Shown here in pieces: positions 1 through 64,000 of a stretch of DNA of 64,000 nucleotides. The DNA is from Bacteroidales bacterium (lineage in GTDB: Bacteria; Bacteroidota; Bacteroidia; Bacteroidales; UBA932), in NCBI GenBank assembly GCA_017437125.1, contig JAFSBV010000015.1:1-64000 (forward strand). The letters are read 5' to 3'. Below the pieces are notes generated by a model. It was not told where the DNA came from. It searched no databases and saw only the letters and a program-made list of their open reading frames with translations. The position numbers and the translations under genes were made by a program. Each line of letters starts with the position of its first letter. Position 1 is the first letter of the stretch.

Positions 1-1
1 T

Positions 2-100
2 TCATTGAAGGTAGGATATGAGTACCAGCTTGGATTCTGGGGACATCTTGACGGAAAGCACATGCATAATATCAAACTCGGAGTAGCATACACATTCTAA
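2..100 (+). CDS. C-terminal end of an outer-membrane beta-barrel protein (partial)
   Basis: The reading frame is open from the left edge to a TAA and gives 32 residues ending in KLGVAYTF. Alternating polar and hydrophobic residues and a terminal phenylalanine are typical of the last strand of an outer-membrane beta-barrel recognised by the BAM machinery. Only the tail is visible, so the family cannot be named. The small gene that follows starts 11 bases downstream and could share its transcript. Confidence 0.6.
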   Translation, partial: SLKVGYEYQLGFWGHLDGKHMHNIKLGVAYTF

Positions 101-111
101 TACAAATAATC

Positions 112-294
112 ATGGCAACGCTTAAACCAAAGAAGACAAAGATTGAAGACACAGTTGTGGGAACTTACCAGAAGATCGAGGATGCCGTAGTCGGCACTTA
201 CCAGAAGATCGAGGACAAATTCGTCGAGAAATTTCTTGACGTTGAAGAGGAAATCATTGAGATTCCTGAAGAGGGAGACGAAACAGATAAATAA
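112..294 (+). CDS. small repeat protein with tandem VVGTYQKIED units
   Basis: A 60-residue charged protein without signal peptide or membrane segment. An 11-residue unit, VVGTYQKIED plus one residue, occurs twice in tandem (about residues 15-36), preceded by a degenerate KIED and followed by KFVEKFL and an acidic tail. At DNA level 20 bases are identical in the two copies (163-182 and 196-215), 33 bases apart. From memory, similar short proteins with repeated VVxxYKKIED and a FVxKFL ending are common in gut Firmicutes; their function is unknown to me. The repeat suggests an amphipathic helix. It lies between an outer-membrane protein and a secreted helical protein. Confidence 0.7.
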   Translation: MATLKPKKTKIEDTVVGTYQKIEDAVVGTYQKIEDKFVEKFLDVEEEIIEIPEEGDETDK

Positions 295-320
295 TTGCAC
301 ACATTTTAAAGAAAGAAGAG

Positions 321-665
321 ATGAAAAAGTTTATGAAGATCATGGGTGTTGCCGCCCTTATGACAGGCATAACGACAGGAGCTATGGCTCAGGAGCAGAC
401 TCAGGAAACAGAGAAGCCAGGATTCTTCAAGCAGGCGTTCCGTGACATGAAGGAAAGCGCAAAGAGGCAGAGGGAGATCGACAAGGCCAACTTCAAGGCT
501 CAGAAGATGGAGACCAAGGCATTCTATCAGGAACAGAAGGCGAAGAGAAATCCTGAAGTGCGCAAGATGGTTCAGGAACAGGAGTATCAGAAGCAGATGG
601 CAGAGGCTAAGGCACGCCAGGAGGCTGCTCAGAAGAGGATTGACGAGGCGAAGAACAATCAGTAA
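321..665 (+). CDS. secreted, highly charged helical protein of unknown function
   Basis: A 114-residue protein. Residues 1-23 form a clear signal peptide (KKF start, hydrophobic core, cleavage after AMA before QEQTQ). The mature part is almost free of helix breakers and very rich in K, E, Q, A and R, predicting one long periplasmic helix or coiled coil. It is separated by only two bases from the next gene, so the two are probably cotranscribed. I do not recognise the family. The high charge is reminiscent of periplasmic Skp-like or coiled-coil proteins, but no specific motif supports a function. Confidence 0.7.
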   Translation: MKKFMKIMGVAALMTGITTGAMAQEQTQETEKPGFFKQAFRDMKESAKRQREIDKANFKAQKMETKAFYQEQKAKRNPEVRKMVQEQEYQKQMAEAKARQEAAQKRIDEAKNNQ

Positions 666-667
666 TC

Positions 668-1075
668 ATGAAGATTGTGACAGTGATATTTGAAGAGCCT
701 CTTCATCATGTATGTCTGATGTCTGGACTGAAACAGACATACGCCAGAATGCCGTTCCTAAATAAAAGAGTGCATGAGGTCAGAGGAAAGGTGATGACAA
801 TTGATAATATCGTCCCACCGCCTCCTATGATGAACAACCCAGGCAGAAGGACAGGCATAAGAGGCACAAGAAATATGGTAGGAGTCTCATATTGGAAGAA
901 TAAACTTTCGATTGAGTACAGGGAGGATATGTGCAACTGCGAAGATATCACTGCATTCGTCAACAGTCTCATAGAGGACTATATGCATTTCAGGCATCCG
1001 TTCATGAAGATAACAATTAAAGATGGCAAATGCCATGAACATATATCAGGCCATCTCATCGCAAAGATCATGTAA
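668..1075 (+). CDS. hypothetical protein
   Basis: A 135-residue soluble protein starting two bases after the preceding secreted helical protein. It has no signal peptide or membrane segment. It contains a run of four prolines followed by MMNNPGRR (about residues 56-67), a possible metal pair CNC (about 94-96) and HxxxxFRHPF-like aromatic and basic patches near residue 110. I recognise no family. The tight spacing with the upstream gene argues that it is a real gene. It converges with an AraC gene whose stop lies eight bases further on. Confidence 0.6.
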   Translation: MKIVTVIFEEPLHHVCLMSGLKQTYARMPFLNKRVHEVRGKVMTIDNIVPPPPMMNNPGRRTGIRGTRNMVGVSYWKNKLSIEYREDMCNCEDITAFVNSLIEDYMHFRHPFMKITIKDGKCHEHISGHLIAKIM

Positions 1076-1083
1076 CATTACCG

Positions 1084-1899
1084 TCAGTCTTTCGATAAGG
1101 ACTGGCGGTATGCTTTTGGGGACATACCCTCGACTCTTTTAAAGTATTTACCAAAGACTGACTGAGACGGGAAATCCAGGTCGTCGCTGATTTCCTGAAT
1201 GGTCATCGAAGTTGACGAAAGACAGCTTTTTGCATATAGGACCACATGCTTTTCTATCCAATCCAAAGCAGTCATGCCGGTCTCCTGCTTTAGCATTGTC
1301 GAAAGATATTTGCTGGTCACGCAAAGTTTGTCTGCATAGAAGCCTATGTCACGCTGAGTCTTGAAATTCTCGGCGACAAGAACCATGAATCTCTCACACT
1401 TTTCCTGCTGGACAGTCATTGCAGATGGTTGGCTATGAAGACCGTGCATATAATATCCGAGACCATAATAATGAGCCGAGAAAAGGTGTTTTACTATTTC
1501 TTCTCTATATGGATTGTCCGGCTGCTTCATCAAACTCGACACTTGCCTATATACAGATGTAAGGACATCTATAACTTCTGGAGAAACGCTATAGAACTGC
1601 GTATCCTTGATGAAGAGTCTTTCCTGAAGGCTGACAGGGAGATTTAATGAATCAGTAAAATTCTGACTGACGACCATACCGAATCCGGAGAAATCCTCAT
1701 CAAGGTCTATTGACTCTACCACCTGACCGGGAAGGAAAAGAGCCACTGCTGGAGCCTTCAATGACCACATACGGAAATCCACCAGGCAAGAGAATTGTCC
1801 GGCTGTAATCACAATCTGAGTAACCTTCTTTATCTTATGAGGGAAGCGGAGTCCTTTCAGAATACTTCCACTTTCCAAAAGTTCAATATCCTGCAGCAT
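1084..1899 (-). CDS. AraC-family transcriptional regulator
   Basis: A 271-residue protein. The C-terminal about 100 residues are an AraC/XylS double helix-turn-helix: the first HTH around FYADKLCVTSKYLSTMLK, the second around IQEISDDLDFPSQSVFGKYFK followed by the conserved GMSPKAYR. The N-terminal about 165 residues resemble a cupin-like effector domain. Family members of this layout bind DNA next to target genes in response to a small ligand that cannot be read from the sequence. It is preceded by a near-consensus Bacteroidetes promoter whose -7 box ends eight bases before the ATG. The divergent-side neighbour is an HXXEE membrane protein. Confidence 0.85.
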   Translation of the reverse strand: MLQDIELLESGSILKGLRFPHKIKKVTQIVITAGQFSCLVDFRMWSLKAPAVALFLPGQVVESIDLDEDFSGFGMVVSQNFTDSLNLPVSLQERLFIKDTQFYSVSPEVIDVLTSVYRQVSSLMKQPDNPYREEIVKHLFSAHYYGLGYYMHGLHSQPSAMTVQQEKCERFMVLVAENFKTQRDIGFYADKLCVTSKYLSTMLKQETGMTALDWIEKHVVLYAKSCLSSTSMTIQEISDDLDFPSQSVFGKYFKRVEGMSPKAYRQSLSKD

Positions 1900-1906
1900 A
1901 ACTCTG

Positions 1907-1937
1907 CAAATTTACCAAATCGGAAGAATAGAACAAA
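1907..1937 (-). promoter_or_regulatory. Bacteroidetes-type promoter of the AraC gene
   Basis: On the minus strand TTTG (1937-1934), 19 bases, then TAAATTTG (1914-1907). This fits the TTTG-N19-21-TAnnTTTG consensus exactly. Only seven bases separate the -7 box from the ATG at 1899, so the transcript would be almost leaderless if this start is right. Confidence 0.65.
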
Positions 1938-2047
1938 TTGGGTAAGATTTCATAAGAATATTGCGCTAATCTTGAAGAAGAATATGCCAATATACGACGA
2001 ATCCTCGACATACGTGTCGAGGATTGTGTCTTTTAGAGAATTCAATT

Positions 2048-2662
2048 TTATTTCCCGAAACGTTTTTTTGCGATAGCGAACATATCCTTGTAACGGAATC
2101 CTATCATTGCCATGAGAGACCGTTGCATTATCGCAAAGCAGGCGATGAATAGGAACGGACCAAAAGTGTAGTCGTACCATTGTGCCAAATGGTTAGTCGC
2201 AAGGTAGGCTATCAGGGCAATTCCGGTTACAAGTTCTATCTCAGCGGTCACCATGCCTGGCGTGTAAGGCTTGTTCAGTCTGAATATCTTTATGCCTGCG
2301 ATATGGACTATTCCTTCGAAGATGCTGAATGCTGCTACGGTTACAACAAACAATGGAATTCGGTCTCCATAAAAGAATGGTAAAATTGTCATCGCGAACA
2401 GGAATACGCCAGTGATAAGTCTGCTGCCGCGTTTGATCTCTGTACTGACATCCATCTGGAGTACGTTTGCTGATATCAGGTCAACGAAACCTCCTGGGTA
2501 GTGTCCCTCTTCCCATTCATGCAGGACGTAGAGAAAAGAAAGGAATACAACGAATTTCTGAATGACGGTCAGTTCACCCATGAAAATGGCGACACAGACG
2601 ATGAGGAGCAAGGCAATCACTGAGTAGATTTCCAATGCATAGTTCTTCATGAATTTCCACAT
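2048..2662 (-). CDS. HXXEE-domain integral membrane protein
   Basis: A 204-residue protein with about five to six hydrophobic segments. The motif HEWEEGHYPGGF (near residue 50) is the HxxEE signature of a family of bacterial membrane proteins whose conserved His and Glu residues lie in the membrane and may bind metal. The function is not established. I chose the ATG at 2662 (MWKFMKNYAL) because a -7 box at 2697-2690 overlaps the longer start at 2692. It diverges from the AraC gene at 2823, a possible regulator. Confidence 0.75.
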   Translation of the reverse strand: MWKFMKNYALEIYSVIALLLIVCVAIFMGELTVIQKFVVFLSFLYVLHEWEEGHYPGGFVDLISANVLQMDVSTEIKRGSRLITGVFLFAMTILPFFYGDRIPLFVVTVAAFSIFEGIVHIAGIKIFRLNKPYTPGMVTAEIELVTGIALIAYLATNHLAQWYDYTFGPFLFIACFAIMQRSLMAMIGFRYKDMFAIAKKRFGK

Positions 2663-2689
2663 AATATCTAACAGATTTTTAAGTTTTTG

Positions 2690-2697
2690 CAAAATTA
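2690..2697 (-). promoter_or_regulatory. -7 box of the HXXEE gene
   Basis: TAATTTTG on the minus strand matches TAnnTTTG and lies 27 bases before the ATG at 2662. No clear TTTG was found at the -33 position. It decides against the upstream in-frame ATG at 2692. Confidence 0.45.
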
Positions 2698-2794
2698 GCC
2701 AGACAGTATCGTTCTGGCCTTATCTTCTGATTTCATAATATTATCTTTTTATTGCCATTATAGTCAGAATTGTCACTATTTGTTCAATTCTTAT

Positions 2795-2802
2795 TATCTT
2801 TA
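2795..2802 (+). promoter_or_regulatory. possible -7 box of the AraC gene at 2823
   Basis: TATCTTTA differs from TAnnTTTG in one base and lies 20 bases before the ATG. A degenerate TTG (2770-2772) sits 22 bases upstream. Confidence 0.3.
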
Positions 2803-2822
2803 CAAAGTTTTGAAGATTTAGA

Positions 2823-3659
2823 ATGACGCAGGAAATAGACATATCGAAATTTTCGAGACAGGACAGTCCATCTCTTATTGTTCATGACGGTTTTGTGATG
2901 AACAGGTCTGTGAATGTAAAGAATGCTGTCGGAAGAATATTGAAGATAGGAGAACCGTATCGTCTGGTTGAGAATCGAATAGTCAGGGTCATCAGCGGAA
3001 ATATTTCCATCTCTGTCAATATGAAGTCCTATAATCTTAATGCTGGTGATGCATTAGTTGTTTCCAGTGGTACAATTGTGGAGATAACCAATCATTCTGA
3101 TGACGGATTTGTGGATCTACTAGGATTTCAGAATCCGGTGTGGGAAGATGGAAGAAAAGTACTATTCATGGGTCTCGAATGCAGTTCCTGGCTTGATGCC
3201 TACTTCACGCTTCTGTATGACTCAGCATCTGTATCACCTTTCAACAAGAAGGCTGTCGAATACCTGATTGCATCGCTATGCTCCAGAGCATCAGACGCAT
3301 GCCGTCGTTATGAAACGGAAAGCTCAGACAAAACAGACCGACAGTTTGCACTGTATGAAGAATTCATTGATAAGCTGTCTGAGGCTAAAGGAAAGCATAA
3401 CGTCTCGCATTACGCTGAACTTCTGAATATATCTTCCAATTATTTGAGCAGGATAGTTTCCATGATAGGTGGTGGGACTGCAATAGACATGATCAACCGC
3501 TCTGTCATCCTTAAGGCGAAGGTGCTGCTCAAGAACAGCGATATGACGATAGAGAATATCTCCGAAGAACTGAACTTTCCCAATAGCCCGTACTTTTGCC
3601 GATTCTTCAAAAGGGAAACAGGCATGACTCCGACAGGGTATAGAAAACAGGAAATGTAG
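2823..3659 (+). CDS. AraC-family transcriptional regulator with N-terminal cupin
   Basis: A 278-residue protein. Residues about 20-115 read as a cupin (IGEPYRLVENRIVRVISGNISI and NAGDALVVSSGTIVEI are typical jelly-roll strands). Residues about 175-278 form the AraC DNA-binding domain with HTHs around YAELLNISSNYLSRIVS and IENISEELNFPNSPYFCRFFK and the closing GMTPTGYRKQ. It diverges from the HXXEE membrane protein gene across 160 bases, the usual arrangement for a local regulator. Unlike the two other AraC proteins in the window it lacks the H-F-[KR]-T linker before the first HTH. The ligand is unknown. Confidence 0.85.
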   Translation: MTQEIDISKFSRQDSPSLIVHDGFVMNRSVNVKNAVGRILKIGEPYRLVENRIVRVISGNISISVNMKSYNLNAGDALVVSSGTIVEITNHSDDGFVDLLGFQNPVWEDGRKVLFMGLECSSWLDAYFTLLYDSASVSPFNKKAVEYLIASLCSRASDACRRYETESSDKTDRQFALYEEFIDKLSEAKGKHNVSHYAELLNISSNYLSRIVSMIGGGTAIDMINRSVILKAKVLLKNSDMTIENISEELNFPNSPYFCRFFKRETGMTPTGYRKQEM

Positions 3660-3796
3660 AAGATAGATAAACAATAGTGAACACTTTTGGCCTACTAATC
3701 AGACTAATATATGCCTTTGCTCGACTTATTGATATTCGTTGTAACTATACGCCGATTCTCATCCTCGATTCAGAGGAACTTGCTGACACGCAAAAA

Positions 3797-3826
3797 GCCT
3801 TGATTTGGAAGGTACCAGATCAAGGC
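3797..3826. terminator. bidirectional intrinsic terminator
   Basis: A 12-bp stem (3797-3808 with 3815-3826, one G-T wobble) with a six-base loop lies between the AraC gene and the carbohydrate-binding lipoprotein gene, whose 3' ends face each other. TCTCTTTT follows on the plus strand and TTTTTG on the minus strand. Confidence 0.75.
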
Positions 3827-3900
3827 ATCTCTTTTAGACTATGTGTAAGTACAGACCGAAAAATCGAATTTACGAATCCGGGTAAGAATACCAGAACCAT

Positions 3901-5817
3901 TTAATTCCACCATCCCGGACCCCAGCCGCCGTTGCCTGGACCTACGTTTCCCGGGCCACCACCCGGACCACCTCCGGGACCATTGCTCTGGCCTACGGTT
4001 GTTGTGAGACTGTTGGAAGTGAAAGTTCCCAGTTCAGTCCCTGCCGTATAGGATCCATCCTCAAACCAGCCGTTCCAGTTGACTGTGTTTCCGCTTAATG
4101 AACCTCCGGAATACACTGTGTAAGTCTTACCGGACTTGATGTCTGGAGATGAGAAAAACAATGACATGCCGTTTATCGTTCTCGGGAGTTCGTACTTCAG
4201 GACAGGACTGCCCTCGGCATCTGTAATCACGAAAAGTTCACCGGTCTTCGCCTGTACGCCATTGTAAATGACGGACCTCTGAGTGCTTGAACTTGATGTG
4301 GAAATCGCGGCTCCGCCAGTACCTATCAATGTGCCTCCGGTCACGATGAAGTTCTGGCTGTTGTCGCAGTCCAGCCCTTCTTCCGGAGCACCGCTTCCTG
4401 AAGCGATGACAAGCCCTCCATTGACCCAAAGTTTTCCGTTTGAGTCTATGCCATCGTTATTATCGGCAAAAGCGAAGATCTTTCCTCCATTTATTTCCAT
4501 GCCGACAGGACTGTCTCCTCCCACATTGATGGCATCATCGTATGCATAGACGAACACCTCTCCTCCATTGACAGTTATCTTCGACTTGCTCTCAAGTCCT
4601 TCCGAACCGTCACTTCTTCCTGTTACTTGAATATTCAGTACCCCACCGTTGATTGTGATTTCTCCATCTGCCTTGACTCCTTTGGGAGAAGAATCCAGAT
4701 CGAGCGATTCATTATATATATATTTGCCTCCGGAAGTCACTACGTTGACTGTTCCGTCATTCATAGTGATACCGCCGTCCGCATTCAGGCCCTTGCCTCC
4801 TTCTCCAGTGCTTACGCACAAGATTTCGCCATCGTAAATCATGATATTGCCGTCGGCCTTCACTCCTGCAGGGGATGATGTATCATTCTCATCATCTTCA
4901 TAGATCGATCCGCCGGATGTGTATAATTTGAGCTGGCCTCCCTTGACGGTTACATCTGCATCTGAACTGAGACATTTTCCGGCATCTGCGGAGGTCTTGG
5001 CCCAGATGTAGCCGCCGAGTACCGTTATTCCCTCGGCTTTTATACAGTTGTCTTTAACGTCATTTATCGCCAAGGTCACTCCAGGTCTCACGATCAGCGA
5101 GGATTTGACTGAAATACCGTGTTTTTTCTTTCCTGTAAGTGAGAGGATTCCGGAACCGCTCACAACTACCGATCCTTTACAATATATCGCACCGTTCCTC
5201 TTTTCATCTGCGGCAGTGACTCCTTCAGGATAATATGACTCGTCTGACTGCGATTCCGCATCACAGATTATGTTTGTCGTTCCCTCCGCAAGATGCAGAT
5301 ACATGAGCGACTTGTTCTGTATATTGATTGCCGCACTCTTTGCAGAAGTCAGTTCAAGACCGTTCAATGTGAGTTTCACTGCCGAGTTGCCATATATCTT
5401 AAGCTGTCCGTCATCAGATTTTCCTGATGCGATGATTTCTGCTGCTCCTGCATCAGTCAGATCAAGGGCCACGTCGGCACCTGTAATATAATCTTTCACA
5501 GCATCGCCTGTAGATGTGACTGTAGCAGAATTACCTGAGTAGGTAACTGTCACGGTTGTTACAAATTCCTGATTTTCCCAATATGTTTCATCTCCGGCAA
5601 TGACGGCATCCGCCCCTTTGTCGGTTGCAGTGAGCCCGTCATATCCGTTTTCCTCAGTTGATATTTCTAGAGTGTAGTTTTCCACTTCGTTCTCGCCTCG
5701 GTCCTGTCCCGGCATTCCCGGTATTTCCGGCGGTACCATATCGTCCGGTCTGTCAGCGGGCGTGCAGGACAGAACTGCAAATAGTGTCAGAGCACTGATG
5801 ATGATTGTCTTCTTCAT
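3901..5817 (-). CDS. secreted carbohydrate-binding beta-helix lipoprotein (Cthe_2159/DUF4353-like)
   Basis: A 638-residue protein. A lipoprotein signal ends at the lipobox FAVLSC (Cys about 18). From about residue 105 to 520 the sequence is a series of short repeated rungs with phrases such as GGSIYEDDENDTSSPAGVKA, MNDGTVNVVTSGG, NGGVLNIQVTG and NDGIDSNG, as expected for a right-handed parallel beta-helix. The pattern fits the carbohydrate-binding family first described from Clostridium thermocellum Cthe_2159. The last 25 residues are Gly/Pro/Trp rich (PGGGPGGGP). It is probably anchored to the outer membrane and binds acidic polysaccharide; it is not obviously an enzyme. It is divergently placed against a LytS/LytTR pair. 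Confidence 0.75.
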   Translation of the reverse strand: MKKTIIISALTLFAVLSCTPADRPDDMVPPEIPGMPGQDRGENEVENYTLEISTEENGYDGLTATDKGADAVIAGDETYWENQEFVTTVTVTYSGNSATVTSTGDAVKDYITGADVALDLTDAGAAEIIASGKSDDGQLKIYGNSAVKLTLNGLELTSAKSAAINIQNKSLMYLHLAEGTTNIICDAESQSDESYYPEGVTAADEKRNGAIYCKGSVVVSGSGILSLTGKKKHGISVKSSLIVRPGVTLAINDVKDNCIKAEGITVLGGYIWAKTSADAGKCLSSDADVTVKGGQLKLYTSGGSIYEDDENDTSSPAGVKADGNIMIYDGEILCVSTGEGGKGLNADGGITMNDGTVNVVTSGGKYIYNESLDLDSSPKGVKADGEITINGGVLNIQVTGRSDGSEGLESKSKITVNGGEVFVYAYDDAINVGGDSPVGMEINGGKIFAFADNNDGIDSNGKLWVNGGLVIASGSGAPEEGLDCDNSQNFIVTGGTLIGTGGAAISTSSSSTQRSVIYNGVQAKTGELFVITDAEGSPVLKYELPRTINGMSLFFSSPDIKSGKTYTVYSGGSLSGNTVNWNGWFEDGSYTAGTELGTFTSNSLTTTVGQSNGPGGGPGGGPGNVGPGNGGWGPGWWN

Positions 5818-5844
5818 TTTCTGATTTCAATTTTTAAAACTCCA

Positions 5845-5852
5845 CAAAATTA
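5845..5852 (-). promoter_or_regulatory. -7 box of the carbohydrate-binding lipoprotein gene
   Basis: TAATTTTG on the minus strand lies 27 bases before the ATG at 5817. No convincing -33 element was seen. Confidence 0.4.
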
Positions 5853-5997
5853 ATTTAATCAAAATCAATGCAGAATACCTAAATCAGCGAAACTGATGAA
5901 AATCCGGATAAACGGAATGTGGCATTACATTCAAACGGCGACATTTGCTCTTGACAGAAAAATCATCCTTACATTCATTTGCATCTTGATTTCTTTC

Positions 5998-6005
5998 TAA
6001 ATTTG
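5998..6005 (+). promoter_or_regulatory. -7 box of the LytS/LytTR operon
   Basis: TAAATTTG is a perfect TAnnTTTG. A TTTG at 5978-5981 is 16 bases upstream, shorter than usual. The box ends four bases before the ATG at 6010, so transcription would begin about at that ATG. This favours the downstream start at 6046. Confidence 0.45.
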
Positions 6006-6045
6006 CTGAATGAATATTCTGAGGATAGGATCGAAGGGTGACAGC

Positions 6046-7161
6046 ATGCGTAATGAACGTGTGCTGTATATCTCTATATGGACGATTGCAGTCCTGCTTC
6101 CGATTATTCTTGAGTTCTGGGAATATATCAATAATTCCGCATTTGATTGGCATCCGGTTGTCAGATGGTGGAAGGGGCTGTTTCCACTTGTAATCATTTT
6201 CCTGCTGCACAATCATATCCTGATGCCTCATCTGCTCAAGAAAGGGAGAATATGGTATTATGGCATTTCTATATGTGCGGTCTTGCTGACATACGGGGCA
6301 TTGTCCTACACCATAGACGATAGCAGGCCTGACCATCGCAAGGAACAGCATTCCCCTCCGCCACCTCGTTTTGACGGTCCGGACTTCCGTCCGCCAATGC
6401 CGTTTCAGGAACCTCCGAAACGACCCGTTCCTGAAAGGAAGCCTCATTTTATGGTCCCGCTTCCTATGCTGTTCCGTATCGTGCTCGCTCTTCTTACCAT
6501 TGGAGTCAATGTCGCGATATCACTCTCTTTCAGTTATAGGAGAGAACAGGATGATAGGAAGGAACTGGAGAAATTCAAGCTTCAGGAAGAACTCAAGTAC
6601 CTCAAGCAGCAGATAAGCCCTCATTTCTTCATGAATGTCCTGAACAATATTCACGAAATGGCAGACGAAGATGTGGTCAAGGCGCAGGATATGATTCTCG
6701 AACTCTCGCAGCTGATGCGATATGTCCTTTATGAAAGTGAGAACGGGGCTACGGATCTTTCTTCGGAGTCCAGATTCATATCAAGTTACGTGGGCCTTAT
6801 GAAGATGAGATACCTCGAAGAGATCGTGAAGGTCAATCTTGAACTGCCTGATGAGACCTCTGCTAACCTTCGTGTTCCTCCTCTGCTTTTCATATCATTC
6901 ATAGAGAATGCCTTCAAGCACGGTGTCAGTTACCTGAATGACACGGAGATAAATATAAAACTCTACGAGATGAACGGGAAAGTGATGTTCTGCTGTGACA
7001 ACACTGTCCCGGAGAAACCTGCCGGATCCAAGAAAGAAGGAGGAGTAGGACTGGCCAATGTAAGAAGGCGTCTTGATCTGCTATATGGAAACGACTACTC
7101 GTTAAAGATATCTGAAGAAGAGCAACGTTACTCCGTTACACTCGTAATACCAGGAATATGA
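6046..7161 (+). CDS. LytS/YehU-type sensor histidine kinase
   Basis: A 371-residue membrane sensor. Three to four hydrophobic segments lie in the first 160 residues, with a Pro-rich loop (PPPPRFDGPDFRPPMP) between the second and last. A His_kinase domain follows: LKQQISPHFFMNVLNNIHEM carries the phospho-accepting His, and the HATPase region holds SFIENAFKHGVSY (N box) and GGVGLANVRRRLDLLYG (G box). It overlaps the response regulator gene by ATGA, so the pair is translationally coupled. In such pairs the kinase phosphorylates the LytTR regulator. The divergent lipoprotein gene is the natural target candidate; the signal is unknown. Start 6046 (MRNERVLYIS) is preferred over 6010 because of the promoter position. 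Confidence 0.85.
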   Translation: MRNERVLYISIWTIAVLLPIILEFWEYINNSAFDWHPVVRWWKGLFPLVIIFLLHNHILMPHLLKKGRIWYYGISICAVLLTYGALSYTIDDSRPDHRKEQHSPPPPRFDGPDFRPPMPFQEPPKRPVPERKPHFMVPLPMLFRIVLALLTIGVNVAISLSFSYRREQDDRKELEKFKLQEELKYLKQQISPHFFMNVLNNIHEMADEDVVKAQDMILELSQLMRYVLYESENGATDLSSESRFISSYVGLMKMRYLEEIVKVNLELPDETSANLRVPPLLFISFIENAFKHGVSYLNDTEINIKLYEMNGKVMFCCDNTVPEKPAGSKKEGGVGLANVRRRLDLLYGNDYSLKISEEEQRYSVTLVIPGI

Positions 7162-7865
7162 ACATAAGATGCATAATTGTCGATGACGAGCCTCTGGCTC
7201 TTAACAAGCTGAAACGCTATATACTCAAATATCCGTTTCTGGAACTTGTCGCCTCGTGTCATAATGTCGAGACGGCCAGGCGTGCATTGGAGTCCGGCGA
7301 AGTCGATCTGATCTTCATAGACATCAATATGCCTGATGTAAACGGTCTTGAGTTCATACGTACCCTGGAGAATCCTCCTATGGTCGTGTTTGTTACAGCC
7401 TATCCTGAATATGCCGCTGAGAGTTACAAGGTAAATGCTCTTGACTATCTGCTTAAGCCGTTCGGAATTGAAGAGTTCAACAGAGTGGCCGAGAAGATCT
7501 TCAACCATTGGCAACTCATTCAAAATCAAAATAAATCATCATCTACCACAGAAGAATGTGTCAGATATCTCAAGTGCGACCATCGCTTTCTTCGTGTGGA
7601 ATGTGATGATATCAGATACATAGAAGGGCAGAGCGAATACCTCAAGATACATCTGGTTTCCGATAATCCGTTCCTGACGCATATGACCTTCCGTCAGATA
7701 ACGGATTCTTTTCCAGACAATTTCATTCAGATTCACCGCTCATACGTTGTGAATATGAAGCACGTCGTGTCAGCCGAACGCACACTGGTCGTTCTGGATG
7801 ACGGCACCCGTCTCCCAGTCAGTTCCTCAAGAAGATATAATCTGCTGGAGTATATGAATATCTGA
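7158..7865 (+). CDS. LytTR-family response regulator
   Basis: A 235-residue protein. Residues 1-120 are a receiver domain with acidic pocket DDEPLA, phospho-acceptor Asp in LIFIDINMPDVNG, VFVTAYPEYA and the conserved Lys in YLLKPF. Residues about 135-235 are a LytTR DNA-binding domain (IRYIEGQSEYLKI, HMTFRQI, FIQIHRSYVVN, LPVSSSRR). It is cotranscribed with the kinase gene through a four-base overlap. LytTR proteins bind direct repeats upstream of their targets. Confidence 0.9.
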   Translation: MNIRCIIVDDEPLALNKLKRYILKYPFLELVASCHNVETARRALESGEVDLIFIDINMPDVNGLEFIRTLENPPMVVFVTAYPEYAAESYKVNALDYLLKPFGIEEFNRVAEKIFNHWQLIQNQNKSSSTTEECVRYLKCDHRFLRVECDDIRYIEGQSEYLKIHLVSDNPFLTHMTFRQITDSFPDNFIQIHRSYVVNMKHVVSAERTLVVLDDGTRLPVSSSRRYNLLEYMNI

Positions 7866-7939
7866 TCTGAATACTGAATATAGTGATATTATCTGAATTC
7901 AGATATCAAGTCTCCAGACCTCGTGAGTGATAAGCAAAC

Positions 7940-7955
7940 AGCCCGGTGGGCTTTT
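7940..7955 (+). terminator. weak hairpin between convergent genes
   Basis: AGCCC, loop GGT, GGGCT, then TTT follow the response regulator stop (7865). The stem is only five base pairs. The gap to the facing AraC gene also holds a second GC-rich imperfect hairpin around 7963-7982. This is a possible terminator only. Confidence 0.35.
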
Positions 7956-8005
7956 GCAGCGAGCAGCCCGCGTTAGCTGGGTTAATCGAGCGGAGCAAGT
8001 TATGA

Positions 8006-8875
8006 TTAGATGAAGATTGCTGACTGACCGGAGGGATGTGGGCAGGTATTGTTTCGATATTCAGTCGGTGAGAGACCTGTACGTTGTCTGAAATATCTAC
8101 ACATATAGGGCGTGTCCTCGAAATGCAGCATCGCGGCTATCTCCTTGACCGACATATCCGTACTTGACAGCAATGTCTTTATCTCGCAGATTGTCTGCTT
8201 GTCAATCAGTTCCTTGGGTGAAAGGTTCCATCTCCTGTGAGTCAGTTTGTAGAGATAGGTTGTCGTGATGCACAACTGCTCAGCGTAGAATGACACTTCG
8301 CGAGTTGTGCGGAAATGCTGGGCGACGAGTTTCAGGAATCTGATGATAAGGGTACGGCTCCTGCTGATGGCTTTACTTGAGCCCATACCGTTCTGTGTCA
8401 TCTCGCCGTCCATCGCCATAAAGAGGTTGTATATATTGTTTCTGAGCAGCTGGTCAGTGTATTCGTCTGCTGAATTGCGGCATATCCACTCCATCTGCCG
8501 GTACCATCCTTCTAAAAGTTCCCATTGACCGTTGTTGGGGAGGAACAATGGATTTTCAGACAGGGAGTCCCAGAAATAAGGTGACGTGAGTTTATATATC
8601 GCTTCCTGCACATTGTCATCTGCAAGAACCACATATCTGCAACGGAATGCTCTGCTGCTTCGCTCTATCCAAAACGTGTCGTCATAGAACAATACAGCCA
8701 TCATTCCCCGACGAAGAACCCTTCGCCTGAACCCCACCGAGATAATGGCACAGCCGCTGTCGACAAGCAGGACCATACAGCCGCTTATTCCTATGCGGTT
8801 GTTCCCGTAAGCCTTGAAATCCGTCTGTCCTGTTCTGCTGCCATCGGCAATGATCCCGAACTGCAATCTCTCCAT
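8006..8875 (-). CDS. AraC-family transcriptional regulator
   Basis: A 289-residue protein with an N-terminal effector domain of about 165 residues and a C-terminal AraC DNA-binding domain: FYAEQLCITTTYLYKLTHR (first HTH), VKEIAAMLHFEDTPYMCRYF (second) and TGLSPTEYRNN. The HFRTTREVSFYAEQL stretch closely parallels NFKTQRDIGFYADKL of the AraC protein at 1084-1899, suggesting the two are related copies. The C-terminal tail (CPHPSGQSAIFI) extends past the usual end. No target gene is obvious; the neighbours are the LytTR regulator and an acetyltransferase. Confidence 0.85.
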   Translation of the reverse strand: MERLQFGIIADGSRTGQTDFKAYGNNRIGISGCMVLLVDSGCAIISVGFRRRVLRRGMMAVLFYDDTFWIERSSRAFRCRYVVLADDNVQEAIYKLTSPYFWDSLSENPLFLPNNGQWELLEGWYRQMEWICRNSADEYTDQLLRNNIYNLFMAMDGEMTQNGMGSSKAISRSRTLIIRFLKLVAQHFRTTREVSFYAEQLCITTTYLYKLTHRRWNLSPKELIDKQTICEIKTLLSSTDMSVKEIAAMLHFEDTPYMCRYFRQRTGLSPTEYRNNTCPHPSGQSAIFI

Positions 8876-8892
8876 ATTCTTGATTTGTGCTA

Positions 8893-8900
8893 CAAAGATA
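8893..8900 (-). promoter_or_regulatory. -7 box of the AraC gene at 8006-8875
   Basis: TATCTTTG on the minus strand, 17 bases before the ATG. No -33 TTTG was found at the usual spacing. Confidence 0.45.
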
Positions 8901-8988
8901 GACTAAAATACACCATTTCTATTAGTGTTGTATCGAAAAGTACCCCACGAGAAGTGATTTGTATATGTACGACGTCATCGATGTGCCT

Positions 8989-8996
8989 TATCTTTG
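8989..8996 (+). promoter_or_regulatory. -7 box that sets the acetyltransferase start
   Basis: TATCTTTG is a perfect -7 element 22 bases before the ATG at 9019. Because it lies downstream of the in-frame ATG at 8959, that longer start is unlikely. Confidence 0.5.
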
Positions 8997-9018
8997 CACT
9001 CGAGAATATCGATGTGAT

Positions 9019-9615
9019 ATGATTATAGAGAGATTTACAGAAGATGATATTCGTGAAGCGGCACATCTTGCATATCCCGTCTGGGGCGAGGGTCATGCTG
9101 CCAATGGTCAGGGAGAGGAGTTCGGACTGCTGATGTGTGAATATATCATCCGTTATGGGTGGTATGGTGCACCATTCGCCTTCAAGATTACCGACGAAGG
9201 CAAGATGGTAGGTTGCATCCTTGCAGGCAATATCAAGCAGGATAACGGTTACAACGAATGGCTGGATGGCATGATGCCGACATTCAATGGGCAGCAGCGC
9301 GAGGAGGCGTTGGCTCTGCGCGATTACTTCGGCAAGACCTCGCCAAAGGTCTATCGCCATATGCGTGCAGATAAGGATCTGTATCTTTCGTTCTTTATCT
9401 CTGCCATGCAGGGATGCGGCAAGCGTTTGCTTGCGGAGATCGTGGCTTTGGCAAAGAGCGAGGGTTACGAGAGCCTCTACCTTTGGACTGACTCATCGTG
9501 TAATCACGGCTACTACGCCCATCACGGCTTTGAGAAAGTTGCCGAGTTCAAGAGTAATGAGTGGAAGACCGACTCCGACGATTACCTGACCTATATTTAT
9601 AGAAAGAGTTTCTGA
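9019..9615 (+). CDS. GNAT-family N-acetyltransferase
   Basis: A 198-residue protein from the ATG chosen by the promoter position (MIIERFTEDDI). The acetyl-CoA binding motif A is visible as MQGCGKRLLAEIVALAKSEG (about residues 131-150), followed by SLYLWTDSSCNHGYYAHHGF, the typical end of a GNAT fold. Proteins of this class transfer acetyl from acetyl-CoA to an amine; the substrate cannot be read. It is monocistronic, and converges on a DUF169 gene 12 bases beyond its stop. Confidence 0.8.
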   Translation: MIIERFTEDDIREAAHLAYPVWGEGHAANGQGEEFGLLMCEYIIRYGWYGAPFAFKITDEGKMVGCILAGNIKQDNGYNEWLDGMMPTFNGQQREEALALRDYFGKTSPKVYRHMRADKDLYLSFFISAMQGCGKRLLAEIVALAKSEGYESLYLWTDSSCNHGYYAHHGFEKVAEFKSNEWKTDSDDYLTYIYRKSF

Positions 9616-9626
9616 TAATTCTCGAT

Positions 9627-10358
9627 TTATCGATTCATCAATGGTTTCCAGATGTATGTTGTCAGGAACGACTTGTCCATATTTGCTACCATTCGCTCGA
9701 ACATCGGGGCAGCGAAAGAGAAAGTCAGGAGGTCGGATTTGACGCAGGTTCTCATTGCTGTGTCCATACCTCCGAGGATTGCACGAGGATTCTCCTTCCT
9801 AGCCTCGTCGAATGCGAATGTCAGCATCTGTTCGCAGCCAGAGCCAAAAGGAACTATGACATTGTCAATTCTGGTATTGTCAAAACTTGATAACGTATGA
9901 AGTGCCGAGATGACATCAGGCTGTGCAAAGACGCAGTAGATGGAAGGATTGTCACTTTCGGTAAGTAGGTCTATCGGTTTGAATATCACATATTTCCCGG
10001 TCGGATGAGCAACCGGATTGATCTGATGGAGAAGGTTGGTCTGCTCTCGGTCGATCTTGAACTTCTCGATGTTTACCAGAAGATCTACAGTGATTTCTTC
10101 CTGATATGGACCGCCGAACAGATTACGGAGTGCGCCCCAGCAGCCTATGTTTTCGGCATCGAATGCAAGTGCTGTCCCGTGATGCACCTTTGAAAGCTGT
10201 GCAAAAAGACAAACATATCCTCGCTTGCTTTGAGGTGGTGCAGGTGCATATTCTGCTCCGCAGAGTTCGTCTGAATAGAATACCGCAACAGGCATTTCAG
10301 CCTGTGGGAAATACTCGCGCCATTTTGCGACTGCAGTATCTCTGAAATCTATATTCAT
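9627..10358 (-). CDS. DUF169 family protein
   Basis: A 243-residue soluble protein. The layout fits DUF169: an early PVAVFYSD strand, CLFAQL and the Gly-rich stretch ENIGCWGALRNLFGG near residue 70, and a C-terminal segment with VIVPFGSGCEQM and NPRAILGGMDTAMR. Conserved cysteines (about positions 50, 72 and 171) may bind a cofactor or metal, but the function of the family is not established. It has its own promoter and converges with the acetyltransferase gene. Confidence 0.75.
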   Translation of the reverse strand: MNIDFRDTAVAKWREYFPQAEMPVAVFYSDELCGAEYAPAPPQSKRGYVCLFAQLSKVHHGTALAFDAENIGCWGALRNLFGGPYQEEITVDLLVNIEKFKIDREQTNLLHQINPVAHPTGKYVIFKPIDLLTESDNPSIYCVFAQPDVISALHTLSSFDNTRIDNVIVPFGSGCEQMLTFAFDEARKENPRAILGGMDTAMRTCVKSDLLTFSFAAPMFERMVANMDKSFLTTYIWKPLMNR

Positions 10359-10381
10359 ATCTCACTTCCGATTTATCTGCT

Positions 10382-10412
10382 CAAAGGTAGATAAAATAGT
10401 GTGGATTACAAT
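10382..10412 (-). promoter_or_regulatory. promoter of the DUF169 gene
   Basis: On the minus strand ATTG (10412-10409), 19 bases, then TACCTTTG (10389-10382), 23 bases before the ATG. The -33 element deviates from TTTG in one base. The sequence AGCAGATAAAT follows directly and is repeated at other sites nearby. Confidence 0.5.
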
Positions 10413-10640
10413 GGTTTGTCATTATGAATCAGGGAAACTGTTTACGCCCGGTCGGTCATTGATGACAAGATAGGAAGCGTCCGGCAGAATAATGGCTGAA
10501 TTTATGATGGACGGTGTCAGTTTTTAATGATTTTGCTCTGTTTTCGATACCGTCTGACAAGTTTTCATGCGATTTAGTGACGGACGGTCCCGAAAAGGGG
10601 AAGTGAAGGGATAATATTAATCTCGCAGATAAATGGAAAT
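10413..10640. other. intergenic stretch without a recognisable gene
   Basis: No convincing reading frame is present. An imperfect hairpin pairs 10510-10518 with 10546-10554 over a 27-base loop and may end the menA transcript, but it has no clear T run. A GCAGATAAAT copy lies at 10625-10634, just before the menA stop. Confidence 0.4.
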
Positions 10641-11516
10641 TTACTTCAATAGACAGATGCTTGCGAAAAACAAAGCGAAAATCAGTAAGTTTATTGCAGT
10701 TCTGCCTAAAAGCGGGTTTATTGCAGCCCCTGAAGATTGCTTAAGGCGAAACCAAGTCTTTATATGTAGGATGAGGTAAAGTAGAGGAATAACCAATGCC
10801 CAGACAGGAAACTCTAGCCAAACCGGTGTCATGATTGCCATGCCGATAAAACCAGACAGCAGATAGACGGTACTTATGAATCTACGCCCGAAAATAACTA
10901 CCGTTGTGCGTTTGCCGACTGCAGCATCGTCCTCCATGTCCCTGTAATTATTGACCATCAGGACATTGCTCGCAAGAAGTCCGATAGTTACGGAGGTTTC
11001 TAAAACAATATCTACAGACTCCCATGACGATGTCTGAAGATACCAGGTCAGTACGACCGGCACGATGCCGAAGAAGATGATCACGGCGACATCTCCCAAT
11101 CCATGGTGTGACAGAGGATATGGCCCTGCACTGTATGCTAGTGCGAAGCACATGATCAGGATGCCGGCGATGATGAGCCACCAGGGACCGTAAATCAGCA
11201 TTGCACATCCGACGGCAGCAGCGATTCCTAATGTTATGAATGTCGCTGCTTTCATTGCCTTTGGAGAGATCTCACCTTCCGTTACGCCTCTGCGGAATCC
11301 GGCACGTCCTTTCTTGTCTATCCCGTTCTTGAAATCATAATACTCGTTGCCGAAATTGGCTGCTATCTGCGCAAGGATTGCGAATGCGAGACACAGCAGA
11401 GCAGGAATTGCCTTGAAGGAGCCGGTCAGAATTGCGCACCCTGTCCCGGCAATCACTCCTGCAACGCTTACAGGAAGTGTCCTGAGCCTCATGGCTTCTA
11501 TCCAGTGCCTTATCAT
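10641..11516 (-). CDS. menA: 1,4-dihydroxy-2-naphthoate polyprenyltransferase
   Basis: A 291-residue UbiA-family membrane protein with eight to nine hydrophobic segments. It attaches the polyprenyl chain to 1,4-dihydroxy-2-naphthoate to give demethylmenaquinone. The two Asp-rich prenyl-diphosphate/Mg sites are visible: NFGNEYYDFKNGID (about residue 54) and NNYRDMEDDAAVGKRTT (about residue 188). The MRLRTLPVSVAGVIAGTG start is typical of MenA. It overlaps ubiE/menG by four bases, so the last two menaquinone steps are cotranscribed. Confidence 0.92.
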   Translation of the reverse strand: MIRHWIEAMRLRTLPVSVAGVIAGTGCAILTGSFKAIPALLCLAFAILAQIAANFGNEYYDFKNGIDKKGRAGFRRGVTEGEISPKAMKAATFITLGIAAAVGCAMLIYGPWWLIIAGILIMCFALAYSAGPYPLSHHGLGDVAVIIFFGIVPVVLTWYLQTSSWESVDIVLETSVTIGLLASNVLMVNNYRDMEDDAAVGKRTTVVIFGRRFISTVYLLSGFIGMAIMTPVWLEFPVWALVIPLLYLILHIKTWFRLKQSSGAAINPLLGRTAINLLIFALFFASICLLK

Positions 11517-12217
11517 ATCGTCGCCTTTTTGCCTACATACATACGGCAGATGCCGAAAGTCATCGGTGTATGTTCGACTACGGCAAAGCCTGCTGACTTC
11601 ATCATTCCGATGAACTTGTCCGGTGAAGGAAAACGCAGGACTGATGCAGGAAGGTATTCATATGCACTGCGGTTTCCTGATACGAGGCCTCCTATTGAAG
11701 GAAGAATCTTCAGGAAATACAGTTTATAGCACCAGCGGATGAAGGCGTTGGAAGGTACCGACAGTTCCAGGATCACAAGTTTACCACTCGGAACCAGCAC
11801 CCTGAACATCTCGCTGAGCCCGATCTCAAGATGTTCGAAATTGCGCACACCGAATCCTACGGATATGCGATCGAATGTGCCATCCGGGTAGGGAAGCGCC
11901 TCACAATCTGCTACCGACAATTCTGCAGAGAGACCAGCTTTCTGTATCTTCTCCCTGCCTATGGCCATCATTCCTTCCGATATATCAACTCCCGTCACTT
12001 TGCTTCCCGGCGCGACCTTCTGAGCGATTTCAATCGTAAAGTCAGCAGTTCCACAAGCCACGTCAAGCACTTTCACAGGCTTGTCAGTGTCAGCAATCTC
12101 ACGGACAGCCTTCTTTCTCCAACCCTTGTCGATATTGAGGGAAAGAATATGATTCAGCTTGTCATAGTCTGGGGCAATGTTGTCAAACAGTTTTCTGATT
12201 CCTTCTTTCTTTGCCAT
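11513..12217 (-). CDS. ubiE/menG: demethylmenaquinone methyltransferase
   Basis: A 234-residue class I SAM-dependent methyltransferase. Motif I reads VLDVACGTADFTIEIA, followed by VTGVDISEGMMAIG and the UbiE signature region ISVGFGVRNFEHLEIGLSEM; GGLVSGNRSAYEYLPASV is the typical C-terminal UbiE segment. It methylates demethylmenaquinone to menaquinone. In a menaquinone-only anaerobe the MenG role is the relevant one. It is first gene of a two-gene operon with menA, with a consensus promoter about 125 bases upstream. Confidence 0.92.
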   Translation of the reverse strand: MAKKEGIRKLFDNIAPDYDKLNHILSLNIDKGWRKKAVREIADTDKPVKVLDVACGTADFTIEIAQKVAPGSKVTGVDISEGMMAIGREKIQKAGLSAELSVADCEALPYPDGTFDRISVGFGVRNFEHLEIGLSEMFRVLVPSGKLVILELSVPSNAFIRWCYKLYFLKILPSIGGLVSGNRSAYEYLPASVLRFPSPDKFIGMMKSAGFAVVEHTPMTFGICRMYVGKKATI

Positions 12218-12342
12218 ATTTATTTCTGTTTTCTTCTGATAAAGATATGTATGTCAGCAGGATTACATTCATCAGCAAGGCGTAACAGATGGCAGGAAGA
12301 GCCATCTCACCGCTATTGAAGATGAATAGCGATTTATCTGTG

Positions 12343-12373
12343 TAAAAGTAAGAAATAATCAGTATTCTGCAAA
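12343..12373 (-). promoter_or_regulatory. promoter of ubiE/menG-menA
   Basis: On the minus strand TTTG (12373-12370), 19 bases, then TACTTTTA (12350-12343), one base from TAnnTTTG. It predicts a leader of about 115 bases before the ATG at 12217. Confidence 0.55.
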
Positions 12374-12520
12374 ACAAACAGCCCAAGTCTTCATACAATC
12401 TCAAACTCTATCGGACAAATCCTCTTCAAGAGAGGTGACATCCGAGATTTTTATAACAAACCTGATGAGCCGGTAAACGATCCGGAGGACGACTCAAACA
12501 GGCAACTTACTTTATGGTAA
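12356..12520 (+). pseudogene. possible coding remnant without start codon
   Basis: The frame is open from a TAA at 12356 to the TAA at 12518-12520 without ATG. Its end reads IGQILFKRGDIRDFYNK and PVNDPEDDSNRQLTLW, which has normal protein composition. It may be the end of a lost gene, but I recognise no family and the stretch is short. The ubiE promoter lies on the other strand at its left end. Confidence 0.25.
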
Positions 12521-12621
12521 AATTTCTCCGGACAGCAATGATTCTGAAGCAAAATCCATTTATACTGGCTCTAAATCTATATAGTCTTCAGCCACAAAAT
12601 AGTTACAGATAAAATAGCATG

Positions 12622-12660
12622 AAAAATGCCTGACACTATACATTTGTGCCAGGCATTTTT
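12622..12660. terminator. perfect 11-bp hairpin flanked by A and T runs
   Basis: AAAAATGCCTG (12622-12632) pairs perfectly with CAGGCATTTTT (12650-12660). This can act as an intrinsic terminator on either strand. It lies in a region without assigned genes, downstream of the coding remnant on the plus strand. Confidence 0.6.
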
Positions 12661-12719
12661 CTCGCAGATAAATCCGAATTTACAGCCGGGGACACAGAAA
12701 ACAGAAACAGTCGAAAAAC

Positions 12720-12763
12720 AAGACCGTTCTACAGCATCTGTCAATTAGCTGCAGGACGGTCTT
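12720..12763. terminator. bidirectional terminator of the TonB-dependent receptor gene
   Basis: A 16-bp stem (12720-12735 with 12748-12763, two wobble pairs) lies 34 bases beyond the receptor stop at 12797. On the minus strand it is followed by TGTTTTTCG, on the plus strand by TTTC. Confidence 0.75.
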
Positions 12764-12796
12764 TTCATTAATCGTCAGTATCTGAGCGACTACCTG

Positions 12797-15148
12797 TCAG
12801 AGTCCGAGTCGGATAAGTGATCTGTCTGACTCTGTTTTCTGGACTGCCTTCTGCTTGAAGGAATTGAAGTTATATGAAAATCCAAACCAGAGCATACGGC
12901 TCTTGTTGCGGCTGATATTAGTAAGGTCAAAGATGTTATTGTGCGATGAAACCTCCCATTTTGCTGTCTTGAAAACGTCAGTCAGAAGGATCGATGCTGT
13001 CATCGCACCTTTCAGGAACCTCTGCTTGAAGCCGACATTCATCTGATGGGTGAGGGAAGTGGTCAGCTGCGGGAAATATTGTGGGGTAGAGACAAAGTAT
13101 TGACACTGGATATCTCCACCTTTCCATGGAAGGAAATCAAAGAGCACATTGCTGTTGTTTGTCACACCTTTGTTGGATATCTCTGCTCCTTCATACTCAC
13201 CTGATGTAGACACATAATATGTGTTAGCGGCAAGCGATACATTCATCCATTTCACTGGATTGACGCGAAGAGTGAAATCTACACCTGATTTGAGGTCGGA
13301 AGCAGCATTCACATACGTCGTGATTAGCCTTTGCGAATCGATAGCCGTGATCTGCGAGATGTAGTCGGAGGTATGATTCACATATCCATTGAGGAAAAGG
13401 TTGAATGATCCGCGGCTGAGACTATATCCCAAGTCAAACTTGGTCGCTTTCTCAGGTTGCAGATGCATGTTTCCTTTCTCATATGTTGTCGCGTCAACCA
13501 TGCTCATATATGGATTGAGCTGCGGATATGTCGGACGTCCTATACGACGGGAAACAGCAAGGGAAAGTTCATGTCCGTCAGCGACGTCATATATTCCGGA
13601 AAGGCTTGGAGCGAGGAAAAAAGTGTAGTCTGTCTGCGAGATATTATCGTGTCGGCTGTCCAGTGTAACACGGCTCATCTCTCCGCGAAGACCTGCCTTA
13701 TACGTGAATTTCTTTCCGATACGCGAACCGAACATTGCATAAAGTGCAGGAACCGTCTCCGTGTGTATCAAATCGTTGCTCAATGCTTCAGAATATTCCC
13801 AGGCTCCATTGCTTAAATTATAGAACTCATGGTAAATATCGTTCGTTCTATAGGTAAGCTTCGCTCCTGCAGAAAGGGTTCCGGATTTGAATTTATGTTT
13901 ATAGTCCGCCTGTAATGCGGAAATGAAAGGACTTCCCCCGGAGTTGGAATAGTTGGTCTTTTCATCGTCCACGAAATAATATGACGGTCTGTGTCCCCAT
14001 ATCTTGGATACAGAACCTTTGACGGAAATATCGGACACATCCGGTCTGATCACATGTGTATAGGTAATCGAACCTTCAATATTTTCACGGTTCCATGTTA
14101 CGTCATTATGTCTTGCCTCGTCAGTAGCGACAGAATTGTCGGTGAATGTATTATGGAGATCCTGCCTGATGTTTATGCGAGGGAGGATACATTTGGCGTC
14201 GACGCTGAGCCGGTTACGCTGATCGATTCGGAAATCCGCTCCTAGAGTGATGTTGTTGTTATAGGTATACCTTGTCGCCTCCATCTGCTGAAGCACATTG
14301 TAACCGGTTGCCTTTATGTTTCGCTGAAGGCTGGTGTTCACCACATCATCTTCATATTTCGTATTGTAACTGAATCTGTATGAAGCTTTTGACTTGTTAT
14401 AAGCAAAGGCTGCATTTGCAGTGACGAAATGATTGAAACCGTAATTTGCAGCGACAATTCCACTGAATCCCTGAGCTGAAGTCTTCTTGGAAATGATATT
14501 GATGATTCCGCCGGTACCTGAGGCGTCATGTGAAGCATCCGGATTCGTTATGACCTCGATGCTTTTGATGTTGCCGGCAGGTATGGTAGAAAGGTCACTT
14601 GCAGTTGTAGGCACTCCATCCATAAGGACAAGTATATTTGAGTTGCCTCGGATGAATATTCCGTTGTCGGCAACGCTTACAGAAGAAGCTGAACGGAGAA
14701 TGTCGATTGCTGTTCCTTTGCCTGAAGAGATATTCGACGAAGCGTTGATGGTGGTATGTTCGACAGTTGACTTCTGAACAACCTCCTTCGCAGAGACCGT
14801 TGCTCCTTCAAGAGAAATGGCATCCTCCTTCAGAACAATCGCACCCAGATTCAGCTGGGATTTATCGGAAACGAACTCTTGAGAAACCTTGCTGTAACCG
14901 ATGAATTCAACCACTAGCTGACAAGAATCTGTGCCTTGAGCAACCTTGAGCGAAAATTTTCCTTCATGATCTGTGATGGTTCCGGTCAATGGAGAATTAT
15001 CCTTATAGACGGCAACAGATGCATATGCTACTGGGGAGCTCATTCCGTCGATTACTCGTCCGGAAACTGTACACCTCGCTTGTTGTGCATAAGCCTGTAC
15101 CGGGATGATCAGCAGCGCAAGAAATATAATCCGTATGTATTTAATCAT
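12797..15148 (-). CDS. TonB-dependent outer-membrane receptor
   Basis: A 783-residue protein. Residues 1-21 are a signal peptide (IIFLALLIIPVQAYA). Residues about 24-105 form a carboxypeptidase-regulatory-like domain (VSGRVIDGMSSPVAYASV), followed by a plug with IDILRSASSVSVADNGIFIRG and the SIEVITNPDASHDASG box. The rest is a 22-strand-type barrel of the OMP_b-brl_3 kind. It is shorter than SusC proteins (about 1000 residues) and has no SusD partner, so a polysaccharide utilisation role is not indicated; siderophore, peptide or metal uptake are possible. The start at 15148 is chosen because it opens the signal peptide; it overlaps the upstream acetyltransferase by eight bases, implying cotranscription. 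Confidence 0.85.
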   Translation of the reverse strand: MIKYIRIIFLALLIIPVQAYAQQARCTVSGRVIDGMSSPVAYASVAVYKDNSPLTGTITDHEGKFSLKVAQGTDSCQLVVEFIGYSKVSQEFVSDKSQLNLGAIVLKEDAISLEGATVSAKEVVQKSTVEHTTINASSNISSGKGTAIDILRSASSVSVADNGIFIRGNSNILVLMDGVPTTASDLSTIPAGNIKSIEVITNPDASHDASGTGGIINIISKKTSAQGFSGIVAANYGFNHFVTANAAFAYNKSKASYRFSYNTKYEDDVVNTSLQRNIKATGYNVLQQMEATRYTYNNNITLGADFRIDQRNRLSVDAKCILPRINIRQDLHNTFTDNSVATDEARHNDVTWNRENIEGSITYTHVIRPDVSDISVKGSVSKIWGHRPSYYFVDDEKTNYSNSGGSPFISALQADYKHKFKSGTLSAGAKLTYRTNDIYHEFYNLSNGAWEYSEALSNDLIHTETVPALYAMFGSRIGKKFTYKAGLRGEMSRVTLDSRHDNISQTDYTFFLAPSLSGIYDVADGHELSLAVSRRIGRPTYPQLNPYMSMVDATTYEKGNMHLQPEKATKFDLGYSLSRGSFNLFLNGYVNHTSDYISQITAIDSQRLITTYVNAASDLKSGVDFTLRVNPVKWMNVSLAANTYYVSTSGEYEGAEISNKGVTNNSNVLFDFLPWKGGDIQCQYFVSTPQYFPQLTTSLTHQMNVGFKQRFLKGAMTASILLTDVFKTAKWEVSSHNNIFDLTNISRNKSRMLWFGFSYNFNSFKQKAVQKTESDRSLIRLGL

Positions 15149-15716
15149 CTTGTAATAATTTATGTTTCGCAAGTGCTTGATTATCCTGCGAATCGCTAGA
15201 GTAATCAAGTCTCATGATTTTTACCGGCCTTTCGTCTCCTTTGTAGAGTTCGCTCAGCCAGTTTATGTCTCCTGTGTCCCGGAATCCGCATTTTTCCATC
15301 ACTTTTCCGGAAGCAGGGTTATCGACGAAGTGGTCTGCCCACAATGTGAGAAATCCCTTTGAGTTGAAGCAATATTCAATCATCTCACGCAACGCTTCGG
15401 TGCAGTATCCTTGATTCCAGAAAGGCTTTCCGATCCAGTAGCCTACCTCTGCTTCCCCTTCAGCAATGCCGATGTTGCTCTCGTTGTGGTCATAGTAACC
15501 CATGCATCCGATCAGCTGGCCGGTTCCCTTCAATACCAAAGCCCATACATGGTCGCTATTGAATACGGTATTGATGATCTCCAGGCTTTCTTCTACTGAT
15601 TTATGCGGTGGCCATCCGGCACGGGGACCCACATCAGGATCGGATGCAAGAAGGAACAGTTCCTCTGCATCAGACTCTCTCCATGGACGAAATGACAGGC
15701 GCTTGGTTTCAATCAT
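15141..15716 (-). CDS. GNAT acetyltransferase, RimJ/RimL type
   Basis: A 191-residue protein starting MIETKRLSFRPWRESDAEEL, the classical opening of the RimJ/RimL group. The acetyl-CoA region reads VGYWIGKPFWNQGYCTEALREM (in two overlapping pieces, about residues 89-110), and the end carries NPASGKVMEKCGFR. It probably acetylates a protein N-terminus or small amine. Its ATG overlaps the stop of the crcB remnant by ATGA, showing it once followed intact crcB in an operon. It overlaps the receptor gene at the other end. Confidence 0.82.
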   Translation of the reverse strand: MIETKRLSFRPWRESDAEELFLLASDPDVGPRAGWPPHKSVEESLEIINTVFNSDHVWALVLKGTGQLIGCMGYYDHNESNIGIAEGEAEVGYWIGKPFWNQGYCTEALREMIEYCFNSKGFLTLWADHFVDNPASGKVMEKCGFRDTGDINWLSELYKGDERPVKIMRLDYSSDSQDNQALAKHKLLQDD

Positions 15717-15930
15717 AGACGAACAAGATAATATCCGGCCGCAACAAGGGCGATACCGGCAATGACACTGATTGCTACGTATGCCATAAGGCTCATGAAG
15801 TTCCCTGCCTGCAGCATCATCAAAGCCTCCTTGGAGAAAGTCGAGAAAGTGGTGAATCCACCGCAGATTCCGACAGTCATGAAGAGTGCCCATGAGCTAC
15901 TTTCACTAGAGTTCTTTCTGAAGCATCCGG
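15713..15930 (-). pseudogene. crcB: 3' half of a fluoride channel gene (crcB remnant)
   Basis: Read on the minus strand, the frame encodes SSWALFMTVGICGGFTTF, then STFSKEALMMLQAG and two hydrophobic segments ending YYLVRL before TGA. GGFTTFSTFS is the diagnostic CrcB/Fluc motif lining the fluoride pore. Only about 70 residues remain of the usual 115-130: the first two membrane helices are absent, an in-frame TGA lies just upstream of the junction, and there is no ATG before it. Intact CrcB exports fluoride as a dual-topology dimer; this copy cannot. The lost 5' part is replaced by the start of an oxidoreductase gene. Confidence 0.8.
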
Positions 15931-15983
15931 GCAGTGTTCATGTTGCGGCGGGGACCGCCATCGATGATTATTATCTTTTTCAT
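15906..15983 (-). pseudogene. 5' fragment of an NAD(P)H-dependent flavin oxidoreductase gene
   Basis: The minus-strand frame from the ATG at 15983 gives 25 residues, MKKIIIIDGGPRRNMNTARM then LQKEL and a stop. IIIDGGPRxNxNTAxML is the phosphate-binding start of flavodoxin-fold NAD(P)H:quinone or FMN reductases (usual length about 180-200). After about residue 22 the sequence changes to crcB in another frame. It is therefore a truncated leftover whose start and upstream context (17 bases after the PH-like gene) survive. Confidence 0.7.
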
Positions 15984-15999
15984 TTCTGACATCTTTCTG

Positions 16000-16371
16000 T
16001 TAGTTGTGCATGTTGTCTACCAGGTACTTCTTGTCGCCGATCTCGAAATAGACCCTTTCGCCATTGCCGGTAAGATAGAATATGTATTTGTTTTTTGTCT
16101 TGGTGTTCTTGAAGTGTCCGGATTTCTTCTTACCGACACTAGTGCCATTGGTTCTGATGAGGTTACGGTCTACGTCATCGGGTACCGGCAGAAACTTGGC
16201 ACCAGTGACATCTATGACCTTCTTGCCGATCACAAAATGTACAGTAAGGGCATTGTCCTCAATTGAGTTCTTGAAAGGAATAGATCCAAGAACTAATAGA
16301 GTTACTCCGATTACAATCAGTATAGGTGCCAATATAGATGTCCACATGATTCTTATCTCTCTTTGATTCAT
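16000..16371 (-). CDS. small membrane-anchored protein with PH-like domain
   Basis: A 123-residue protein: a short basic N-terminus, one membrane segment (about residues 10-31, ILAPILIVIGVTLLVLGSI), then a beta-rich domain facing one side. The pattern of short strands (LTVHFVIGKKVIDVTGAKFL, NKYIFYLTGNGERVYFEIG, KKYLVDN) resembles bacterial PH-like domains such as bPH_5; this assignment is by pattern only. Its function is unknown. The DUF2807 gene ends 43 bases upstream, so the two may be cotranscribed. Confidence 0.6.
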   Translation of the reverse strand: MNQREIRIMWTSILAPILIVIGVTLLVLGSIPFKNSIEDNALTVHFVIGKKVIDVTGAKFLPVPDDVDRNLIRTNGTSVGKKKSGHFKNTKTKNKYIFYLTGNGERVYFEIGDKKYLVDNMHN

Positions 16372-16414
16372 AGGTATATTAGTTACGTAAATGGGAATTT
16401 ACCTATGCATTACT

Positions 16415-17083
16415 TTATAAAATATCATTCTTTATGTCTGAAGCACCGGCAGTAGCTCCTGGTGCGATAGTAATTGTCGCGTTGCCTGTATAATGCAAGT
16501 CACTGGCGCCAGAGAGTCTATTTATTTTGATGGTGCCATCGCAATGAATATACGCATCACTCGCATCTTCCATAGAAACTGCGCATTCATCACACGAAAG
16601 ACCATAACGACTATTGATTATATTCTTCTTGATACCGCTAGCGTCTTTTAGATTGAGTGTCAACTTATTGACGTATCCTTTGAGTTTTGCATCAGACGCA
16701 TTTCTCAGATTTATGGTAAGTTCTTCTGCGTTGACATCTCCCTCAATATCAGAAGCATTAGATAAGGTTAATTTAGTCAGGTTGGGATTGACCGGTAACT
16801 CAATATTGACAGTTGAATTAAAGAAGTATGTACCGTCCTTGAGTCGTATATCAAGGATATCGTCTTTTTCTTCAATTATCACATTCGGCAGGAGATTCTC
16901 ACCAGTTGTCACTTTAACTTCTTCAGCTGTATCGCTTATGACTACATTGATGGCATTGGAGACATAAAGTTCGCTATATGTGTTTTCAATGTTGAAGGTC
17001 TCTGTGACTGTAACTCCGGCAAATTTATCACATCCGAAAAGAGCGGATAGTAAAAAAATCAATGTTATGTTTCTAAAATTCAT
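16415..17083 (-). CDS. DUF2807 (head GIN domain) lipoprotein
   Basis: A 222-residue protein with a lipoprotein signal (LIFLLSALFGC, Cys about 18). The body is a DUF2807 beta-solenoid: an N-terminal YSELYVSNAINVVISDTAEE strand pair and then evenly spaced turns each carrying an A-S-[DG] triplet (SNASDIEGD, RNASDAKLKG, KDASGIKK, EDASDAYIH, SGASDLHYTG, AGASDIKND). Such proteins are surface or periplasmic auto-adhesin-like lipoproteins of unknown function, widespread in Bacteroidetes. A -7-like box TATATTTA (17114-17107 on the minus strand) precedes it. Confidence 0.8.
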   Translation of the reverse strand: MNFRNITLIFLLSALFGCDKFAGVTVTETFNIENTYSELYVSNAINVVISDTAEEVKVTTGENLLPNVIIEEKDDILDIRLKDGTYFFNSTVNIELPVNPNLTKLTLSNASDIEGDVNAEELTINLRNASDAKLKGYVNKLTLNLKDASGIKKNIINSRYGLSCDECAVSMEDASDAYIHCDGTIKINRLSGASDLHYTGNATITIAPGATAGASDIKNDIL

Positions 17084-17163
17084 AATTAAATTTCGATTTA
17101 ACTGTGTAAATATATCTCTTTTTTATAGATATTACAACTCAAGAAATTTTAAATGTGTACCAA

Positions 17164-17195
17164 TTTGGTACTTTATTTGAAAAATGATATATTTG
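17164..17195 (+). promoter_or_regulatory. promoter of the toxin-antitoxin operon
   Basis: TTTG (17164-17167), 20 bases, TATATTTG (17188-17195): a full Bacteroidetes consensus. The -7 box ends 14 bases before the ATG at 17210, giving a very short leader and excluding the longer in-frame start at 17153. Confidence 0.7.
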
Positions 17196-17209
17196 CAAAA
17201 CTAAACAGA

Positions 17210-17482
17210 ATGAAAATGGTTGTAGTAAGCAGTAGAGAATTCAGGGCTAACCAGCGTAAATACTTCGACTTAGCCCTTACAAATGATGTCGTGATTACAT
17301 CCAGGAGTCACGGCAGCTATAGGCTTGTGCCAGTGAGAGAAAGTGATACGCTCATTGATCAGACCACTTTGGAGGCTAAAATCAGGCGCGGAATTGAGGA
17401 GTATGAACAGGGTAAGGTTCATAAAATGGAGGAAGGGGAGAGTGTTGATGGCTTCCTTAGTCGAATGATTAATGAAGACTGA
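17210..17482 (+). CDS. YefM/Phd-family antitoxin
   Basis: A 90-residue protein. The N-terminal half (VVSSREFRANQRKYFDLALT, DVVITSRSHGSYRLVPV) is a Phd/YefM DNA-binding and dimerisation fold; the C-terminal half is charged and would wrap the toxin. It should neutralise the toxin and repress the shared promoter by binding as antitoxin or toxin-antitoxin complex. It overlaps the toxin gene by 11 bases. Confidence 0.85.
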   Translation: MKMVVVSSREFRANQRKYFDLALTNDVVITSRSHGSYRLVPVRESDTLIDQTTLEAKIRRGIEEYEQGKVHKMEEGESVDGFLSRMINED

Positions 17483-17753
17483 AATGTATAGAATAGTATT
17501 TTCTAACGACGCAAAGAAGGACCTTAAGGAACTGAGCAAGAAAGCACCTCAGGCAGTAAAGAAACTGTCAAAGCTTCTGGAAGAAATCCAGAAGCATCCC
17601 AGGACTGGTACCGGTCAGGTTGAGCCACTTAAGGGTTATGACGGGAATGTATATTCGCGACGTATAACGCATGAGCACAGACTTGTGTATCGTATCTATG
17701 ATGAAGTTATTGAAGTTCTAGTTCTATCTGCTTTCGGGCACTACAAAAAGTAG
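17472..17753 (+). CDS. YoeB/Txe-family mRNA-interferase toxin
   Basis: A 93-residue protein of the RelE/YoeB superfamily. The C-terminal half has the hallmark run: HPRTGTGQVEPLKGYDGNVY, SRRITHEHRLVYRIYDEVIE and the final GHYKK. The conserved Glu, Arg and the terminal His-Tyr pair correspond to the ribosome-dependent RNase residues of YoeB. The shorter start at MYRIVFSN (17484) is possible. It is probably a small addiction or stress module, the only mobile-type cargo seen in this part. Confidence 0.87.
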   Translation: MKTEMYRIVFSNDAKKDLKELSKKAPQAVKKLSKLLEEIQKHPRTGTGQVEPLKGYDGNVYSRRITHEHRLVYRIYDEVIEVLVLSAFGHYKK

Positions 17754-17777
17754 CCAATCTAGCAAGAATTATTATCA

Positions 17778-17813
17778 GGCCTCGCATCACTGTTGTGATG
17801 TGGGGCCTTTTTT
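17778..17813 (+). terminator. terminator of the toxin-antitoxin operon
   Basis: GGCCTCGCATCAC (17778-17790), loop TGTT, GTGATGTGGGGCC (17795-17807), then TTTTTT. The stem is 13 bp with two G-T wobbles, a classical intrinsic terminator 25 bases after the toxin stop. Confidence 0.85.
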
Positions 17814-17835
17814 AATCACTTAATACTAATCATTT

Positions 17836-18006
17836 ATGGCATTCATCGATAAAATCAATCCGGATGTACCGGAAGGTAGGCTTTTGATCAGGAATGGAGA
17901 TTATGTTCTCAAAGATCCTGAAGCGGAAGTATCTAGTATCCCATTGGATAAGAAATGGGAGAGATTGCTCAAGTACATTAAAGACAATACGACATGTTTC
18001 CAATGA
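17836..18006 (+). CDS. 56-residue hypothetical protein
   Basis: A short frame starting 23 bases after the toxin-antitoxin terminator. It begins MAFIDKINPDVPEGRLLIRN, continues GDYVLKDPEAEVSSIPLDKK and ends WERLLKYIKDNTTCFQ. Its composition is ordinary for a soluble protein, without signal peptide or membrane segment. I do not recognise it. The lack of a clear promoter and the short length leave open that it is a remnant of a longer gene. Confidence 0.4.
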   Translation: MAFIDKINPDVPEGRLLIRNGDYVLKDPEAEVSSIPLDKKWERLLKYIKDNTTCFQ

Positions 18007-18218
18007 ACAGGCTGATTATCAGTTTCTTAAATAAAAGACGTCTCCACACAATCACGATGTAAAAAGTTCTCATTTCTTTTCAATTATTCGGTTAACATTA
18101 TTCTAATTTTTCTTTTTTTCATGGTCTCCCCTTCCTGAAAATTGTGTTATACAATTAATATTATGTTAACATGGGTGTTAAAAAAGATTCCCTACTATCA
18201 TTTCGGGATGCTATTTGA
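18007..18218. other. AT-rich intergenic stretch with inverted repeats
   Basis: GTTAACAT (18091-18098) and its inverse ATGTTAAC (18163-18170) lie 64 bases apart. Between them is a pyrimidine-rich run and a small palindrome AATTGT/ACAATT (18140-18145, 18151-18156). On the minus strand TCTTTTTTAAC just beyond the DUF1963 gene could serve in termination. No gene is visible. Confidence 0.4.
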
Positions 18219-18833
18219 TTATTTAAGTACTGCCTTGGTGCGTTTCCAGTTTCCGAATTTGAGATCAGAATCCTTGATGAGGAATTCGAGATGGCCTGTG
18301 CCGAAATCAATGTTACCGATTTTGTCAGAGAAGATTTCAAGCAGTTTCAGATTTTCCGGAAAATCAGGATCAGATGATCCAGCCAGCATCTTGATGCAAG
18401 CCTCATTGTCATCACATTCTGAGAAGATGATTTCAAGTTCCGGTTCCGTGAGCTGCTCATCCTCATCTCCTACAAGCATACAGGTCTGGAATGTCTCGAA
18501 ATTGATGGATTTCGCATATTTCACCACGACACGTCCTTTCTGCCATTCTCCGGAAGGATTATGAACCGGAGACTCATAGCCAAGATAATCATCGATTGCA
18601 GCAAAGAAATATAGCATTCCTTCGTGCGGCAGTCTGCCTTCTTTGTCATATGTCGCGATATCTTCGCAATTGATCTGACATATGAATGTCAGCGGATAAT
18701 CGAATGTTTCACCATCTTCCGTTACCTCGATTGTCGGATACTGCATGTTTTCGGGCATGTCGGGATCTCCCCACCATTTGCTTCCGCAAAACAGGATCCT
18801 CTCAGTTCTGCCTAATGTGATCTTTATAGCCAT
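18219..18833 (-). CDS. DUF1963 (YwqG-like) protein
   Basis: A 204-residue cytoplasmic protein. Despite divergence it follows the DUF1963 plan: a start with FCGSKWWGDPDMPENMQYPT, then LTFICQINCEDIA, LPHEGMLYFFAAIDDY near residue 75, and GHLEFLIKDSDLKFGNW near the end, matching the xGxxFLPxGxLxFFxD pattern of the family. Function unknown; members often act as immunity-like or housekeeping orphan proteins in small clusters, but nothing here shows a toxin partner. It is followed by an AT-rich gap and preceded by two outer-membrane protein genes read in the same direction. Confidence 0.7.
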   Translation of the reverse strand: MAIKITLGRTERILFCGSKWWGDPDMPENMQYPTIEVTEDGETFDYPLTFICQINCEDIATYDKEGRLPHEGMLYFFAAIDDYLGYESPVHNPSGEWQKGRVVVKYAKSINFETFQTCMLVGDEDEQLTEPELEIIFSECDDNEACIKMLAGSSDPDFPENLKLLEIFSDKIGNIDFGTGHLEFLIKDSDLKFGNWKRTKAVLK

Positions 18834-18859
18834 GATATATGTAATTATTTGATAATCAA

Positions 18860-19471
18860 CTAAAAGGATAAGGATAGGCCGACGGATAGAGCGGTTACAT
18901 ATGCATTGTTCCTGTTGACCATATCCATATCTATAACTTGCTTGTCATATGTTATTTCAGGATGGGTGTATGTCATTCTCAAGGCACAGATGAAATTCAG
19001 TCCGGTATCTCTGCTCAAAGCCATTCTGTACCCTCCTCCGATCTTTCCGACAAAGATTTCCTGAACCGGCCTCTTTATGGATATTCCGCTTCCGGCATCG
19101 ATGAATGTAAACCATCTGTCCTTGGTTTCATCTTCACCAAAGAATCTGGTGGCTCTGATACTGATTGGAATGACCTCATGGATATCAGCAACACCGGCGT
19201 ATCCGGCAAACAGCTCCATATTCCATTTTTTCCCGATACTGCGACCTGCAAAGAAGTAGGTGTCAACATTGCTTATATAGCATAATGAGCTGCCGTAATC
19301 GTCAACACGATATCCTTCTGGTGCGAAGAAATTATAATGATAACCGGAGTGCACAGATGCGATATATCCCCATTCGACTCCGAAAGTAAACTTGGAATCG
19401 GGCTCCCCTTTTGCCATAACAGGAATGTTAAACAGTATGACAGCCAATGATATGAACAATAATTTCTTCAT
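18860..19471 (-). CDS. outer-membrane beta-barrel protein, unknown function
   Basis: A 203-residue protein from MKKLLFISLA. Residues 1-20 are a signal peptide cleaved after VMA. The mature part is built of amphipathic strands (FTFGVEWGYIASVH, YFFAGRSIGKKWNMELFAGYAG, GKIGGGYRMALS) and ends in LSVGLSLSF, a typical barrel C-terminus. The length suggests eight strands. The start at 19471 lies one base beyond the preceding gene's stop, so the pair is coupled. It resembles its upstream neighbour in size and layout. Confidence 0.7.
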   Translation of the reverse strand: MKKLLFISLAVILFNIPVMAKGEPDSKFTFGVEWGYIASVHSGYHYNFFAPEGYRVDDYGSSLCYISNVDTYFFAGRSIGKKWNMELFAGYAGVADIHEVIPISIRATRFFGEDETKDRWFTFIDAGSGISIKRPVQEIFVGKIGGGYRMALSRDTGLNFICALRMTYTHPEITYDKQVIDMDMVNRNNAYVTALSVGLSLSF

Positions 19472-19472
19472 C

Positions 19473-20006
19473 TCAGAATGCATATTTTACACCGACCTCC
19501 GGCATTATGGAATTCAGCAGTCCGAACCTGTATGGCAGCATTGTCATCATGCCTTCCCTCTTCCTGAAATGTGCTCCTATTACAGGTGAAAGACAGATGG
19601 AGATATTGACTTTACGCTGGAATTCACATTCCCCTCCTATCCTTCCTTTGAGACCGAAGAATAATCCTCTTGCCGCCTTCATATCTTCGACCGCGCCGGC
19701 AGCAAGACCTGGTCCGGCAAACAGGTTTATCGTATTCCCGTTTCTGGACTTCATGCTGGCAAATATCATATTCCATGTGAATGAGGCTGATAGCCCCGGC
19801 AATTGTCTGTCATATATGAACATGGAAGAAGTTTCGGCCCTGAGCTGCAGTTCTGCGAAACTCCCCTTCCCCATATCGTATTCATATGTAATGCCTGTAC
19901 CTGCAAAACAGAATGTGCATCCGACAGACTTGCTTTGGGCATTGGCAGTACCCAAGAACAATATCAATACGACGATTACACATGATGATTTGCGGATTTC
20001 GGACAT
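19473..20006 (-). CDS. outer-membrane beta-barrel protein, unknown function
   Basis: A 177-residue protein with a signal peptide (SSCVIVVLILFLGTANA). Strand-like segments rich in Gly and aromatic residues follow (TFCFAGTGITYEYDMGKGSF, INLFAGPGLAAGAVED, GLFFGLKGRIGGECEF) and the protein ends in EVGVKYAF, the usual barrel signature. It starts 11 bases downstream of the pyruvate kinase stop on the same strand, so it may be in that operon. No family name can be supported. Confidence 0.65.
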   Translation of the reverse strand: MSEIRKSSCVIVVLILFLGTANAQSKSVGCTFCFAGTGITYEYDMGKGSFAELQLRAETSSMFIYDRQLPGLSASFTWNMIFASMKSRNGNTINLFAGPGLAAGAVEDMKAARGLFFGLKGRIGGECEFQRKVNISICLSPVIGAHFRKREGMMTMLPYRFGLLNSIMPEVGVKYAF

Positions 20007-20017
20007 AATCAGCTGAT

Positions 20018-21412
20018 TTATACGTATTTGAATTCCATATATGTGGCTCCGAGCTCATCGTTGAAGCTGCCTCCGATGAAGCCTACCAGGTCACCTTCAT
20101 TAACCTTTCCGTCATCACGCAGGATCTTCAGTGAGTTCCTTACGAATTCCTCCTTGCTCTCAGCGATTTCGAAGCGGTAGCTGTAAACATCATAAGTCAG
20201 TGCCAGCTCCCTCATTGTGAAATCATTGTAGCACATGGCATATATCGGTATCTTCGGCCTGAACTCCGCCAGATATCTGCCGGTTCTTCCGGTCCATGTG
20301 TCAAGTATTATCGCTTTGACAGGAATGTCCTGTGTGGCTGCTACCAGGGATCTTGCAAGGACTGCCGCTATAGGCTTCGTTACCTTTTCAAGGTTCAGGT
20401 CAAGCGTCGTATCGATCGTTTCCTCAGCTTCGACAGCTATGGCGCACATAGTCCTTACCGCTTCGACCGGATATCGGCCGGATGCAGTTTCCCCGCTCAG
20501 CATGATCGCGTCAGTGCTCTGGAATATGGCATTCGCAACATCCGTCACCTCCGCTCTTGTAGGACGTGGATTCTCGATCATGCTGTGAAGCATCTGTGTC
20601 GCCACTATGACCGGCTTCTTCCTGGCCCTGCATTTCTGTACAATCTTCTTCTGTATCATAGGGATCTTTTCGGCCGGAATCTCCACTCCGAGATCTCCCC
20701 TGGCTATCATTACGCCATAACAATATGAAAGGATGTCGTCCAGATTGTCTATGCCCTGCTGATTCTCTATCTTCGATATTATCTTCAGGTGACTTCCGGC
20801 TCCTTCAAGAATCTCCCGTATCTCGATAAGATCCTCCTTGCTCCTCACAAATGAGTGGGCAATGAAATCGATGTCAGCTTCGATAGCCCATCTGACAAAT
20901 GTCCTGTCCTTTTCTGTGAGTGACGGAAGAGAGATGTACACTCCGGGAACATTTATGCTCTTCTTTCCTTTGATGAGCCCGCTGTTGTTCACCCTGCACA
21001 TCAGTCTGCATTCATCTTTTTCAACCACTTCCAGTTCGATCGAACCGTCATCTATGAGTATTTCCGCACCTACCGGAACATCATTGACAAAAGATGGACA
21101 ATTGGTATATAGAAGTCCTGATCTGCAGCTCTCGCTTCCATTTCTGATTTCAATCGTATCTCCGGAACGTACGGCAAATCCAACGGCTCCTTCCATGGCC
21201 GTAAGCCTTATTTCCGGACCTTTTGTGTCAACCAGGATAGCAATCTTGTCGGATACCTTCCTGACATTGTCAACGATCATCTGCGCACCTTCTGTCGATG
21301 CATGAGCCGAATTGATGCGGACTACATTCATTCCGTTCTCAAAAAGCTCCCTGATGAAATCCTCGTCGCATCTCAAATCAGATATGGTGCATATTATCTT
21401 AGTCTTTTTCAT
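20018..21412 (-). CDS. pyk: pyruvate kinase
   Basis: A 464-residue protein. It converts phosphoenolpyruvate and ADP to pyruvate and ATP, the last step of glycolysis. Visible are the N-terminal MKKTKIICTIS, MNVVRINSAHAS (the usual RxNxSHG site in its Bacteroidales form), VDTKGPEIR, the substrate-loop KIENQQGIDNLDDI, MIARGDLGVEIP, and the active-site stretch PTRAEVTDVANAI and DAIMLSGETASGRYP. The B domain (residues about 67-155) is present. A C-terminal domain of about 110 residues follows. It diverges from an acetyltransferase-rarA operon over 111 bases. The first in-frame codon that opens the conserved start is at 21412. Confidence 0.95.
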   Translation of the reverse strand: MKKTKIICTISDLRCDEDFIRELFENGMNVVRINSAHASTEGAQMIVDNVRKVSDKIAILVDTKGPEIRLTAMEGAVGFAVRSGDTIEIRNGSESCRSGLLYTNCPSFVNDVPVGAEILIDDGSIELEVVEKDECRLMCRVNNSGLIKGKKSINVPGVYISLPSLTEKDRTFVRWAIEADIDFIAHSFVRSKEDLIEIREILEGAGSHLKIISKIENQQGIDNLDDILSYCYGVMIARGDLGVEIPAEKIPMIQKKIVQKCRARKKPVIVATQMLHSMIENPRPTRAEVTDVANAIFQSTDAIMLSGETASGRYPVEAVRTMCAIAVEAEETIDTTLDLNLEKVTKPIAAVLARSLVAATQDIPVKAIILDTWTGRTGRYLAEFRPKIPIYAMCYNDFTMRELALTYDVYSYRFEIAESKEEFVRNSLKILRDDGKVNEGDLVGFIGGSFNDELGATYMEFKYV

Positions 21413-21455
21413 AATAATCAATACACTACTGCACTTTTATGTTTTGCGAATTTAG

Positions 21456-21463
21456 CAAAAATA
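21456..21463 (-). promoter_or_regulatory. -7 box of pyruvate kinase
   Basis: TATTTTTG on the minus strand, 43 bases before the ATG. It faces the -7 box of the divergent operon, whose near edge is only 22 bases away. Confidence 0.45.
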
Positions 21464-21485
21464 AGGGAAATGTGGGAATTTTTCC

Positions 21486-21493
21486 TAACTTTG
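21486..21493 (+). promoter_or_regulatory. -7 box of the acetyltransferase-rarA operon
   Basis: TAACTTTG, a perfect -7 element 30 bases before the ATG at 21524. It excludes the upstream in-frame start at 21302 inside pyk. Confidence 0.55.
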
Positions 21494-21523
21494 TCGGGTT
21501 GTACCAACTTAAACCTATATGAT

Positions 21524-22654
21524 ATGGCTGTTCAGATCAAGACAGTAACGACAAGAAGTGAGCTTAAGACATTCGTAAGATTCGCAAATAAATTATATAA
21601 AGGAAACAGCTTTTATGTTCCTTCCATGCCATTTGATGACATTAACACCTTCGACAAGGACAAGAACGGAGCATATGACTTCAGCGATGCCGAACTTTAT
21701 CTGGCATACAAGGACGGCAAGGTGGCCGGAAGAGTTGCAGCGATAGTGAACCGTAGGGCAAATGAGGCGTGGAATGTCAATCAGGTCCGCTTCGGATGGA
21801 TCGATTTCATTGATGATCTTGAAGTGTCTAAAGCACTCCTTGATGCAGTTGTCGGATTCGGAAAGGCACATGGAATGACTCAGGTTGTAGGTCCTCTCGG
21901 TTTTACCGATTTCGATCCTGAAGGAATGCTCGTGGAAGGATTCGATCGTCTGAGTACAATGGCACTCATATATAACCATCCTTATTATCCGGAGCATATG
22001 AAGAAGCACGGATATACCAAGGAGACAGGATGGGTCGAATACAGGATCACAGTGCCTGAAGAGCTTCCTGAAAGGCATATCAAGCTCGCAGAGCTCGTCC
22101 GTGAGAGATATGATCTGAAAGTGCGCAAGCTTACGAAAAGCCAGATCAGGAAGGAGAATTACGGACATAAACTGTTCCAGCTTATCAATGAGACTTACTG
22201 TGTTCTCTACGGTTATTCTCTTCTTTCCCCAAAGCAGATCGATTCATACGTCGATCTTTATCTCGGACTTGTTGACGCAAAGATGCTGACCTTCATAGAG
22301 GATAAGAATGGAGATCTGATTGCTGCCGGAATCACGATTCCGTCCATGTCAGAGGCTCTTCAGAAGTGTAACGGAGAGTTATTCCCGTTCGGATGGTGGC
22401 ATCTTCTCAAAGCCATGTACTGGAAGAAGCCGGAGACACTTGATCTTCTCCTTATCGGTATCCGTCCGGACTATCAGAACAAGGGTGTCAATTCGCTCCT
22501 TTTCGTCGATCTTTTCTCGACATATAAGAAAATGGGATTCAGATACGCCGAGACCAATGCAAATCTCGAAACGAATTCCAAGGTTCAGGCGATGTGGGTT
22601 CCTTTTGAGAAGGAACTTCATAAAAGACGTTGGGTATTCGGAAAGGAAATATGA
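21524..22654 (+). CDS. GNAT-like acetyltransferase (YghO type)
   Basis: A 376-residue cytoplasmic protein from MAVQIKTVTT. N-terminal signature FVRFANKLYKGNSFYVPSMP and the central VVGPLGFTDFDPEGMLVEGF are typical of a long Bacteroidetes family that carries a degenerate GNAT fold at the C-terminus (LIGIRPDYQNKGVNSLLFVD; RYAETNANLETNSKVQAMW). The substrate is unknown. It overlaps rarA by ATGA and is therefore translationally coupled to it. Confidence 0.8.
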   Translation: MAVQIKTVTTRSELKTFVRFANKLYKGNSFYVPSMPFDDINTFDKDKNGAYDFSDAELYLAYKDGKVAGRVAAIVNRRANEAWNVNQVRFGWIDFIDDLEVSKALLDAVVGFGKAHGMTQVVGPLGFTDFDPEGMLVEGFDRLSTMALIYNHPYYPEHMKKHGYTKETGWVEYRITVPEELPERHIKLAELVRERYDLKVRKLTKSQIRKENYGHKLFQLINETYCVLYGYSLLSPKQIDSYVDLYLGLVDAKMLTFIEDKNGDLIAAGITIPSMSEALQKCNGELFPFGWWHLLKAMYWKKPETLDLLLIGIRPDYQNKGVNSLLFVDLFSTYKKMGFRYAETNANLETNSKVQAMWVPFEKELHKRRWVFGKEI

Positions 22655-23964
22655 TATCAGACGAAAGCATAGGACGAAGCAGAATGCTTCCACCTCTTCC
22701 GGAAAGGATGAGGCCGCATGATCTTGACGGTTATGTCGGCCAGAAGCATCTTGTCGGAAAAGGTTGCATACTTCGTAATATGATTGAGAGCGGCAACCTT
22801 TCTTCCTTCATACTTTGGGGTCCTCCAGGTGTAGGAAAGACCACTTTGTCGCATATCGTCGCAAAATCCCTTGGACGTGAGTTCTTTACCCTATCGGCAG
22901 TGAGCTCAGGCGTAAAGGATGTCAGGGAAGTCATTGACAGGGCTCGTTCCAACTCATTGTTTTCTCAGGGAGCCTCTCCAGTTCTTTTCATAGATGAGAT
23001 CCACAGATTCAACAAGTCTCAGCAGGACGCTCTTCTGGGTGCTGTTGAAGACGGTACTATAGTATTGATCGGTGCCACAACCGAAAATCCCTCATTCGAA
23101 GTCATTACTCCCCTTCTTTCCAGATGCCAGGTATTCGTTCTTAAATCGTTGGAAAAGGCTGATCTGCAGCTTCTTCTGGACAAGGCCTTGAAGGAGGATG
23201 AAATCCTGAGGCATCTCGATGTAAAGGTTAATGAAACCGATGCTCTTTTCAGATATGCCGCAGGAGATGCCAGAAAGCTTCTCAATATCCTGGAAATCGT
23301 TACAGGTTCGTTCATCGGAAAGGAGAATATTGTAATCGACAACAAGACAGTCACTTCCTGCCTTCAGGAAAATGTCGCCATATATGACAAAGGCGGTGAA
23401 ATGCATTATGATATCATATCGGCGTTCATCAAGAGTGTCAGAGGTTCCGATCCCAATGCCGCCGTCTATTATCTTGCAAGAATGCTTGAAGGTGGCGAAG
23501 ATCCTCTTTTCATAGCCAGGAGGTTGTGTATTCTTGCTGCAGAAGATATCGGCCTGGCCAATCCGAATGCCTTGCTTCTTGCGAATTCGACATTCCAGAT
23601 CGTTCATTCCATAGGTATGCCTGAAGCAAGGATCCCTTTAGCAGAGTGTACTATATATCTTGCATCGTCAGCGAAGAGCAATTCGGCCTATATGGCTATA
23701 AACGAGGCACTTGCTGTTGCCAAGGATACCCAGATGATGTCTGTGCCGCTATATTTGAGAAATGCTCCTACAAAGCTGATGGAAGAGCTTGGATATGCTG
23801 ATGGGTACAAGTACGCTCATGACTATCCAGGACATTTCGCAGATCTTGAATTCATGCCATCCGAACTTTCCGGAACGAAGTTTTACGAGCCTGCAGATAA
23901 CAGGCATGAAGACGGCCTGCGCTCACGTCTCGAGGAACTCTGGCCGAAATACTACAGGAAATAG
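22651..23964 (+). CDS. rarA: replication-associated recombination AAA+ ATPase
   Basis: A 437-residue protein. RarA/MgsA (the homologue of WRNIP1) is a clamp-loader-like ATPase acting at stalled replication forks. Visible are LPERMRPHDLDGYVGQKHLV, Walker A GPPGVGKTT, Walker B LFIDEIHRFNKSQQDAL, sensor IGATTENPSFEV, the arginine-finger region PLLSRCQVF, and a C-terminal tetramerisation part with YYLARMLEGGEDPLFIARRL and AAEDIGLANPNALL. Length is normal. It converges with tamL with a four-base gap. Confidence 0.95.
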   Translation: MISDESIGRSRMLPPLPERMRPHDLDGYVGQKHLVGKGCILRNMIESGNLSSFILWGPPGVGKTTLSHIVAKSLGREFFTLSAVSSGVKDVREVIDRARSNSLFSQGASPVLFIDEIHRFNKSQQDALLGAVEDGTIVLIGATTENPSFEVITPLLSRCQVFVLKSLEKADLQLLLDKALKEDEILRHLDVKVNETDALFRYAAGDARKLLNILEIVTGSFIGKENIVIDNKTVTSCLQENVAIYDKGGEMHYDIISAFIKSVRGSDPNAAVYYLARMLEGGEDPLFIARRLCILAAEDIGLANPNALLLANSTFQIVHSIGMPEARIPLAECTIYLASSAKSNSAYMAINEALAVAKDTQMMSVPLYLRNAPTKLMEELGYADGYKYAHDYPGHFADLEFMPSELSGTKFYEPADNRHEDGLRSRLEELWPKYYRK

Positions 23965-23968
23965 CTTA

Positions 23969-26149
23969 TCAGAACGGGTAACCTACACCGAAATGCAGGG
24001 CGAAATTGTCCCTGTTGAGCCACTGACCAGGATTGACCCATTTCTGCATTCTTGCAGGATCATGAATCTTCATACCCATGTCGAATCTGAGCAGGAGAAA
24101 GCCGAAGTCAAGTCTCAGACCCACTCCCCAGTTGGCAGCGATGCTGTTTCCGAGATCTCTCCAGTGGAACATGGAAGAATCAGCCATACGATCGACATTA
24201 TGCTGTAAGGTCCATACATTTCCCGCATCGACAAATACGGCTCCAGCCACTTTCCAGAACATATCGAAGCGGTATTCGATGTTTGCTTCGAGTTTCATGT
24301 CTCCCGTCTGGTTCGGAATGACGAATGACTTGTCAAGCGGTGATGTTCCAGGTCCGACTGTCCTTGCCTGCCATCCTCTGAGACTGTTGGCTCCACCACC
24401 GTAGAAATGCTTTTCAAATGGCAGTGCAGATGAATTTCCATAGGCATAACCGGCACCGGCAAGGAGTCTGGTAGCAATGGACTGGCCGTTGTTCTTTCCC
24501 CATACCCATGTCCTTCCTAACGTGAGCTCTGCTCTTACATATTGCGAATATGGTGTGTTCCATATCATTCCTGAGCCATTGGCATCCTTCTTCATCAGAG
24601 GGTTGAATGCTCTAAGAAGGTTTCCGGCGATGTCAAGCTGAAGCCTTGAATAGAAGTATGTATGATCAGGGATGGCTGCGGAGCTGGTTGTATAATAAAG
24701 CATTCCACCGGATCCGAGGTCAAAGTGATCCTGATATGCGTTCCTCAGGAAAGGGTCATTGGCCAGGGTGTCATAGAAGTCTTCTTCAAGATTGAAAAGA
24801 CGTACGACGTTCAGCTGAAGCGGATAAACCTGATAATAGAATCTGCTGTCAACGTTTCCTGTGTAGCCGAACGAGGTTGACAGTATGTTTCTCGTATATT
24901 CAGGACGGTTCTGATAGTTGTATGAGAAATTTATGTCTGTTCTTGGAATCGCCTGCTTGAAATATCTGTAAGGAAGAGGAAGGAATCTCGGAAGGCTCAA
25001 GCCGGCTGATACTCCGAATTCATTGGATCTTACCCTGTCATTAAGTTTGAACTGGAAATTACCCATGAAGCTCATGTTCAGCCATTCTCCCCCTCTGAAT
25101 ATGTTCTTATGATAATAGGAAAGCTGCGGTGACACTCCAAGCAGGCCGGAGGAGTTGGTGGAAGCTTCAAGATTGACCTTGAAACCCTGAAGCCTGGACT
25201 GAGCCATGGAAATGGAACAGTCAACGACATTTGTGTCTGTCTGAGTCATTCCTATGTTGACGCTGCTGAATACCCTGAGCTCAGACAATCTCGCATATGT
25301 GTTGTTCACGGCATCTTCACTGTATGTCATCCCGGGATATACCGTATTAAGTTCCTTGAGGATCTTTTCCTTGATCTTCAGGGATTTTGGATATGACATG
25401 CTTACGTCTCCGATATGGAATCTTCTGATCGGCGCAGCATCCCTCGGCAATTCGTTACGCGTATATTCATTTATCTTCAGTTCGAGGATAGCTGAATCCG
25501 GACAGGTCGTCGTATCTGCCTCGAAGAAGAAATTGTTCTTGCTGAAATCAAAGAAGCCCTGATTCCTCATCTTAGCTGAAGAAGTCTCGGAAACGGTTTC
25601 CAGAATTGCTTCTGAAAGGAAGTCACCACGGCTGATTCCAAGGTCAGAAGTGTCCTTGAGGAATGCCTGGCTGAACTCTCCTCTTGAAGGAAGCACATAT
25701 CTGATTTCCTTTATCGGAAAACGTTTTCCAAGATGAACATCATATGTCACGGTAACCATCTTTCTTTTCACAGAGATCTCAGAATCGACTGAAGAACCGT
25801 AATAACCGAGATATTCGAGATGGTTAGTGATGTTTTCTATCGAACTGTCAACCATGTCAGGGTCATATATGACCGGGGCCTTTCCAATCTTTTTCAGAAA
25901 TCTGTCCCAGCTGCTTCCGCTGCCGTCCGACCAATTATAGACAACCATGAAAGGTGACCAGCCGAGATTCTGATTCTGTTTCAGATACTTGTTAAGCTGT
26001 CCTGGATTGAAGTCGTCGTCATTGCTGATCTCTATCTTGTTCTTGGTAAGACGATACTCTCCATCCTGCAGTACACGGGTAGTGCTGCAGGATACCATAA
26101 GGATTGCCAAGATGGCAATGAATATGATTCTGAAACGGGTTTTCATCAT
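23969..26149 (-). CDS. tamL: TamA-like outer-membrane assembly lipoprotein
   Basis: A 726-residue protein. The signal ends in ILMVSC, so it is a lipoprotein, the feature that separates TamL of Bacteroidetes from proteobacterial TamA. POTRA-like repeats span about residues 25-350, and a C-terminal Omp85 barrel follows (GVSPQLSYYHKNIFRGGEWL; HFYGGGANSLRGWQARTVGP, the conserved GGxxSxRG turn; final HFGVGYPF). It is expected to work with an inner-membrane TamB protein in envelope assembly; tamB is not in the window. A consensus promoter lies immediately upstream. It diverges from a SpoU methyltransferase gene. Confidence 0.88.
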   Translation of the reverse strand: MMKTRFRIIFIAILAILMVSCSTTRVLQDGEYRLTKNKIEISNDDDFNPGQLNKYLKQNQNLGWSPFMVVYNWSDGSGSSWDRFLKKIGKAPVIYDPDMVDSSIENITNHLEYLGYYGSSVDSEISVKRKMVTVTYDVHLGKRFPIKEIRYVLPSRGEFSQAFLKDTSDLGISRGDFLSEAILETVSETSSAKMRNQGFFDFSKNNFFFEADTTTCPDSAILELKINEYTRNELPRDAAPIRRFHIGDVSMSYPKSLKIKEKILKELNTVYPGMTYSEDAVNNTYARLSELRVFSSVNIGMTQTDTNVVDCSISMAQSRLQGFKVNLEASTNSSGLLGVSPQLSYYHKNIFRGGEWLNMSFMGNFQFKLNDRVRSNEFGVSAGLSLPRFLPLPYRYFKQAIPRTDINFSYNYQNRPEYTRNILSTSFGYTGNVDSRFYYQVYPLQLNVVRLFNLEEDFYDTLANDPFLRNAYQDHFDLGSGGMLYYTTSSAAIPDHTYFYSRLQLDIAGNLLRAFNPLMKKDANGSGMIWNTPYSQYVRAELTLGRTWVWGKNNGQSIATRLLAGAGYAYGNSSALPFEKHFYGGGANSLRGWQARTVGPGTSPLDKSFVIPNQTGDMKLEANIEYRFDMFWKVAGAVFVDAGNVWTLQHNVDRMADSSMFHWRDLGNSIAANWGVGLRLDFGFLLLRFDMGMKIHDPARMQKWVNPGQWLNRDNFALHFGVGYPF

Positions 26150-26160
26150 TCTCTATCCTG

Positions 26161-26191
26161 CAAATTTATCGTAATCTGTCGTTTTCTCAAA
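26161..26191 (-). promoter_or_regulatory. promoter of tamL
   Basis: On the minus strand TTTG (26191-26188), 19 bases, TAAATTTG (26168-26161). The -7 box ends 11 bases before the ATG at 26149, so the leader is only a few bases. Confidence 0.7.
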
Positions 26192-26249
26192 ATTTTAGCC
26201 AAATTAAATGTGAAATGTGATCCGGAGCCTATATTACAGGATTTTTAAT

Positions 26250-26257
26250 TATATTTG
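26250..26257 (+). promoter_or_regulatory. -7 box of the RNA methyltransferase operon
   Basis: TATATTTG, 22 bases before the ATG at 26280. No -33 TTTG was found at the expected position. Confidence 0.5.
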
Positions 26258-26279
26258 TAAATTATGATCATCTAATATT

Positions 26280-27035
26280 ATGACATCTATATCGAATAAT
26301 GAAATAAAGAAGGTAAAGTCTCTGCAGCAGAAGAAGTTTCGTGATGAGTTAGGACTCTTTGTCGTAGAAGGCGAAAAGATGGTTGATGAGGCTGTTGCAT
26401 CCGGTTTTGATGTGACAGGAGTATTCAGAAAGGAAGACATCGGGGAGGAATCCATGAAAAGGATTTCCTCTCTCTCTTCTCCTTCTCCAGTCCTTGCCGT
26501 TGTCAGAAAGCCTCAGGACATATATGTCGATGACCCTGCTTCCCTCTCCGACATCATATCCAAGGGAGGACTTTTCCTTGCTCTTGATACGATAAGGGAT
26601 CCCGGCAATCTTGGAACTATACTTAGAATAGCTGACTGGTTCGGAATAGATGCCGTCTTTGCTGCCAAAGATACCGTGGATGTCTTTAATCCTAAGGTTG
26701 TCCAGGCAACGATGGGAGCGATATTCCGTGTAAGGATGCATTATGTCGATCTGCCGGCCGTATCGGAAATGATACTCTCCAATGACGGACGGGTATATGG
26801 TACATTCCTCGACGGTAGGAACATGTATTCCATTCCGCTGGAAACCGGAACAGACAGACCGGTCATGATAGTCATCGGAAACGAATCCGAAGGCATATCC
26901 GACAGAATGGCCTCGCTGGTGTCGGACAGGCTGTATATCCCTCCATATCCGGCTGATGATTCCGGATCGGAATCATTGAACGCGGCAGTCGCCACAGCCA
27001 TAACCGTTTCAGAATTCAGAAGAAGAACATATTGA
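26280..27035 (+). CDS. SpoU/TrmH-family RNA 2'-O-methyltransferase
   Basis: A 251-residue protein. An N-terminal substrate-binding domain (NEIKKVKSLQQKKFRDELGL, FVVEGEKMVDEAV) is followed by the SPOUT knot: motif 1 DTIRDPGNLGTILRIADWFG, motif 2 VMIVIGNESEGISDRM, motif 3 IPPYPADDSGSESLNAAVAT. It methylates a ribose in rRNA or tRNA using SAM; which nucleotide is not visible. Motif 3 is longer and more acidic than the usual IPM-GxxxSLNVS. The next gene starts 10 bases downstream and is probably cotranscribed. Confidence 0.88.
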   Translation: MTSISNNEIKKVKSLQQKKFRDELGLFVVEGEKMVDEAVASGFDVTGVFRKEDIGEESMKRISSLSSPSPVLAVVRKPQDIYVDDPASLSDIISKGGLFLALDTIRDPGNLGTILRIADWFGIDAVFAAKDTVDVFNPKVVQATMGAIFRVRMHYVDLPAVSEMILSNDGRVYGTFLDGRNMYSIPLETGTDRPVMIVIGNESEGISDRMASLVSDRLYIPPYPADDSGSESLNAAVATAITVSEFRRRTY

Positions 27036-27045
27036 TCACTTTGCA

Positions 27046-30027
27046 ATGAACACAATCGAGCCAAAACTACTGAAGGAACTTATCAATGCTGATTATGACT
27101 CCCTTATGGGATTCAGAGTCAGGAGGATACTGATGATATGCAGCAATTACGACGCATTCATCCTCGAGGAAGACGGACAGATAGAGTCCCAGATATATAA
27201 GGAATATATCGATCTCAATCTGAGTACTCCTCCGACGTTCATATGGGTACAGACTTCTGCAGAAGCACGTGAAATGCTGCAGACAACCGTCGGTATCGAC
27301 ATGATCATCTGCATGTATAACGTCGGTGACAATGATGTGTTCTCACTTGCTTCCGACCTCAAGAAGGAGGGCCGCAGTCTGCCTTTCGTGCTTCTGACGC
27401 ACTTTTCAAAGGAAGTTTACAGGAGGCTTGGAAAAATGGATACCTCCTCTATCGATTATATGTTCAGCTGGCACGGAAATGCCGATCTGATCGTTGCCAT
27501 AATCAAGCTTTTCGAGGACCTCAAGAATGCTGATAACGACATTCTCAGGGTAGGCGTACAGAGCATTCTTCTCGTAGAGGATTCTGTCAGATACTATTCT
27601 ACATACCTCCCTGAGCTATACAAGATGGTACTCAAGCAGAGTTCGGAGTTCCTGAAAGAGACTCTTAACGAGCAGCAGAGGAAGCATATGAAGAGATCCC
27701 GCCCGAAGATCCTTCTCGCTACGAATCTCGATGATGCGATGAACATGTATGAGAAGTACAAGGACAATCTTCTCGGTGTGATATCCGATGTTGGATTCTG
27801 TGAGCATCGTGATGATAATCCTGAGGATGAAAAACTGGATGCCGGTCTTGAGCTTGTCAGACATATCAAGGCTGATGATCCTAAGATGCCGGTATTGCTT
27901 CAGTCATCTCAGGACAGCATATGTCCTATAGCTGAATCACTTGGGGTTGGTTTCCTGAGGAAGTACTCCAAGACCCTCATGATACAGCTTTATGATTATA
28001 TCAAGGAGGAATTCGCATTCGGAGATTTTGTCTTCAGGGATATGGACCGTGTCGAATACGGCCGTGCGGCCAATCTTAAGGAACTTGAGATCATGATGCG
28101 TGAGATTCCGGATGAGATACTCCTCGCTAACACATCCAAGAACATGCTTTCAAAGTGGTTCATGGCCCGCGGACTCTTCACTCTTGGTGCCAAGTTCAAG
28201 ACGGTGTCGGAAAGCCATTTCTCAAATACGGCTGAACTGCGTGCATATGTATCCCAGCAGATACATGATTATCATGCCCTTACCGGACGCGGGGTGATTG
28301 CTCATTTCGATGCAGAAACATATGGGCGACACATATGGTTCTCAAGAATGGGAGACGGCTCTCTCGGAGGAAAGGCAAGGGGTCTCGCCTTTCTGAACAG
28401 CCTCGTTTACAAGCACCATCTCTCGGACAGATATGACAATGTCAAGATATCGATTCCTCGTACTGTGGTGATTGCAACTGATTATTTCGATCAGTTCATA
28501 ATCGAGAATGACCTTCAGTATGTGATCGATTCCGATATCTCAGACGAAGAGATCCTTTCTGAATTCGTGTCTTCACGACTTCCTGAAAGACTGGTGGAAG
28601 AGCTCAGGGCATTTGTTGACACGACTCGCTCCCCTCTTGCTGTCCGTTCTTCTTCGAAACTTGAAGACAGCAGTTATCAACCTTTTGCCGGAGTTTATTC
28701 GACATATATGATTCCTCTTGCAGAGAATCGTGACCAGATGCTCCGAATGTTGGGCAAGGCTATCAAAAGTGTCTATGCGTCAGTATTTTACAGCGGAAGC
28801 AGAACATACATACAGACTACGGGAAACCTTCTGAGCGAGGAAAAGATGGCAGTGGTCGTGCAGAGCATATGCGGCTCTGAGCATAACGGCCTGTACTATC
28901 CTATGTTGTCCGGAGTCGCCAGGTCGGTTAATTTCTACCCTATAGGCAATGAAAAGGCGGAAGACGGCATTGTTGATCTGGCTTTCGGATTGGGAAAGAC
29001 TGTTGTGGATGGAGGTAACTCATTGAGATTCAATCCTAAGTATCCGAAGAAGATTCTTCAGCTCTCTGAAACGAAACTCGCATTGAGGGATACTCAGAAA
29101 ATGATGTATGCCCTTGACCTGAGAGCCGGTGCATTCAAGATATCCCGTGATGAAGGAGTCAATCTGGCTCATATCCAGGTTGCAGAAGGACTTCAGCATT
29201 TCTCGCATCCGGAACTTGTCGCGTCCACATTCAGTGTTGAGAACAACAGGATGCTTCCGGGAATAGCTGCAAACGGTCCGCGTGTGATATCGTTCGATGC
29301 ACTCCTCAAATATAACCGCTACCCTCTTGCACAGATTCTCAAGGATATACTCGAGATATGCAAGAAGGAACTGATGTGCGATATAGAAATGGAGTTTGCT
29401 GCAGATATCGAACATAAGGAAAACGGAACAAGGCTCAATATGAAGCTTCTTCAGGTACGTCCTGTGGGAGAATACAGTTCTGATTCCAACATCTCCATCA
29501 GCAAGGTCGTAGAGGATATGGATCATGTGCTTGTAAGATCATCAAAGGCATTAGGATCCGGACTTGTGAGCGGTATGAAATATATAATTCATGTTCCGTC
29601 TGCTACATTCGACAGCGCCAGGACCAAGGAAATGGCCGCAGAGATAGCCGAATTCAACAATATGATAAAGAACGAAGGTGGTTCATATCTTCTTATCGGT
29701 CCGGGCCGCTGGGGTTCATCAGATCCGTGGTTAGGCATTCCTGTGATGTGGAGTGATATTTCAGAGGCAAGAATGATCGTGGAGACAGCGATTCCTGGCT
29801 ATCAGATCGAACCGAGTCAGGGAACCCACTTCTTCCAGAACATCACATCCCTCGGTGTCGGCTATCTTACGATAGACACTGTACGTGGAGACGGATTTGT
29901 CCGGGAAGAAGAGATATCCGGCCTTGAGTGCATACGTGAAGGTGCATATACACGCCTGTACAAGGCCCCTGACAGTATGGAAGGATATATAGACAGATCG
30001 TCAAACGAGTCTGTTATCGGTTATTGA
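27046..30027 (+). CDS. PEP/pyruvate-binding (PPDK N-terminal-like) protein with receiver-like domains
   Basis: A 993-residue cytoplasmic protein. Residues about 20-160 and 165-345 look like two degenerate receiver domains (ILMICSNYDAFILEEDGQ, VGVQSILLVEDSVRYYSTYL, LELVRHIKADDPKMPVLLQS). Residues about 440-980 form the ATP-grasp nucleotide-binding part of pyruvate phosphate dikinase/PEP synthase: GGKARGLAFLNSLVYKH, SPLAVRSSSKLEDSSYQPFA, GVYSTYMIP, LAFGLGKTVVDGG and LLIGPGRWGSSDPWLG. The phosphohistidine swivel domain (TxxGGxxSHxAI) and the C-terminal PEP-binding barrel are absent, so it cannot carry out the full PPDK reaction alone. It could phosphorylate a separate protein or small molecule. 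Proteins of this layout recur in Bacteroidetes without known function. Confidence 0.75.
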   Translation: MNTIEPKLLKELINADYDSLMGFRVRRILMICSNYDAFILEEDGQIESQIYKEYIDLNLSTPPTFIWVQTSAEAREMLQTTVGIDMIICMYNVGDNDVFSLASDLKKEGRSLPFVLLTHFSKEVYRRLGKMDTSSIDYMFSWHGNADLIVAIIKLFEDLKNADNDILRVGVQSILLVEDSVRYYSTYLPELYKMVLKQSSEFLKETLNEQQRKHMKRSRPKILLATNLDDAMNMYEKYKDNLLGVISDVGFCEHRDDNPEDEKLDAGLELVRHIKADDPKMPVLLQSSQDSICPIAESLGVGFLRKYSKTLMIQLYDYIKEEFAFGDFVFRDMDRVEYGRAANLKELEIMMREIPDEILLANTSKNMLSKWFMARGLFTLGAKFKTVSESHFSNTAELRAYVSQQIHDYHALTGRGVIAHFDAETYGRHIWFSRMGDGSLGGKARGLAFLNSLVYKHHLSDRYDNVKISIPRTVVIATDYFDQFIIENDLQYVIDSDISDEEILSEFVSSRLPERLVEELRAFVDTTRSPLAVRSSSKLEDSSYQPFAGVYSTYMIPLAENRDQMLRMLGKAIKSVYASVFYSGSRTYIQTTGNLLSEEKMAVVVQSICGSEHNGLYYPMLSGVARSVNFYPIGNEKAEDGIVDLAFGLGKTVVDGGNSLRFNPKYPKKILQLSETKLALRDTQKMMYALDLRAGAFKISRDEGVNLAHIQVAEGLQHFSHPELVASTFSVENNRMLPGIAANGPRVISFDALLKYNRYPLAQILKDILEICKKELMCDIEMEFAADIEHKENGTRLNMKLLQVRPVGEYSSDSNISISKVVEDMDHVLVRSSKALGSGLVSGMKYIIHVPSATFDSARTKEMAAEIAEFNNMIKNEGGSYLLIGPGRWGSSDPWLGIPVMWSDISEARMIVETAIPGYQIEPSQGTHFFQNITSLGVGYLTIDTVRGDGFVREEEISGLECIREGAYTRLYKAPDSMEGYIDRSSNESVIGY

Positions 30028-30035
30028 TATCAGCA

Positions 30036-31700
30036 TCAGATCAGCTGGATCACTTTTCCATCCATAGGAGGAACAGTGACTTCTATCACCTTGCCTGGCA
30101 TCATGCTTTCTGTGATCGGGATTCCCATCCACTCGAAAGCATGTTCCGGTATGGTAAGCTTCATGTGAGCTTCATACTGACTGAAGTTTACGGCTACCAG
30201 AAGGGTGTGATCTTCGTAGTCCCTGAGGAAGGCGAAATGCCTGTCCTTGTCAAATCCGTCAGATGACATGTTGCAGTAGCAGAGGTCATATGTGGTTCCC
30301 TTACCTATAGCAGCGTCTGACGCGGCAAGCCTCACAGCTTCTGAGAATCTGGCAAAAATCTCGGCTTCCTCTTTCCTGAGGCCACCTTTCACGAGTTTAG
30401 ATACAGATCCGGACCTGTATTCTCCTGACTTTATCAGCTTGCGGAGTCTTCTGACAGAAGAAACGCTCCACCAGTCGAATATGGTCGTACGTCCGTCCCT
30501 GCCGCTGAATCCTTCTTCATCCATACCGCACTCGCCTATCTCTTCGCCGAAATAGATCATGAACGGAGATGTGTTCAGATAAAGCGATACATATAGAGGG
30601 GCGAATGTGTTTTTAGCGGAACGGCCGAAGAAATCTGATGCAAACCTCTGTTCATCATGATTCTCGAGGAAGTTGAGCATATATGGCTGTATGTCACCGA
30701 GGAACTGCCAGTTTCTGGTTATTCCCATTGCGGACTGCCATAACTCCACCGGCATTCCGTCATCATTGACATTTTTCTCTACAACAGTTCGGAGTGTGTC
30801 ATAGAGACCGGACTTGTCATAGAGATAATCGAAACCTATTCTCCTTATATATTCTCCGTAAAGTTCCTTCTTATAAACCTCAGCGATGAAAATCACGGAA
30901 GGATATACGGATTTTACCTTCGCGATCAGCCATCTGAAGAATTCCGGTGGAACGAGTTCGACCATGTCGCATCTGAAGCCGTCAACGCCCTTCCCAGCCC
31001 AGAAATCGATTATGTCATACATCTTGTCCCATGTAGGAGTATGACTGTCACCATAGTTGATCTTCACGGTCTCATACCAATCGTTGATGCCTGGAGTCGG
31101 AGAATAGCAGTTGTTGCCTGTAGCCATTGCGGGGCATTCCTCGTATGGATTCATGCCACACGGAGTCTCCGTTGGCAGAACAAGCTTCTGACCAGGGTAG
31201 TAGAAGAAGTCATTGGTCTCTTTCCAATGCACATTCCTGTCATCGTCAGAACCGAGGACAGGGTGGCCCGGTACAGGAGATACCTTGGCGTAATCCCTTG
31301 ATACATGGTTCGGTACAAAGTCTATTATCATTTTCAGTCCGGCATCATGTGTCCTCTTGACCAGTGCCTCGAATTCCTGCATCCTGTTGTCCGGATCGTC
31401 AGCAAGATATGCATTTACGTCATAATAGTCGCAGATCGCATATGGAGATCCTGCCTTTCCCTTTACAAACTGCGGATGTGAAGGGATACAGCCGTTTTCA
31501 GATGCCTGAGTCGAGTGTCTGAGTACGCCTGTAAACCATACGTGGCTGCATCCGAGCCATTTGAGATATTCCAGTGTATCGTTGTCTATGTCAGAGAATT
31601 TTCCTGTTCCGTTATCTGTAAGTGTTCCGTTTTTCTTCGGCCTTACAGTGCCGATGCCCCAAAGACGAGGGAGCATCTGGTATATGATTGGTTTCTGCAT
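30036..31700 (-). CDS. cytoplasmic GH13 alpha-amylase-family glycosidase
   Basis: A 554-residue protein from MQKPIIYQMLPRLWG. No signal peptide. The four GH13 regions are present: MIIDFVPNHVSRD (I), GVDGFRCDMVELV with the nucleophile Asp (II), FIAEVYKKELY with the acid Glu (III) and LNFLENHDEQRF with the stabiliser Asp (IV). A C-terminal beta domain follows (HTLLVAVNFSQYEAHMKL). It probably acts on internal alpha-glucans such as glycogen or maltodextrins. It converges with the PEP/pyruvate-binding gene and has its own consensus promoter. Confidence 0.88.
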   Translation of the reverse strand: MQKPIIYQMLPRLWGIGTVRPKKNGTLTDNGTGKFSDIDNDTLEYLKWLGCSHVWFTGVLRHSTQASENGCIPSHPQFVKGKAGSPYAICDYYDVNAYLADDPDNRMQEFEALVKRTHDAGLKMIIDFVPNHVSRDYAKVSPVPGHPVLGSDDDRNVHWKETNDFFYYPGQKLVLPTETPCGMNPYEECPAMATGNNCYSPTPGINDWYETVKINYGDSHTPTWDKMYDIIDFWAGKGVDGFRCDMVELVPPEFFRWLIAKVKSVYPSVIFIAEVYKKELYGEYIRRIGFDYLYDKSGLYDTLRTVVEKNVNDDGMPVELWQSAMGITRNWQFLGDIQPYMLNFLENHDEQRFASDFFGRSAKNTFAPLYVSLYLNTSPFMIYFGEEIGECGMDEEGFSGRDGRTTIFDWWSVSSVRRLRKLIKSGEYRSGSVSKLVKGGLRKEEAEIFARFSEAVRLAASDAAIGKGTTYDLCYCNMSSDGFDKDRHFAFLRDYEDHTLLVAVNFSQYEAHMKLTIPEHAFEWMGIPITESMMPGKVIEVTVPPMDGKVIQLI

Positions 31701-31721
31701 CTTAATAATCAATTAGCAGTG

Positions 31722-31752
31722 CAAAGTTAGGACAAAAAGAATGCCCTGCAAA
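31722..31752 (-). promoter_or_regulatory. promoter of the GH13 gene
   Basis: On the minus strand TTTG (31752-31749), 19 bases, TAACTTTG (31729-31722), 21 bases before the ATG at 31700. This is a full consensus match. Confidence 0.7.
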
Positions 31753-31792
31753 ATGAAAGATAACCTATTTGCAAAAGCATTTCTCCTATTGA

Positions 31793-32365
31793 TCAGACAA
31801 TGCAACGGACCATCCTTACATATGGATGTCCGAAGAAGATAATTTCTTCTTCAGGAACAAAGCCGATAGACGAGTAATATGACTGTAACGATGCAGCCTC
31901 TTTTTCAACAATGAGAGTAAATCTGTTGTGACCTTCCGCAAATCCTTGAGAAACAGCATCTTCTATGAGCATCTTGCCGATGTTCCGGCCCCTGTATTCA
32001 GGAAGGATGGCCATAGAGTCAAGGTAATATTCTCCCTTGCAAGTTTCCATATCTGTTTCCTCTATCGTCATTCCAAGCTTTTCGGCGATATACCCGAAGG
32101 TCATTTCGCGTGATCGTGCATATCTTCTGCCGTCATATGCGACAAGACATCCGACTGCTGTGCCGGTCAGGTCATCAACGGCAATCCTTACATGATTCCA
32201 GTAATACAGGCTGTGTTCTATCCCGCACACTTCCATGAAGGCTGTACTATGCCTGTCATCGCCTGCGGGTTCATCGAGATCTTTGACCCTTGCTGCCGCC
32301 ATTACGCACCTTGCTATGAACGGAACATCATCAGCTTCGGCAGATCTTATCGTTATATTATTCAT
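31793..32365 (-). CDS. GNAT-family N-acetyltransferase
   Basis: A 190-residue protein from MNNITIRSAEADDVPFIARC. The acetyl-CoA motif A reads SMAILPEYRGRNIGKMLIED (about residues 128-147), followed by RFTLIVEKEAASLQSYYSSI and GFVPEEE. The substrate is unknown. The start at 32365 matches the conserved ITIRxAxxDD opening. It lies 17 bases downstream of nrdG and may belong to the nrd operon. Confidence 0.82.
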   Translation of the reverse strand: MNNITIRSAEADDVPFIARCVMAAARVKDLDEPAGDDRHSTAFMEVCGIEHSLYYWNHVRIAVDDLTGTAVGCLVAYDGRRYARSREMTFGYIAEKLGMTIEETDMETCKGEYYLDSMAILPEYRGRNIGKMLIEDAVSQGFAEGHNRFTLIVEKEAASLQSYYSSIGFVPEEEIIFFGHPYVRMVRCIV

Positions 32366-32382
32366 CTTCAATAGATTATGGC

Positions 32383-32838
32383 TCACGATATCGTGAGCTT
32401 TGTAAAGGATCCGTCCTTTTCGATCCTGTAAAGGGCTTGATTGGTTGTCGGGAATTTAAGACCTCCCAAGGCCTCCTTGTATGGGCCCAGCTTTATATAA
32501 TCCATCACCTTGGGATCGAAACCTTCCGGAAGCTCCTCTCTGCCTGAGTACCATGCAGTCTTGAGACCGGGAAATTTCTGTCGGATGAATATGGCCATCT
32601 TCTGGATTTCTGCCGGATCCGCATCACCGCCCATGAAACAGAAGCAGGTCACTGCGGAAGAATAGCTGCCTATCAATGCAGAAAGCATTTCCTCCGTCAT
32701 CGGCTCTCCCTTATCTTCCCATAACCATTGGCTATGGCATCCGGGGCATCTGTTCGGACAGCATGAAATGTTGACTGCCAGGCTGATCTCATCCGGGATC
32801 TCCTGGCAGACAATATCGTAACTATAGCATTTTAGCAT
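32383..32838 (-). CDS. nrdG: anaerobic ribonucleotide reductase activating protein
   Basis: A 151-residue radical-SAM enzyme. The 4Fe-4S-binding CxxxCxxC motif is in NISCCPNRCPGCHSQWLWED (about residues 23-42), and FCFMGGDADP is the conserved GGxP-like SAM contact. It generates the glycyl radical on NrdD using SAM and an electron donor. It overlaps the end of nrdD by seven bases, the usual coupled arrangement. Confidence 0.93.
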   Translation of the reverse strand: MLKCYSYDIVCQEIPDEISLAVNISCCPNRCPGCHSQWLWEDKGEPMTEEMLSALIGSYSSAVTCFCFMGGDADPAEIQKMAIFIRQKFPGLKTAWYSGREELPEGFDPKVMDYIKLGPYKEALGGLKFPTTNQALYRIEKDGSFTKLTIS

Positions 32839-34940
32839 AGATGCTTTCCTTCGTTGCTGTGGTAATGTCGTCTTGCAGCCTCTTCCTGTCTTGCCATCGA
32901 GAAGTTGCTGACACGCTTCATATAACCGATGATACGGGTCAGATAATCAATGTCTTCACTGTGGCATTCCGGACACTCGTTCAGATAATGCTTGCTGATA
33001 TGTCCGCACTTGTTGCAGATCGTATTCGGAATGTTGAATGTGAAGTAGTTGCAGCCTTCCTGGGCGGCGATACGCAGAAGCTGTGCATACTGGGCCTTTG
33101 AAAGATGCTCTTCAAGATTAAGGTGAAGGGCAGATCCTCCTGTAAGATGCTCGATGTACTTACGGCCGTGGAGTCGCATCTTATCAACGATGTTAAGCGA
33201 CTTGTCTTCAACGATGTAGAAGTAGCTGTTGTAGCAGTCACGAGGAACGGCATAGCCGTCTTCCCTATCCCATTTCGCATGTTTTACTCCCACATTCTCA
33301 GCCGGAATCATTTCGCAGTTGAACAATGTGGTCTTGGTGCGGTACTTCTTGTTGTATTCCTCTATCAAGCCGAGAGTGTTCTGCACGAACTCGACATATT
33401 TAGGATTGTCGTTGATCTCTATGCCGAGGAATTCCGCAGCTTCCACCAATCCGTTTATTCCGACAGTAAGATACTGTCTTCCGATGTTGATGAAACCGGC
33501 ATCAAAGAGCGGAAGCATACCCTGCTCCTTGAGTGACTTGAGGTTCTCGTCATAAGCGAGCTGAACCTTATGAACAAGATCAACCACTTCCGCAAGATAT
33601 GTGATGTAATCCCTGCCGTTCTTGACTGCATACTGCACGCAGCGGTTCAGGTTGATCGTAAGTACGCTCTTCGATCCTGTTGAAACACCGCCTGCACCGA
33701 GTGTATAGCTGAATCCGTTGTCCTGGATCTCATTGCGGAGACGGCAGCATGATGCAAGCGAATCCGCATTGTCACTCATATATGTGAAGAATGAGTGTCC
33801 TTCAGAATACATTTCAGCTGTAAAGTCTCCCCACTCCTTGTCCTTGACCTCGTTGTTCTCAGTGAGCAGCGCCATTGTCTCTACAGGGAAGGTCAGAGGA
33901 GTCTTGAGTCTCTCCGCATTGAACCACTTCATGAATCTCTTCTGAAGCCATGACAGACCGTCCCAGTCAGGCTTTGATCCGTCAGGGAATCTGAACTCTC
34001 CGAAAATGCTTTCGAAATAGTTCTTGTCATAATAAGATATGTTCCAGAACACGGCCTGGAAGTTTCTTGCTCCAGTCGGCTGGTTGATCGAATATACGAT
34101 CTGCTCGAAGCAATCTGTGATGACCTTGTCGATAGTGCGCTTCTTTATGGAGTTATCTGCCTGGAAGTCAGGGTGTTTCCAATAGTCGAGACCGTACTCC
34201 TTGCCGATGAAGTAATTCATGTACATGAGGAATTCCGGTGTTGCACAGGCGCCGCTGAGCATACTTGATACCATGAATACGAGATTGATGAATCCTCCGC
34301 AGAATGACTTGAGGTTTGTCGGTCCTATAGAATTGCCTCCGATAGGCTTGGTTCCCTCGAGAAGCCAAGGGTACATTGTGATGCTGGCACAGTAATTCGC
34401 CAGTGAAGTTTCGTCGTTCTTATAGATGTGATGGTTCTTGAGAAGTCTGATGTATTTGTCTGAAAGCTCCTTGCCATACATCTTCTTCATCCTGTCAGTA
34501 AGGATTCGACGGTTGAGCCTGATGAAATTCTTCTTAGGAAGCTCGCCGATAAGAGTGGCCAGGTTCTTCTTTTCGATGTTTGCATTTGCGTCGTATTTGC
34601 TTCCTGTCGCCGCATTCTCAGCCTGACAATACTGGATGAGGAAGTCGAGATGATCTCTTACCTCACGGTCTTCCATATGCCTCTGTCTGTAAAGCATATA
34701 AGCCTTTGCTACGGCAAAATACTGCTCAGCCATGAGACCGATCTCCACCTGATTCTGGATTTCCTCTACGTGCATTCCGTCTGTAATCCTTACATGCGAA
34801 AGGATGTTCACCAGGTCTTCTTCCGTAGCAAATGCCCCTACGGAAAGGAATGCCTTCCTGATTGCATTCTTGATTTTCTCTACCGAAAATGCTTTTCTTT
34901 TACCATCTCTTTTGATGATGGTTATTTCTGCGCTGCTCAT
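32832..34940 (-). CDS. nrdD: anaerobic (class III) ribonucleoside-triphosphate reductase
   Basis: A 702-residue protein that reduces ribonucleotides to deoxyribonucleotides under anoxic conditions. Residues 1-95 are an ATP-cone allosteric domain (ITIIKRDGKRKAFSVEKIKN). The catalytic barrel follows (LAEVVDLVHKVQLAYDENLK; GINGLVEAAEFLGIEIND). Near the end are four Zn-binding cysteines, CNKCGH and CPECHS, and the glycyl-radical loop RIIGYMKRVSNFS, where the usual RVxGY Cys position is Ile. Operon with nrdG. It indicates an anaerobic life style. I saw no clear NrdR box in the 185-base upstream gap. Confidence 0.95.
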   Translation of the reverse strand: MSSAEITIIKRDGKRKAFSVEKIKNAIRKAFLSVGAFATEEDLVNILSHVRITDGMHVEEIQNQVEIGLMAEQYFAVAKAYMLYRQRHMEDREVRDHLDFLIQYCQAENAATGSKYDANANIEKKNLATLIGELPKKNFIRLNRRILTDRMKKMYGKELSDKYIRLLKNHHIYKNDETSLANYCASITMYPWLLEGTKPIGGNSIGPTNLKSFCGGFINLVFMVSSMLSGACATPEFLMYMNYFIGKEYGLDYWKHPDFQADNSIKKRTIDKVITDCFEQIVYSINQPTGARNFQAVFWNISYYDKNYFESIFGEFRFPDGSKPDWDGLSWLQKRFMKWFNAERLKTPLTFPVETMALLTENNEVKDKEWGDFTAEMYSEGHSFFTYMSDNADSLASCCRLRNEIQDNGFSYTLGAGGVSTGSKSVLTINLNRCVQYAVKNGRDYITYLAEVVDLVHKVQLAYDENLKSLKEQGMLPLFDAGFINIGRQYLTVGINGLVEAAEFLGIEINDNPKYVEFVQNTLGLIEEYNKKYRTKTTLFNCEMIPAENVGVKHAKWDREDGYAVPRDCYNSYFYIVEDKSLNIVDKMRLHGRKYIEHLTGGSALHLNLEEHLSKAQYAQLLRIAAQEGCNYFTFNIPNTICNKCGHISKHYLNECPECHSEDIDYLTRIIGYMKRVSNFSMARQEEAARRHYHSNEGKHLC

Positions 34941-35082
34941 ATGTGGTTCTGATATTGATTATTCTTATGCGTGACCGCTAAGGTATTGATATTTCTTCTA
35001 TAAGATCAGACATATGGCAGGTATTTATCAACAGAGTTTTAAACACCCCTTATACAGGTATATGGTTCCGCGTTTTATAACC

Positions 35083-35111
35083 AAAAGGGTTGCAGTTTAA
35101 TGCTGCAACCC
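35083..35111 (-). terminator. terminator of the GH9 gene
   Basis: A perfect 9-bp stem, GGGTTGCAG (35087-35095) with CTGCAACCC (35103-35111), is followed on the minus strand by TTTT. It lies 15 bases beyond the GH9 stop. Confidence 0.75.
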
Positions 35112-35125
35112 TCAGTGTGATTTCA

Positions 35126-37663
35126 TCAGTTTCTGACAAGATCCTTGAATGCGGAACCAAATATCAGATAGCTTGTGTTTCCTCCGATGGTACCCTCGTT
35201 CTGTCCCCAGAGGAATGGCCAGTCGTCGTAGTTCTCGAAATGATCCGGATTTCTGAACAGAAGACCAGGAGCCACGTTACCAGGAATGAATGAGAAGTCA
35301 GCTCTGTTGTTTCCGTAGAACACTTCCTTAGGGCGTGCTGCACCAACAGCAGCTACAAGAGAATAGTTGTGGTATGGATGGCGTCCGAATATCCACTCTG
35401 CAGCCTTGTATGCGTGTGCCTTGTCAATGATGTCAGGGAAATACTTGCAAGCGAAGCATACTGTCGTACCAAAACTGAGTGTAGAACCGCTTCCGGCCCA
35501 GTTTCCTCTTCCGATCGGAACTCCGTATGGATTATCCTCTTCAAGGCTCTCGATGTATTCCTTGTACTTGATGACGTAAGGACGAAGCTTTGCTTTATAT
35601 GCGTCATCCATATATGGGATAGCGTCAAGAGCAGTCATCATCGCGAAGTTTACGTTCCTGTCGAGTGTAGGCCAGAGCATTTCCTCGAATTTGTCAAGAT
35701 ACTGCTGTTCGCCTGTAGAGACATAAAGCTGGAGATTTGTAGAAAGACTGCTTCCTCCCCTGCGGTTCCTACCCTCTCCTGCCGGCTGCTTTGCCATCAG
35801 CTCTGTAGCTTCAGCGAGAAGCCTCTTTGACTGCTTCAATGCTCTGTCGGCGAGATTATCGTTATATCCTCTCAGCGCACGGCTGGCAGCTGCAAACATT
35901 GTTGCCGCACTGAAATCGAGGCCCGGATTCCTGCTGGTAAATGCCCACATGTCATCCTTCACGCCGCTTGAACGGCCGTCCTTTGCCACTTCGTAAGGCC
36001 CGAGAGCAGGATTGTATGGAAGTCCGTCTGTAAGCGAACCTGCATCACCAAGATGATGATAATTGTCGAGAACAGAATTCGAAAGTGTCTGTGCCATATG
36101 GCCGATGATCTCAGCCTGTGCAACGAGGTTGAGTGTTCCATGCTCGATATACTGGAGAAGATCCGGAATTCCGTCAGGTCTGTGAAGATCTACATATCTC
36201 TGCTCCTGGCTTACGAATGTCTGGTCTCTTTCAGAACCAAAGAGTTCCCATGCCCTTACGAGGTTCTCTACTACACTGATGTTGGAATGTGTTTCGATGT
36301 CAAAGTCACCTGCATCGAAATAACCGCCGACGTTAAGTCCAGGAATAAGCTCGAGTGCCTTGAATCTGGTGTCTGTTGTCGGTCCCTGTGAATGAAGATC
36401 GAAATGGTCGGTTGAAGGCGGTGCCTGACGATATCCTTCCTTGAAAGGCTCTCCGTGCCAAACGCGGTAATTCTCGTTGACGTACATGTGGTTCATATGG
36501 ATCGGAATCCAGATGTCGCTTGTGGCATCAGTTATCTTGTCATATACGTCATCATTGATGATGAAGTTGTTGGTCTTCACATCTCCATACTGGATGAAAT
36601 AGATGCCAGGCTCTGTCACTTTGCTGAAATCGAACCTTACATAATTGTACTTGTAGAAGTCACCCCATCTTTCGGTCTTTCCTGTATATGCCTTTTCTGT
36701 AGTTCCGTCTTCCGCAACCCTGTACAATGAAGCATCAGAAAGAACCTTGTCATTCTTGTCAAGCTCGATGACGGCGATCTTAGGCTGGTCTGGAATATAT
36801 CCCACCTGTGAGAATCCGATATTCGGCTCTCTGATCCATCCTTCGACAGCATTCGGCTCCACAAGCCAAGTGACTACCTTTCCGGTCTTGCCTGCAGGAA
36901 GCATGCTTCTCATCACGTACCATCCGTTCTGAGCGATCATTCTGCCGTCAAAGAGCATGAGGTCAGAATCCTCGGATGTGATCGAAATCATCCTTTCAGG
37001 ATCATCCGGTGCAAGGAGGAAGGATCTTCCTGTGTTCAATGGAAGCGGATCCACGAAGCGGCCTGTACCACGGTCGTCGTATGTCTTGTAGCCCTTGAAC
37101 TGCTTAGGCTTTTCCTCATTAGGCCTTGTGGTAGTGTTGCTGGCAGCATAGCGCGGGAATCTGTCCGGGCGACCATCCACGATATATGCCTTGCTCCAAT
37201 ACTGTGAAGGAAGGAATTCGAGGTTGAATCCGGCCTTTCCGACAACTTCTTCCGGGAGCGGTTCGTCCAGATACACGGCAATCTCCACAGCCTTTCCTTT
37301 CTCTGTCACTACAATTCTTGAATCGAAGTCGTAATCCTCATATCTCAGCGTAACCTCGATCGATCCGTCTTCTCTGTTGACGGTCCTGGATGGAGTAGCC
37401 GGTACAAGATCCCACTGCTCAGGAGTGTGAGAAAGCCTTACGGCACCACCCTGTACGGTTCTTACACCATGATGGATGACTTCTATACCCGATGTCTTTT
37501 CATCGTTGAAACCTCCGGTAAACAGATTGCTATAGACAAGCACGTTCACTCCTTGTCTTTCAAAGTACTCCTGTTCGTTGAGAACAAGATCCGTGTTGCC
37601 GCTTCCTCCTGCACAAGAGGCAAGGAGGATGGCAAGAGATGAAAAAAGTGTAATTCTTTTCAT
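35126..37663 (-). CDS. GH9 family glycoside hydrolase lipoprotein
   Basis: An 845-residue protein. Signal with lipobox ILLASC (Cys about 17). Residues about 30-275 are an uncharacterised beta-rich region with long polar stretches; residues about 285-375 are a CelD_N immunoglobulin-like domain (IGFSQVGYIPDQPKIAVIEL); the remainder is the GH9 (alpha/alpha)6 barrel. Catalytic motifs are GGYFDAGDFD (the DAGD aspartates) and GQNEGTIGGN (the acid Glu near the C-terminus). GH9 enzymes are inverting endo- or exo-beta-glucanases; cellulose, beta-glucan or xyloglucan are candidates. A surface location is likely. It appears monocistronic, with promoter and terminator. Confidence 0.88.
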   Translation of the reverse strand: MKRITLFSSLAILLASCAGGSGNTDLVLNEQEYFERQGVNVLVYSNLFTGGFNDEKTSGIEVIHHGVRTVQGGAVRLSHTPEQWDLVPATPSRTVNREDGSIEVTLRYEDYDFDSRIVVTEKGKAVEIAVYLDEPLPEEVVGKAGFNLEFLPSQYWSKAYIVDGRPDRFPRYAASNTTTRPNEEKPKQFKGYKTYDDRGTGRFVDPLPLNTGRSFLLAPDDPERMISITSEDSDLMLFDGRMIAQNGWYVMRSMLPAGKTGKVVTWLVEPNAVEGWIREPNIGFSQVGYIPDQPKIAVIELDKNDKVLSDASLYRVAEDGTTEKAYTGKTERWGDFYKYNYVRFDFSKVTEPGIYFIQYGDVKTNNFIINDDVYDKITDATSDIWIPIHMNHMYVNENYRVWHGEPFKEGYRQAPPSTDHFDLHSQGPTTDTRFKALELIPGLNVGGYFDAGDFDIETHSNISVVENLVRAWELFGSERDQTFVSQEQRYVDLHRPDGIPDLLQYIEHGTLNLVAQAEIIGHMAQTLSNSVLDNYHHLGDAGSLTDGLPYNPALGPYEVAKDGRSSGVKDDMWAFTSRNPGLDFSAATMFAAASRALRGYNDNLADRALKQSKRLLAEATELMAKQPAGEGRNRRGGSSLSTNLQLYVSTGEQQYLDKFEEMLWPTLDRNVNFAMMTALDAIPYMDDAYKAKLRPYVIKYKEYIESLEEDNPYGVPIGRGNWAGSGSTLSFGTTVCFACKYFPDIIDKAHAYKAAEWIFGRHPYHNYSLVAAVGAARPKEVFYGNNRADFSFIPGNVAPGLLFRNPDHFENYDDWPFLWGQNEGTIGGNTSYLIFGSAFKDLVRN

Positions 37664-37696
37664 AGTATCAGTTGTTGTTTGTGAATTCTATCCAAA

Positions 37697-37704
37697 CAAA
37701 TATA
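37697..37704 (-). promoter_or_regulatory. -7 box of the GH9 gene
   Basis: TATATTTG on the minus strand, 33 bases before the ATG at 37663. No -33 TTTG was found at the expected spacing. Confidence 0.45.
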
Positions 37705-37781
37705 GCTTAAATCAATCTGCGAAAAAATGATCCCGGAAATAATGAATCTAAACTGACAATTAATGAAACATGTTTTACAAA

Positions 37782-37813
37782 TGAAACAGCCTGAGGTGGG
37801 TTTCCTCAGGCTG
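37782..37813 (-). terminator. terminator of the DMT-transporter operon
   Basis: CAGCCTGAGG (37787-37796) and CCTCAGGCTG (37804-37813) form a perfect 10-bp stem 25 bases beyond the transporter stop. TTTC follows on the minus strand. Confidence 0.65.
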
Positions 37814-37838
37814 CATATATCAGAATTGACAGTTAATG

Positions 37839-38729
37839 TTACTTCTTTGTCTTGACAAAATATTCATTGAATACGATTCCGATGACAATAAGTGCAAGTC
37901 CGATGAATGTGGTCGGAACGATCTTCTCTCCAAGTATCATCGCTATGAAGAAGAGCGACATGAAAGGTGAAAGATATGTCAGCTGGTTGATAAGCGCCGG
38001 ATTATCAGTCTTTCTCATGGCCAGACCGAAGAATATGAAAGGAATGCCCATTTCAAATGCACCTACATACGAGCCCCAGAGAAGTCCTGGGACGGTATTG
38101 AGATCCACACCCTTGAACAATGCTCCCGCAGTCATATAGATGCTGCCGAAAAGGAATGTCATGAAGAAGGCGAGGCTGGCGTCGAAACGCTCCTTGTTCT
38201 TGTTGTTCACAACCCAGTATGAAGCCCATAGCACGGCACTGGAAGCGGCGAGAAGAAGGCCGCTTATCGGAAGACTTGCTCCTAATGCCTGTCCGCCTCC
38301 GAGGGATATGAGAGCCACACCGCCGAGAGAAACCGCCATACCGATGTACTTCTTAGGAGGAATAGGCTGCCTCGTAAATACTGCGAGGAGTACGACAAGA
38401 ACAATCGGCCATGCATAATTGATCGGCTGTGCCACCTGTGCAGGAAGCAGGTCGTATGATTTGAAAAGAACAAGATAATATGCAACCGGATTCAGGAGTC
38501 CAAGAAGTGCAAAATATCCCCATTCCTTTGCCTTGAGATCTTTGAGAAGATGCCATTTCTTCTGAAAGGTCATAAGCAAGGTGAATATGATCAGCGAAGT
38601 CACGCATGCAACGAGAACAAGCTCGAAATGTGACAGATACTGCAATGATTTCTTGAAAGCAGTAGCTACGGTTGACCAGCTCAGCACTGCAATGCAGGCG
38701 AATAATATGGCTTTTCTGTTCTCTTTCAT
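37839..38729 (-). CDS. EamA/DMT-superfamily transporter
   Basis: A 296-residue integral membrane protein with ten hydrophobic segments arranged as two EamA repeats of about 140 residues. Characteristic pieces are AILFACIAVLSWSTVATAFK at the start, QPINYAWPIVLVVLLAVFT at the end of repeat one, and FIFFGLAMRKTDNPALINQL plus LSPFMSLFFIAMILGE in repeat two. It probably exports an amino acid or related metabolite; the substrate cannot be read. It overlaps the upstream aminopeptidase gene by four bases, so a link with peptide or amino acid turnover is plausible. Confidence 0.85.
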   Translation of the reverse strand: MKENRKAILFACIAVLSWSTVATAFKKSLQYLSHFELVLVACVTSLIIFTLLMTFQKKWHLLKDLKAKEWGYFALLGLLNPVAYYLVLFKSYDLLPAQVAQPINYAWPIVLVVLLAVFTRQPIPPKKYIGMAVSLGGVALISLGGGQALGASLPISGLLLAASSAVLWASYWVVNNKNKERFDASLAFFMTFLFGSIYMTAGALFKGVDLNTVPGLLWGSYVGAFEMGIPFIFFGLAMRKTDNPALINQLTYLSPFMSLFFIAMILGEKIVPTTFIGLALIVIGIVFNEYFVKTKK

Positions 38730-40099
38730 CGTAATGCCTCCACTTCTTCTGTTGTTAATGGGATCTTCTTGCCGAGACGGCGTGCTCCTGTCTCTGTAAT
38801 GAGGTAATCCTCTTCATTCCTGAGACCGGTGAAATCACGGTACGGTTCAAGCTTGTCATAGCATATGAAGTCCGTGAATCTGTTCTCCGATTTCCACAGA
38901 TCGATAAGTTCAGGTATGAAATATATGCCTGGCTCGATCGTCAGTACGAATCCAGGCTCGAGAGGACGGGCAAGTCTGAGTGACTTGCGTCCGAACTGAG
39001 TGCTCTTAGGCTGGCCGTCATATCCTACCCAGACCTCTCCGAGATTCTCCATGTCATGGACATCCATGCCCATCATATGGCCGAGACCGCATGGGAAAAA
39101 CATCGCGTGTGCGCCTGCTGCAACTGCTTCGGCAGGATCACCTTTCATGAGGCCGAGGCTTTTCATTCCTTCACAGATCACGCGGCATGACAACTCATAA
39201 ACATCTTTGAAAGGAATGCCAGGTTTCAAGGCATTGACAGCTGCGAGGTGGGATGCGACCTGAATGTCATATACTTCCTTCTGACGGGTTGTGAATGTCT
39301 TTCCAGCACATACAGTTGAAGACATGTCTCCACAATATCCCATTTCGGTTTCCGCACCGGCGTCGATAAGAACCATGTCACCCTCATTGATAAGATTACC
39401 GTGATAGTGGTTGTGCAGTGTCTGGCCGTTTACCGTCGTGATTGTAGGGAAAGATATCCTGCATCCGTTTGCCTGTGCAACGGCCTCCAGGGCAGCTGCA
39501 ACCTCATATTCATGCATTCCTACCCTTGCTGTCCTGATGGCTTCGATATGCATGTCGGCAGTAACGTCACAGGCTTTCTCCAGCTCTGCTATTTCTTCTG
39601 CGGTCTTGTAATTCCTGAGATTCACGATTCCTTTTATGAATGGAACGGAAGGCTGCTCAGCGCCAGGGTGTATGCCGAGAAGATTCTGAAGTTTCAGTCT
39701 GTGCTCTGCACGATAGACAGGCAGATAATGTATTTCCTGTCCTTTTGAAGCGGCTGCGTCAAGGTAGGTCTTCAGTTCTGATGTAGGGCGTACTTCGGAA
39801 ATGCCTACTCTGTGAGCCTTTTCGTGAAGTGTGGGCTGAGTTCCCATCCAGACAATGTCATCGATGGTAAGCTCGTTTCCGAAAATGATCTCCCTGTCCT
39901 CATCCACATCGATTATGGCCGCAAGTCCGGCATAGTCAAGTCCGAAGAAATAAAGGAAACTTGAGTCCTGTTTGAAATGATAGGTATTGTCTTCATAGCT
40001 CATGCCGCATTCTTCGTTTCCGAAGAAAAGCATGAGGCCGCTGCCGACATTCCGTTTCAGCGCGGCGCGTCTGTTCTTGTAAGTGTCAGTAGAAAACAT
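38726..40099 (-). CDS. pepP: Xaa-Pro aminopeptidase (M24B)
   Basis: A 457-residue cytoplasmic metallopeptidase. Residues 1-165 are the aminopeptidase-P N-terminal domain; the pita-bread catalytic domain follows. The five metal ligands are visible: two Asp in VLIDAGAETEMGYCGDMSST, His in CGLGHMMGMDVHD, Glu in LTIEPGIYF and Glu in GLRNEEDYLIT. It removes the N-terminal residue preceding proline. It starts an operon with a DMT exporter, and a consensus promoter is present. It diverges from a secreted M28 peptidase gene. Confidence 0.92.
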   Translation of the reverse strand: MFSTDTYKNRRAALKRNVGSGLMLFFGNEECGMSYEDNTYHFKQDSSFLYFFGLDYAGLAAIIDVDEDREIIFGNELTIDDIVWMGTQPTLHEKAHRVGISEVRPTSELKTYLDAAASKGQEIHYLPVYRAEHRLKLQNLLGIHPGAEQPSVPFIKGIVNLRNYKTAEEIAELEKACDVTADMHIEAIRTARVGMHEYEVAAALEAVAQANGCRISFPTITTVNGQTLHNHYHGNLINEGDMVLIDAGAETEMGYCGDMSSTVCAGKTFTTRQKEVYDIQVASHLAAVNALKPGIPFKDVYELSCRVICEGMKSLGLMKGDPAEAVAAGAHAMFFPCGLGHMMGMDVHDMENLGEVWVGYDGQPKSTQFGRKSLRLARPLEPGFVLTIEPGIYFIPELIDLWKSENRFTDFICYDKLEPYRDFTGLRNEEDYLITETGARRLGKKIPLTTEEVEALR

Positions 40100-40124
40100 G
40101 TACGGTCAGTTTAATTGTGAAGTG

Positions 40125-40156
40125 TAAAGTTACGAATTATTAATTAACACTCCAAA
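40125..40156 (-). promoter_or_regulatory. promoter of the aminopeptidase P operon
   Basis: On the minus strand TTTG (40156-40153), 20 bases, TAACTTTA (40132-40125), one base from the -7 consensus, 25 bases before the ATG. Confidence 0.6.
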
Positions 40157-40189
40157 AGAGAATATAGAGACATATATATAATATTTTAT

Positions 40190-40197
40190 TAACTTTG
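40190..40197 (+). promoter_or_regulatory. -7 box of the M28 peptidase gene
   Basis: TAACTTTG, 59 bases before the ATG at 40257. No -33 TTTG was seen. Confidence 0.45.
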
Positions 40198-40256
40198 TCA
40201 TTTCCGGCCTTTCAAAAAGGCCTATGTCTAACTCAATATTAACGACTTGACAGGCT

Positions 40257-41846
40257 ATGGTAAACTCAATCAAAGTTTTTGTGGCATTGACTTGCCTTTT
40301 TCTGAGTTCTTTTCAGACTTTCGCTCAGAATGATCAGGTGACAGACAAGATCATCGAGATCGGTATGAATGACAACCGTACAATGGAGTATCTGGACATT
40401 CTATGTAACAGGATAGGAGGACGACCGATCGGCTCAGACGCATATGACAATGCTGTCGAGTGGTGTGCTTCGATGTTTGAAAAATGGGGACTCGAGGTAT
40501 GGGTTCAGGAAGCAGGTGAGCTGCCTGTCGGATTCAACAGAGGGCCATGGTTCGGAAGAATGCTTGGCGGTGACGGAATGACCTTGCATTTCGCCACTCC
40601 TTCTTATACAGTAGGTACCAAGGGTGTCCAGAGAGGTCATGTTCTCAAGGAGCCGAGGACTCAGGCTGAGTTTGACAGAATGGCTCATGAACTGAAAGGA
40701 GCATGGGTACTGATTGGCGGAAAGAGCAGCGGCTACCCTATTGACTGGACGGAAAGAGGTGACAGCATCAGAGCAGCTGCGATTGCCAGAAATCTTCAGA
40801 TTGACAAGGAAAACCATGAGATCATGATGCACAACAGGAGTCTCCGCGGAATGTCAGAGAAGGAAAAGGCTAAGAAGAAGCTCACTGAGAAAGAGATGAT
40901 TCCGTACGAATATGAGCCTGCACTGTTTTACAGACAGATGGTTGATGCCGGTATCCTTGGCATCATTCAGTCATCGGAGGTTCCGATTACGGCTTTGTAC
41001 GACAGAAAGAACATCATGGAAATGACATTCGATCATCTTCCTGCAGTTCCTGACATCAAGCTCGATGAGGAACAGTATGCTGTGATCGAGAAAATGGTAC
41101 AGAGAAGGGAATATTTCCAGCTTGAATTCGACATCAGGAACCATTTCAAGATGGGACCGGTCAAGTATCACAATGTGATCGGTGTCATGAGAGGAACCGA
41201 ATTCCCTGATGAATATGTACTCGCTGGTGGTCATCTTGATGCCTATGATGTAGCTACCGGAGGTGTGGATTGCGGAAGCGGCATCACTCCGGTAATGGAG
41301 GCTGCAAGACTTATTGCTGAAGCTGGCGGAAAACCTAAGAGAACCATATTGTTCTGTCTTTGGGCCGGAGAGGAATTCGGACTTCTCGGCAGCAGGTTCT
41401 TCGTTGAGAATGAGACTGTTCCAATGGAAAAGATTGCTAATTATTTCAACAGGGATTACACTCCGTTTGTTCCGATGGGAATTACTGTTCCGGAAGCGAT
41501 GTATGAGGATTTTGTAAATGTCTGTGCCCCGCTGGCGGATGCTCATCCCGACTTCCCTTTCACTGTGTCTGTAAGAGAGGGTGAACCAAGGCCAAGACCT
41601 GTAAATGCAGGTGGCTCGGATCATGCTTATTTCGCAATGAACGGAGTTCCGACATTGGGTTTCAATATCCAGGATCCAAAGGGATATAATTTCAGCTACG
41701 GAGAAATCTGGCATACTGAAAGGGATACATATAACAAGAGTATTCCGGAATATCAGGAGCATACGGCTACATGCACGGCTGTCGTTCTTTACGGACTTGC
41801 CAATCTTGACCACCTCCTCAGCAGAGAAGGACTATATAAGGAATAA
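40257..41846 (+). CDS. secreted M28-family zinc aminopeptidase
   Basis: A 529-residue protein with signal peptide (FVALTCLFLSSFQTFAQ). An inserted PA-like region lies at about residues 110-215, and the M28 catalytic part at about 290-520. Metal-site motifs are GGHLDAYDVATGGVDCGSGI (His, Asp), LWAGEEFGLLGS (Glu pair), NYFNRDYTPF and GGSDHAYFAMNGVP (His). The peptidase is probably periplasmic and releases amino acids from peptides; carboxypeptidase-Q-like activity is an alternative. It diverges from the aminopeptidase P operon, so two peptidases of different compartments share one intergenic region. Confidence 0.88.
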   Translation: MVNSIKVFVALTCLFLSSFQTFAQNDQVTDKIIEIGMNDNRTMEYLDILCNRIGGRPIGSDAYDNAVEWCASMFEKWGLEVWVQEAGELPVGFNRGPWFGRMLGGDGMTLHFATPSYTVGTKGVQRGHVLKEPRTQAEFDRMAHELKGAWVLIGGKSSGYPIDWTERGDSIRAAAIARNLQIDKENHEIMMHNRSLRGMSEKEKAKKKLTEKEMIPYEYEPALFYRQMVDAGILGIIQSSEVPITALYDRKNIMEMTFDHLPAVPDIKLDEEQYAVIEKMVQRREYFQLEFDIRNHFKMGPVKYHNVIGVMRGTEFPDEYVLAGGHLDAYDVATGGVDCGSGITPVMEAARLIAEAGGKPKRTILFCLWAGEEFGLLGSRFFVENETVPMEKIANYFNRDYTPFVPMGITVPEAMYEDFVNVCAPLADAHPDFPFTVSVREGEPRPRPVNAGGSDHAYFAMNGVPTLGFNIQDPKGYNFSYGEIWHTERDTYNKSIPEYQEHTATCTAVVLYGLANLDHLLSREGLYKE

Positions 41847-41866
41847 TATTACCGGTATCATACATA

Positions 41867-41900
41867 AAAGCGGCTGAATGTTGATTCATTCAGCCGCTTT
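41867..41900. terminator. bidirectional terminator
   Basis: A perfect 14-bp stem, AAAGCGGCTGAATG (41867-41880) with CATTCAGCCGCTTT (41887-41900), separates the facing M28 and carboxylesterase genes. Confidence 0.8.
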
Positions 41901-41919
41901 CAGTTTATCTTTTGTTCAA

Positions 41920-43392
41920 TTACCAGGCTCTTGCTCTTGATGATGGAATAGGATCACCTGTTGCAGATGCTTCCTGATCATTCTCGTCAAGCTTAAATAC
42001 CATGAACTTGGCGTTGTCCTTAGTATAAGGAGCCCATTCTCCGCCGTCCGGTCCGTTAGGGTCGCCATACTTAGCGAAGTTTGTCCATGCTGTAAGCATT
42101 ACTTCAGCGAGATCCCAGTCACCCTGAGTCCAAGGACGCCAGCAATGCTTGAGAGACTTGAATACATACCAGAGGTCAGAAGAGTGGAATGCTCCTTCGA
42201 GAACGTTCGGACGATGGTCTGTAGGGAGAGGACGAGCGAATTCGTAAGCATATGCCTTGCCGCCTACGCTTTCTCTGTTTAGACAGAACTCTGCGATGCC
42301 AGGAGCCATATTGCCCATGTCATCCATTGTATAACCGATCATATAAGGGATATCCGGCAATGCATTGTTGTATGCAGCGTTGTCGAAGCTCTGGAGAGAA
42401 ACATATCCGTCAACCATAGGTCTGCCTGTAACGACTCCTGTACGGTCTCCAGTTACATTCATATAGTAATTACCTGCTGTATAAAGCATTTCTGTTGACG
42501 CCTTGCGCATCTTCTCGAGGCTGTCAAATCCAGCCCAGTCCATTACCTTCTTAGTTGCCTGCTCAGCCTCCTCAAGAGTAGCTGGAGAATAGAATCTTCC
42601 CATTCTTCCGGCTGGAGCTGCTGCAACGGCATTCGGATTGGTGATACCGCCGCCGCTCATGATCACAGCCTTGTGGAAGAGGCCCTTTGAAAGAGGTGAC
42701 TCACATACGGTCTTTACGCTGCCTGCACCTGCACTCTGACCGAAGATCATTACGTTGTCAGGGTCACCGCCGAACTGCTCGATGTTCTTCTGGATCCACT
42801 TGAGTGATTCGATCTGGTCGAGGATACCGTAGTTTCCAGATACACCATGTGGGCTTTCTGCTGAAAGCTCAGGATGTGTAAGGAATCCGAATACACCGAG
42901 ACGATAGTTGATGGAAACGAGGACAACACCCTTTGCAGCCCATTCCTGAGCATCGAACTCAGGCTCCGAACCCCATCCTTCACGATATCCGCCACCATGT
43001 ATCCAAAGAGCAACCGGAAGCTTTGCATCAGTCTTGCCTGGAGCTGGTGTCCATACGTTCAGATAAAGGCAGTCCTCACTATAAGGAGATTCCTTGCCAT
43101 AACCCCATTCTGTAGTGTATCCGCCAGGATAATGAACGGCCTGATAACCAGGATGTCCAAATGTGTCGGCTACCTTCACACCTTCCCATGGAACGACAGG
43201 CTGAGGCTCTTTCCAACGAAGATCACCGATAGGAGGTGCAGCATACGGAATACCTCTGTAAACGGTAATACCTTCGATGTCGGCCGCAACACCCTGTACC
43301 TGTCCGCCCTCGATTGTGAGGATCGGGCTCTCCTGCTGCTGTGCACATGCTGCAAACAGCAAAGGAAGAAGGAAATAGAATAACTTTTTCAT
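41920..43392 (-). CDS. type B carboxylesterase lipoprotein
   Basis: A 490-residue alpha/beta hydrolase. Lipobox LLFAAC (Cys about 16). Motifs: oxyanion region ALWIHGGGYREGWGSEPEFD, nucleophile elbow FGQSAGAGSV (Ser; the usual GESAG has Gln here), and the catalytic His in EGAFHSSDLWYVF. Type B esterases hydrolyse carboxylic esters. As last gene of the operon with a GH51 arabinofuranosidase and a feruloyl-esterase-like protein, it likely removes acetyl or aryl esters from plant cell wall polysaccharide. It is 30 bases downstream of the esterase gene. Confidence 0.85.
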   Translation of the reverse strand: MKKLFYFLLPLLFAACAQQQESPILTIEGGQVQGVAADIEGITVYRGIPYAAPPIGDLRWKEPQPVVPWEGVKVADTFGHPGYQAVHYPGGYTTEWGYGKESPYSEDCLYLNVWTPAPGKTDAKLPVALWIHGGGYREGWGSEPEFDAQEWAAKGVVLVSINYRLGVFGFLTHPELSAESPHGVSGNYGILDQIESLKWIQKNIEQFGGDPDNVMIFGQSAGAGSVKTVCESPLSKGLFHKAVIMSGGGITNPNAVAAAPAGRMGRFYSPATLEEAEQATKKVMDWAGFDSLEKMRKASTEMLYTAGNYYMNVTGDRTGVVTGRPMVDGYVSLQSFDNAAYNNALPDIPYMIGYTMDDMGNMAPGIAEFCLNRESVGGKAYAYEFARPLPTDHRPNVLEGAFHSSDLWYVFKSLKHCWRPWTQGDWDLAEVMLTAWTNFAKYGDPNGPDGGEWAPYTKDNAKFMVFKLDENDQEASATGDPIPSSRARAW

Positions 43393-43422
43393 GATGTGTG
43401 TATTAATTATTGGTTGTGTTTT

Positions 43423-44589
<1,167 letters not shown>

Positions 44590-44616
44590 TTATTGGTTTG
44601 TGCTATCATGTTCTTG

Positions 44617-47600
44617 TTATCTGACTGGCTTCAGTCGGATTATTCCGACAGAATTTTCAGGAATCAGCATCTCGAAAGATTTTCTGACTTCTCCATATGC
44701 CTTTGTGTGCGGTACTACTGCTTCATTGTAGTTCACCCTCGGCGCGAATCTCCAAGCTCTTTCCCTCAATCCCGGTCTTTCGCCAGCCATCGGACCTGAT
44801 GAAGGAACTGATGAGTAGTCAGGGTGACTTGAATAATAATTCTGGTCACGCTGGTTCTTCACCTTCGTGTCATATGATGATATGAACTCTATGGTTGCTT
44901 CGTAAACCTTTTTGTTTCCCGTATTGATTGTGAATAACTTATTTACACACTCGGAGTTGACGAACTTGATGAATATCTCACCTGTTCCAGTGTCAATCGT
45001 AGGAGAAGTGAATATGGTCGTGTCAACCTTTTCACCATTCATTGCCAGTGACATTTCGAATGCCCTGTCTCCTGCAACAGAGAAAAGCTTCTGATAATAA
45101 TAGTTTGATGTCCTCCACATGCCTCTGTTGTCAAACCAGATCAGATTCGAGTTCCATTTGTTATATCCCTTCTTGCAGAATAGCGGAGCATATGCCGCCA
45201 TCACGACCATATCCGAATTTCTTTCGAGACTTGTCCAGTATGCGGCTTCAGCCATTGTAGAAGCATATGCATTGTTTGTCCTGTTGTTGGCGAACTCTCC
45301 TACAAACACTCTTGTAGGCTTGTTCCTGTCATATGTGTTGCCCTGGGCTCCGCGTACCATTCCTGCTTCGTATCTGTCTCCATGTGTATAGAACCAGTCA
45401 TCTCCCTTGTAATAGTGCTCGTCAACGATAGTGTCAGGATAGAGCTCGTCAATCACCTTCATGTTCTCGTCAAACTCCTTTCCGGAATCAGCTGATCCGG
45501 CTGTTGACACAATGATGATTTCCGGATATTTCTCCTTGATGGCCTTGTACATGATGTCGAATCTCTCCCAGAATGCCTCTCCCCTGTTCTCGTTTCCGAT
45601 TCCGAGATACTTGAGGTTGAACGGCTCAGGATGGCCCATTTCAGCTCTTTTCGCTCCCCATTCGGTATCAACCGATCCATTGCAGAATTCGATGAAGTCA
45701 AGAGCGTCATCGACAAAGATCGAATGGAAGCGTTCTATATCTTCCTGAGTTTCAAGCGGAGCGACATACTTGTGGCCTGCAAACTGACATGTCACGCCAT
45801 TGTTCAGGACCGGAAGAGGTGTGGCTCCAAGTGATTCTGCCATAAGAAGATACTCATAGAATCCGATGTGCTGTGATGTCCAGTAGCCCCAGTGGTTGCG
45901 GAATCCGATTCTCTCTTCTACAGGGCCGATGGAATTCTTCCAGAACACCTGTCCGTAATAGTCTGTGCCTTCTGATGCACATCCTCCAGGGAACCTCATG
46001 AATGTAGGATTCAGATCGTCAAGTGCCTGAAGGAGATCCTTTCTGAATGCACCGTATTTTCCGTCTTTCCAGAGCTGAGATGCTTCCGGTATCAAGGTGA
46101 CGAAGTCAAGATAGAATGTACCTTTTGCATCTGCCACTATGCAGAGACGACTGTCTGATGAACGTTCTGCCTTGAGTACGCCTTCATACTTCTTCCAGTC
46201 ATTCTCAAGTCCGGAAATCGTTATCCTGTTGGAATTTACATTACCTGCATTGTCCTCAAGATATATCGTAATGTTTCCTGGATATGAATCTCCCTGAAGG
46301 TAGAGTGAAAGATCATAGCGGACTTCCTTCTCCACAGGAATCGACGGAGTCTGGGTGTTGTTTGAGTAAAGTGTGCCTCTGCCCCATTTGAAAGGCGATA
46401 TGCCGTATCCGTTGGCGGCAATACCGAATCCGTTGCCCGGATCGTCAACATCAAACCTCACACTATACTGCCTGTATCTGACGCTGTCGTCATACTGGTC
46501 GTCCGGATCGAAATCATACAAAGGCTTCAGATCCTTTACAAGTGGCTTGTAATCGACCGCATGTGCTTCTCCAGCAGATCCTTCCTTTCTGATCACTGTC
46601 CATCCGTAGAACAATGTATCAGCGTACGAAAACTCTGTTGAATCATGTGCGACAGGAACATTATATGCCTGGAATGAGTTGTTCTGGATCAGCTGGGCGC
46701 AGATTCCTCCGTCAACAGACTGGTTTATGTCCTCGAAGAAGATTCCGCTGAGGGTCGGGCTGATTTCAATTCCCAGCTTCTTAGGCTTGAGGTCGAGTGT
46801 CCTTCTTTCAACCTCCTTGAAACCCTTGAGTTCCAGCATCTTGTCGGCAAAGCGATATCCAAGGAGCCTCATTCCTTCTGTGCTGAAATGGAACTGGTCT
46901 CCAGTGCTCTCACAGCCAAGTGCAGAGATGATATGTGCATTCGGAAGAACCTCCGGAAGACGAGGCATGATTGTGGTGTTGAATGCATGGCAGACACCTC
47001 CCTGCTCTGCATACTTGAGTTCTCCTGCCAGAAGCGGTGTCTCCTCAGGATCGAGACCAAGATCATTGCAGATATTGTCATATATCCTCTTTACTCTTTC
47101 CGGCCACAGGGGATCTTCTGAATTTGATTCTCCCTGATGCATGAGGATGCCCTTGATGACACCGTCCTTCTGAGCAATGCGGGCCATGTCGATAAGTCTT
47201 TGGTACGGATTTCCACCATAATGGCTTACGATAGCCTTCATCCAGTCTCTTTCATTGTCGATATAATCCTTGTAGTCCTCCTTGTCCCAGAGTTCGATCC
47301 TGGCTCCGGCAACTGAAACGTTGATTACGCCGATCCTGTAATTCTCAGGAAGCGACTCGATCATCTTCCTGCCGAAGAAATCAACAGGGCCAAGATTGTT
47401 TCCTTCCCTGCAGATTGGAGGAACTGCAGTGTACCAGTTGCCTTTCTCACGTCCGAGATTCGGCATATCGACAGCTGCCATGAATTGAAAACGGGGATCA
47501 TTGAAATCCTTGTCCTGCTCTGCTGGTCTGGCACCGGCTTCCATGTTGGACTGACCGATGCAGAGATAAATGTGAAAGTCAGGATCAGGCTGCTGAGAAA

Positions 47601-47655
47601 ATGCAGCTGCTGACGAGAACGAGAATGCAATAAGAAAAAGTAGGAATCTTTTCAT
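44617..47655 (-). CDS. SGNH acetylesterase-GH51 alpha-L-arabinofuranosidase fusion
   Basis: A 1012-residue protein with signal peptide (FLLFLIAFSFSSAAAFS). Residues about 20-265 are a sialate-O-acetylesterase-type SGNH domain: LCIGQSNMEAG (nucleophile Ser), NVSVAGARIELW, ILMHQGESNSEDP and DQFHFSTEGMRLLGY (Asp/His). Residues about 285-1010 are GH51: GIFFEDINQSVDGGICAQLI, RFPGGCASEGTDYYG, LGIGNENRGEAFWE (acid/base Glu) and TRVFVGEFANNRTN (nucleophile Glu). It would deacetylate and remove arabinose from arabinoxylan or related hemicellulose. It is first gene of the three-gene operon. Start 47655 opens the signal peptide. Confidence 0.9.
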   Translation of the reverse strand: MKRFLLFLIAFSFSSAAAFSQQPDPDFHIYLCIGQSNMEAGARPAEQDKDFNDPRFQFMAAVDMPNLGREKGNWYTAVPPICREGNNLGPVDFFGRKMIESLPENYRIGVINVSVAGARIELWDKEDYKDYIDNERDWMKAIVSHYGGNPYQRLIDMARIAQKDGVIKGILMHQGESNSEDPLWPERVKRIYDNICNDLGLDPEETPLLAGELKYAEQGGVCHAFNTTIMPRLPEVLPNAHIISALGCESTGDQFHFSTEGMRLLGYRFADKMLELKGFKEVERRTLDLKPKKLGIEISPTLSGIFFEDINQSVDGGICAQLIQNNSFQAYNVPVAHDSTEFSYADTLFYGWTVIRKEGSAGEAHAVDYKPLVKDLKPLYDFDPDDQYDDSVRYRQYSVRFDVDDPGNGFGIAANGYGISPFKWGRGTLYSNNTQTPSIPVEKEVRYDLSLYLQGDSYPGNITIYLEDNAGNVNSNRITISGLENDWKKYEGVLKAERSSDSRLCIVADAKGTFYLDFVTLIPEASQLWKDGKYGAFRKDLLQALDDLNPTFMRFPGGCASEGTDYYGQVFWKNSIGPVEERIGFRNHWGYWTSQHIGFYEYLLMAESLGATPLPVLNNGVTCQFAGHKYVAPLETQEDIERFHSIFVDDALDFIEFCNGSVDTEWGAKRAEMGHPEPFNLKYLGIGNENRGEAFWERFDIMYKAIKEKYPEIIIVSTAGSADSGKEFDENMKVIDELYPDTIVDEHYYKGDDWFYTHGDRYEAGMVRGAQGNTYDRNKPTRVFVGEFANNRTNNAYASTMAEAAYWTSLERNSDMVVMAAYAPLFCKKGYNKWNSNLIWFDNRGMWRTSNYYYQKLFSVAGDRAFEMSLAMNGEKVDTTIFTSPTIDTGTGEIFIKFVNSECVNKLFTINTGNKKVYEATIEFISSYDTKVKNQRDQNYYSSHPDYSSVPSSGPMAGERPGLRERAWRFAPRVNYNEAVVPHTKAYGEVRKSFEMLIPENSVGIIRLKPVR

Positions 47656-47674
47656 GATATCTGATAATTTCAAT

Positions 47675-47682
47675 CAAATATA
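47675..47682 (-). promoter_or_regulatory. -7 box of the hemicellulose operon
   Basis: TATATTTG on the minus strand, 19 bases before the ATG at 47655. It excludes the longer in-frame start at 47673. No -33 TTTG was found at 19-21 bases. Confidence 0.5.
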
Positions 47683-47756
47683 CAGAATTCCATTTCAAAT
47701 CCTTTTATTTATAAGGTTGATATGTCCTTATTGAACCAAAATTGAAAGAATTAGAT

Positions 47757-47800
47757 TAAAAGACAACTGCGGGAACTTCGTTCGAAGCCCCCGCAGTGTC
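47757..47800 (-). terminator. terminator of pta
   Basis: A long imperfect hairpin (47762-47780 with 47781-47800, ACTGCGGG against CCCGCAGT and CTTCG against CGAAG in the stem) is followed on the minus strand by TTTTAATC. It lies 20 bases beyond the pta stop. Confidence 0.75.
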
Positions 47801-47819
47801 ATCCGTTATGTGGAATTGA

Positions 47820-48827
47820 TTATTTCGCATCCATTGCCTGACATGCTGTGATTGCAACCATCTTATAGATGTCATCAACAGAACAACCACGGCTGAGGTC
47901 GTTTACAGGCTTTGCGATACCCTGAAGGATAGGTCCGATAGCATCTGCGTTACCAAGTCTCTGAACGAGCTTGTAAGCGATGTTTCCAACCTCGAGGCAA
48001 GGGAATACGAGAACATTTGCGTGTCCTGCGATCTCCGAACCCGGAGCCTTCTTCTGACCTACAGATGGAACGAGAGCGGCATCTGCCTGAAGTTCGCCTT
48101 CGATCTTGATTTCAGGATTGATCTCCTTGGCAAGTCTTGTGGCCTCCACTACTTTGTCAACTACTTCATGCTTTGCAGAGCCCTTTGTAGAGAACGAAAG
48201 CATTGCAACCTTAGGGTCTGCAAAACCAGCCACGCTCTTTGCTGTCTGAGCTGTGCATACCGCGATCTGAGCGAGCTGGGAAGCATCCGGCATAGGAGTT
48301 ACTGCAACGTCACCTACCACAAGAACACCATTCTCACCATATTCAGGAGTCTGTGTGATCATGAGCATTGCACCGCTTACGCATGAAATGCCAGGAGAGC
48401 ATTTGATGATCTGGAGTGCAGGTCTGAGGGTCTCGCCTGTTGTAGAGAGTGCACCGCTGATCTGTCCGTCTGCATCTCCGCTCTTTATGATGAGACATCC
48501 GAAATAAAGCGGGTCAAGCACAAGCTGTGCAGCCTTTTCAGGAGTCATACCCTTGTTCTTGCGGAGTTCATAAAGGAGATTTGCATATTCCGCTGTCTTT
48601 TCGCTTGTTGCAGGGTCGATGATTGTTGCCTTGCCGATATTCTTGAGTCCGAGCTTGTCTGCCAATGCGAAGATCTCGTCCGGATTACCGATAAGGATGA
48701 TGTCTGCGATTTCGTCTGCAAGTGACATGTCTGCAGCAGTCAGAGTACGCTCTTCAAGAGACTCAGGAAGCACGATGCGCTGTTTGTTTGATTTCGCGCG
48801 TGCGATGATGCTTTCAATAAGTGACAT
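47820..48827 (-). CDS. pta: phosphate acetyltransferase
   Basis: A 335-residue short-form PTA. It interconverts acetyl-CoA and acetyl phosphate, feeding acetate production. Signatures: RIVLPESLEERTLTAADM at the start, CLIIKSGDADGQISGALSTT (about residues 112-131), GVLVVGDVAVTPMPDASQLA, FSTKGSAKHEVVDKV and the end region VLVFPCLEVGNIAYKLVQRL and GPILQGIAKPVNDLSRGCSV. No acetate kinase gene is adjacent, although ackA is often a neighbour. Monocistronic, with -7 box and terminator. Confidence 0.95.
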   Translation of the reverse strand: MSLIESIIARAKSNKQRIVLPESLEERTLTAADMSLADEIADIILIGNPDEIFALADKLGLKNIGKATIIDPATSEKTAEYANLLYELRKNKGMTPEKAAQLVLDPLYFGCLIIKSGDADGQISGALSTTGETLRPALQIIKCSPGISCVSGAMLMITQTPEYGENGVLVVGDVAVTPMPDASQLAQIAVCTAQTAKSVAGFADPKVAMLSFSTKGSAKHEVVDKVVEATRLAKEINPEIKIEGELQADAALVPSVGQKKAPGSEIAGHANVLVFPCLEVGNIAYKLVQRLGNADAIGPILQGIAKPVNDLSRGCSVDDIYKMVAITACQAMDAK

Positions 48828-48866
48828 ATGTTTTAATAGGTTTTATGTTTAAATGCAATAAGATTT

Positions 48867-48874
48867 CAAATATA
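48867..48874 (-). promoter_or_regulatory. -7 box of pta
   Basis: TATATTTG on the minus strand, 39 bases before the ATG at 48827. Confidence 0.45.
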
Positions 48875-48892
48875 CGGATTATTTCGATATGA

Positions 48893-49345
48893 TTATCCAA
48901 GAGATTCCAATTTTTCCAGCAAACCCCTGCAACCTTCCGTCACATCTTTGAATGTCTGCTCGAAATCACCTGTGTACCATGGATCAGCTACATCTCTGTA
49001 TTCTCCAGCATATTCCATCATAAGACGGACATCTGTTATGTCTCCGACGATTCTCGAAAGCCATCTGAGATTCGATCTGTCCATCACGATCACCACGTCC
49101 TGTTCCGCGAATTCCCGGGCCGAGATCTTGTGAGCGCTGTGATGCCCGAAAGGAATCCCCTTCTCACGCAGTTTCCTTTGAGCGGGAGGATATATCGGAT
49201 TTCCCCACTCCTCATCTGATACCGCACCTGAAGAAATCTCATATTTCTTTTCAAGTCCGGCCTTCTTTACAAGATCCTTCATCACATATTCTGCCATCGG
49301 ACTTCTGCATATGTTTCCGTGGCAAAGGAACATTATCTTCTTCAT
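48893..49345 (-). CDS. low-molecular-weight protein-tyrosine phosphatase
   Basis: A 150-residue protein from MKKIMFLCHGNICRSPMAEY, which carries the CxxxxxRS phosphate loop (nucleophile Cys, Arg) at the extreme N-terminus. The general-acid Asp is in DVADPWYTGDFEQTFKD. It dephosphorylates phosphotyrosine in proteins; in bacteria the targets are often tyrosine kinases for exopolysaccharide synthesis, but none is nearby. It diverges from the sugar operon. Confidence 0.93.
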   Translation of the reverse strand: MKKIMFLCHGNICRSPMAEYVMKDLVKKAGLEKKYEISSGAVSDEEWGNPIYPPAQRKLREKGIPFGHHSAHKISAREFAEQDVVIVMDRSNLRWLSRIVGDITDVRLMMEYAGEYRDVADPWYTGDFEQTFKDVTEGCRGLLEKLESLG

Positions 49346-49369
49346 AACGGATAGTCTGAGATTATTCGT

Positions 49370-49377
49370 CAAAGATA
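49370..49377 (-). promoter_or_regulatory. -7 box of the phosphatase gene
   Basis: TATCTTTG on the minus strand, 24 bases before the ATG at 49345. Confidence 0.45.
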
Positions 49378-49413
49378 ATCATTTAATTCCGATTAATTAT
49401 ATATGATTATTTG

Positions 49414-49421
49414 TATATTTG
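49414..49421 (+). promoter_or_regulatory. -7 box of the sugar operon
   Basis: TATATTTG, 29 bases before the ATG of the first gene (49451). It is the only promoter-like element seen for the eight genes. No -33 TTTG at the usual spacing, so activation by a regulator is possible. Confidence 0.5.
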
Positions 49422-49450
49422 CTGTTTACACTAACACCGGACTTTAACCA

Positions 49451-50854
49451 ATGGAAAACGGATATTACAAACTCACATGGCGCCAGCGCATAGGATTCAG
49501 TGCGGGAGATCTCGCTCAGAATCTGATTTATCAGACTGTCAGCATCTGGCTGCTGTTCTTTTATACAAATGTATATGGACTGAACCCCGCTTCATCAGCC
49601 CTGATGTTTCTGATTGTTCGTATAATAGATGTTCTGTGGGATCCGGTTGTCGGAGCATTCATCGACAAGTCCAATCCACGATGGGGAAAATACCGTTCGT
49701 GGCTGCTTTTTGCCGGCTTTCCTCTTGCAGGATTCGCCATGTTATGCTTCTGGAACGGATTCAGCGGTTCCCTTCTATATGCATATATCACATATGTCGG
49801 CATGAGCATGTGCTTCACACTGATCAACGTTCCATATGGGGCCTTGAATTCCTCCCTTACCAGGGATACGGAAGAGATTACCGTCCTTACCAGCGTCAGG
49901 ATGTTATTCGCCAATCTTGCAGGATTGATAATCAAGACTCTGCCACTTGTGATCGCGATATTCGCTCCTAAGGTTTATAATGCAGATACCGGCAGAATGG
50001 AAGCCGTTTACAATACTCCTGAAGCCGCTCAGGCATGGTTCATCACCATGAGCATTTTCGCTCTTACAGGCCTCGCACTGCTCATTTTCTGTTTCTTCGA
50101 AAGCAAGGAGCGCATCGTGATGAATCCGGATGAGACATCTGAAGTGAAGGTCAGCGATCTCTGGATGGAGCTTGTCCGCAACAGGCCTCTCCGCATTTTG
50201 TCCATATTCTTTGTCATTTCATTCACGACGATGAGCATAAGCAATGCTGCGGACTCCTACTTCATGTCATATAACATCAAGGCCACTCCATTGATGACTA
50301 CTGCCTTCATGTGGATGGGAACGATACCAGCATTCATATTCCTGCCTCTCGTACCGGCTATAAAGAAAAAGATAGGCAAGTCAGGCATGTTCCGCCTGTT
50401 CCTCGGTATTTCGGTGATAGGAATGGTGATCATGTATATCGTCGTTTCAATACCGGCACTGAAGTCCTGTTTCCCGCTGCTCTGCATCATTCAGTTCATC
50501 AAAAGCGCAGGAATACTCGTCGCTACAGGCTATATGTGGGCTCTTGTTCCTGAGGTCGTCTCGTATGGCGAATATACGACAGGAAGGCGTGTGGCCGCAA
50601 TAGTGAATGCAATAATATGCATATTCATGAAAGCTGGAATGGCGCTTGGCGGTGTGATTCCTGGACTCGTCCTTACATGGGTGGGATTCAATTCCGCAGA
50701 TCAGAATCAGACCGCCCTGGCTGAACAAGGCATTCTCTGGCTTGTAACCCTTATTCCTGCCGTACTGTTCATTGCAGCGGTATTCGTGATAGGAAAATAT
50801 GAGCTTTCTGACGAAAGAATGGACGAAATAAATCTTGAAATAACCAAACGTTGA
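49451..50854 (+). CDS. GPH-family sugar:cation symporter
   Basis: A 467-residue inner-membrane protein with twelve hydrophobic segments. The glycoside-pentoside-hexuronide family opening RIGFSAGDLAQNLIYQTVSI and the loop DVLWDPVVGAFIDKSNPRWG-KYRSW (in two pieces) are diagnostic, with NVPYGALNSSLTRDTEE in loop 4-5. Relatives import melibiose, xylosides or glucuronides with Na+ or H+. As first gene of the operon it presumably brings in the glycoside or sugar used by the downstream enzymes. A second, unrelated FucP-type transporter is encoded later in the same operon. Confidence 0.88.
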   Translation: MENGYYKLTWRQRIGFSAGDLAQNLIYQTVSIWLLFFYTNVYGLNPASSALMFLIVRIIDVLWDPVVGAFIDKSNPRWGKYRSWLLFAGFPLAGFAMLCFWNGFSGSLLYAYITYVGMSMCFTLINVPYGALNSSLTRDTEEITVLTSVRMLFANLAGLIIKTLPLVIAIFAPKVYNADTGRMEAVYNTPEAAQAWFITMSIFALTGLALLIFCFFESKERIVMNPDETSEVKVSDLWMELVRNRPLRILSIFFVISFTTMSISNAADSYFMSYNIKATPLMTTAFMWMGTIPAFIFLPLVPAIKKKIGKSGMFRLFLGISVIGMVIMYIVVSIPALKSCFPLLCIIQFIKSAGILVATGYMWALVPEVVSYGEYTTGRRVAAIVNAIICIFMKAGMALGGVIPGLVLTWVGFNSADQNQTALAEQGILWLVTLIPAVLFIAAVFVIGKYELSDERMDEINLEITKR

Positions 50855-50859
50855 CATAT

Positions 50860-51744
50860 ATGAAATACTCTTCAAATCCCGACACGATAACACGTGATTA
50901 TTTCGATTCACTGCTGCTTGAAACGCGTTATATCGATTCCATGCTCCCAGACACAGGAATGAACCTTTATGGCGTTGATTTCGACACACCTATAATGACT
51001 GCTGCCCTCTCCCACCTCCATAATATAGCGGAGGATGGTATGACTGTATATGCGAAAGGAGCGGCAATCAGCAATGCCGTACATTGGGTCGGAATGGGTG
51101 AAGATGAAGAATTGGAAAGAGTAACGGCTACCGGAGCCAGGTCGATAAAGATAATCAAGCCTCATGCTGATAACAGAGAAGTGTTCCGAAAGATTGAACA
51201 TGCCGTATCAGCCGGCTGTCTTGCTGTAGGAATGGATACGGACCATGCCTTCAATGCTCATGGCGGATATGATGATGTATTCGGCCTTCCGATGAAGCCT
51301 AAGTCAACTGAAGAACTTGCGGAATTCGTTGCCGCAGCCAAGGTTCCTTTCATTGTGAAGGGCGTGCTCAGTCCTCGTGACGCTGAAAAATGTGCGAAGG
51401 CCGGATGTGCAGGAATCGTCGTTTCTCATCACCATGGAATGGTTCAGTATTCTGTACCGCCTCTCATGGTTCTTCCGGATGTGGTTTCGGCAGTCGGTAA
51501 GGATATGCCGGTATTCATAGACTGTGGCATATCAAGCGGCATGGATGTCTATAAATGTCTTGCCCTCGGTGCAAAGGCCGTATCCGTCGGCAGGCATCTG
51601 ATGCCGTTGCTGAAGAACGGTCCTGAAGCCATTGCACAGAGAATCAATGAAATGACCTCCGAACTTGCCGGAATCATGGCAAGGACAGGCGTGAAATCTC
51701 TTGATGATATGGACCCTTCGGTAATTCATAGGAGGAACTTCTGA
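50860..51744 (+). CDS. FMN-dependent alpha-hydroxy-acid-dehydrogenase-like protein, altered active site
   Basis: A 294-residue TIM-barrel flavoprotein. FMN-site motifs are intact: PFIVKGVLSPRDAEKCAKAG (Lys) and IDCGISSGMDVYKCLALGA followed by VSVGR. The catalytic loop differs from the family's SNHGxRQLD: here it reads SHHHGMVQYS. The base His is kept, but the position of the substrate-carboxylate Arg (Arg257 of spinach glycolate oxidase) is Met by direct alignment, and the neighbouring residues also change. It is shorter than glycolate oxidases (about 360). It may oxidise an unusual hydroxy acid or sugar acid, or do other FMN chemistry. It lies six bases after the transporter and overlaps the next gene by one base. 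A TTG start at 50851 is less likely. Confidence 0.75.
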   Translation: MKYSSNPDTITRDYFDSLLLETRYIDSMLPDTGMNLYGVDFDTPIMTAALSHLHNIAEDGMTVYAKGAAISNAVHWVGMGEDEELERVTATGARSIKIIKPHADNREVFRKIEHAVSAGCLAVGMDTDHAFNAHGGYDDVFGLPMKPKSTEELAEFVAAAKVPFIVKGVLSPRDAEKCAKAGCAGIVVSHHHGMVQYSVPPLMVLPDVVSAVGKDMPVFIDCGISSGMDVYKCLALGAKAVSVGRHLMPLLKNGPEAIAQRINEMTSELAGIMARTGVKSLDDMDPSVIHRRNF

Positions 51745-52565
51745 TGTATCTTGGTATTTCTTCACGATTGGAGCACGAGTCTCCGCAGGAATGGGCATCC
51801 AAGCATAAATCCCTTGGATTGAAGAGTGTTGTCTTTCCGGTATCATGTCTCGACGGCATTGATACGGTATCGGCATATAAGAAGGCGGCTGATGATGCCG
51901 GTCTATCCATTGCCGAAGTCGGGATATGGAGGAATACGCTGGCTGCTGATCCGGATGAAAGACAGAAATGGATCGATTATTCGATAGAGCAGCTCAGAAT
52001 GGCTGATGCTATCGGTGCGACCTGCTGCGTCAATGTCGTAGGTACACCTTACGGGCCGAGATGGGACGGAGGTTATCGCGGTAATTTCAGTACGGAACTA
52101 TGGGATATGGCCGTAAGGATGATCCGTCAGATCATTGATACGGCACGTCCTGCTCATACGAAGTTCTGCATCGAGTCCATGCCATGGATGATTCCGAGCT
52201 CGCCGGATGAATATGTCCGTCTTATCGAAGATGTGGACAGGGCTGAATTCGGTACGCATCTGGATGTGGTTAATATGATTACATCGCCACGACGATACTT
52301 CTTCAATGACGAATTCCTGCACGAGTGCTTTGAAAAGCTTGAAGGAACCATCTGCAGCTGTCATCTGAAGGATATCAGACTTAAAGAGGAATATACATTC
52401 CAGCTTGAGGAATGTCCATGTGGTGACGGTATTCTGGATATAGGGCTGTATGCCCGTCTGGCAGACATGGAGAACCCGGATATGCCGATGATAATAGAGC
52501 ATCTGACAACTGACGAGGAATATGCCTCCAGCGTCAGATATGTGAAAGAAAGACTTGGATTATAA
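51744..52565 (+). CDS. sugar phosphate isomerase/epimerase-like TIM barrel
   Basis: A 273-residue AP_endonuc_2/xylose-isomerase-like protein. Four metal ligands are placed as in the family: Glu in KFCIESMPWMIP, Asp in EFGTHLDVVNMI, His in CSCHLKDIRL and Glu in PMIIEHLTTDEEY. Relatives isomerise or epimerise keto-sugars, including tagatose, tagaturonate and inosose substrates, or dehydrate inosose. In this operon an epimerisation connected with the L-sugar acid intermediate is possible; this is inference. Start and previous stop overlap as TGATG. Confidence 0.78.
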   Translation: MYLGISSRLEHESPQEWASKHKSLGLKSVVFPVSCLDGIDTVSAYKKAADDAGLSIAEVGIWRNTLAADPDERQKWIDYSIEQLRMADAIGATCCVNVVGTPYGPRWDGGYRGNFSTELWDMAVRMIRQIIDTARPAHTKFCIESMPWMIPSSPDEYVRLIEDVDRAEFGTHLDVVNMITSPRRYFFNDEFLHECFEKLEGTICSCHLKDIRLKEEYTFQLEECPCGDGILDIGLYARLADMENPDMPMIIEHLTTDEEYASSVRYVKERLGL

Positions 52566-52595
52566 AGAGTGAAATCATTATCAAATTTATTCAAT

Positions 52596-54035
52596 ATGAA
52601 CAGAATCATTACAATTATTGCATGTCTTGGTCTTGTGGCTTGTACAGCCAAGACCACTACAGTTACGGTTGACCGTATGACTCATGATCCGAACGCGACT
52701 AACACAGAGACCATTCTTCATGTATGGAGCTGGAACTTCCCTACCATCGCTGAGAACATGAAGCAGATTGCAGATGCAGGATTCACCATGATCCAGACCT
52801 CTCCCGTAAATGCCTGCTTCAGCCCTGAGGGTGGAAATATAAAGATCCTTGACGAAAAGGAGGGAAACTGGTATCATTATTATCAGCCGACAGACTGGAC
52901 TATCGGTAATAATATAGTAGGTACGGAAGCCGAGATGAAGGTCATGCTTGATTCTGCGGATAAATATGGGATCAGAGTTCTTGTAGATGTGCTTCCGAAC
53001 CACACTGCATTCGATATCGATCTCGTTACAGACGAGTTCTATGAGGCTGTCGGTGGCAGGGAGAAGATGTTCCATACTCATGGTCTTGAGGGTATCAATG
53101 ACTATAACGACCGTACCCAGTGTACACATCAGGGTGTCGGCGGCCTTCCTGACGTAAACACAGAGAATCCGCTTTTCCAGAAATATTACATGCAGTTCGT
53201 CAACAAGCTCATAGAAATGGGAGTCCGCGGTTTCCGTTATGACACTGCAAAGCATATCGGTGTTCATTCTGATCCTCTTGATACTGATGCAGGTGTGACA
53301 GAAAACGATTTCTGGGATGTCGCAACAGGACGAAAGGAAGTTCTCGGAGTCTCGTTGGCAATTCCTTATGACAGCCTTTTTGTGTATGGCGAGGTTCTTC
53401 AGGACAGAAATGTCCCTGAAGAGGAATATGCCGGCTATTTCGGACAGACTGCTTCAAGCTATGGACATGTACTTCGTGAAGTACTCGCAAAGCGCAGTGC
53501 AAAGGATATTGATGTCCTTTCATGGTATCACAGGGCTGCTCCAGAGTATCTTACCACATGGGTGGAAAGTCATGATACATATTGCAATGCAAATGAAAGC
53601 GCAGGTCTGACAGATGCCCAGATCCGAACAGGATGGGTTTTCCTTACTGCACGTCAGAACGGTACTCCTCTCTTCTACAGCCGTCCGATGAACTCTACGC
53701 GAGAGAATTATTTCGGTGACAACCTTCTTGGTGAACGCGGAAATGATGAATTCTTCCATCCTGAAGTTGTTGCTGTAAACAAGTTCCGTCAGCAGATGGA
53801 AGGTCAGACTGAGAATGTTCAGATCTCTGCAGACGGTGAGGTGATTGTTGTCAACCGTGGAGACAAGGGTACTGCAATCATAAATTTCGCACTTGAAGAG
53901 AATTCTGTGGAACTTGCCACGAATCTTCCTGACGGAGACTATACCGATATCGTATATGGTCAGACTTTCAATGTAGTGAATGGTACTCTCAAGGGTGTTG
54001 CAATGCCTGAGAGAACCTATATTATCGTAAGATAA
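52596..54035 (+). CDS. GH13 alpha-amylase-family lipoprotein (AmyE-like)
   Basis: A 479-residue protein from MNRIITIIACLGLVACTAKT, with lipobox LVAC. The opening VWSWNFPTIAENMKQIADAG and TMIQTSPVNACF resemble the Bacillus AmyE type (GH13_28). Regions: VLVDVLPNHTAF (I), GVRGFRYDTAKHIG with nucleophile Asp (II), FVYGEVLQ (III, Glu) and TWVESHDTYCN (IV, Asp). A small C-terminal beta domain follows. It sits in the periplasm or on the cell surface. Its place between an isomerase and L-galactose-route genes is odd for a starch enzyme and suggests an unusual alpha-glycoside. Start 52596 opens the signal; 31 bases after the previous gene. Confidence 0.85.
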   Translation: MNRIITIIACLGLVACTAKTTTVTVDRMTHDPNATNTETILHVWSWNFPTIAENMKQIADAGFTMIQTSPVNACFSPEGGNIKILDEKEGNWYHYYQPTDWTIGNNIVGTEAEMKVMLDSADKYGIRVLVDVLPNHTAFDIDLVTDEFYEAVGGREKMFHTHGLEGINDYNDRTQCTHQGVGGLPDVNTENPLFQKYYMQFVNKLIEMGVRGFRYDTAKHIGVHSDPLDTDAGVTENDFWDVATGRKEVLGVSLAIPYDSLFVYGEVLQDRNVPEEEYAGYFGQTASSYGHVLREVLAKRSAKDIDVLSWYHRAAPEYLTTWVESHDTYCNANESAGLTDAQIRTGWVFLTARQNGTPLFYSRPMNSTRENYFGDNLLGERGNDEFFHPEVVAVNKFRQQMEGQTENVQISADGEVIVVNRGDKGTAIINFALEENSVELATNLPDGDYTDIVYGQTFNVVNGTLKGVAMPERTYIIVR

Positions 54036-54051
54036 CATAAAGACTTAAGCC

Positions 54052-54987
54052 ATGGTTTATAATGAAATAGGAAAAACCGGAATGAAGGTTTCAAACCTCG
54101 GATTCGGAGCATCTTCATTAGGAGGTGTATTCCGTGGAATAGACGAGGGTGAAGCCATAAAGGCCGTTCATACAGCAGTTGACAACGGTATCAACTTTAT
54201 TGATGTTTCGCCTTATTACGGTCACTTGAAGGCGGAAACTGTCTTGGGAAAGGCTTTGAAGGAGATTCCAAGAGACAGGTTCATCCTGTCAACCAAGGTC
54301 GGCCGATATGGCAAGGACGGAGTCAATACATGGGATTATTCCGCAAAAAGGGCAACTGAAAGCGTCTATGAGAGCATGGAAAGGCTGAATGTGGATTTCA
54401 TAGACCTTATTAATGTTCATGATGTTGAGTTTACCGACCTTCGTCAGGTCGCCGAAGAGACTCTTCCAGCTCTTGTAGAGCTAAGGAAAAAGGGCGTGGT
54501 AGGACATGTGGGAATCACAGACCTTCAGCCGGAGAATCTGAAATGGCTTGTGGAGAATACCGATGAAGGAACCATCGAGAGCATCCTGAACTTCTGCCAC
54601 TACTGTCTTAACGATGACCTTCTTCTTGATTATCTTGATTTCTTCGAGGAAAGGGGTATCGGCATAATCAACGCTTCCCCTCTTTCAATGGGACTCCTTT
54701 CACAGAGAGGTACTCCGGACTGGCATCCTGCACCTGAGCCTCTGAAACAGGCTTGCGCCCGTGCGGCGGCATTCTGCAACGAACAGGGATATCCTATAGA
54801 AAAACTGGCGGTACAGTATTCTACAAGCCTGAATCCTCGAATTGCCACTACTCTTTTCAGCAGCGCCAATCCGGATAATGTCCTCAAGAATATATCATAT
54901 GTCAATGAGCCGCTCGATATGGAACTTGTAGCCAAGGTAAGGGAAATCATCGGAGACCAGATGAGGGTTAGATGGAAAAACAGCTGA
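54052..54987 (+). CDS. aldo/keto reductase, L-galactose/L-fucose 1-dehydrogenase type
   Basis: A 311-residue NAD(P)-dependent aldo/keto reductase. Catalytic residues: Asp and Tyr in FIDVSPYYGHLKAETVLG, Lys in FILSTKVGRYG and His in LINVHDVEF. The segments GFGASSLGGVFRGID, NFCHYCLNDDLLLDYL and INASPLSMGLLSQRGTPDWH resemble plant L-galactose dehydrogenase closely. The expected reaction is oxidation of L-galactose (or L-fucose, which has the same stereochemistry at C2-C5) to the 1,5- or 1,4-lactone. The following amidohydrolase would open the lactone. Confidence 0.82.
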   Translation: MVYNEIGKTGMKVSNLGFGASSLGGVFRGIDEGEAIKAVHTAVDNGINFIDVSPYYGHLKAETVLGKALKEIPRDRFILSTKVGRYGKDGVNTWDYSAKRATESVYESMERLNVDFIDLINVHDVEFTDLRQVAEETLPALVELRKKGVVGHVGITDLQPENLKWLVENTDEGTIESILNFCHYCLNDDLLLDYLDFFEERGIGIINASPLSMGLLSQRGTPDWHPAPEPLKQACARAAAFCNEQGYPIEKLAVQYSTSLNPRIATTLFSSANPDNVLKNISYVNEPLDMELVAKVREIIGDQMRVRWKNS

Positions 54988-54991
54988 TGTC

Positions 54992-55909
54992 ATGAAGATC
55001 ATCGATACTCACAGCCATTTGTGGCTCAGACAGGACACTTCCTGGAACGGAAAGCCTATCAGATCTCTCAGGAACGGAAGATCCATATTCCTTGGTGAGG
55101 AAGTTCAGATGATTCCTCCGTTCATAATAAATGGAGAGAATTCCGCTGAAGTCTTTCTTTCAAATATGGACTATGCCCAGGTCTCGGCAGCTGTCGTGGT
55201 ACAGGAACTTATAGACGGCTGCCAGAATGACTATCTTCTTGAAGTCAGCAACAAATATCCCGACCGCTTCATCACCTGTGGCATGTGTGATTATTTTGCT
55301 CAGGATCTCGAGCGTCAGGCAGGAGAACTGGTAGCTAAAGGGTTCAAGGGCATCGCGATTCCAGGCCACAGACTCATCCAGGATGATGTCCGGATCATGC
55401 TCAACTCCCCTGAGATGCTGAAGATGTTCAAACTGATGGAAGATAAGGATGTTTTTCTTTCAATCACTCTTGCAGACGGAGACGAGCAGGTTCCTGAAAT
55501 GAAGGACGTGATAAGCGAATGTCCTGATCTGAGGATAGCCATAGGGCATTTCGGAATGCCTACCCGTGAAAACTGGCTTGAACAGGTGAAACTGGCAGAA
55601 AACAAGAATGTTTTCGTCGAATCAGGAGGAATCACATGGCTATACAACAGTGAGTTCTATCCATTTGACGGAGCTGTCCGCGCAATCAGGGAAGCGGCAG
55701 ATGCCGTCGGTATGGAAAAGCTTATGTGGGGAAGCGACTACCCTCGCACGATCACGGCGATAACATACCGTATGTCATATGACTTCATCCTGAAGAGCAA
55801 GGAACTCACGCAAGAAGAGAAAAGCATGTTCCTTGGTGAAAACGCGTGCCGCTTCTACCGTCTTGAAAACCTTATCGACTTACCTTATATAAAAAACATG
55901 TCTGAATGA
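54992..55909 (+). CDS. amidohydrolase-family sugar lactonase
   Basis: A 305-residue protein of the amidohydrolase_2/cog3618-like group. Metal and catalytic motifs: IDTHSHLW (HxH), KGIAIPGHRL, RIAIGHFGMP (His) and MWGSDYPRT (Asp). Members of this group hydrolyse sugar lactones, including L-fucono- and L-galactono-lactone. Its place directly after the dehydrogenase (four bases) and before a FucP-type permease (ATGA overlap) supports that role. A decarboxylase function, known for other amidohydrolase_2 members, is less likely in this context. Confidence 0.8.
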   Translation: MKIIDTHSHLWLRQDTSWNGKPIRSLRNGRSIFLGEEVQMIPPFIINGENSAEVFLSNMDYAQVSAAVVVQELIDGCQNDYLLEVSNKYPDRFITCGMCDYFAQDLERQAGELVAKGFKGIAIPGHRLIQDDVRIMLNSPEMLKMFKLMEDKDVFLSITLADGDEQVPEMKDVISECPDLRIAIGHFGMPTRENWLEQVKLAENKNVFVESGGITWLYNSEFYPFDGAVRAIREAADAVGMEKLMWGSDYPRTITAITYRMSYDFILKSKELTQEEKSMFLGENACRFYRLENLIDLPYIKNMSE

Positions 55910-57159
55910 TGAAACGTAAACTGATCCTGCCTCTGGCACTTGTATTCTGCCTTTTCTTCCTGTGGGCGATAAGCAGCAATCTCCTGCCCACAATGATCAG
56001 GCAGCTGATGAAGACCTGTGAACTGAATGCTTTTGAAGCTTCTTTCACAGAAACAGCATATTGGCTTGCATACTTCATCTGCCCTATTCCGATTGCAATG
56101 TTCATGAAACGCTACAGTTATAAGGCCGGAATCATATTCGGACTGCTTCTTGCTGCAGGCGGCGGACTTCTTTTCTTCCCTGCCGCTATCATCAAGGAGT
56201 ACTGGGCTTATCTGTGCATATTCTTTGTCATTGCAACAGGAATGTGTTTCCTGGAAACGGCTGCCAATCCATATGTCACCGCACTTGGAGATTCGGAGTC
56301 GGCACCAAGAAGACTTAATCTTGCTCAGTCGTTCAACGGACTTGGAGCATTCGTTGCAGCGATGTTCCTGAGCAAACTTGTTCTCAGCGGAAATACATAT
56401 ACAAGAGAAACTCTTCCGCAGGGATTCGAAGGCGGCTGGGAAGGATATATCCAGATGGAGACAGATGCGATGAAGCTTCCGTATCTAATTCTTGCTGCTG
56501 TCCTTATCATAATTGCAGTGATGTTCATCATCGTCAAGCTACCTAAGATCAAGGAGGAGGAAGAGAATCTTGATGACAAGTCGCAGCCACTTATCGATTT
56601 CAGCGTTCTCAAGCGATCTCACCTACGCTGGGGAGTGATTGCCCAGTTCTTCTATAACGGAGGCCAGACTGCCGTAAACAGCCTTTTCCTTGTCTATTGC
56701 TGCAATTATGCGGGGTTGTCCGAGAGTACAGCTACAACCTTCTTCGGCCTGTATATGCTGGCATTCCTTCTCGGAAGATGGATCGGTACGGCTCTTATGA
56801 TCAGGTTCAAGCCGCAGAACATGCTGACTGCTTATGCGATCGTAAATATTCTTCTTTGCGGAGTGATCATGATATTCGGAGGTATGACAGGACTTTATGC
56901 GATGCTTGGAGTATCGTTCTTCATGTCTATCATGTATCCGACTCAGTTCTCACTCGCCATAAACGGCCTTGGCGAACAGACAAAGAGCGGATCTGCATTC
57001 CTGGTGATGGCAATCGTAGGAAATGCATGTCTTCCACAGCTGACTGCATTCATAATGCATCATAATCCGCAGATCTATCAGATAGCATATGTTGTTCCGC
57101 TGATATGTTTCATCTTCTGTGCATATTACGGATGGAAAGGATATAAAGTAAAAGAATAA
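55906..57159 (+). CDS. FucP-type MFS sugar:H+ symporter
   Basis: A 417-residue major facilitator with twelve hydrophobic segments. FucP-like signatures are FFLWAISSNLLPTMIRQLMK (first helix), GMCFLETAANPYVTALGDSE (the conserved ETAANPY of the fucose permease group) and RLNLAQSFNGLGAF. It should import L-fucose or its C6-hydroxy analogue L-galactose with a proton. It overlaps the lactonase gene by four bases and the alcohol dehydrogenase start by one (TAATG). Confidence 0.88.
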   Translation: MMKRKLILPLALVFCLFFLWAISSNLLPTMIRQLMKTCELNAFEASFTETAYWLAYFICPIPIAMFMKRYSYKAGIIFGLLLAAGGGLLFFPAAIIKEYWAYLCIFFVIATGMCFLETAANPYVTALGDSESAPRRLNLAQSFNGLGAFVAAMFLSKLVLSGNTYTRETLPQGFEGGWEGYIQMETDAMKLPYLILAAVLIIIAVMFIIVKLPKIKEEEENLDDKSQPLIDFSVLKRSHLRWGVIAQFFYNGGQTAVNSLFLVYCCNYAGLSESTATTFFGLYMLAFLLGRWIGTALMIRFKPQNMLTAYAIVNILLCGVIMIFGGMTGLYAMLGVSFFMSIMYPTQFSLAINGLGEQTKSGSAFLVMAIVGNACLPQLTAFIMHHNPQIYQIAYVVPLICFIFCAYYGWKGYKVKE

Positions 57160-58175
57160 TGAAAGCATTGAATATAACCGGTGAGCGCCATATGGCGGTT
57201 GTCGATATCCCGGAACCGGAGATCGGATGTGATGAAGTCCTCTTGAGGATGGAATACGTAGGATTCTGCGGATCAGATCTCAATACTTATCTTGGAAAGA
57301 ACCCTATGGCCAGACTTCCGGTTATTCCCGGCCATGAAATTGGAGCGGTCATAGAAAAAACAGGTTCTGATGTACCTGATTTTCTCAAACCTGGAATGAA
57401 TGTGACCGTCAATCCTTATACCAATTGCGGAAAATGTGCCTCATGCCGCAACGGAAGGGTCAATGCATGTCAGTATAACGAAACACTTGGCGTGCAGCGT
57501 GATGGAGCCATGAGGGAAAGAATGGCCATTCCTTGGACCAAGATCATCCCTGCAGAGGGTCTTTCCACAAAGACATGTGCGATCGCTGAGCCTATGAGTG
57601 TCGGTTTTCATGCTGTTGCGAGAGCCGAAGTATCAGATATAGATACAGTAATGGTGATCGGTTGCGGTATGGTCGGCCTGGGAGCTGTGATACGCTCTGC
57701 AAGAAGAGGGGCAACAGTCATTGCTGCTGACATAGATGATGGCAAGCTGGCTCTTGCAAAGGAACTTGGAGCTGCACACGTAATCAACAATGTCACTGAA
57801 GACGTTCATGCAAGGCTGGATGAAATAACGGGAGGATTCTTTCCTGATGTGATCATTGAGGCTGTAGGCAGCCCTGCAACATACAGAATGGCTGTAGATG
57901 AGGCTTCGTTCACAGGAAGAGTCATATGCATCGGATATGCGAAATCCGAAGTCTCTTTCCAGACAAAGCATTTTGTTCAGAAGGAACTGGATATCAGAGG
58001 ATCACGTAATGCCCTTCCGTCAGATTTCAGGGCAGTCATCAGATATCTTCAGGAAAATACCTGTCCTGTTGATAAGCTTGTCAGTAAAACAACAACTCCC
58101 GATGACGCAGAACAGGCCATCAGGGAGTGGTCGGAAGCACCTGGCAAGGTGTTCAGAATATTGGTCAGCTTTTAG
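57159..58175 (+). CDS. zinc-dependent alcohol dehydrogenase, probable L-galactonate 5-dehydrogenase
   Basis: A 338-residue medium-chain dehydrogenase. Catalytic zinc ligands: Cys in EYVGFCGSDLNTY, the pair His-Glu in VIPGHEIGAV. Structural zinc: CGKCASCRNGRVNACQ (four Cys). The Rossmann motif is VIGCGMVGLGAVIRSARRGA with ADIDDGK, whose Asp favours NAD+. Relatives include L-idonate, sorbitol and L-galactonate dehydrogenases. In the Bacteroides vulgatus L-galactose route such an enzyme oxidises L-galactonate to D-tagaturonate. It is the last gene of the operon; its stop overlaps the facing SGNH gene by four bases. Confidence 0.83.
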   Translation: MKALNITGERHMAVVDIPEPEIGCDEVLLRMEYVGFCGSDLNTYLGKNPMARLPVIPGHEIGAVIEKTGSDVPDFLKPGMNVTVNPYTNCGKCASCRNGRVNACQYNETLGVQRDGAMRERMAIPWTKIIPAEGLSTKTCAIAEPMSVGFHAVARAEVSDIDTVMVIGCGMVGLGAVIRSARRGATVIAADIDDGKLALAKELGAAHVINNVTEDVHARLDEITGGFFPDVIIEAVGSPATYRMAVDEASFTGRVICIGYAKSEVSFQTKHFVQKELDIRGSRNALPSDFRAVIRYLQENTCPVDKLVSKTTTPDDAEQAIREWSEAPGKVFRILVSF

Positions 58176-58831
58176 TCGATAGCTTCAAGAAGCTGATCAC
58201 AGATGCTCTTCATGCCTTTGATTGACGGATGTCCGTTCTGCTTTTCAATGTCATGAAGTTCAATCAGCTGTATATCGTAGTGTCTGCAGACAACACGGAA
58301 TGATTCGTTTATTTCCTCTCTGAGCTCTGAATTAAGGATTGAATATATTTCGGCATCAGGGTAACGCTTCATCAGAGTGTCGAGCAGACACGCGAGAGCA
58401 GGCCTGAAATTCTTACAGTCTTCCTTGGTCCAGTCAGAATACTGATACTCCCCTACAGGTGAACCGGCCCAGGCGTCATTTGTACCGCCGAATACGAATA
58501 TTATGTCAGGAGTTCCGAGAGAATCCACTCGTGAAGTGAATGCTGAACGAGATGAATCCATTCTTCCGTATCCTGTTCCGCAGATAGTTGTACCTCCCCA
58601 GGAGTCGTTCTTCTCGAGTTGATATCCTTTCGCGTCGATGTAGAGGCTCCACCACATCTGACTCACGTCCTTTACGTCATTGTTGGCGTCAGGATAGAAC
58701 GGAGCGTAATGCTCCGGGATATATCCTTTGTAAGTCGAATAGGAATCTCCAAGAATGGAAACCTTCTTGGTCTGGGCTGAAACAGTTGCTGCAACAGTGA
58801 TCAGCATTAAGGCACATAATAATCTTTTCAT
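58172..58831 (-). CDS. secreted SGNH/GDSL hydrolase
   Basis: A 219-residue protein with signal peptide (LLCALMLITVAATVSA). SGNH blocks: nucleophile Ser in VSILGDSYSTYKGYIPEH, Asn in FVFGGTNDAWAG, and the catalytic Asp/His region in EKQNGHPSIKGMKSI. It probably is a periplasmic carbohydrate or lipid esterase. It is 27 bases downstream of a DUF1295 gene on the same strand, and its 3' end overlaps the sugar operon's last gene tail to tail. Confidence 0.83.
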   Translation of the reverse strand: MKRLLCALMLITVAATVSAQTKKVSILGDSYSTYKGYIPEHYAPFYPDANNDVKDVSQMWWSLYIDAKGYQLEKNDSWGGTTICGTGYGRMDSSRSAFTSRVDSLGTPDIIFVFGGTNDAWAGSPVGEYQYSDWTKEDCKNFRPALACLLDTLMKRYPDAEIYSILNSELREEINESFRVVCRHYDIQLIELHDIEKQNGHPSIKGMKSICDQLLEAID

Positions 58832-58858
58832 GTCTGACAGTCATTGATTGTCTCAAAG

Positions 58859-59758
58859 TCATATAAGCATTCTCACCTTCTTTCTATATTCGGAATATCC
58901 GGGTTTGTTTGCAATCTGCCTTTTCTCCATCATCGGTATGCTGATGAACACGAAAAGGCAGGTGTTTGCCAAAGCCCCGGCAGCTGGAAGCAATAGCATT
59001 TCCCATGATCTATCTCCGGCTGCAACTGTAAGATATATGATGTATATGCCCCACCACATCAGGATTTCTCCAAGGTAGTTCGGATGACGTGAGATGCTCC
59101 ATAATCCTGTCATGCAGACCTCTCCCCTATGATTACGCCTGAATCTATGTGCCTGAGTATCAGATATAAGCTGCAGAGTAGCAGCGGAAATGCACACAAA
59201 GAATCCGAGCCATGTCGCTATGTCAGCATGAACAGAGACAGAAGCTGATATTCCGATCAACAGAAATCCGGGAACCATTGCAAGGAACACGACTATTGTA
59301 GGCATAAGATTGATGCCAGTGAAATTGATAATATGCCACAGACGAGGGAACTTCTCCTTGTACATGTCATATCTCCAGTCCTGCTTGTTCAGGTTCGGGA
59401 AGGTATATGCCCAGTTTGCAGTCAGGCGGACAGCCCAGTACCATACGGCAACAAGCATAAGCACGACTGGAAAGGATGAAGCACCGCAATATATGGCATA
59501 TCCGGTAAGCATCAGCGGAGGTGCGACACTCCAGTATGGGTCATATACGGATGAATTGCTGAATATGACACCCCACAGCCATACGAATACTGTCGCAACG
59601 AAATCCGCAATAAACAGCCTTAAAAGGACTGCCATATCATCCAATGCCAGAAAAGCCCATATACCCAGTACCGTTGCAATAAGGTAAATGGCAGCAATGA
59701 GGACAAAGCTCCATGAACGCGATGCCTTTAAGGATTCAATTCGAGAGAAGTTCTTCAT
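58859..59758 (-). CDS. DUF1295 membrane protein (steroid-reductase-like)
   Basis: A 299-residue integral membrane protein with six to seven hydrophobic segments. The C-terminal region carries the DUF1295/isoprenylcysteine-methyltransferase-like signature: QAHRFRRNHRGEVCMTGLWS, ISRHPNYLGEILMWWGIY and KRQIANKPGYSEYRKKV. Similar C-terminal sites bind NADPH in sterol reductases or SAM in methyltransferases; which applies is not visible. ATG 59758 is chosen because it follows a consensus promoter. It is probably cotranscribed with the SGNH hydrolase gene. Confidence 0.85.
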   Translation of the reverse strand: MKNFSRIESLKASRSWSFVLIAAIYLIATVLGIWAFLALDDMAVLLRLFIADFVATVFVWLWGVIFSNSSVYDPYWSVAPPLMLTGYAIYCGASSFPVVLMLVAVWYWAVRLTANWAYTFPNLNKQDWRYDMYKEKFPRLWHIINFTGINLMPTIVVFLAMVPGFLLIGISASVSVHADIATWLGFFVCISAATLQLISDTQAHRFRRNHRGEVCMTGLWSISRHPNYLGEILMWWGIYIIYLTVAAGDRSWEMLLLPAAGALANTCLFVFISIPMMEKRQIANKPGYSEYRKKVRMLI

Positions 59759-59789
59759 ATACATTCTATAGTTTGATAGTTATCTCTAT

Positions 59790-59821
59790 CAAAAATAGTG
59801 TTTTTTATCTGAGTATTCAAA
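59790..59821 (-). promoter_or_regulatory. promoter of the DUF1295-SGNH operon
   Basis: On the minus strand TTTG (59821-59818), 20 bases, TATTTTTG (59797-59790), 31 bases before the ATG. Full consensus. Confidence 0.7.
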
Positions 59822-59841
59822 ATTGTACAAGGAATATTATG

Positions 59842-59849
59842 TATTTTTG
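59842..59849 (+). promoter_or_regulatory. -7 box of the broken Smr gene
   Basis: TATTTTTG, 59 bases before the ATG at 59909. The divergent -7 box of the DUF1295 operon is 44 bases to the left. Confidence 0.45.
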
Positions 59850-59908
59850 TAACGTGTCAGAAACACGTCCGATAATATGTTGTTCTGACTGTAGTGAGTG
59901 GCGTAACT

Positions 59909-60244
59909 ATGGCAAAGAAAACCCTCATATATGATTTTTCTGCTCTGAAAGGGAAAGTTACTATTTCGGAGCAGAAACCTGCCATTCCTGAAACTAAGCC
60001 GTCCGTAATATCAACATCTGTAAAAACGGTAAAGGAAACTCCTCTGAAGGTCGGACAGAGTGTCGTCCTGATGGATTCCGATCTTCGTGGCAGAATAGTT
60101 TCCATAGGCAGGAAGGTCGGTGTCGAGCTGGAAGACGGGCTGCTGATTGAAGCGGCATATGGAGAGTTCGCCGTCACTTCCCTATCAGAGTTGTCTTCCT
60201 TGAAGGGAACAAAAGTCAAGACAAAGAGGCAGAAGCATTCCTGA
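59909..60244 (+). CDS. N-terminal part of a disrupted Smr-domain protein
   Basis: 111 residues from MAKKTLIYDFSALKGK. Residues about 48-95 form a small KOW/SH3-like barrel (LKVGQSVVLMDSDLRGRIVS, IGRKVGVELEDGLLIEA). The frame stops at a TGA at 60242-60244 after a basic linker KVKTKRQKHS. The next reading frame immediately continues with the end of an Smr domain, so this is the 5' part of a longer gene, comparable to Bacteroidetes DUF2027/Smr proteins. Whether the truncated product is still functional is unknown. The ATG at 59894 is an alternative start. Confidence 0.6.
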   Translation: MAKKTLIYDFSALKGKVTISEQKPAIPETKPSVISTSVKTVKETPLKVGQSVVLMDSDLRGRIVSIGRKVGVELEDGLLIEAAYGEFAVTSLSELSSLKGTKVKTKRQKHS

Positions 60245-60452
60245 AGGACAGCAGCTTCAATTTCAGCTTGAGACATTCAGGAAGGTTATACGTCAGAACC
60301 TCTCACATAAAGGCATGACCATCACTTTCATTCATGGCATAGGAGACGGCATACTTAAAGATGCAATCCGGAAGGAACTGGACGAAGTCCTTGCTCTCAG
60401 ATGCAGCTATTCAGTGGGTGATCCAGCAGTCACCATCGTGACAATAAGGTAA
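60243..60452 (+). pseudogene. Smr-domain 3' part in the +1 frame
   Basis: The +1 frame relative to the preceding gene encodes GQQLQFQLETFRKVIRQNL, then ITFIHGIGDGILKDAIRKEL and ends GDPAVTIVTIR. FIHGxGxGxLK and the final TIVTIR are the diagnostic second half of the Smr (MutS2 C-terminal) nuclease domain. The first half, with the LDLH motif, is missing and no start codon is available, so a segment appears deleted together with a frame change. Intact Smr domains cut branched or single-stranded nucleic acids. Confidence 0.75.
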
Positions 60453-60465
60453 GCCATATTGTTAC

Positions 60466-60473
60466 TAAGTTTG
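60466..60473 (+). promoter_or_regulatory. possible -7 box of proC
   Basis: TAAGTTTG, 27 bases before the ATG at 60501. Confidence 0.35.
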
Positions 60474-60500
60474 ACTTTGAAAGCATTTTAACTGTGGAAT

Positions 60501-61292
60501 ATGAAAATAGCGATAATCGGAACAGGAAACATGGGCGGAGCCATCGCAGCAGGCCTCGCCAAGGGTAAGATCGTAGAATCGGGAAATATGATCTGTACAG
60601 CACGGACACAGAAGACTTTGGACAAGATAAGGTCAATGGATCCTGAAATAGCAGTTACTACCGATAACGTTATGGCAGTAAAGGAAGCGGATGTCGTGAT
60701 CCTCGCAGTAAAGCCATGGCTGATGGAAAATGTCATTGCCGGATTCAGGGAATATGTGGATATTTCAAGACAGATTTTCGTGTCTGTAGCAGCGGGAATA
60801 ACATTGGAAGAACTCAGTACATGGATCTGGCCTATTCAGCCTTCTTGTGTATCTGTATTCAGAGCCATACCGAATACAGCGGCAGCCGTGCTTGCCAGCA
60901 TGACCTTCATTGCGTCTGCAAATGCTGATGCAGAACAGATAAAGCTTGTAACAGATATCTTCGATGAAATGGGCAGTACCATGTATGTTGAAGAGAGACT
61001 GATTCCTGCAGGAACCGCTCTCGCCTCATGTGGAATTGCATTCGCAATGAGATACATAAGGGCAGCATCTGAAGGAGGAGTCGAGATAGGATTCCGTCCT
61101 GATGAAGCCAGGAAGATCGTTGAATATACCGTCAAAGGCGCTGCAGAACTGCTTCTTGCAAGTGACGGTCATCCCGAAGCAGAAATCGACAAGGTAACCA
61201 CAGCTGGCGGAATAACCATCAAGGGCTTGAACGAGATGGAGCATGAAGGATTCACATCAGCTGTAATCAAAGGCCTGAAGGCTTGTATTTAG
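60501..61292 (+). CDS. proC: pyrroline-5-carboxylate reductase
   Basis: A 263-residue protein. It reduces pyrroline-5-carboxylate to L-proline with NAD(P)H, the last step of proline synthesis. Rossmann motif MKIAIIGTGNMGGAIAAGLA at the start, VVILAVKPWLMENV, VSVAAGITLEEL, FRAIPNTAAAV, and the C-terminal substrate region EIDKVTTAGGITIKGLNEME, where the usual TPGGTT reads TAGGIT. Length is normal. The motif variation does not touch the glycine pair. Confidence 0.93.
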   Translation: MKIAIIGTGNMGGAIAAGLAKGKIVESGNMICTARTQKTLDKIRSMDPEIAVTTDNVMAVKEADVVILAVKPWLMENVIAGFREYVDISRQIFVSVAAGITLEELSTWIWPIQPSCVSVFRAIPNTAAAVLASMTFIASANADAEQIKLVTDIFDEMGSTMYVEERLIPAGTALASCGIAFAMRYIRAASEGGVEIGFRPDEARKIVEYTVKGAAELLLASDGHPEAEIDKVTTAGGITIKGLNEMEHEGFTSAVIKGLKACI

Positions 61293-61389
61293 AATGGATC
61301 ATGCTCGCCTGCCTGAATGATCCGGAGGTCGGAAAGGTGCTCATCATCAACATTGATATTTCTTAATCAGCACAACAAATAGTATAATT

Positions 61390-61710
61390 ATGATACTCAC
61401 TACAACCCAGTCCATTGAAGGACGCACAATAGTGGAATACAAAGGAATAGTATTCGGCGAGGTGATCAGCGGCGTGAATTTCCTCAAGGATTTCGGAGCA
61501 AGCATCCGCAACATCATCGGCGGACGTTCAAGTTCATACGAGAACGAACTTCTCTCAGCCAGAACCAAGGCATTGAGAGAACTTGAAGACAGGGCAAGAG
61601 CGATGGGAGCCGATGCCGTCGTAGGAATCGACATTGACTATGAGGTCCTCGGAGAAGGAGGCGGAATGCTTATGGTCACTGCCTCAGGAACAGCTGTAAG
61701 ACTGAGATAG
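61390..61710 (+). CDS. YbjQ/UPF0145 heavy-metal-binding-like protein
   Basis: A 106-residue protein matching UPF0145 throughout: [40 protein letters not shown], then [20 protein letters not shown] and [10 protein letters not shown] at the end. The family forms a homopentamer and is often called putative heavy-metal binding, without proven function. The 97-base gap after proC has no promoter that I recognise. It converges with a DUF2461 gene. Confidence 0.88.
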
Positions 61711-61729
61711 GGATATGTCAGAAGCAGCG

Positions 61730-62401
61730 TCATAGCTCTTCTCTACAATATTCAATTGCCCTGTTGATGTAATCCAGGAACGGTTTCGCACTCTTGAATA
61801 CCTCCAGTATTTCATCTACATTCAGGTCGGTAACATCATAGACTCCGGAAAGGCAGAAGTTCTTCAGCTTGATATATTCGATATAAGGTCCCTCTGCATC
61901 GAATCCGACCGGAGCTCGCTTGAGCTTCTGATCCTGATCAAGTGAAAGTGAAGGATGAAGTCCCTTGATGATTTTATCGAAGTCCCCTCCTCCGAGTTCA
62001 ATATCCTCTCTGAGGACCTTCAGCACTTTCGGTTCCATGAAGTAGTTTCCTACAGCCAGGAAGCTCTTGCATGGGTAGTCTTCACCATTGCCGGTTCCTA
62101 TATGGAAGTAGTATCCGCTATAACCGGATTTCCAGCCTCCCTTACAGATGAATGCTCCGAAGTGGGTCTTATACGGAAGTCCATCCTTTGAGAATCGCAT
62201 ATCCTTATATATACGGTAGATACTCTCTTTGATTCCGACACCTTTTACTGACGGATCAAATGTCATAATACCTTCAATAAGCCTCTCAACTATGGCATTG
62301 AAGTGAGATCGGGCCTCCTGATACTCACTCTTGTGAGTATCGAACCATGGCTTGTTGTTATTCGCCTCAAGATTCCTGAGGAATGAGAGAATGGTATTCA
62401 T
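61730..62401 (-). CDS. DUF2461 family protein
   Basis: A 223-residue soluble protein. Family motifs: FLRNLEANNNKPWFDTHKSE at the N-terminus, IYRIYKDMRFSKDGLPYKTH near residue 63, and the Gly-rich HIGTGNGEDYPCKSFLAVGN near residue 100. DUF2461 proteins are common in Bacteroidetes and fungi; function unknown. The opposite neighbour is the YbjQ-like gene, facing tail to tail. Confidence 0.9.
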   Translation of the reverse strand: MNTILSFLRNLEANNNKPWFDTHKSEYQEARSHFNAIVERLIEGIMTFDPSVKGVGIKESIYRIYKDMRFSKDGLPYKTHFGAFICKGGWKSGYSGYYFHIGTGNGEDYPCKSFLAVGNYFMEPKVLKVLREDIELGGGDFDKIIKGLHPSLSLDQDQKLKRAPVGFDAEGPYIEYIKLKNFCLSGVYDVTDLNVDEILEVFKSAKPFLDYINRAIEYCREEL

Positions 62402-62693
62402 ATAATCACATCATCAACATTATCTTGCCTTCTGACAGACAGAAGGTGTGCGGGACATGGGTTCGCTGCGCATCCCTCTGTTTGAAGAAGCAAGGCAATA
62501 CACGATAGCTTCTTCTATCTTCATATGACAAAAATACAATAATATTCATATAATTCTGCACATGATAACATGATTGATCATTCATATCATCATTTTGAGT
62601 GGCAGATTTACGCAACATCTATGCATCGGTACACAAAATCATTCATTTTCGACCTGACGCTACGCAAAAACCTGGGATTTTGCAAAAAAAGAA
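62402..62693. other. intergenic stretch without a recognisable gene
   Basis: It holds a small hairpin (CCTTCTG 62428-62434 with CAGAAGG 62440-62446) upstream of the DUF2461 gene, perhaps in its leader. Otherwise it is unremarkable AT-rich sequence with short open frames only. Confidence 0.4.
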
Positions 62694-62735
62694 GACCGTC
62701 GGTACAAGAATCTGCATTTTCTTGTACTGACGGTC
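62683..62735 (-). terminator. terminator of the phosphofructokinase gene
   Basis: A 17-bp stem with one wobble pair (62694-62710 with 62719-62735) and an eight-base loop is followed on the minus strand by TTCTTTTTTTGC. It lies 49 bases beyond the stop at 62784. Confidence 0.85.
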
Positions 62736-62783
62736 GTATTTCGAGACTCCCGGTCGATCCGGGATGATTGACAGGTTGTCAGA

Positions 62784-64000
62784 TTACCACTCCAGAATCT
62801 TCTTGAAGTCGTAAGCCTCAGGGTTTACGATACCCATAGCCTTGACTGCCTCGTAGTCGTCCTCAGTTACGTAGTGAGCGATATACTCGTAGTAGTTCTG
62901 AGCTGTACCAGAGTTGATGTCAACGATTCTTGGCGGGATCTTGCCAGTCTCAGGGTCCTGGAGGTCAGCAAGGTAGAGAGGTGATACATTGCCATATGAG
63001 TCAACATATACCATGCAGCCTGTCTTGCCTTCCTTGTAGAGCTGGTAAACACCCATTGCGAGCTCTGTGCAGTATGTGAGGTCGTATGCGATAGGATCCT
63101 GGCAACGTACATCGTAACCGATTTCAAGCGGACGTCCCTTCACCTTGAGACCTGCAGCTTTGATCTCCTTCTCGAGGAGGTCATTGAAGAGGACAGCCTT
63201 AGACAGCTTGCCGAGCTCAGGATGACCGTGATCGTCATATGTGAAGTGTACGCCTGCATCCTCAAGCTCCTTGATGTCGAGATCGTGGAAGAGACCCTCA
63301 GCTGTTACGATAGTACCGTATTCGATACCCATGAGCTTTCTCTTGATGATAGTCGAGAGAGAGAGCTTGATGATCTTGTCAAGGTTGATCTTTGTCTTGT
63401 TGAACATCTCAGGGATGATGGTCATTGGAGAGTGAGTTGCCTCACCGATACCTAAAGCAAGACTTCCGCATGAACGTCCCATTGCGCAGAGTACGAACCA
63501 GTTGCCTGATGTACGTGCATCCTCGTAAGCTGTTCTTGCGATATGTGCGCCTTCGTTCTTTGCTGAGTTGTATCCGAATGTAGGAGCGTTTGCAGGAAGA
63601 GGAAGGTCGTTGTCGATTGTCTTAGGACAGTGGATGTTTGCGATAGGATATCCCTTAGCTGCGAGGAACTTTGAAATGCGGTTTGCAGTTGAAGCTGTGT
63701 CATCACCACCGATAGTCACGAGAAGCTTGATGTTGTTGTCCTTGAAGAGGTCAAGGTTGAAGTTCTCCTCGAAATCCTTGTCAGTCGGCTTGAAACGGCT
63801 CATCTGAAGATATGAACCACCCCTGTTGAAGTAACGGTCAGCTGTAGCGAAGGTAAGATCTTCGATACGTGCATTCTTGCTGAAAAGTCCTGAATAACCT
63901 GCATGGAGACCGATTACACGGAATCCCTTAGCAAGGAAAGTCTTAGCGACACTCATTGAAACTGAGTTCATTCCTGGAGCTGGACCGCCTCCACAAAGGA
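62784..64000 (-). CDS. pfp: phosphofructokinase, pyrophosphate-dependent type (5' end outside the window)
   Basis: At least 405 residues; the frame runs on past the right edge, where LCGGGPAPGMNSVSMS, the phosphate-donor loop, precedes the first ATG seen (63971). The residues that separate PPi- from ATP-dependent enzymes are of the PPi type: TIGGDDTASTANRI (Asp in place of the second Gly of GGDGS) and CPKTIDNDLPL (Lys in place of Gly of PGTIDND). EIGYDVRCQDPIAYDLTYCT is near the substrate site. It phosphorylates fructose 6-phosphate reversibly with pyrophosphate in glycolysis. A strong terminator follows. Confidence 0.9.
   Translation of the reverse strand, partial: LCGGGPAPGMNSVSMSVAKTFLAKGFRVIGLHAGYSGLFSKNARIEDLTFATADRYFNRGGSYLQMSRFKPTDKDFEENFNLDLFKDNNIKLLVTIGGDDTASTANRISKFLAAKGYPIANIHCPKTIDNDLPLPANAPTFGYNSAKNEGAHIARTAYEDARTSGNWFVLCAMGRSCGSLALGIGEATHSPMTIIPEMFNKTKINLDKIIKLSLSTIIKRKLMGIEYGTIVTAEGLFHDLDIKELEDAGVHFTYDDHGHPELGKLSKAVLFNDLLEKEIKAAGLKVKGRPLEIGYDVRCQDPIAYDLTYCTELAMGVYQLYKEGKTGCMVYVDSYGNVSPLYLADLQDPETGKIPPRIVDINSGTAQNYYEYIAHYVTEDDYEAVKAMGIVNPEAYDFKKILEW

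Follow-up and report, generated by a model that had tools for sequence, protein, structure and literature searches.

Does the eight-gene run in this DNA encode a single pathway, or does it combine units that have different histories? The window, that is, the whole 64,000-nucleotide stretch analysed, contains eight whole open reading frames (ORFs), named here A to H, which an ORF reading places on the + strand in a near-gapless row. They are listed below with the neighbouring features that the argument needs.

47820-48827, - strand: pta, presumed original locus of D; neighbour of D in genome G491 and one ORF off in G490
48893-49372, - strand: low-molecular-weight-phosphatase-like ORF between pta and A, read from the sequence
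49414..49421, + strand: candidate -7 promoter element TAnnTTTG (TATATTTG), a Bacteroidota -7-like motif upstream of A
49451-50854, + strand: A, 467 aa, GPH-type cation symporter, MFS_2 (TIGR00792, 327.5 bits, cut-off 231)
50860-51744, + strand: B, 294 aa, short FMN-barrel enzyme with the alpha-hydroxy-acid dehydrogenase fold (PF01070, 186 bits)
51744-52565, + strand: C, 273 aa, xylose-isomerase-like TIM barrel, AP_endonuc_2 (PF01261, 70 bits)
52596-54035, + strand: D, 479 aa, GH13 lipoprotein, AmyE-like alpha-amylase
54052-54987, + strand: E, aldo/keto reductase (Aldo_ket_red) of the L-galactose dehydrogenase type
54992-55909, + strand: F, amidohydrolase (Amidohydro_2, PF04909), probable L-galactono-lactonase
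55906-57159, + strand: G, FucP-type sugar:H+ symporter (TIGR00885, 335 bits, cut-off 280)
57159-58175, + strand: H, zinc alcohol dehydrogenase (PF08240 and PF00107, ADH_N/ADH_zinc_N), probable L-galactonate 5-dehydrogenase

The start of B is the ATG common to loci L116 and L117, and that of D is a lipoprotein-type ATG (a GTG is also present at 52569). Spacings are 5 nt (A-B), 30 nt (C-D, the largest gap), 16 nt (D-E) and 4 nt (E-F), with overlaps of 1 nt (B/C), 4 nt (F/G) and 1 nt (G/H). The sequence-only reading had described eight genes running in one direction with short gaps or overlaps, which this layout bears out, and its family calls for all eight genes agree with our profile and structure searches.

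That reading had also noted one visible promoter. TAnnTTTG is the Bacteroidota -7 consensus, and the + strand holds no further match from 49421 through the end of H; the single upstream motif thus stands, but taken alone it is weak evidence for a promoter, the window containing 41 such motifs against a shuffle mean of 30.6 (41 being reached in 5 of 100 shuffles). By eye, the motif is also found shortly before A in L116, L117, L133 and L135. The sigma-70-type scan (21 promoter-like sites, where 19.0 would be expected) and the terminator scan (16 sites against 8.1 expected, those of the + strand in the operon being all intragenic) carry no information.

Genes E to H and a probable L-galactose route

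E is matched by 7lh6 over all its 311 residues (E 4e-155), and the five best solved sequences are all named L-galactose dehydrogenase, which assigns E by homology only. E, F and H remain below every curated NCBIfam cut-off, while G also exceeds that of TIGR01272 gluP (232 versus 203). A same-strand search within 8 kb of E in its 80 best relatives located H in 74 cases, F in 62 and a FucP-like G in 39. At locus L022, the run E-F-G-H continues into a tagaturonate reductase and a dehydratase of the altronate/galactarate-dehydratase family, the last genes being 2 nt apart. Genome G587 has a locus where E, FucP and H are grouped with further genes as far as KDPG aldolase, F not being found in the stretch examined. 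In the window genome itself, contig C38 carries together a tagaturonate reductase (NF002969, 648 bits), a dehydratase and a glucuronate isomerase; this dehydratase, a PF20629 protein beside the reductase, has galactarate dehydratase as its only NCBIfam match, below the cut-off, and a PF20629 match was obtained for only 4 of the 8 E-containing genomes searched.

Phocaeicola (Bacteroides) vulgatus has an L-galactose pathway (BVU_0219-0222), reportedly described by Hobbs et al. in 2014, whose genes are said to come in the order dehydrogenase, lactonase, permease and then zinc dehydrogenase, as in E-H. The likeness is one of family and order; in the window, E-H sit downstream of a GH13 gene and A-C. 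By sequence, the dehydrogenase, lactonase and zinc dehydrogenase families of a pathway of the B. vulgatus type, together with genomic D-tagaturonate enzymes, all appear to be present. PMC12632266 cites this pathway.

These data support the earlier proposal that the last four genes encode a route from L-galactose to D-tagaturonate. L-galactose would be taken up by the FucP-type symporter and converted successively into L-galactono-lactone, L-galactonate and D-tagaturonate, and the C38-encoded tagaturonate reductase and altronate/galactarate-dehydratase-family enzyme would then lead from D-tagaturonate to KDG. The substrate specificities of E, F, G and H are predicted from homology and gene neighbourhood. 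Such a route would be placed here in relatives of the window genome that are known mostly from metagenomes.

L-fucose, proposed earlier as an alternative substrate, would be degraded by E-H through a lactone and L-fuconate. Two observations favour it: G lies above the fucP cut-off, and the sole NCBIfam match of F is the fuconolactonase NF052480, albeit at 45 bits for a cut-off of 400. However, L-galactose is favoured because in L022 E-H are followed by tagaturonate reductase and the dehydratase, and the nearest structures of E also argue against L-fucose. A GH95 enzyme with the motif T-x-N-x-N (motif match) moreover occurs in the E run of G573 and 0.75 kb before E in L076; according to PMC4491172, an L-galactosidase GH95 has Thr where a fucosidase has His. 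The same paper describes a corn-xylan PUL of Bacteroides ovatus with the GH95 alpha-L-galactosidase BACOVA_03438, that is, a source of free L-galactose comparable to the Thr-type GH95 near E at these two loci. In contrast to this PUL, a family search of the eight window genes found no GH95 and no SusC/SusD among them. L-fucose as the substrate of E-H is accordingly disfavoured and, in our view, unlikely.

Proposed assembly of the operon around gene D

The sequence-only reading had considered a single eight-gene pathway, in which the GH13 enzyme and the symporter would release and import an alpha-linked L-sugar glycoside used by A-H. The tight spacing and the single promoter-like motif speak for it, but synteny speaks against it. 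In G490 and G491, A-C are at one locus and E-H on another contig, and D is apart from both in these two genomes and in G489; the last four genes thus lie together while the first four are elsewhere, which is the arrangement that the sequence-only reading had itself named as refuting its larger pathway. The same eight-gene order did not recur in relatives, A-D lying beside none of the 80 best E relatives (0/80) in the flanking DNA examined (at most 10 kb on each side, often less). Furthermore, the best solved sequences for D are alpha-amylases, and the segments GFRYDTAKH, VYGEVLQD and ESHD, which we take to carry the Asp-Glu-Asp catalytic triad of GH13 alpha-amylases, are kept in four homologues, the triad being present in D. 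We consider a single pathway very unlikely.

D adjoins pta in L150 and is separated from it by one ORF in L148 (G490), where genes of both window flanks surround D; between pta and D, the phosphatase-like ORF of the window is absent from both loci. The D gene of G489 comes after a regulator-kinase pair instead of pta. D is probably, judging from these arrangements, a resident gene of the pta locus. At the level of sequence comparison, we regard as established the gene families, the tagaturonate-use genes and, for two relatives, the locus of D and the separation of all three units.

We propose, with a probability of about 0.6, that the run is a composite operon in which the L-galactose module E-H and a separately inherited A-C cassette enclose the resident D, with A-C tied to E-H. 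The alpha-amylase gene would already have been at the pta locus, A-C being placed before it and E-H after it to form one transcription unit; both the direction of this change and the single transcript are presumptive. A-B-C would be a second cassette, acting on a different sugar or sugar acid and composed of a symporter, an oxidoreductase and a metal-dependent isomerase/epimerase, and its substrate may be related to the L-galactose/uronate node. Our confidence is reduced by the incomplete E-H runs in carriers of A-C and by the other D locus in G489. The operon may illustrate module assembly, two cassettes being joined around a resident gene.

A chimeric contig, in which case the joined operon would not exist, has in its favour the fragmentary state of the window genome, in 99 contigs, and the finding of A-C joined to E-H in the window only, no second fusion being seen among the genomes examined. 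It is nevertheless highly improbable: genes of both flanks surround D in G490, the eight reading frames are whole with operon-like spacing, and the GC contents of A-C, D and E-H (47.5, 45.3 and 46.7%) are close to that of the window (45.9%). A weightier alternative keeps the composite structure and denies only the functional tie: the two cassettes would be adjacent by accident, the sugar of A-C would be unrelated, and D and E-H would merely have come under the promoter of A. It has a substantial chance of being right, if short of even. In its favour, the fusion was seen only once, and all other carriers examined (G490, G491, G621, G661, G573, G587, G496 and G165) have A-C or B-C separate from E-H. 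Against it, in a sample of 200 genomes drawn from the larger genus, E is present in 25 overall but in 6 of the 7 C-positive genomes, the exception, G610, having only a C fragment. The calculation was run including the window genome, excluding it, and also leaving out the G610 fragment; when the window genome is excluded, the hypergeometric value is 9e-5. Where genomes are listed, those of the C and E searches agree. C and E are also both present in G165, which belongs to another family, as well as in G490 and G491.

However, the co-occurrence may reflect common descent, since the A-C carriers group together on the tree of E: 6 changes were counted, compared with an average of 8.6 after shuffling, and 22 of 500 shuffles gave so low a number. 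On this tree, G489 and G519, identical by coordinates, count once, G489 being labelled a carrier solely on account of an A (88%) truncated at a contig end, and G488 is labelled a non-carrier from the A search alone. Of E-H, the stretches examined around E contain E alone in G573, E and G in G621, E and H in G661, and E, G and H in G587, while the E locus of G496 is interrupted by a contig end; of the six carriers compared here, only G165 has all four genes, in the order E-H-F-G. A functional tie of A-C to L-galactose is thus suggested but confounded by shared ancestry, and the larger pathway envisaged earlier retains the co-occurrence of A-C with E as its support, weakened in the same way.

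Composition and possible chemistry of the A-B-C cassette

The A-B-C block is conserved at 83-86% identity in L116 and L117, where it is headed by the A orthologue (85-86%), and at 72-80% in G621 and G496. In L116, it is flanked on both sides by same-strand genes, so A-C need not be a self-contained unit there. The oxidoreductase varies: in some relatives, C has an aldo/keto reductase or an iron alcohol dehydrogenase as its neighbour, and two relatives have the iron enzyme adjoining A-C with no B nearby (the B search in G573 and G661 covered the A-C neighbourhood only). This replacement hints at the kind of step that B performs.

By alignment, B has the barrel fold and phosphate-binding end of FMN alpha-hydroxy-acid dehydrogenases (PF01070); glycolate and lactate oxidases can be aligned over its C-terminal half, and its N-terminal part is missing. 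In these dehydrogenases, His-Gly-Gly-Arg is catalytic and its Arg binds the carboxylate. B has SHHHGM where a homologue has SNHGGR, and all seven Bacteroidales B sequences aligned have SHHHGM or SHHHGI and lack the catalytic His-Gly-Gly-Arg, while B homologues of Sarcina and Vescimonas keep the Arg. An ordinary lactate or glycolate oxidase is disfavoured by the loss of this Arg and of the N-terminal part. In mobile elements, the search of viral contigs for B gave 8 pattern matches and no relative, and PHROGs gave no match for C and three weak families of unknown function for B (best E 0.0014). Among 768 plasmid records for B, the best relative (43%) is in Sarcina, and the annotated genes around it include no recognisable A or C.

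In C, E144, D174, H207 and E252 are invariant in 12 sequences and form a putative metal site, Glu-Asp-His-Glu being presumably that of xylose-isomerase-like isomerases/epimerases (PF01261). Among structures, the profile built from these 12 sequences has 3tva, 3p6l, 3dx5 and 5tnv as its only hits at E <= 0.01; no IolO or tagatose-epimerase structure being among them, C was not retained as an IolO/LguG orthologue. A C-glycoside or 3-keto-glycoside enzyme was also considered as a hypothetical identity of C.

A broader proposal is that A-B-C constitutes a novel catabolic cassette, whose FMN enzyme, oxidising or reducing the sugar or sugar acid concerned, has departed from alpha-hydroxy-acid chemistry and can be swapped for an iron alcohol dehydrogenase or aldo/keto reductase, and whose C epimerises into the D-tagaturonate/D-fructuronate node. 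This is speculative and rather improbable as a whole; if true, that node would be a common outlet for L-galactose and another rare sugar of the cell wall. Such a cassette, small and conserved, with its symporter, variable oxidoreductase and metal-dependent barrel, can in any case be tested with a few purified enzymes.

A narrowly aimed literature search returned nothing related to an A-B-C-like cassette. The nearest comparison is the dual L-glucose/L-galactose pathway of Luteolibacter LG18 (lguA-H), which, according to PMC12632266, has in common with the window an L-galactose dehydrogenase and the D-tagaturonate node. There, lguG, which lies apart from the main cluster and encodes an epimerase, supplies this node from L-glucose; LguG was found by similarity to IolO, whereas the profile of C matched no IolO structure at E <= 0.01. 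The term FMN is absent from the main text of PMC12632266.

Finally, an A paralogue (70-71%) in L181 adjoins GH10, GH43 and GH67. A 4-O-methylglucuronate pathway was considered as a hypothetical role for A-C, the evidence examined being this paralogue in its xylan cluster.

Layout of the eight genes and the E-H unit

Eight co-directional open reading frames, all on the + strand, span 49451-58175, as the sequence-only reading had described. From A to H, they are spaced by 5, -1, 30, 16, 4, -4 and -1 nt, assuming that B starts at the ATG at 50860 (common to relatives) and D at the lipoprotein-type ATG at 52596:

A, + strand, GPH symporter
B, from 50860, + strand, FMN_dh
C, + strand, AP_endonuc_2
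D, from 52596, + strand, alpha-amylase
E, + strand, aldo/keto reductase
F, + strand, Amidohydro_2
G, + strand, FucP
H, + strand, zinc alcohol dehydrogenase

These genes probably constitute one transcription unit but appear to combine two cassettes of separate inheritance that flank an older gene (D). Relatives of E were collected by a genome scan (at least 575 confirmed) and the best 80 loci were used. The single eight-gene pathway proposed from sequence is not borne out there: tblastn at 1e-10 and 1e-5, covering at most 10 kb either side and often cut short by contig ends, matched A-D at none of these 80 loci. E-H, for its part, is a gene unit. Among the same best 80, H lies on the strand of E and within 8 kb of it at 74 loci, F at 62 and a FucP-like G at 39; where the sequence extends 6 kb or more past the start of E (71 of these loci), H is found downstream within 6 kb in 69 cases and F in 57. 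The flanks are not constant across L004, L005, L006 and L022, the loci with the highest E identity among those having the window order E-F-G-H. L004 has a GDSL-like ORF (read from sequence) upstream of E and a TrpB-like gene downstream of H, and the ORFs flanking the run in L006 resemble polysaccharide-degradation genes (read from sequence).

The proposed L-galactose assignment of E-H

The L-galactose part (E-H) is a system of known kind. Each of the top five PDB matches to E bears the name L-galactose dehydrogenase, and the alignment of the best match (7lh6) to E covers all 311 residues. In L022, E-F-G-H is followed by a tagaturonate reductase (NF002969, 639 bits for a cut-off of 359) and then by an altronate/galactarate family dehydratase, with 2 nt separating the last genes of the run; this type of extension occurs at one of the best 80 of at least 575 E loci. 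One stretch of G587 carries E, FucP, a SusC/SusD pair and H (57%), without F, and is adjoined by an altronate/galactarate family dehydratase, a glucuronate isomerase, a tagaturonate reductase, a KDG-kinase-like sugar kinase and a KDPG aldolase. The window genome has the first three of these functions adjacent to one another on another contig, C38. The presence of this dehydratase family (PF20629) in only four of the eight genomes searched (G000, G490, G491 and G587, not G573, G621, G661 or G165) counts against a uniform downstream route. The latter four all possess an L-galactose dehydrogenase; G621 is 75% and G661 85% complete.

In G573, a GH95 gene lies within the run of E, downstream of SusC- and SusD-like ORFs (read from sequence); L076 likewise has one, 0.75 kb upstream of E. 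Both contain T-x-N-x-N (a motif match, not an alignment). According to PMC4491172, Thr370 of an L-galactosidase is the position where a fucosidase has His, and the functional meaning of this difference is not settled.

Inheritance of D and of the A-C cassette

D is probably a resident gene of this locus. Its active-site segments are intact and, among 11 genomes tested, it is present in G489, G490 and G491 at 84-89%; counting the window genome, it occurs in 1/149 family genomes at 1e-20 and 8/247 order genomes at 1e-30. In L150 (G491), D and pta (window 47820-48827, - strand) are divergent and 106 bases apart, and the pta side carries five window genes from 35126-48827. In L148 (G490), a single ORF separates them; D stands between four window genes of 32832-48827 and two of 59894-61710, in an 18-kb stretch that contains neither A-C nor E-H. 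Judging from such relatives, the window arrangement would be the derived state. In G489, D is near a contig end and preceded by a regulator and a kinase (L149 484-4630); a similar pair is found upstream of E in L004 (5026-10936), both being read from sequence. The window also encodes a 1018-aa protein (44617-47673) whose N-terminal part is SGNH/acetylesterase-like (read from sequence) and whose C-terminal part is 33% identical to an alpha-L-arabinofuranosidase of L133; it is also beside pta in G491 (81%).

A-C is a unit distinct from E-H. G491 and G490 have A-B-C together at 83-86% identity (L116, L117), on contigs separate from their E-H; same-strand ORFs lie close at either side in L116, and the neighbours are on the opposite strand in L117. 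At 72-80%, A-B-C is also present in G621 and, with C truncated where the contig stops, in G496. Upstream of A and C, G661 and G573 carry an iron alcohol dehydrogenase (judged by sequence and profile-scanned, respectively), B being absent from the stretch. G587 has an aldo/keto reductase, then C-B, without A there, and G165, from another family, has B-C without A. At the loci where the iron alcohol dehydrogenase leads into A and C and B does not adjoin them (L131 4167-7572 and L132 8847-12292), the FMN gene was apparently replaced non-homologously. C occurs in 7/200 genomes of the genus, window genome counted, and in 8/344 of the order; besides the window genome, the latter are G165 (78%) and six genomes with 37-43% identity. 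B is matched in 11/149 family genomes, the ten non-window matches having 21-35% identity and E-values above 5e-5, and in 2/344 order genomes at 1e-10. The A-C cluster of G573 continues with SusC- and SusD-family genes and a prolyl-oligopeptidase-family gene. A partial GH95-like gene at the stretch end of the A-C locus in G573 and G661 is just 33-35% identical to the GH95 near E. An A paralogue (70-71%) adjoins GH10, GH43 and GH67 in L181, and three more copies have similar neighbourhoods (by eye).

In the genus sample, E is found in 6 of the 7 C-positive genomes versus 25/200 overall (hypergeometric, 1.4e-5 with the window genome and 9.5e-5 without), the exception being G610, which has a C fragment only. 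Outside this sample, G165, G490 and G491 have both. A functional tie of A-C with E is suggestive only, since carriers of A-C genes are clustered on the E tree and their E-H runs are often incomplete. Indeed, nine of ten carriers fall into one group of 14 in the 29-row tree (support 93/89), with 6 carrier changes versus 8.6 in shuffles (22/500 as low). Their E loci hold E alone (G573), E and G (G621), E and H (G661), E, G and H (G587) or all four genes (G165), that of G496 being cut off. A-C and E-H might also adjoin by accident, as chance neighbours; this explanation gives the same composite structure and is therefore not fully exclusive of two cassettes around D. Confidence in the composite reading is slightly lowered by the incomplete runs and by the other site of D in G489. 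What merits testing among the eight genes is the A-C cassette.

Sequence features of B and C

Aligned with glycolate and lactate oxidases, B retains the C-terminal half, which includes the phosphate-binding end. In a nine-row alignment, where the Vescimonas homologue reads SNHGGR, the seven Bacteroidales B read SHHHGM or SHHHGI and the Sarcina one SHHHGR. The best plasmid-borne homologue (43%; L096 7923-8873, Sarcina plasmid) thus retains the Arg; A and C were not recognisable among its annotated neighbours. In C, E144, D174, H207 and E252 are invariant in 12/12 aligned sequences, four of them at 35-41%, a pattern that would fit a metal-dependent isomerase or epimerase. PMC12632266 describes LguG of Luteolibacter as a 5-keto-L-gluconate epimerase feeding D-tagaturonate. 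We mention a link of C to LguG as an idea, not a result; a profile of C searched against structures matched none of this type. Another Bacteroidales genome (L121 7922-14119) encodes three xylose-isomerase-like barrels, one of them 39% identical to C, together with a phosphotriesterase-family protein.
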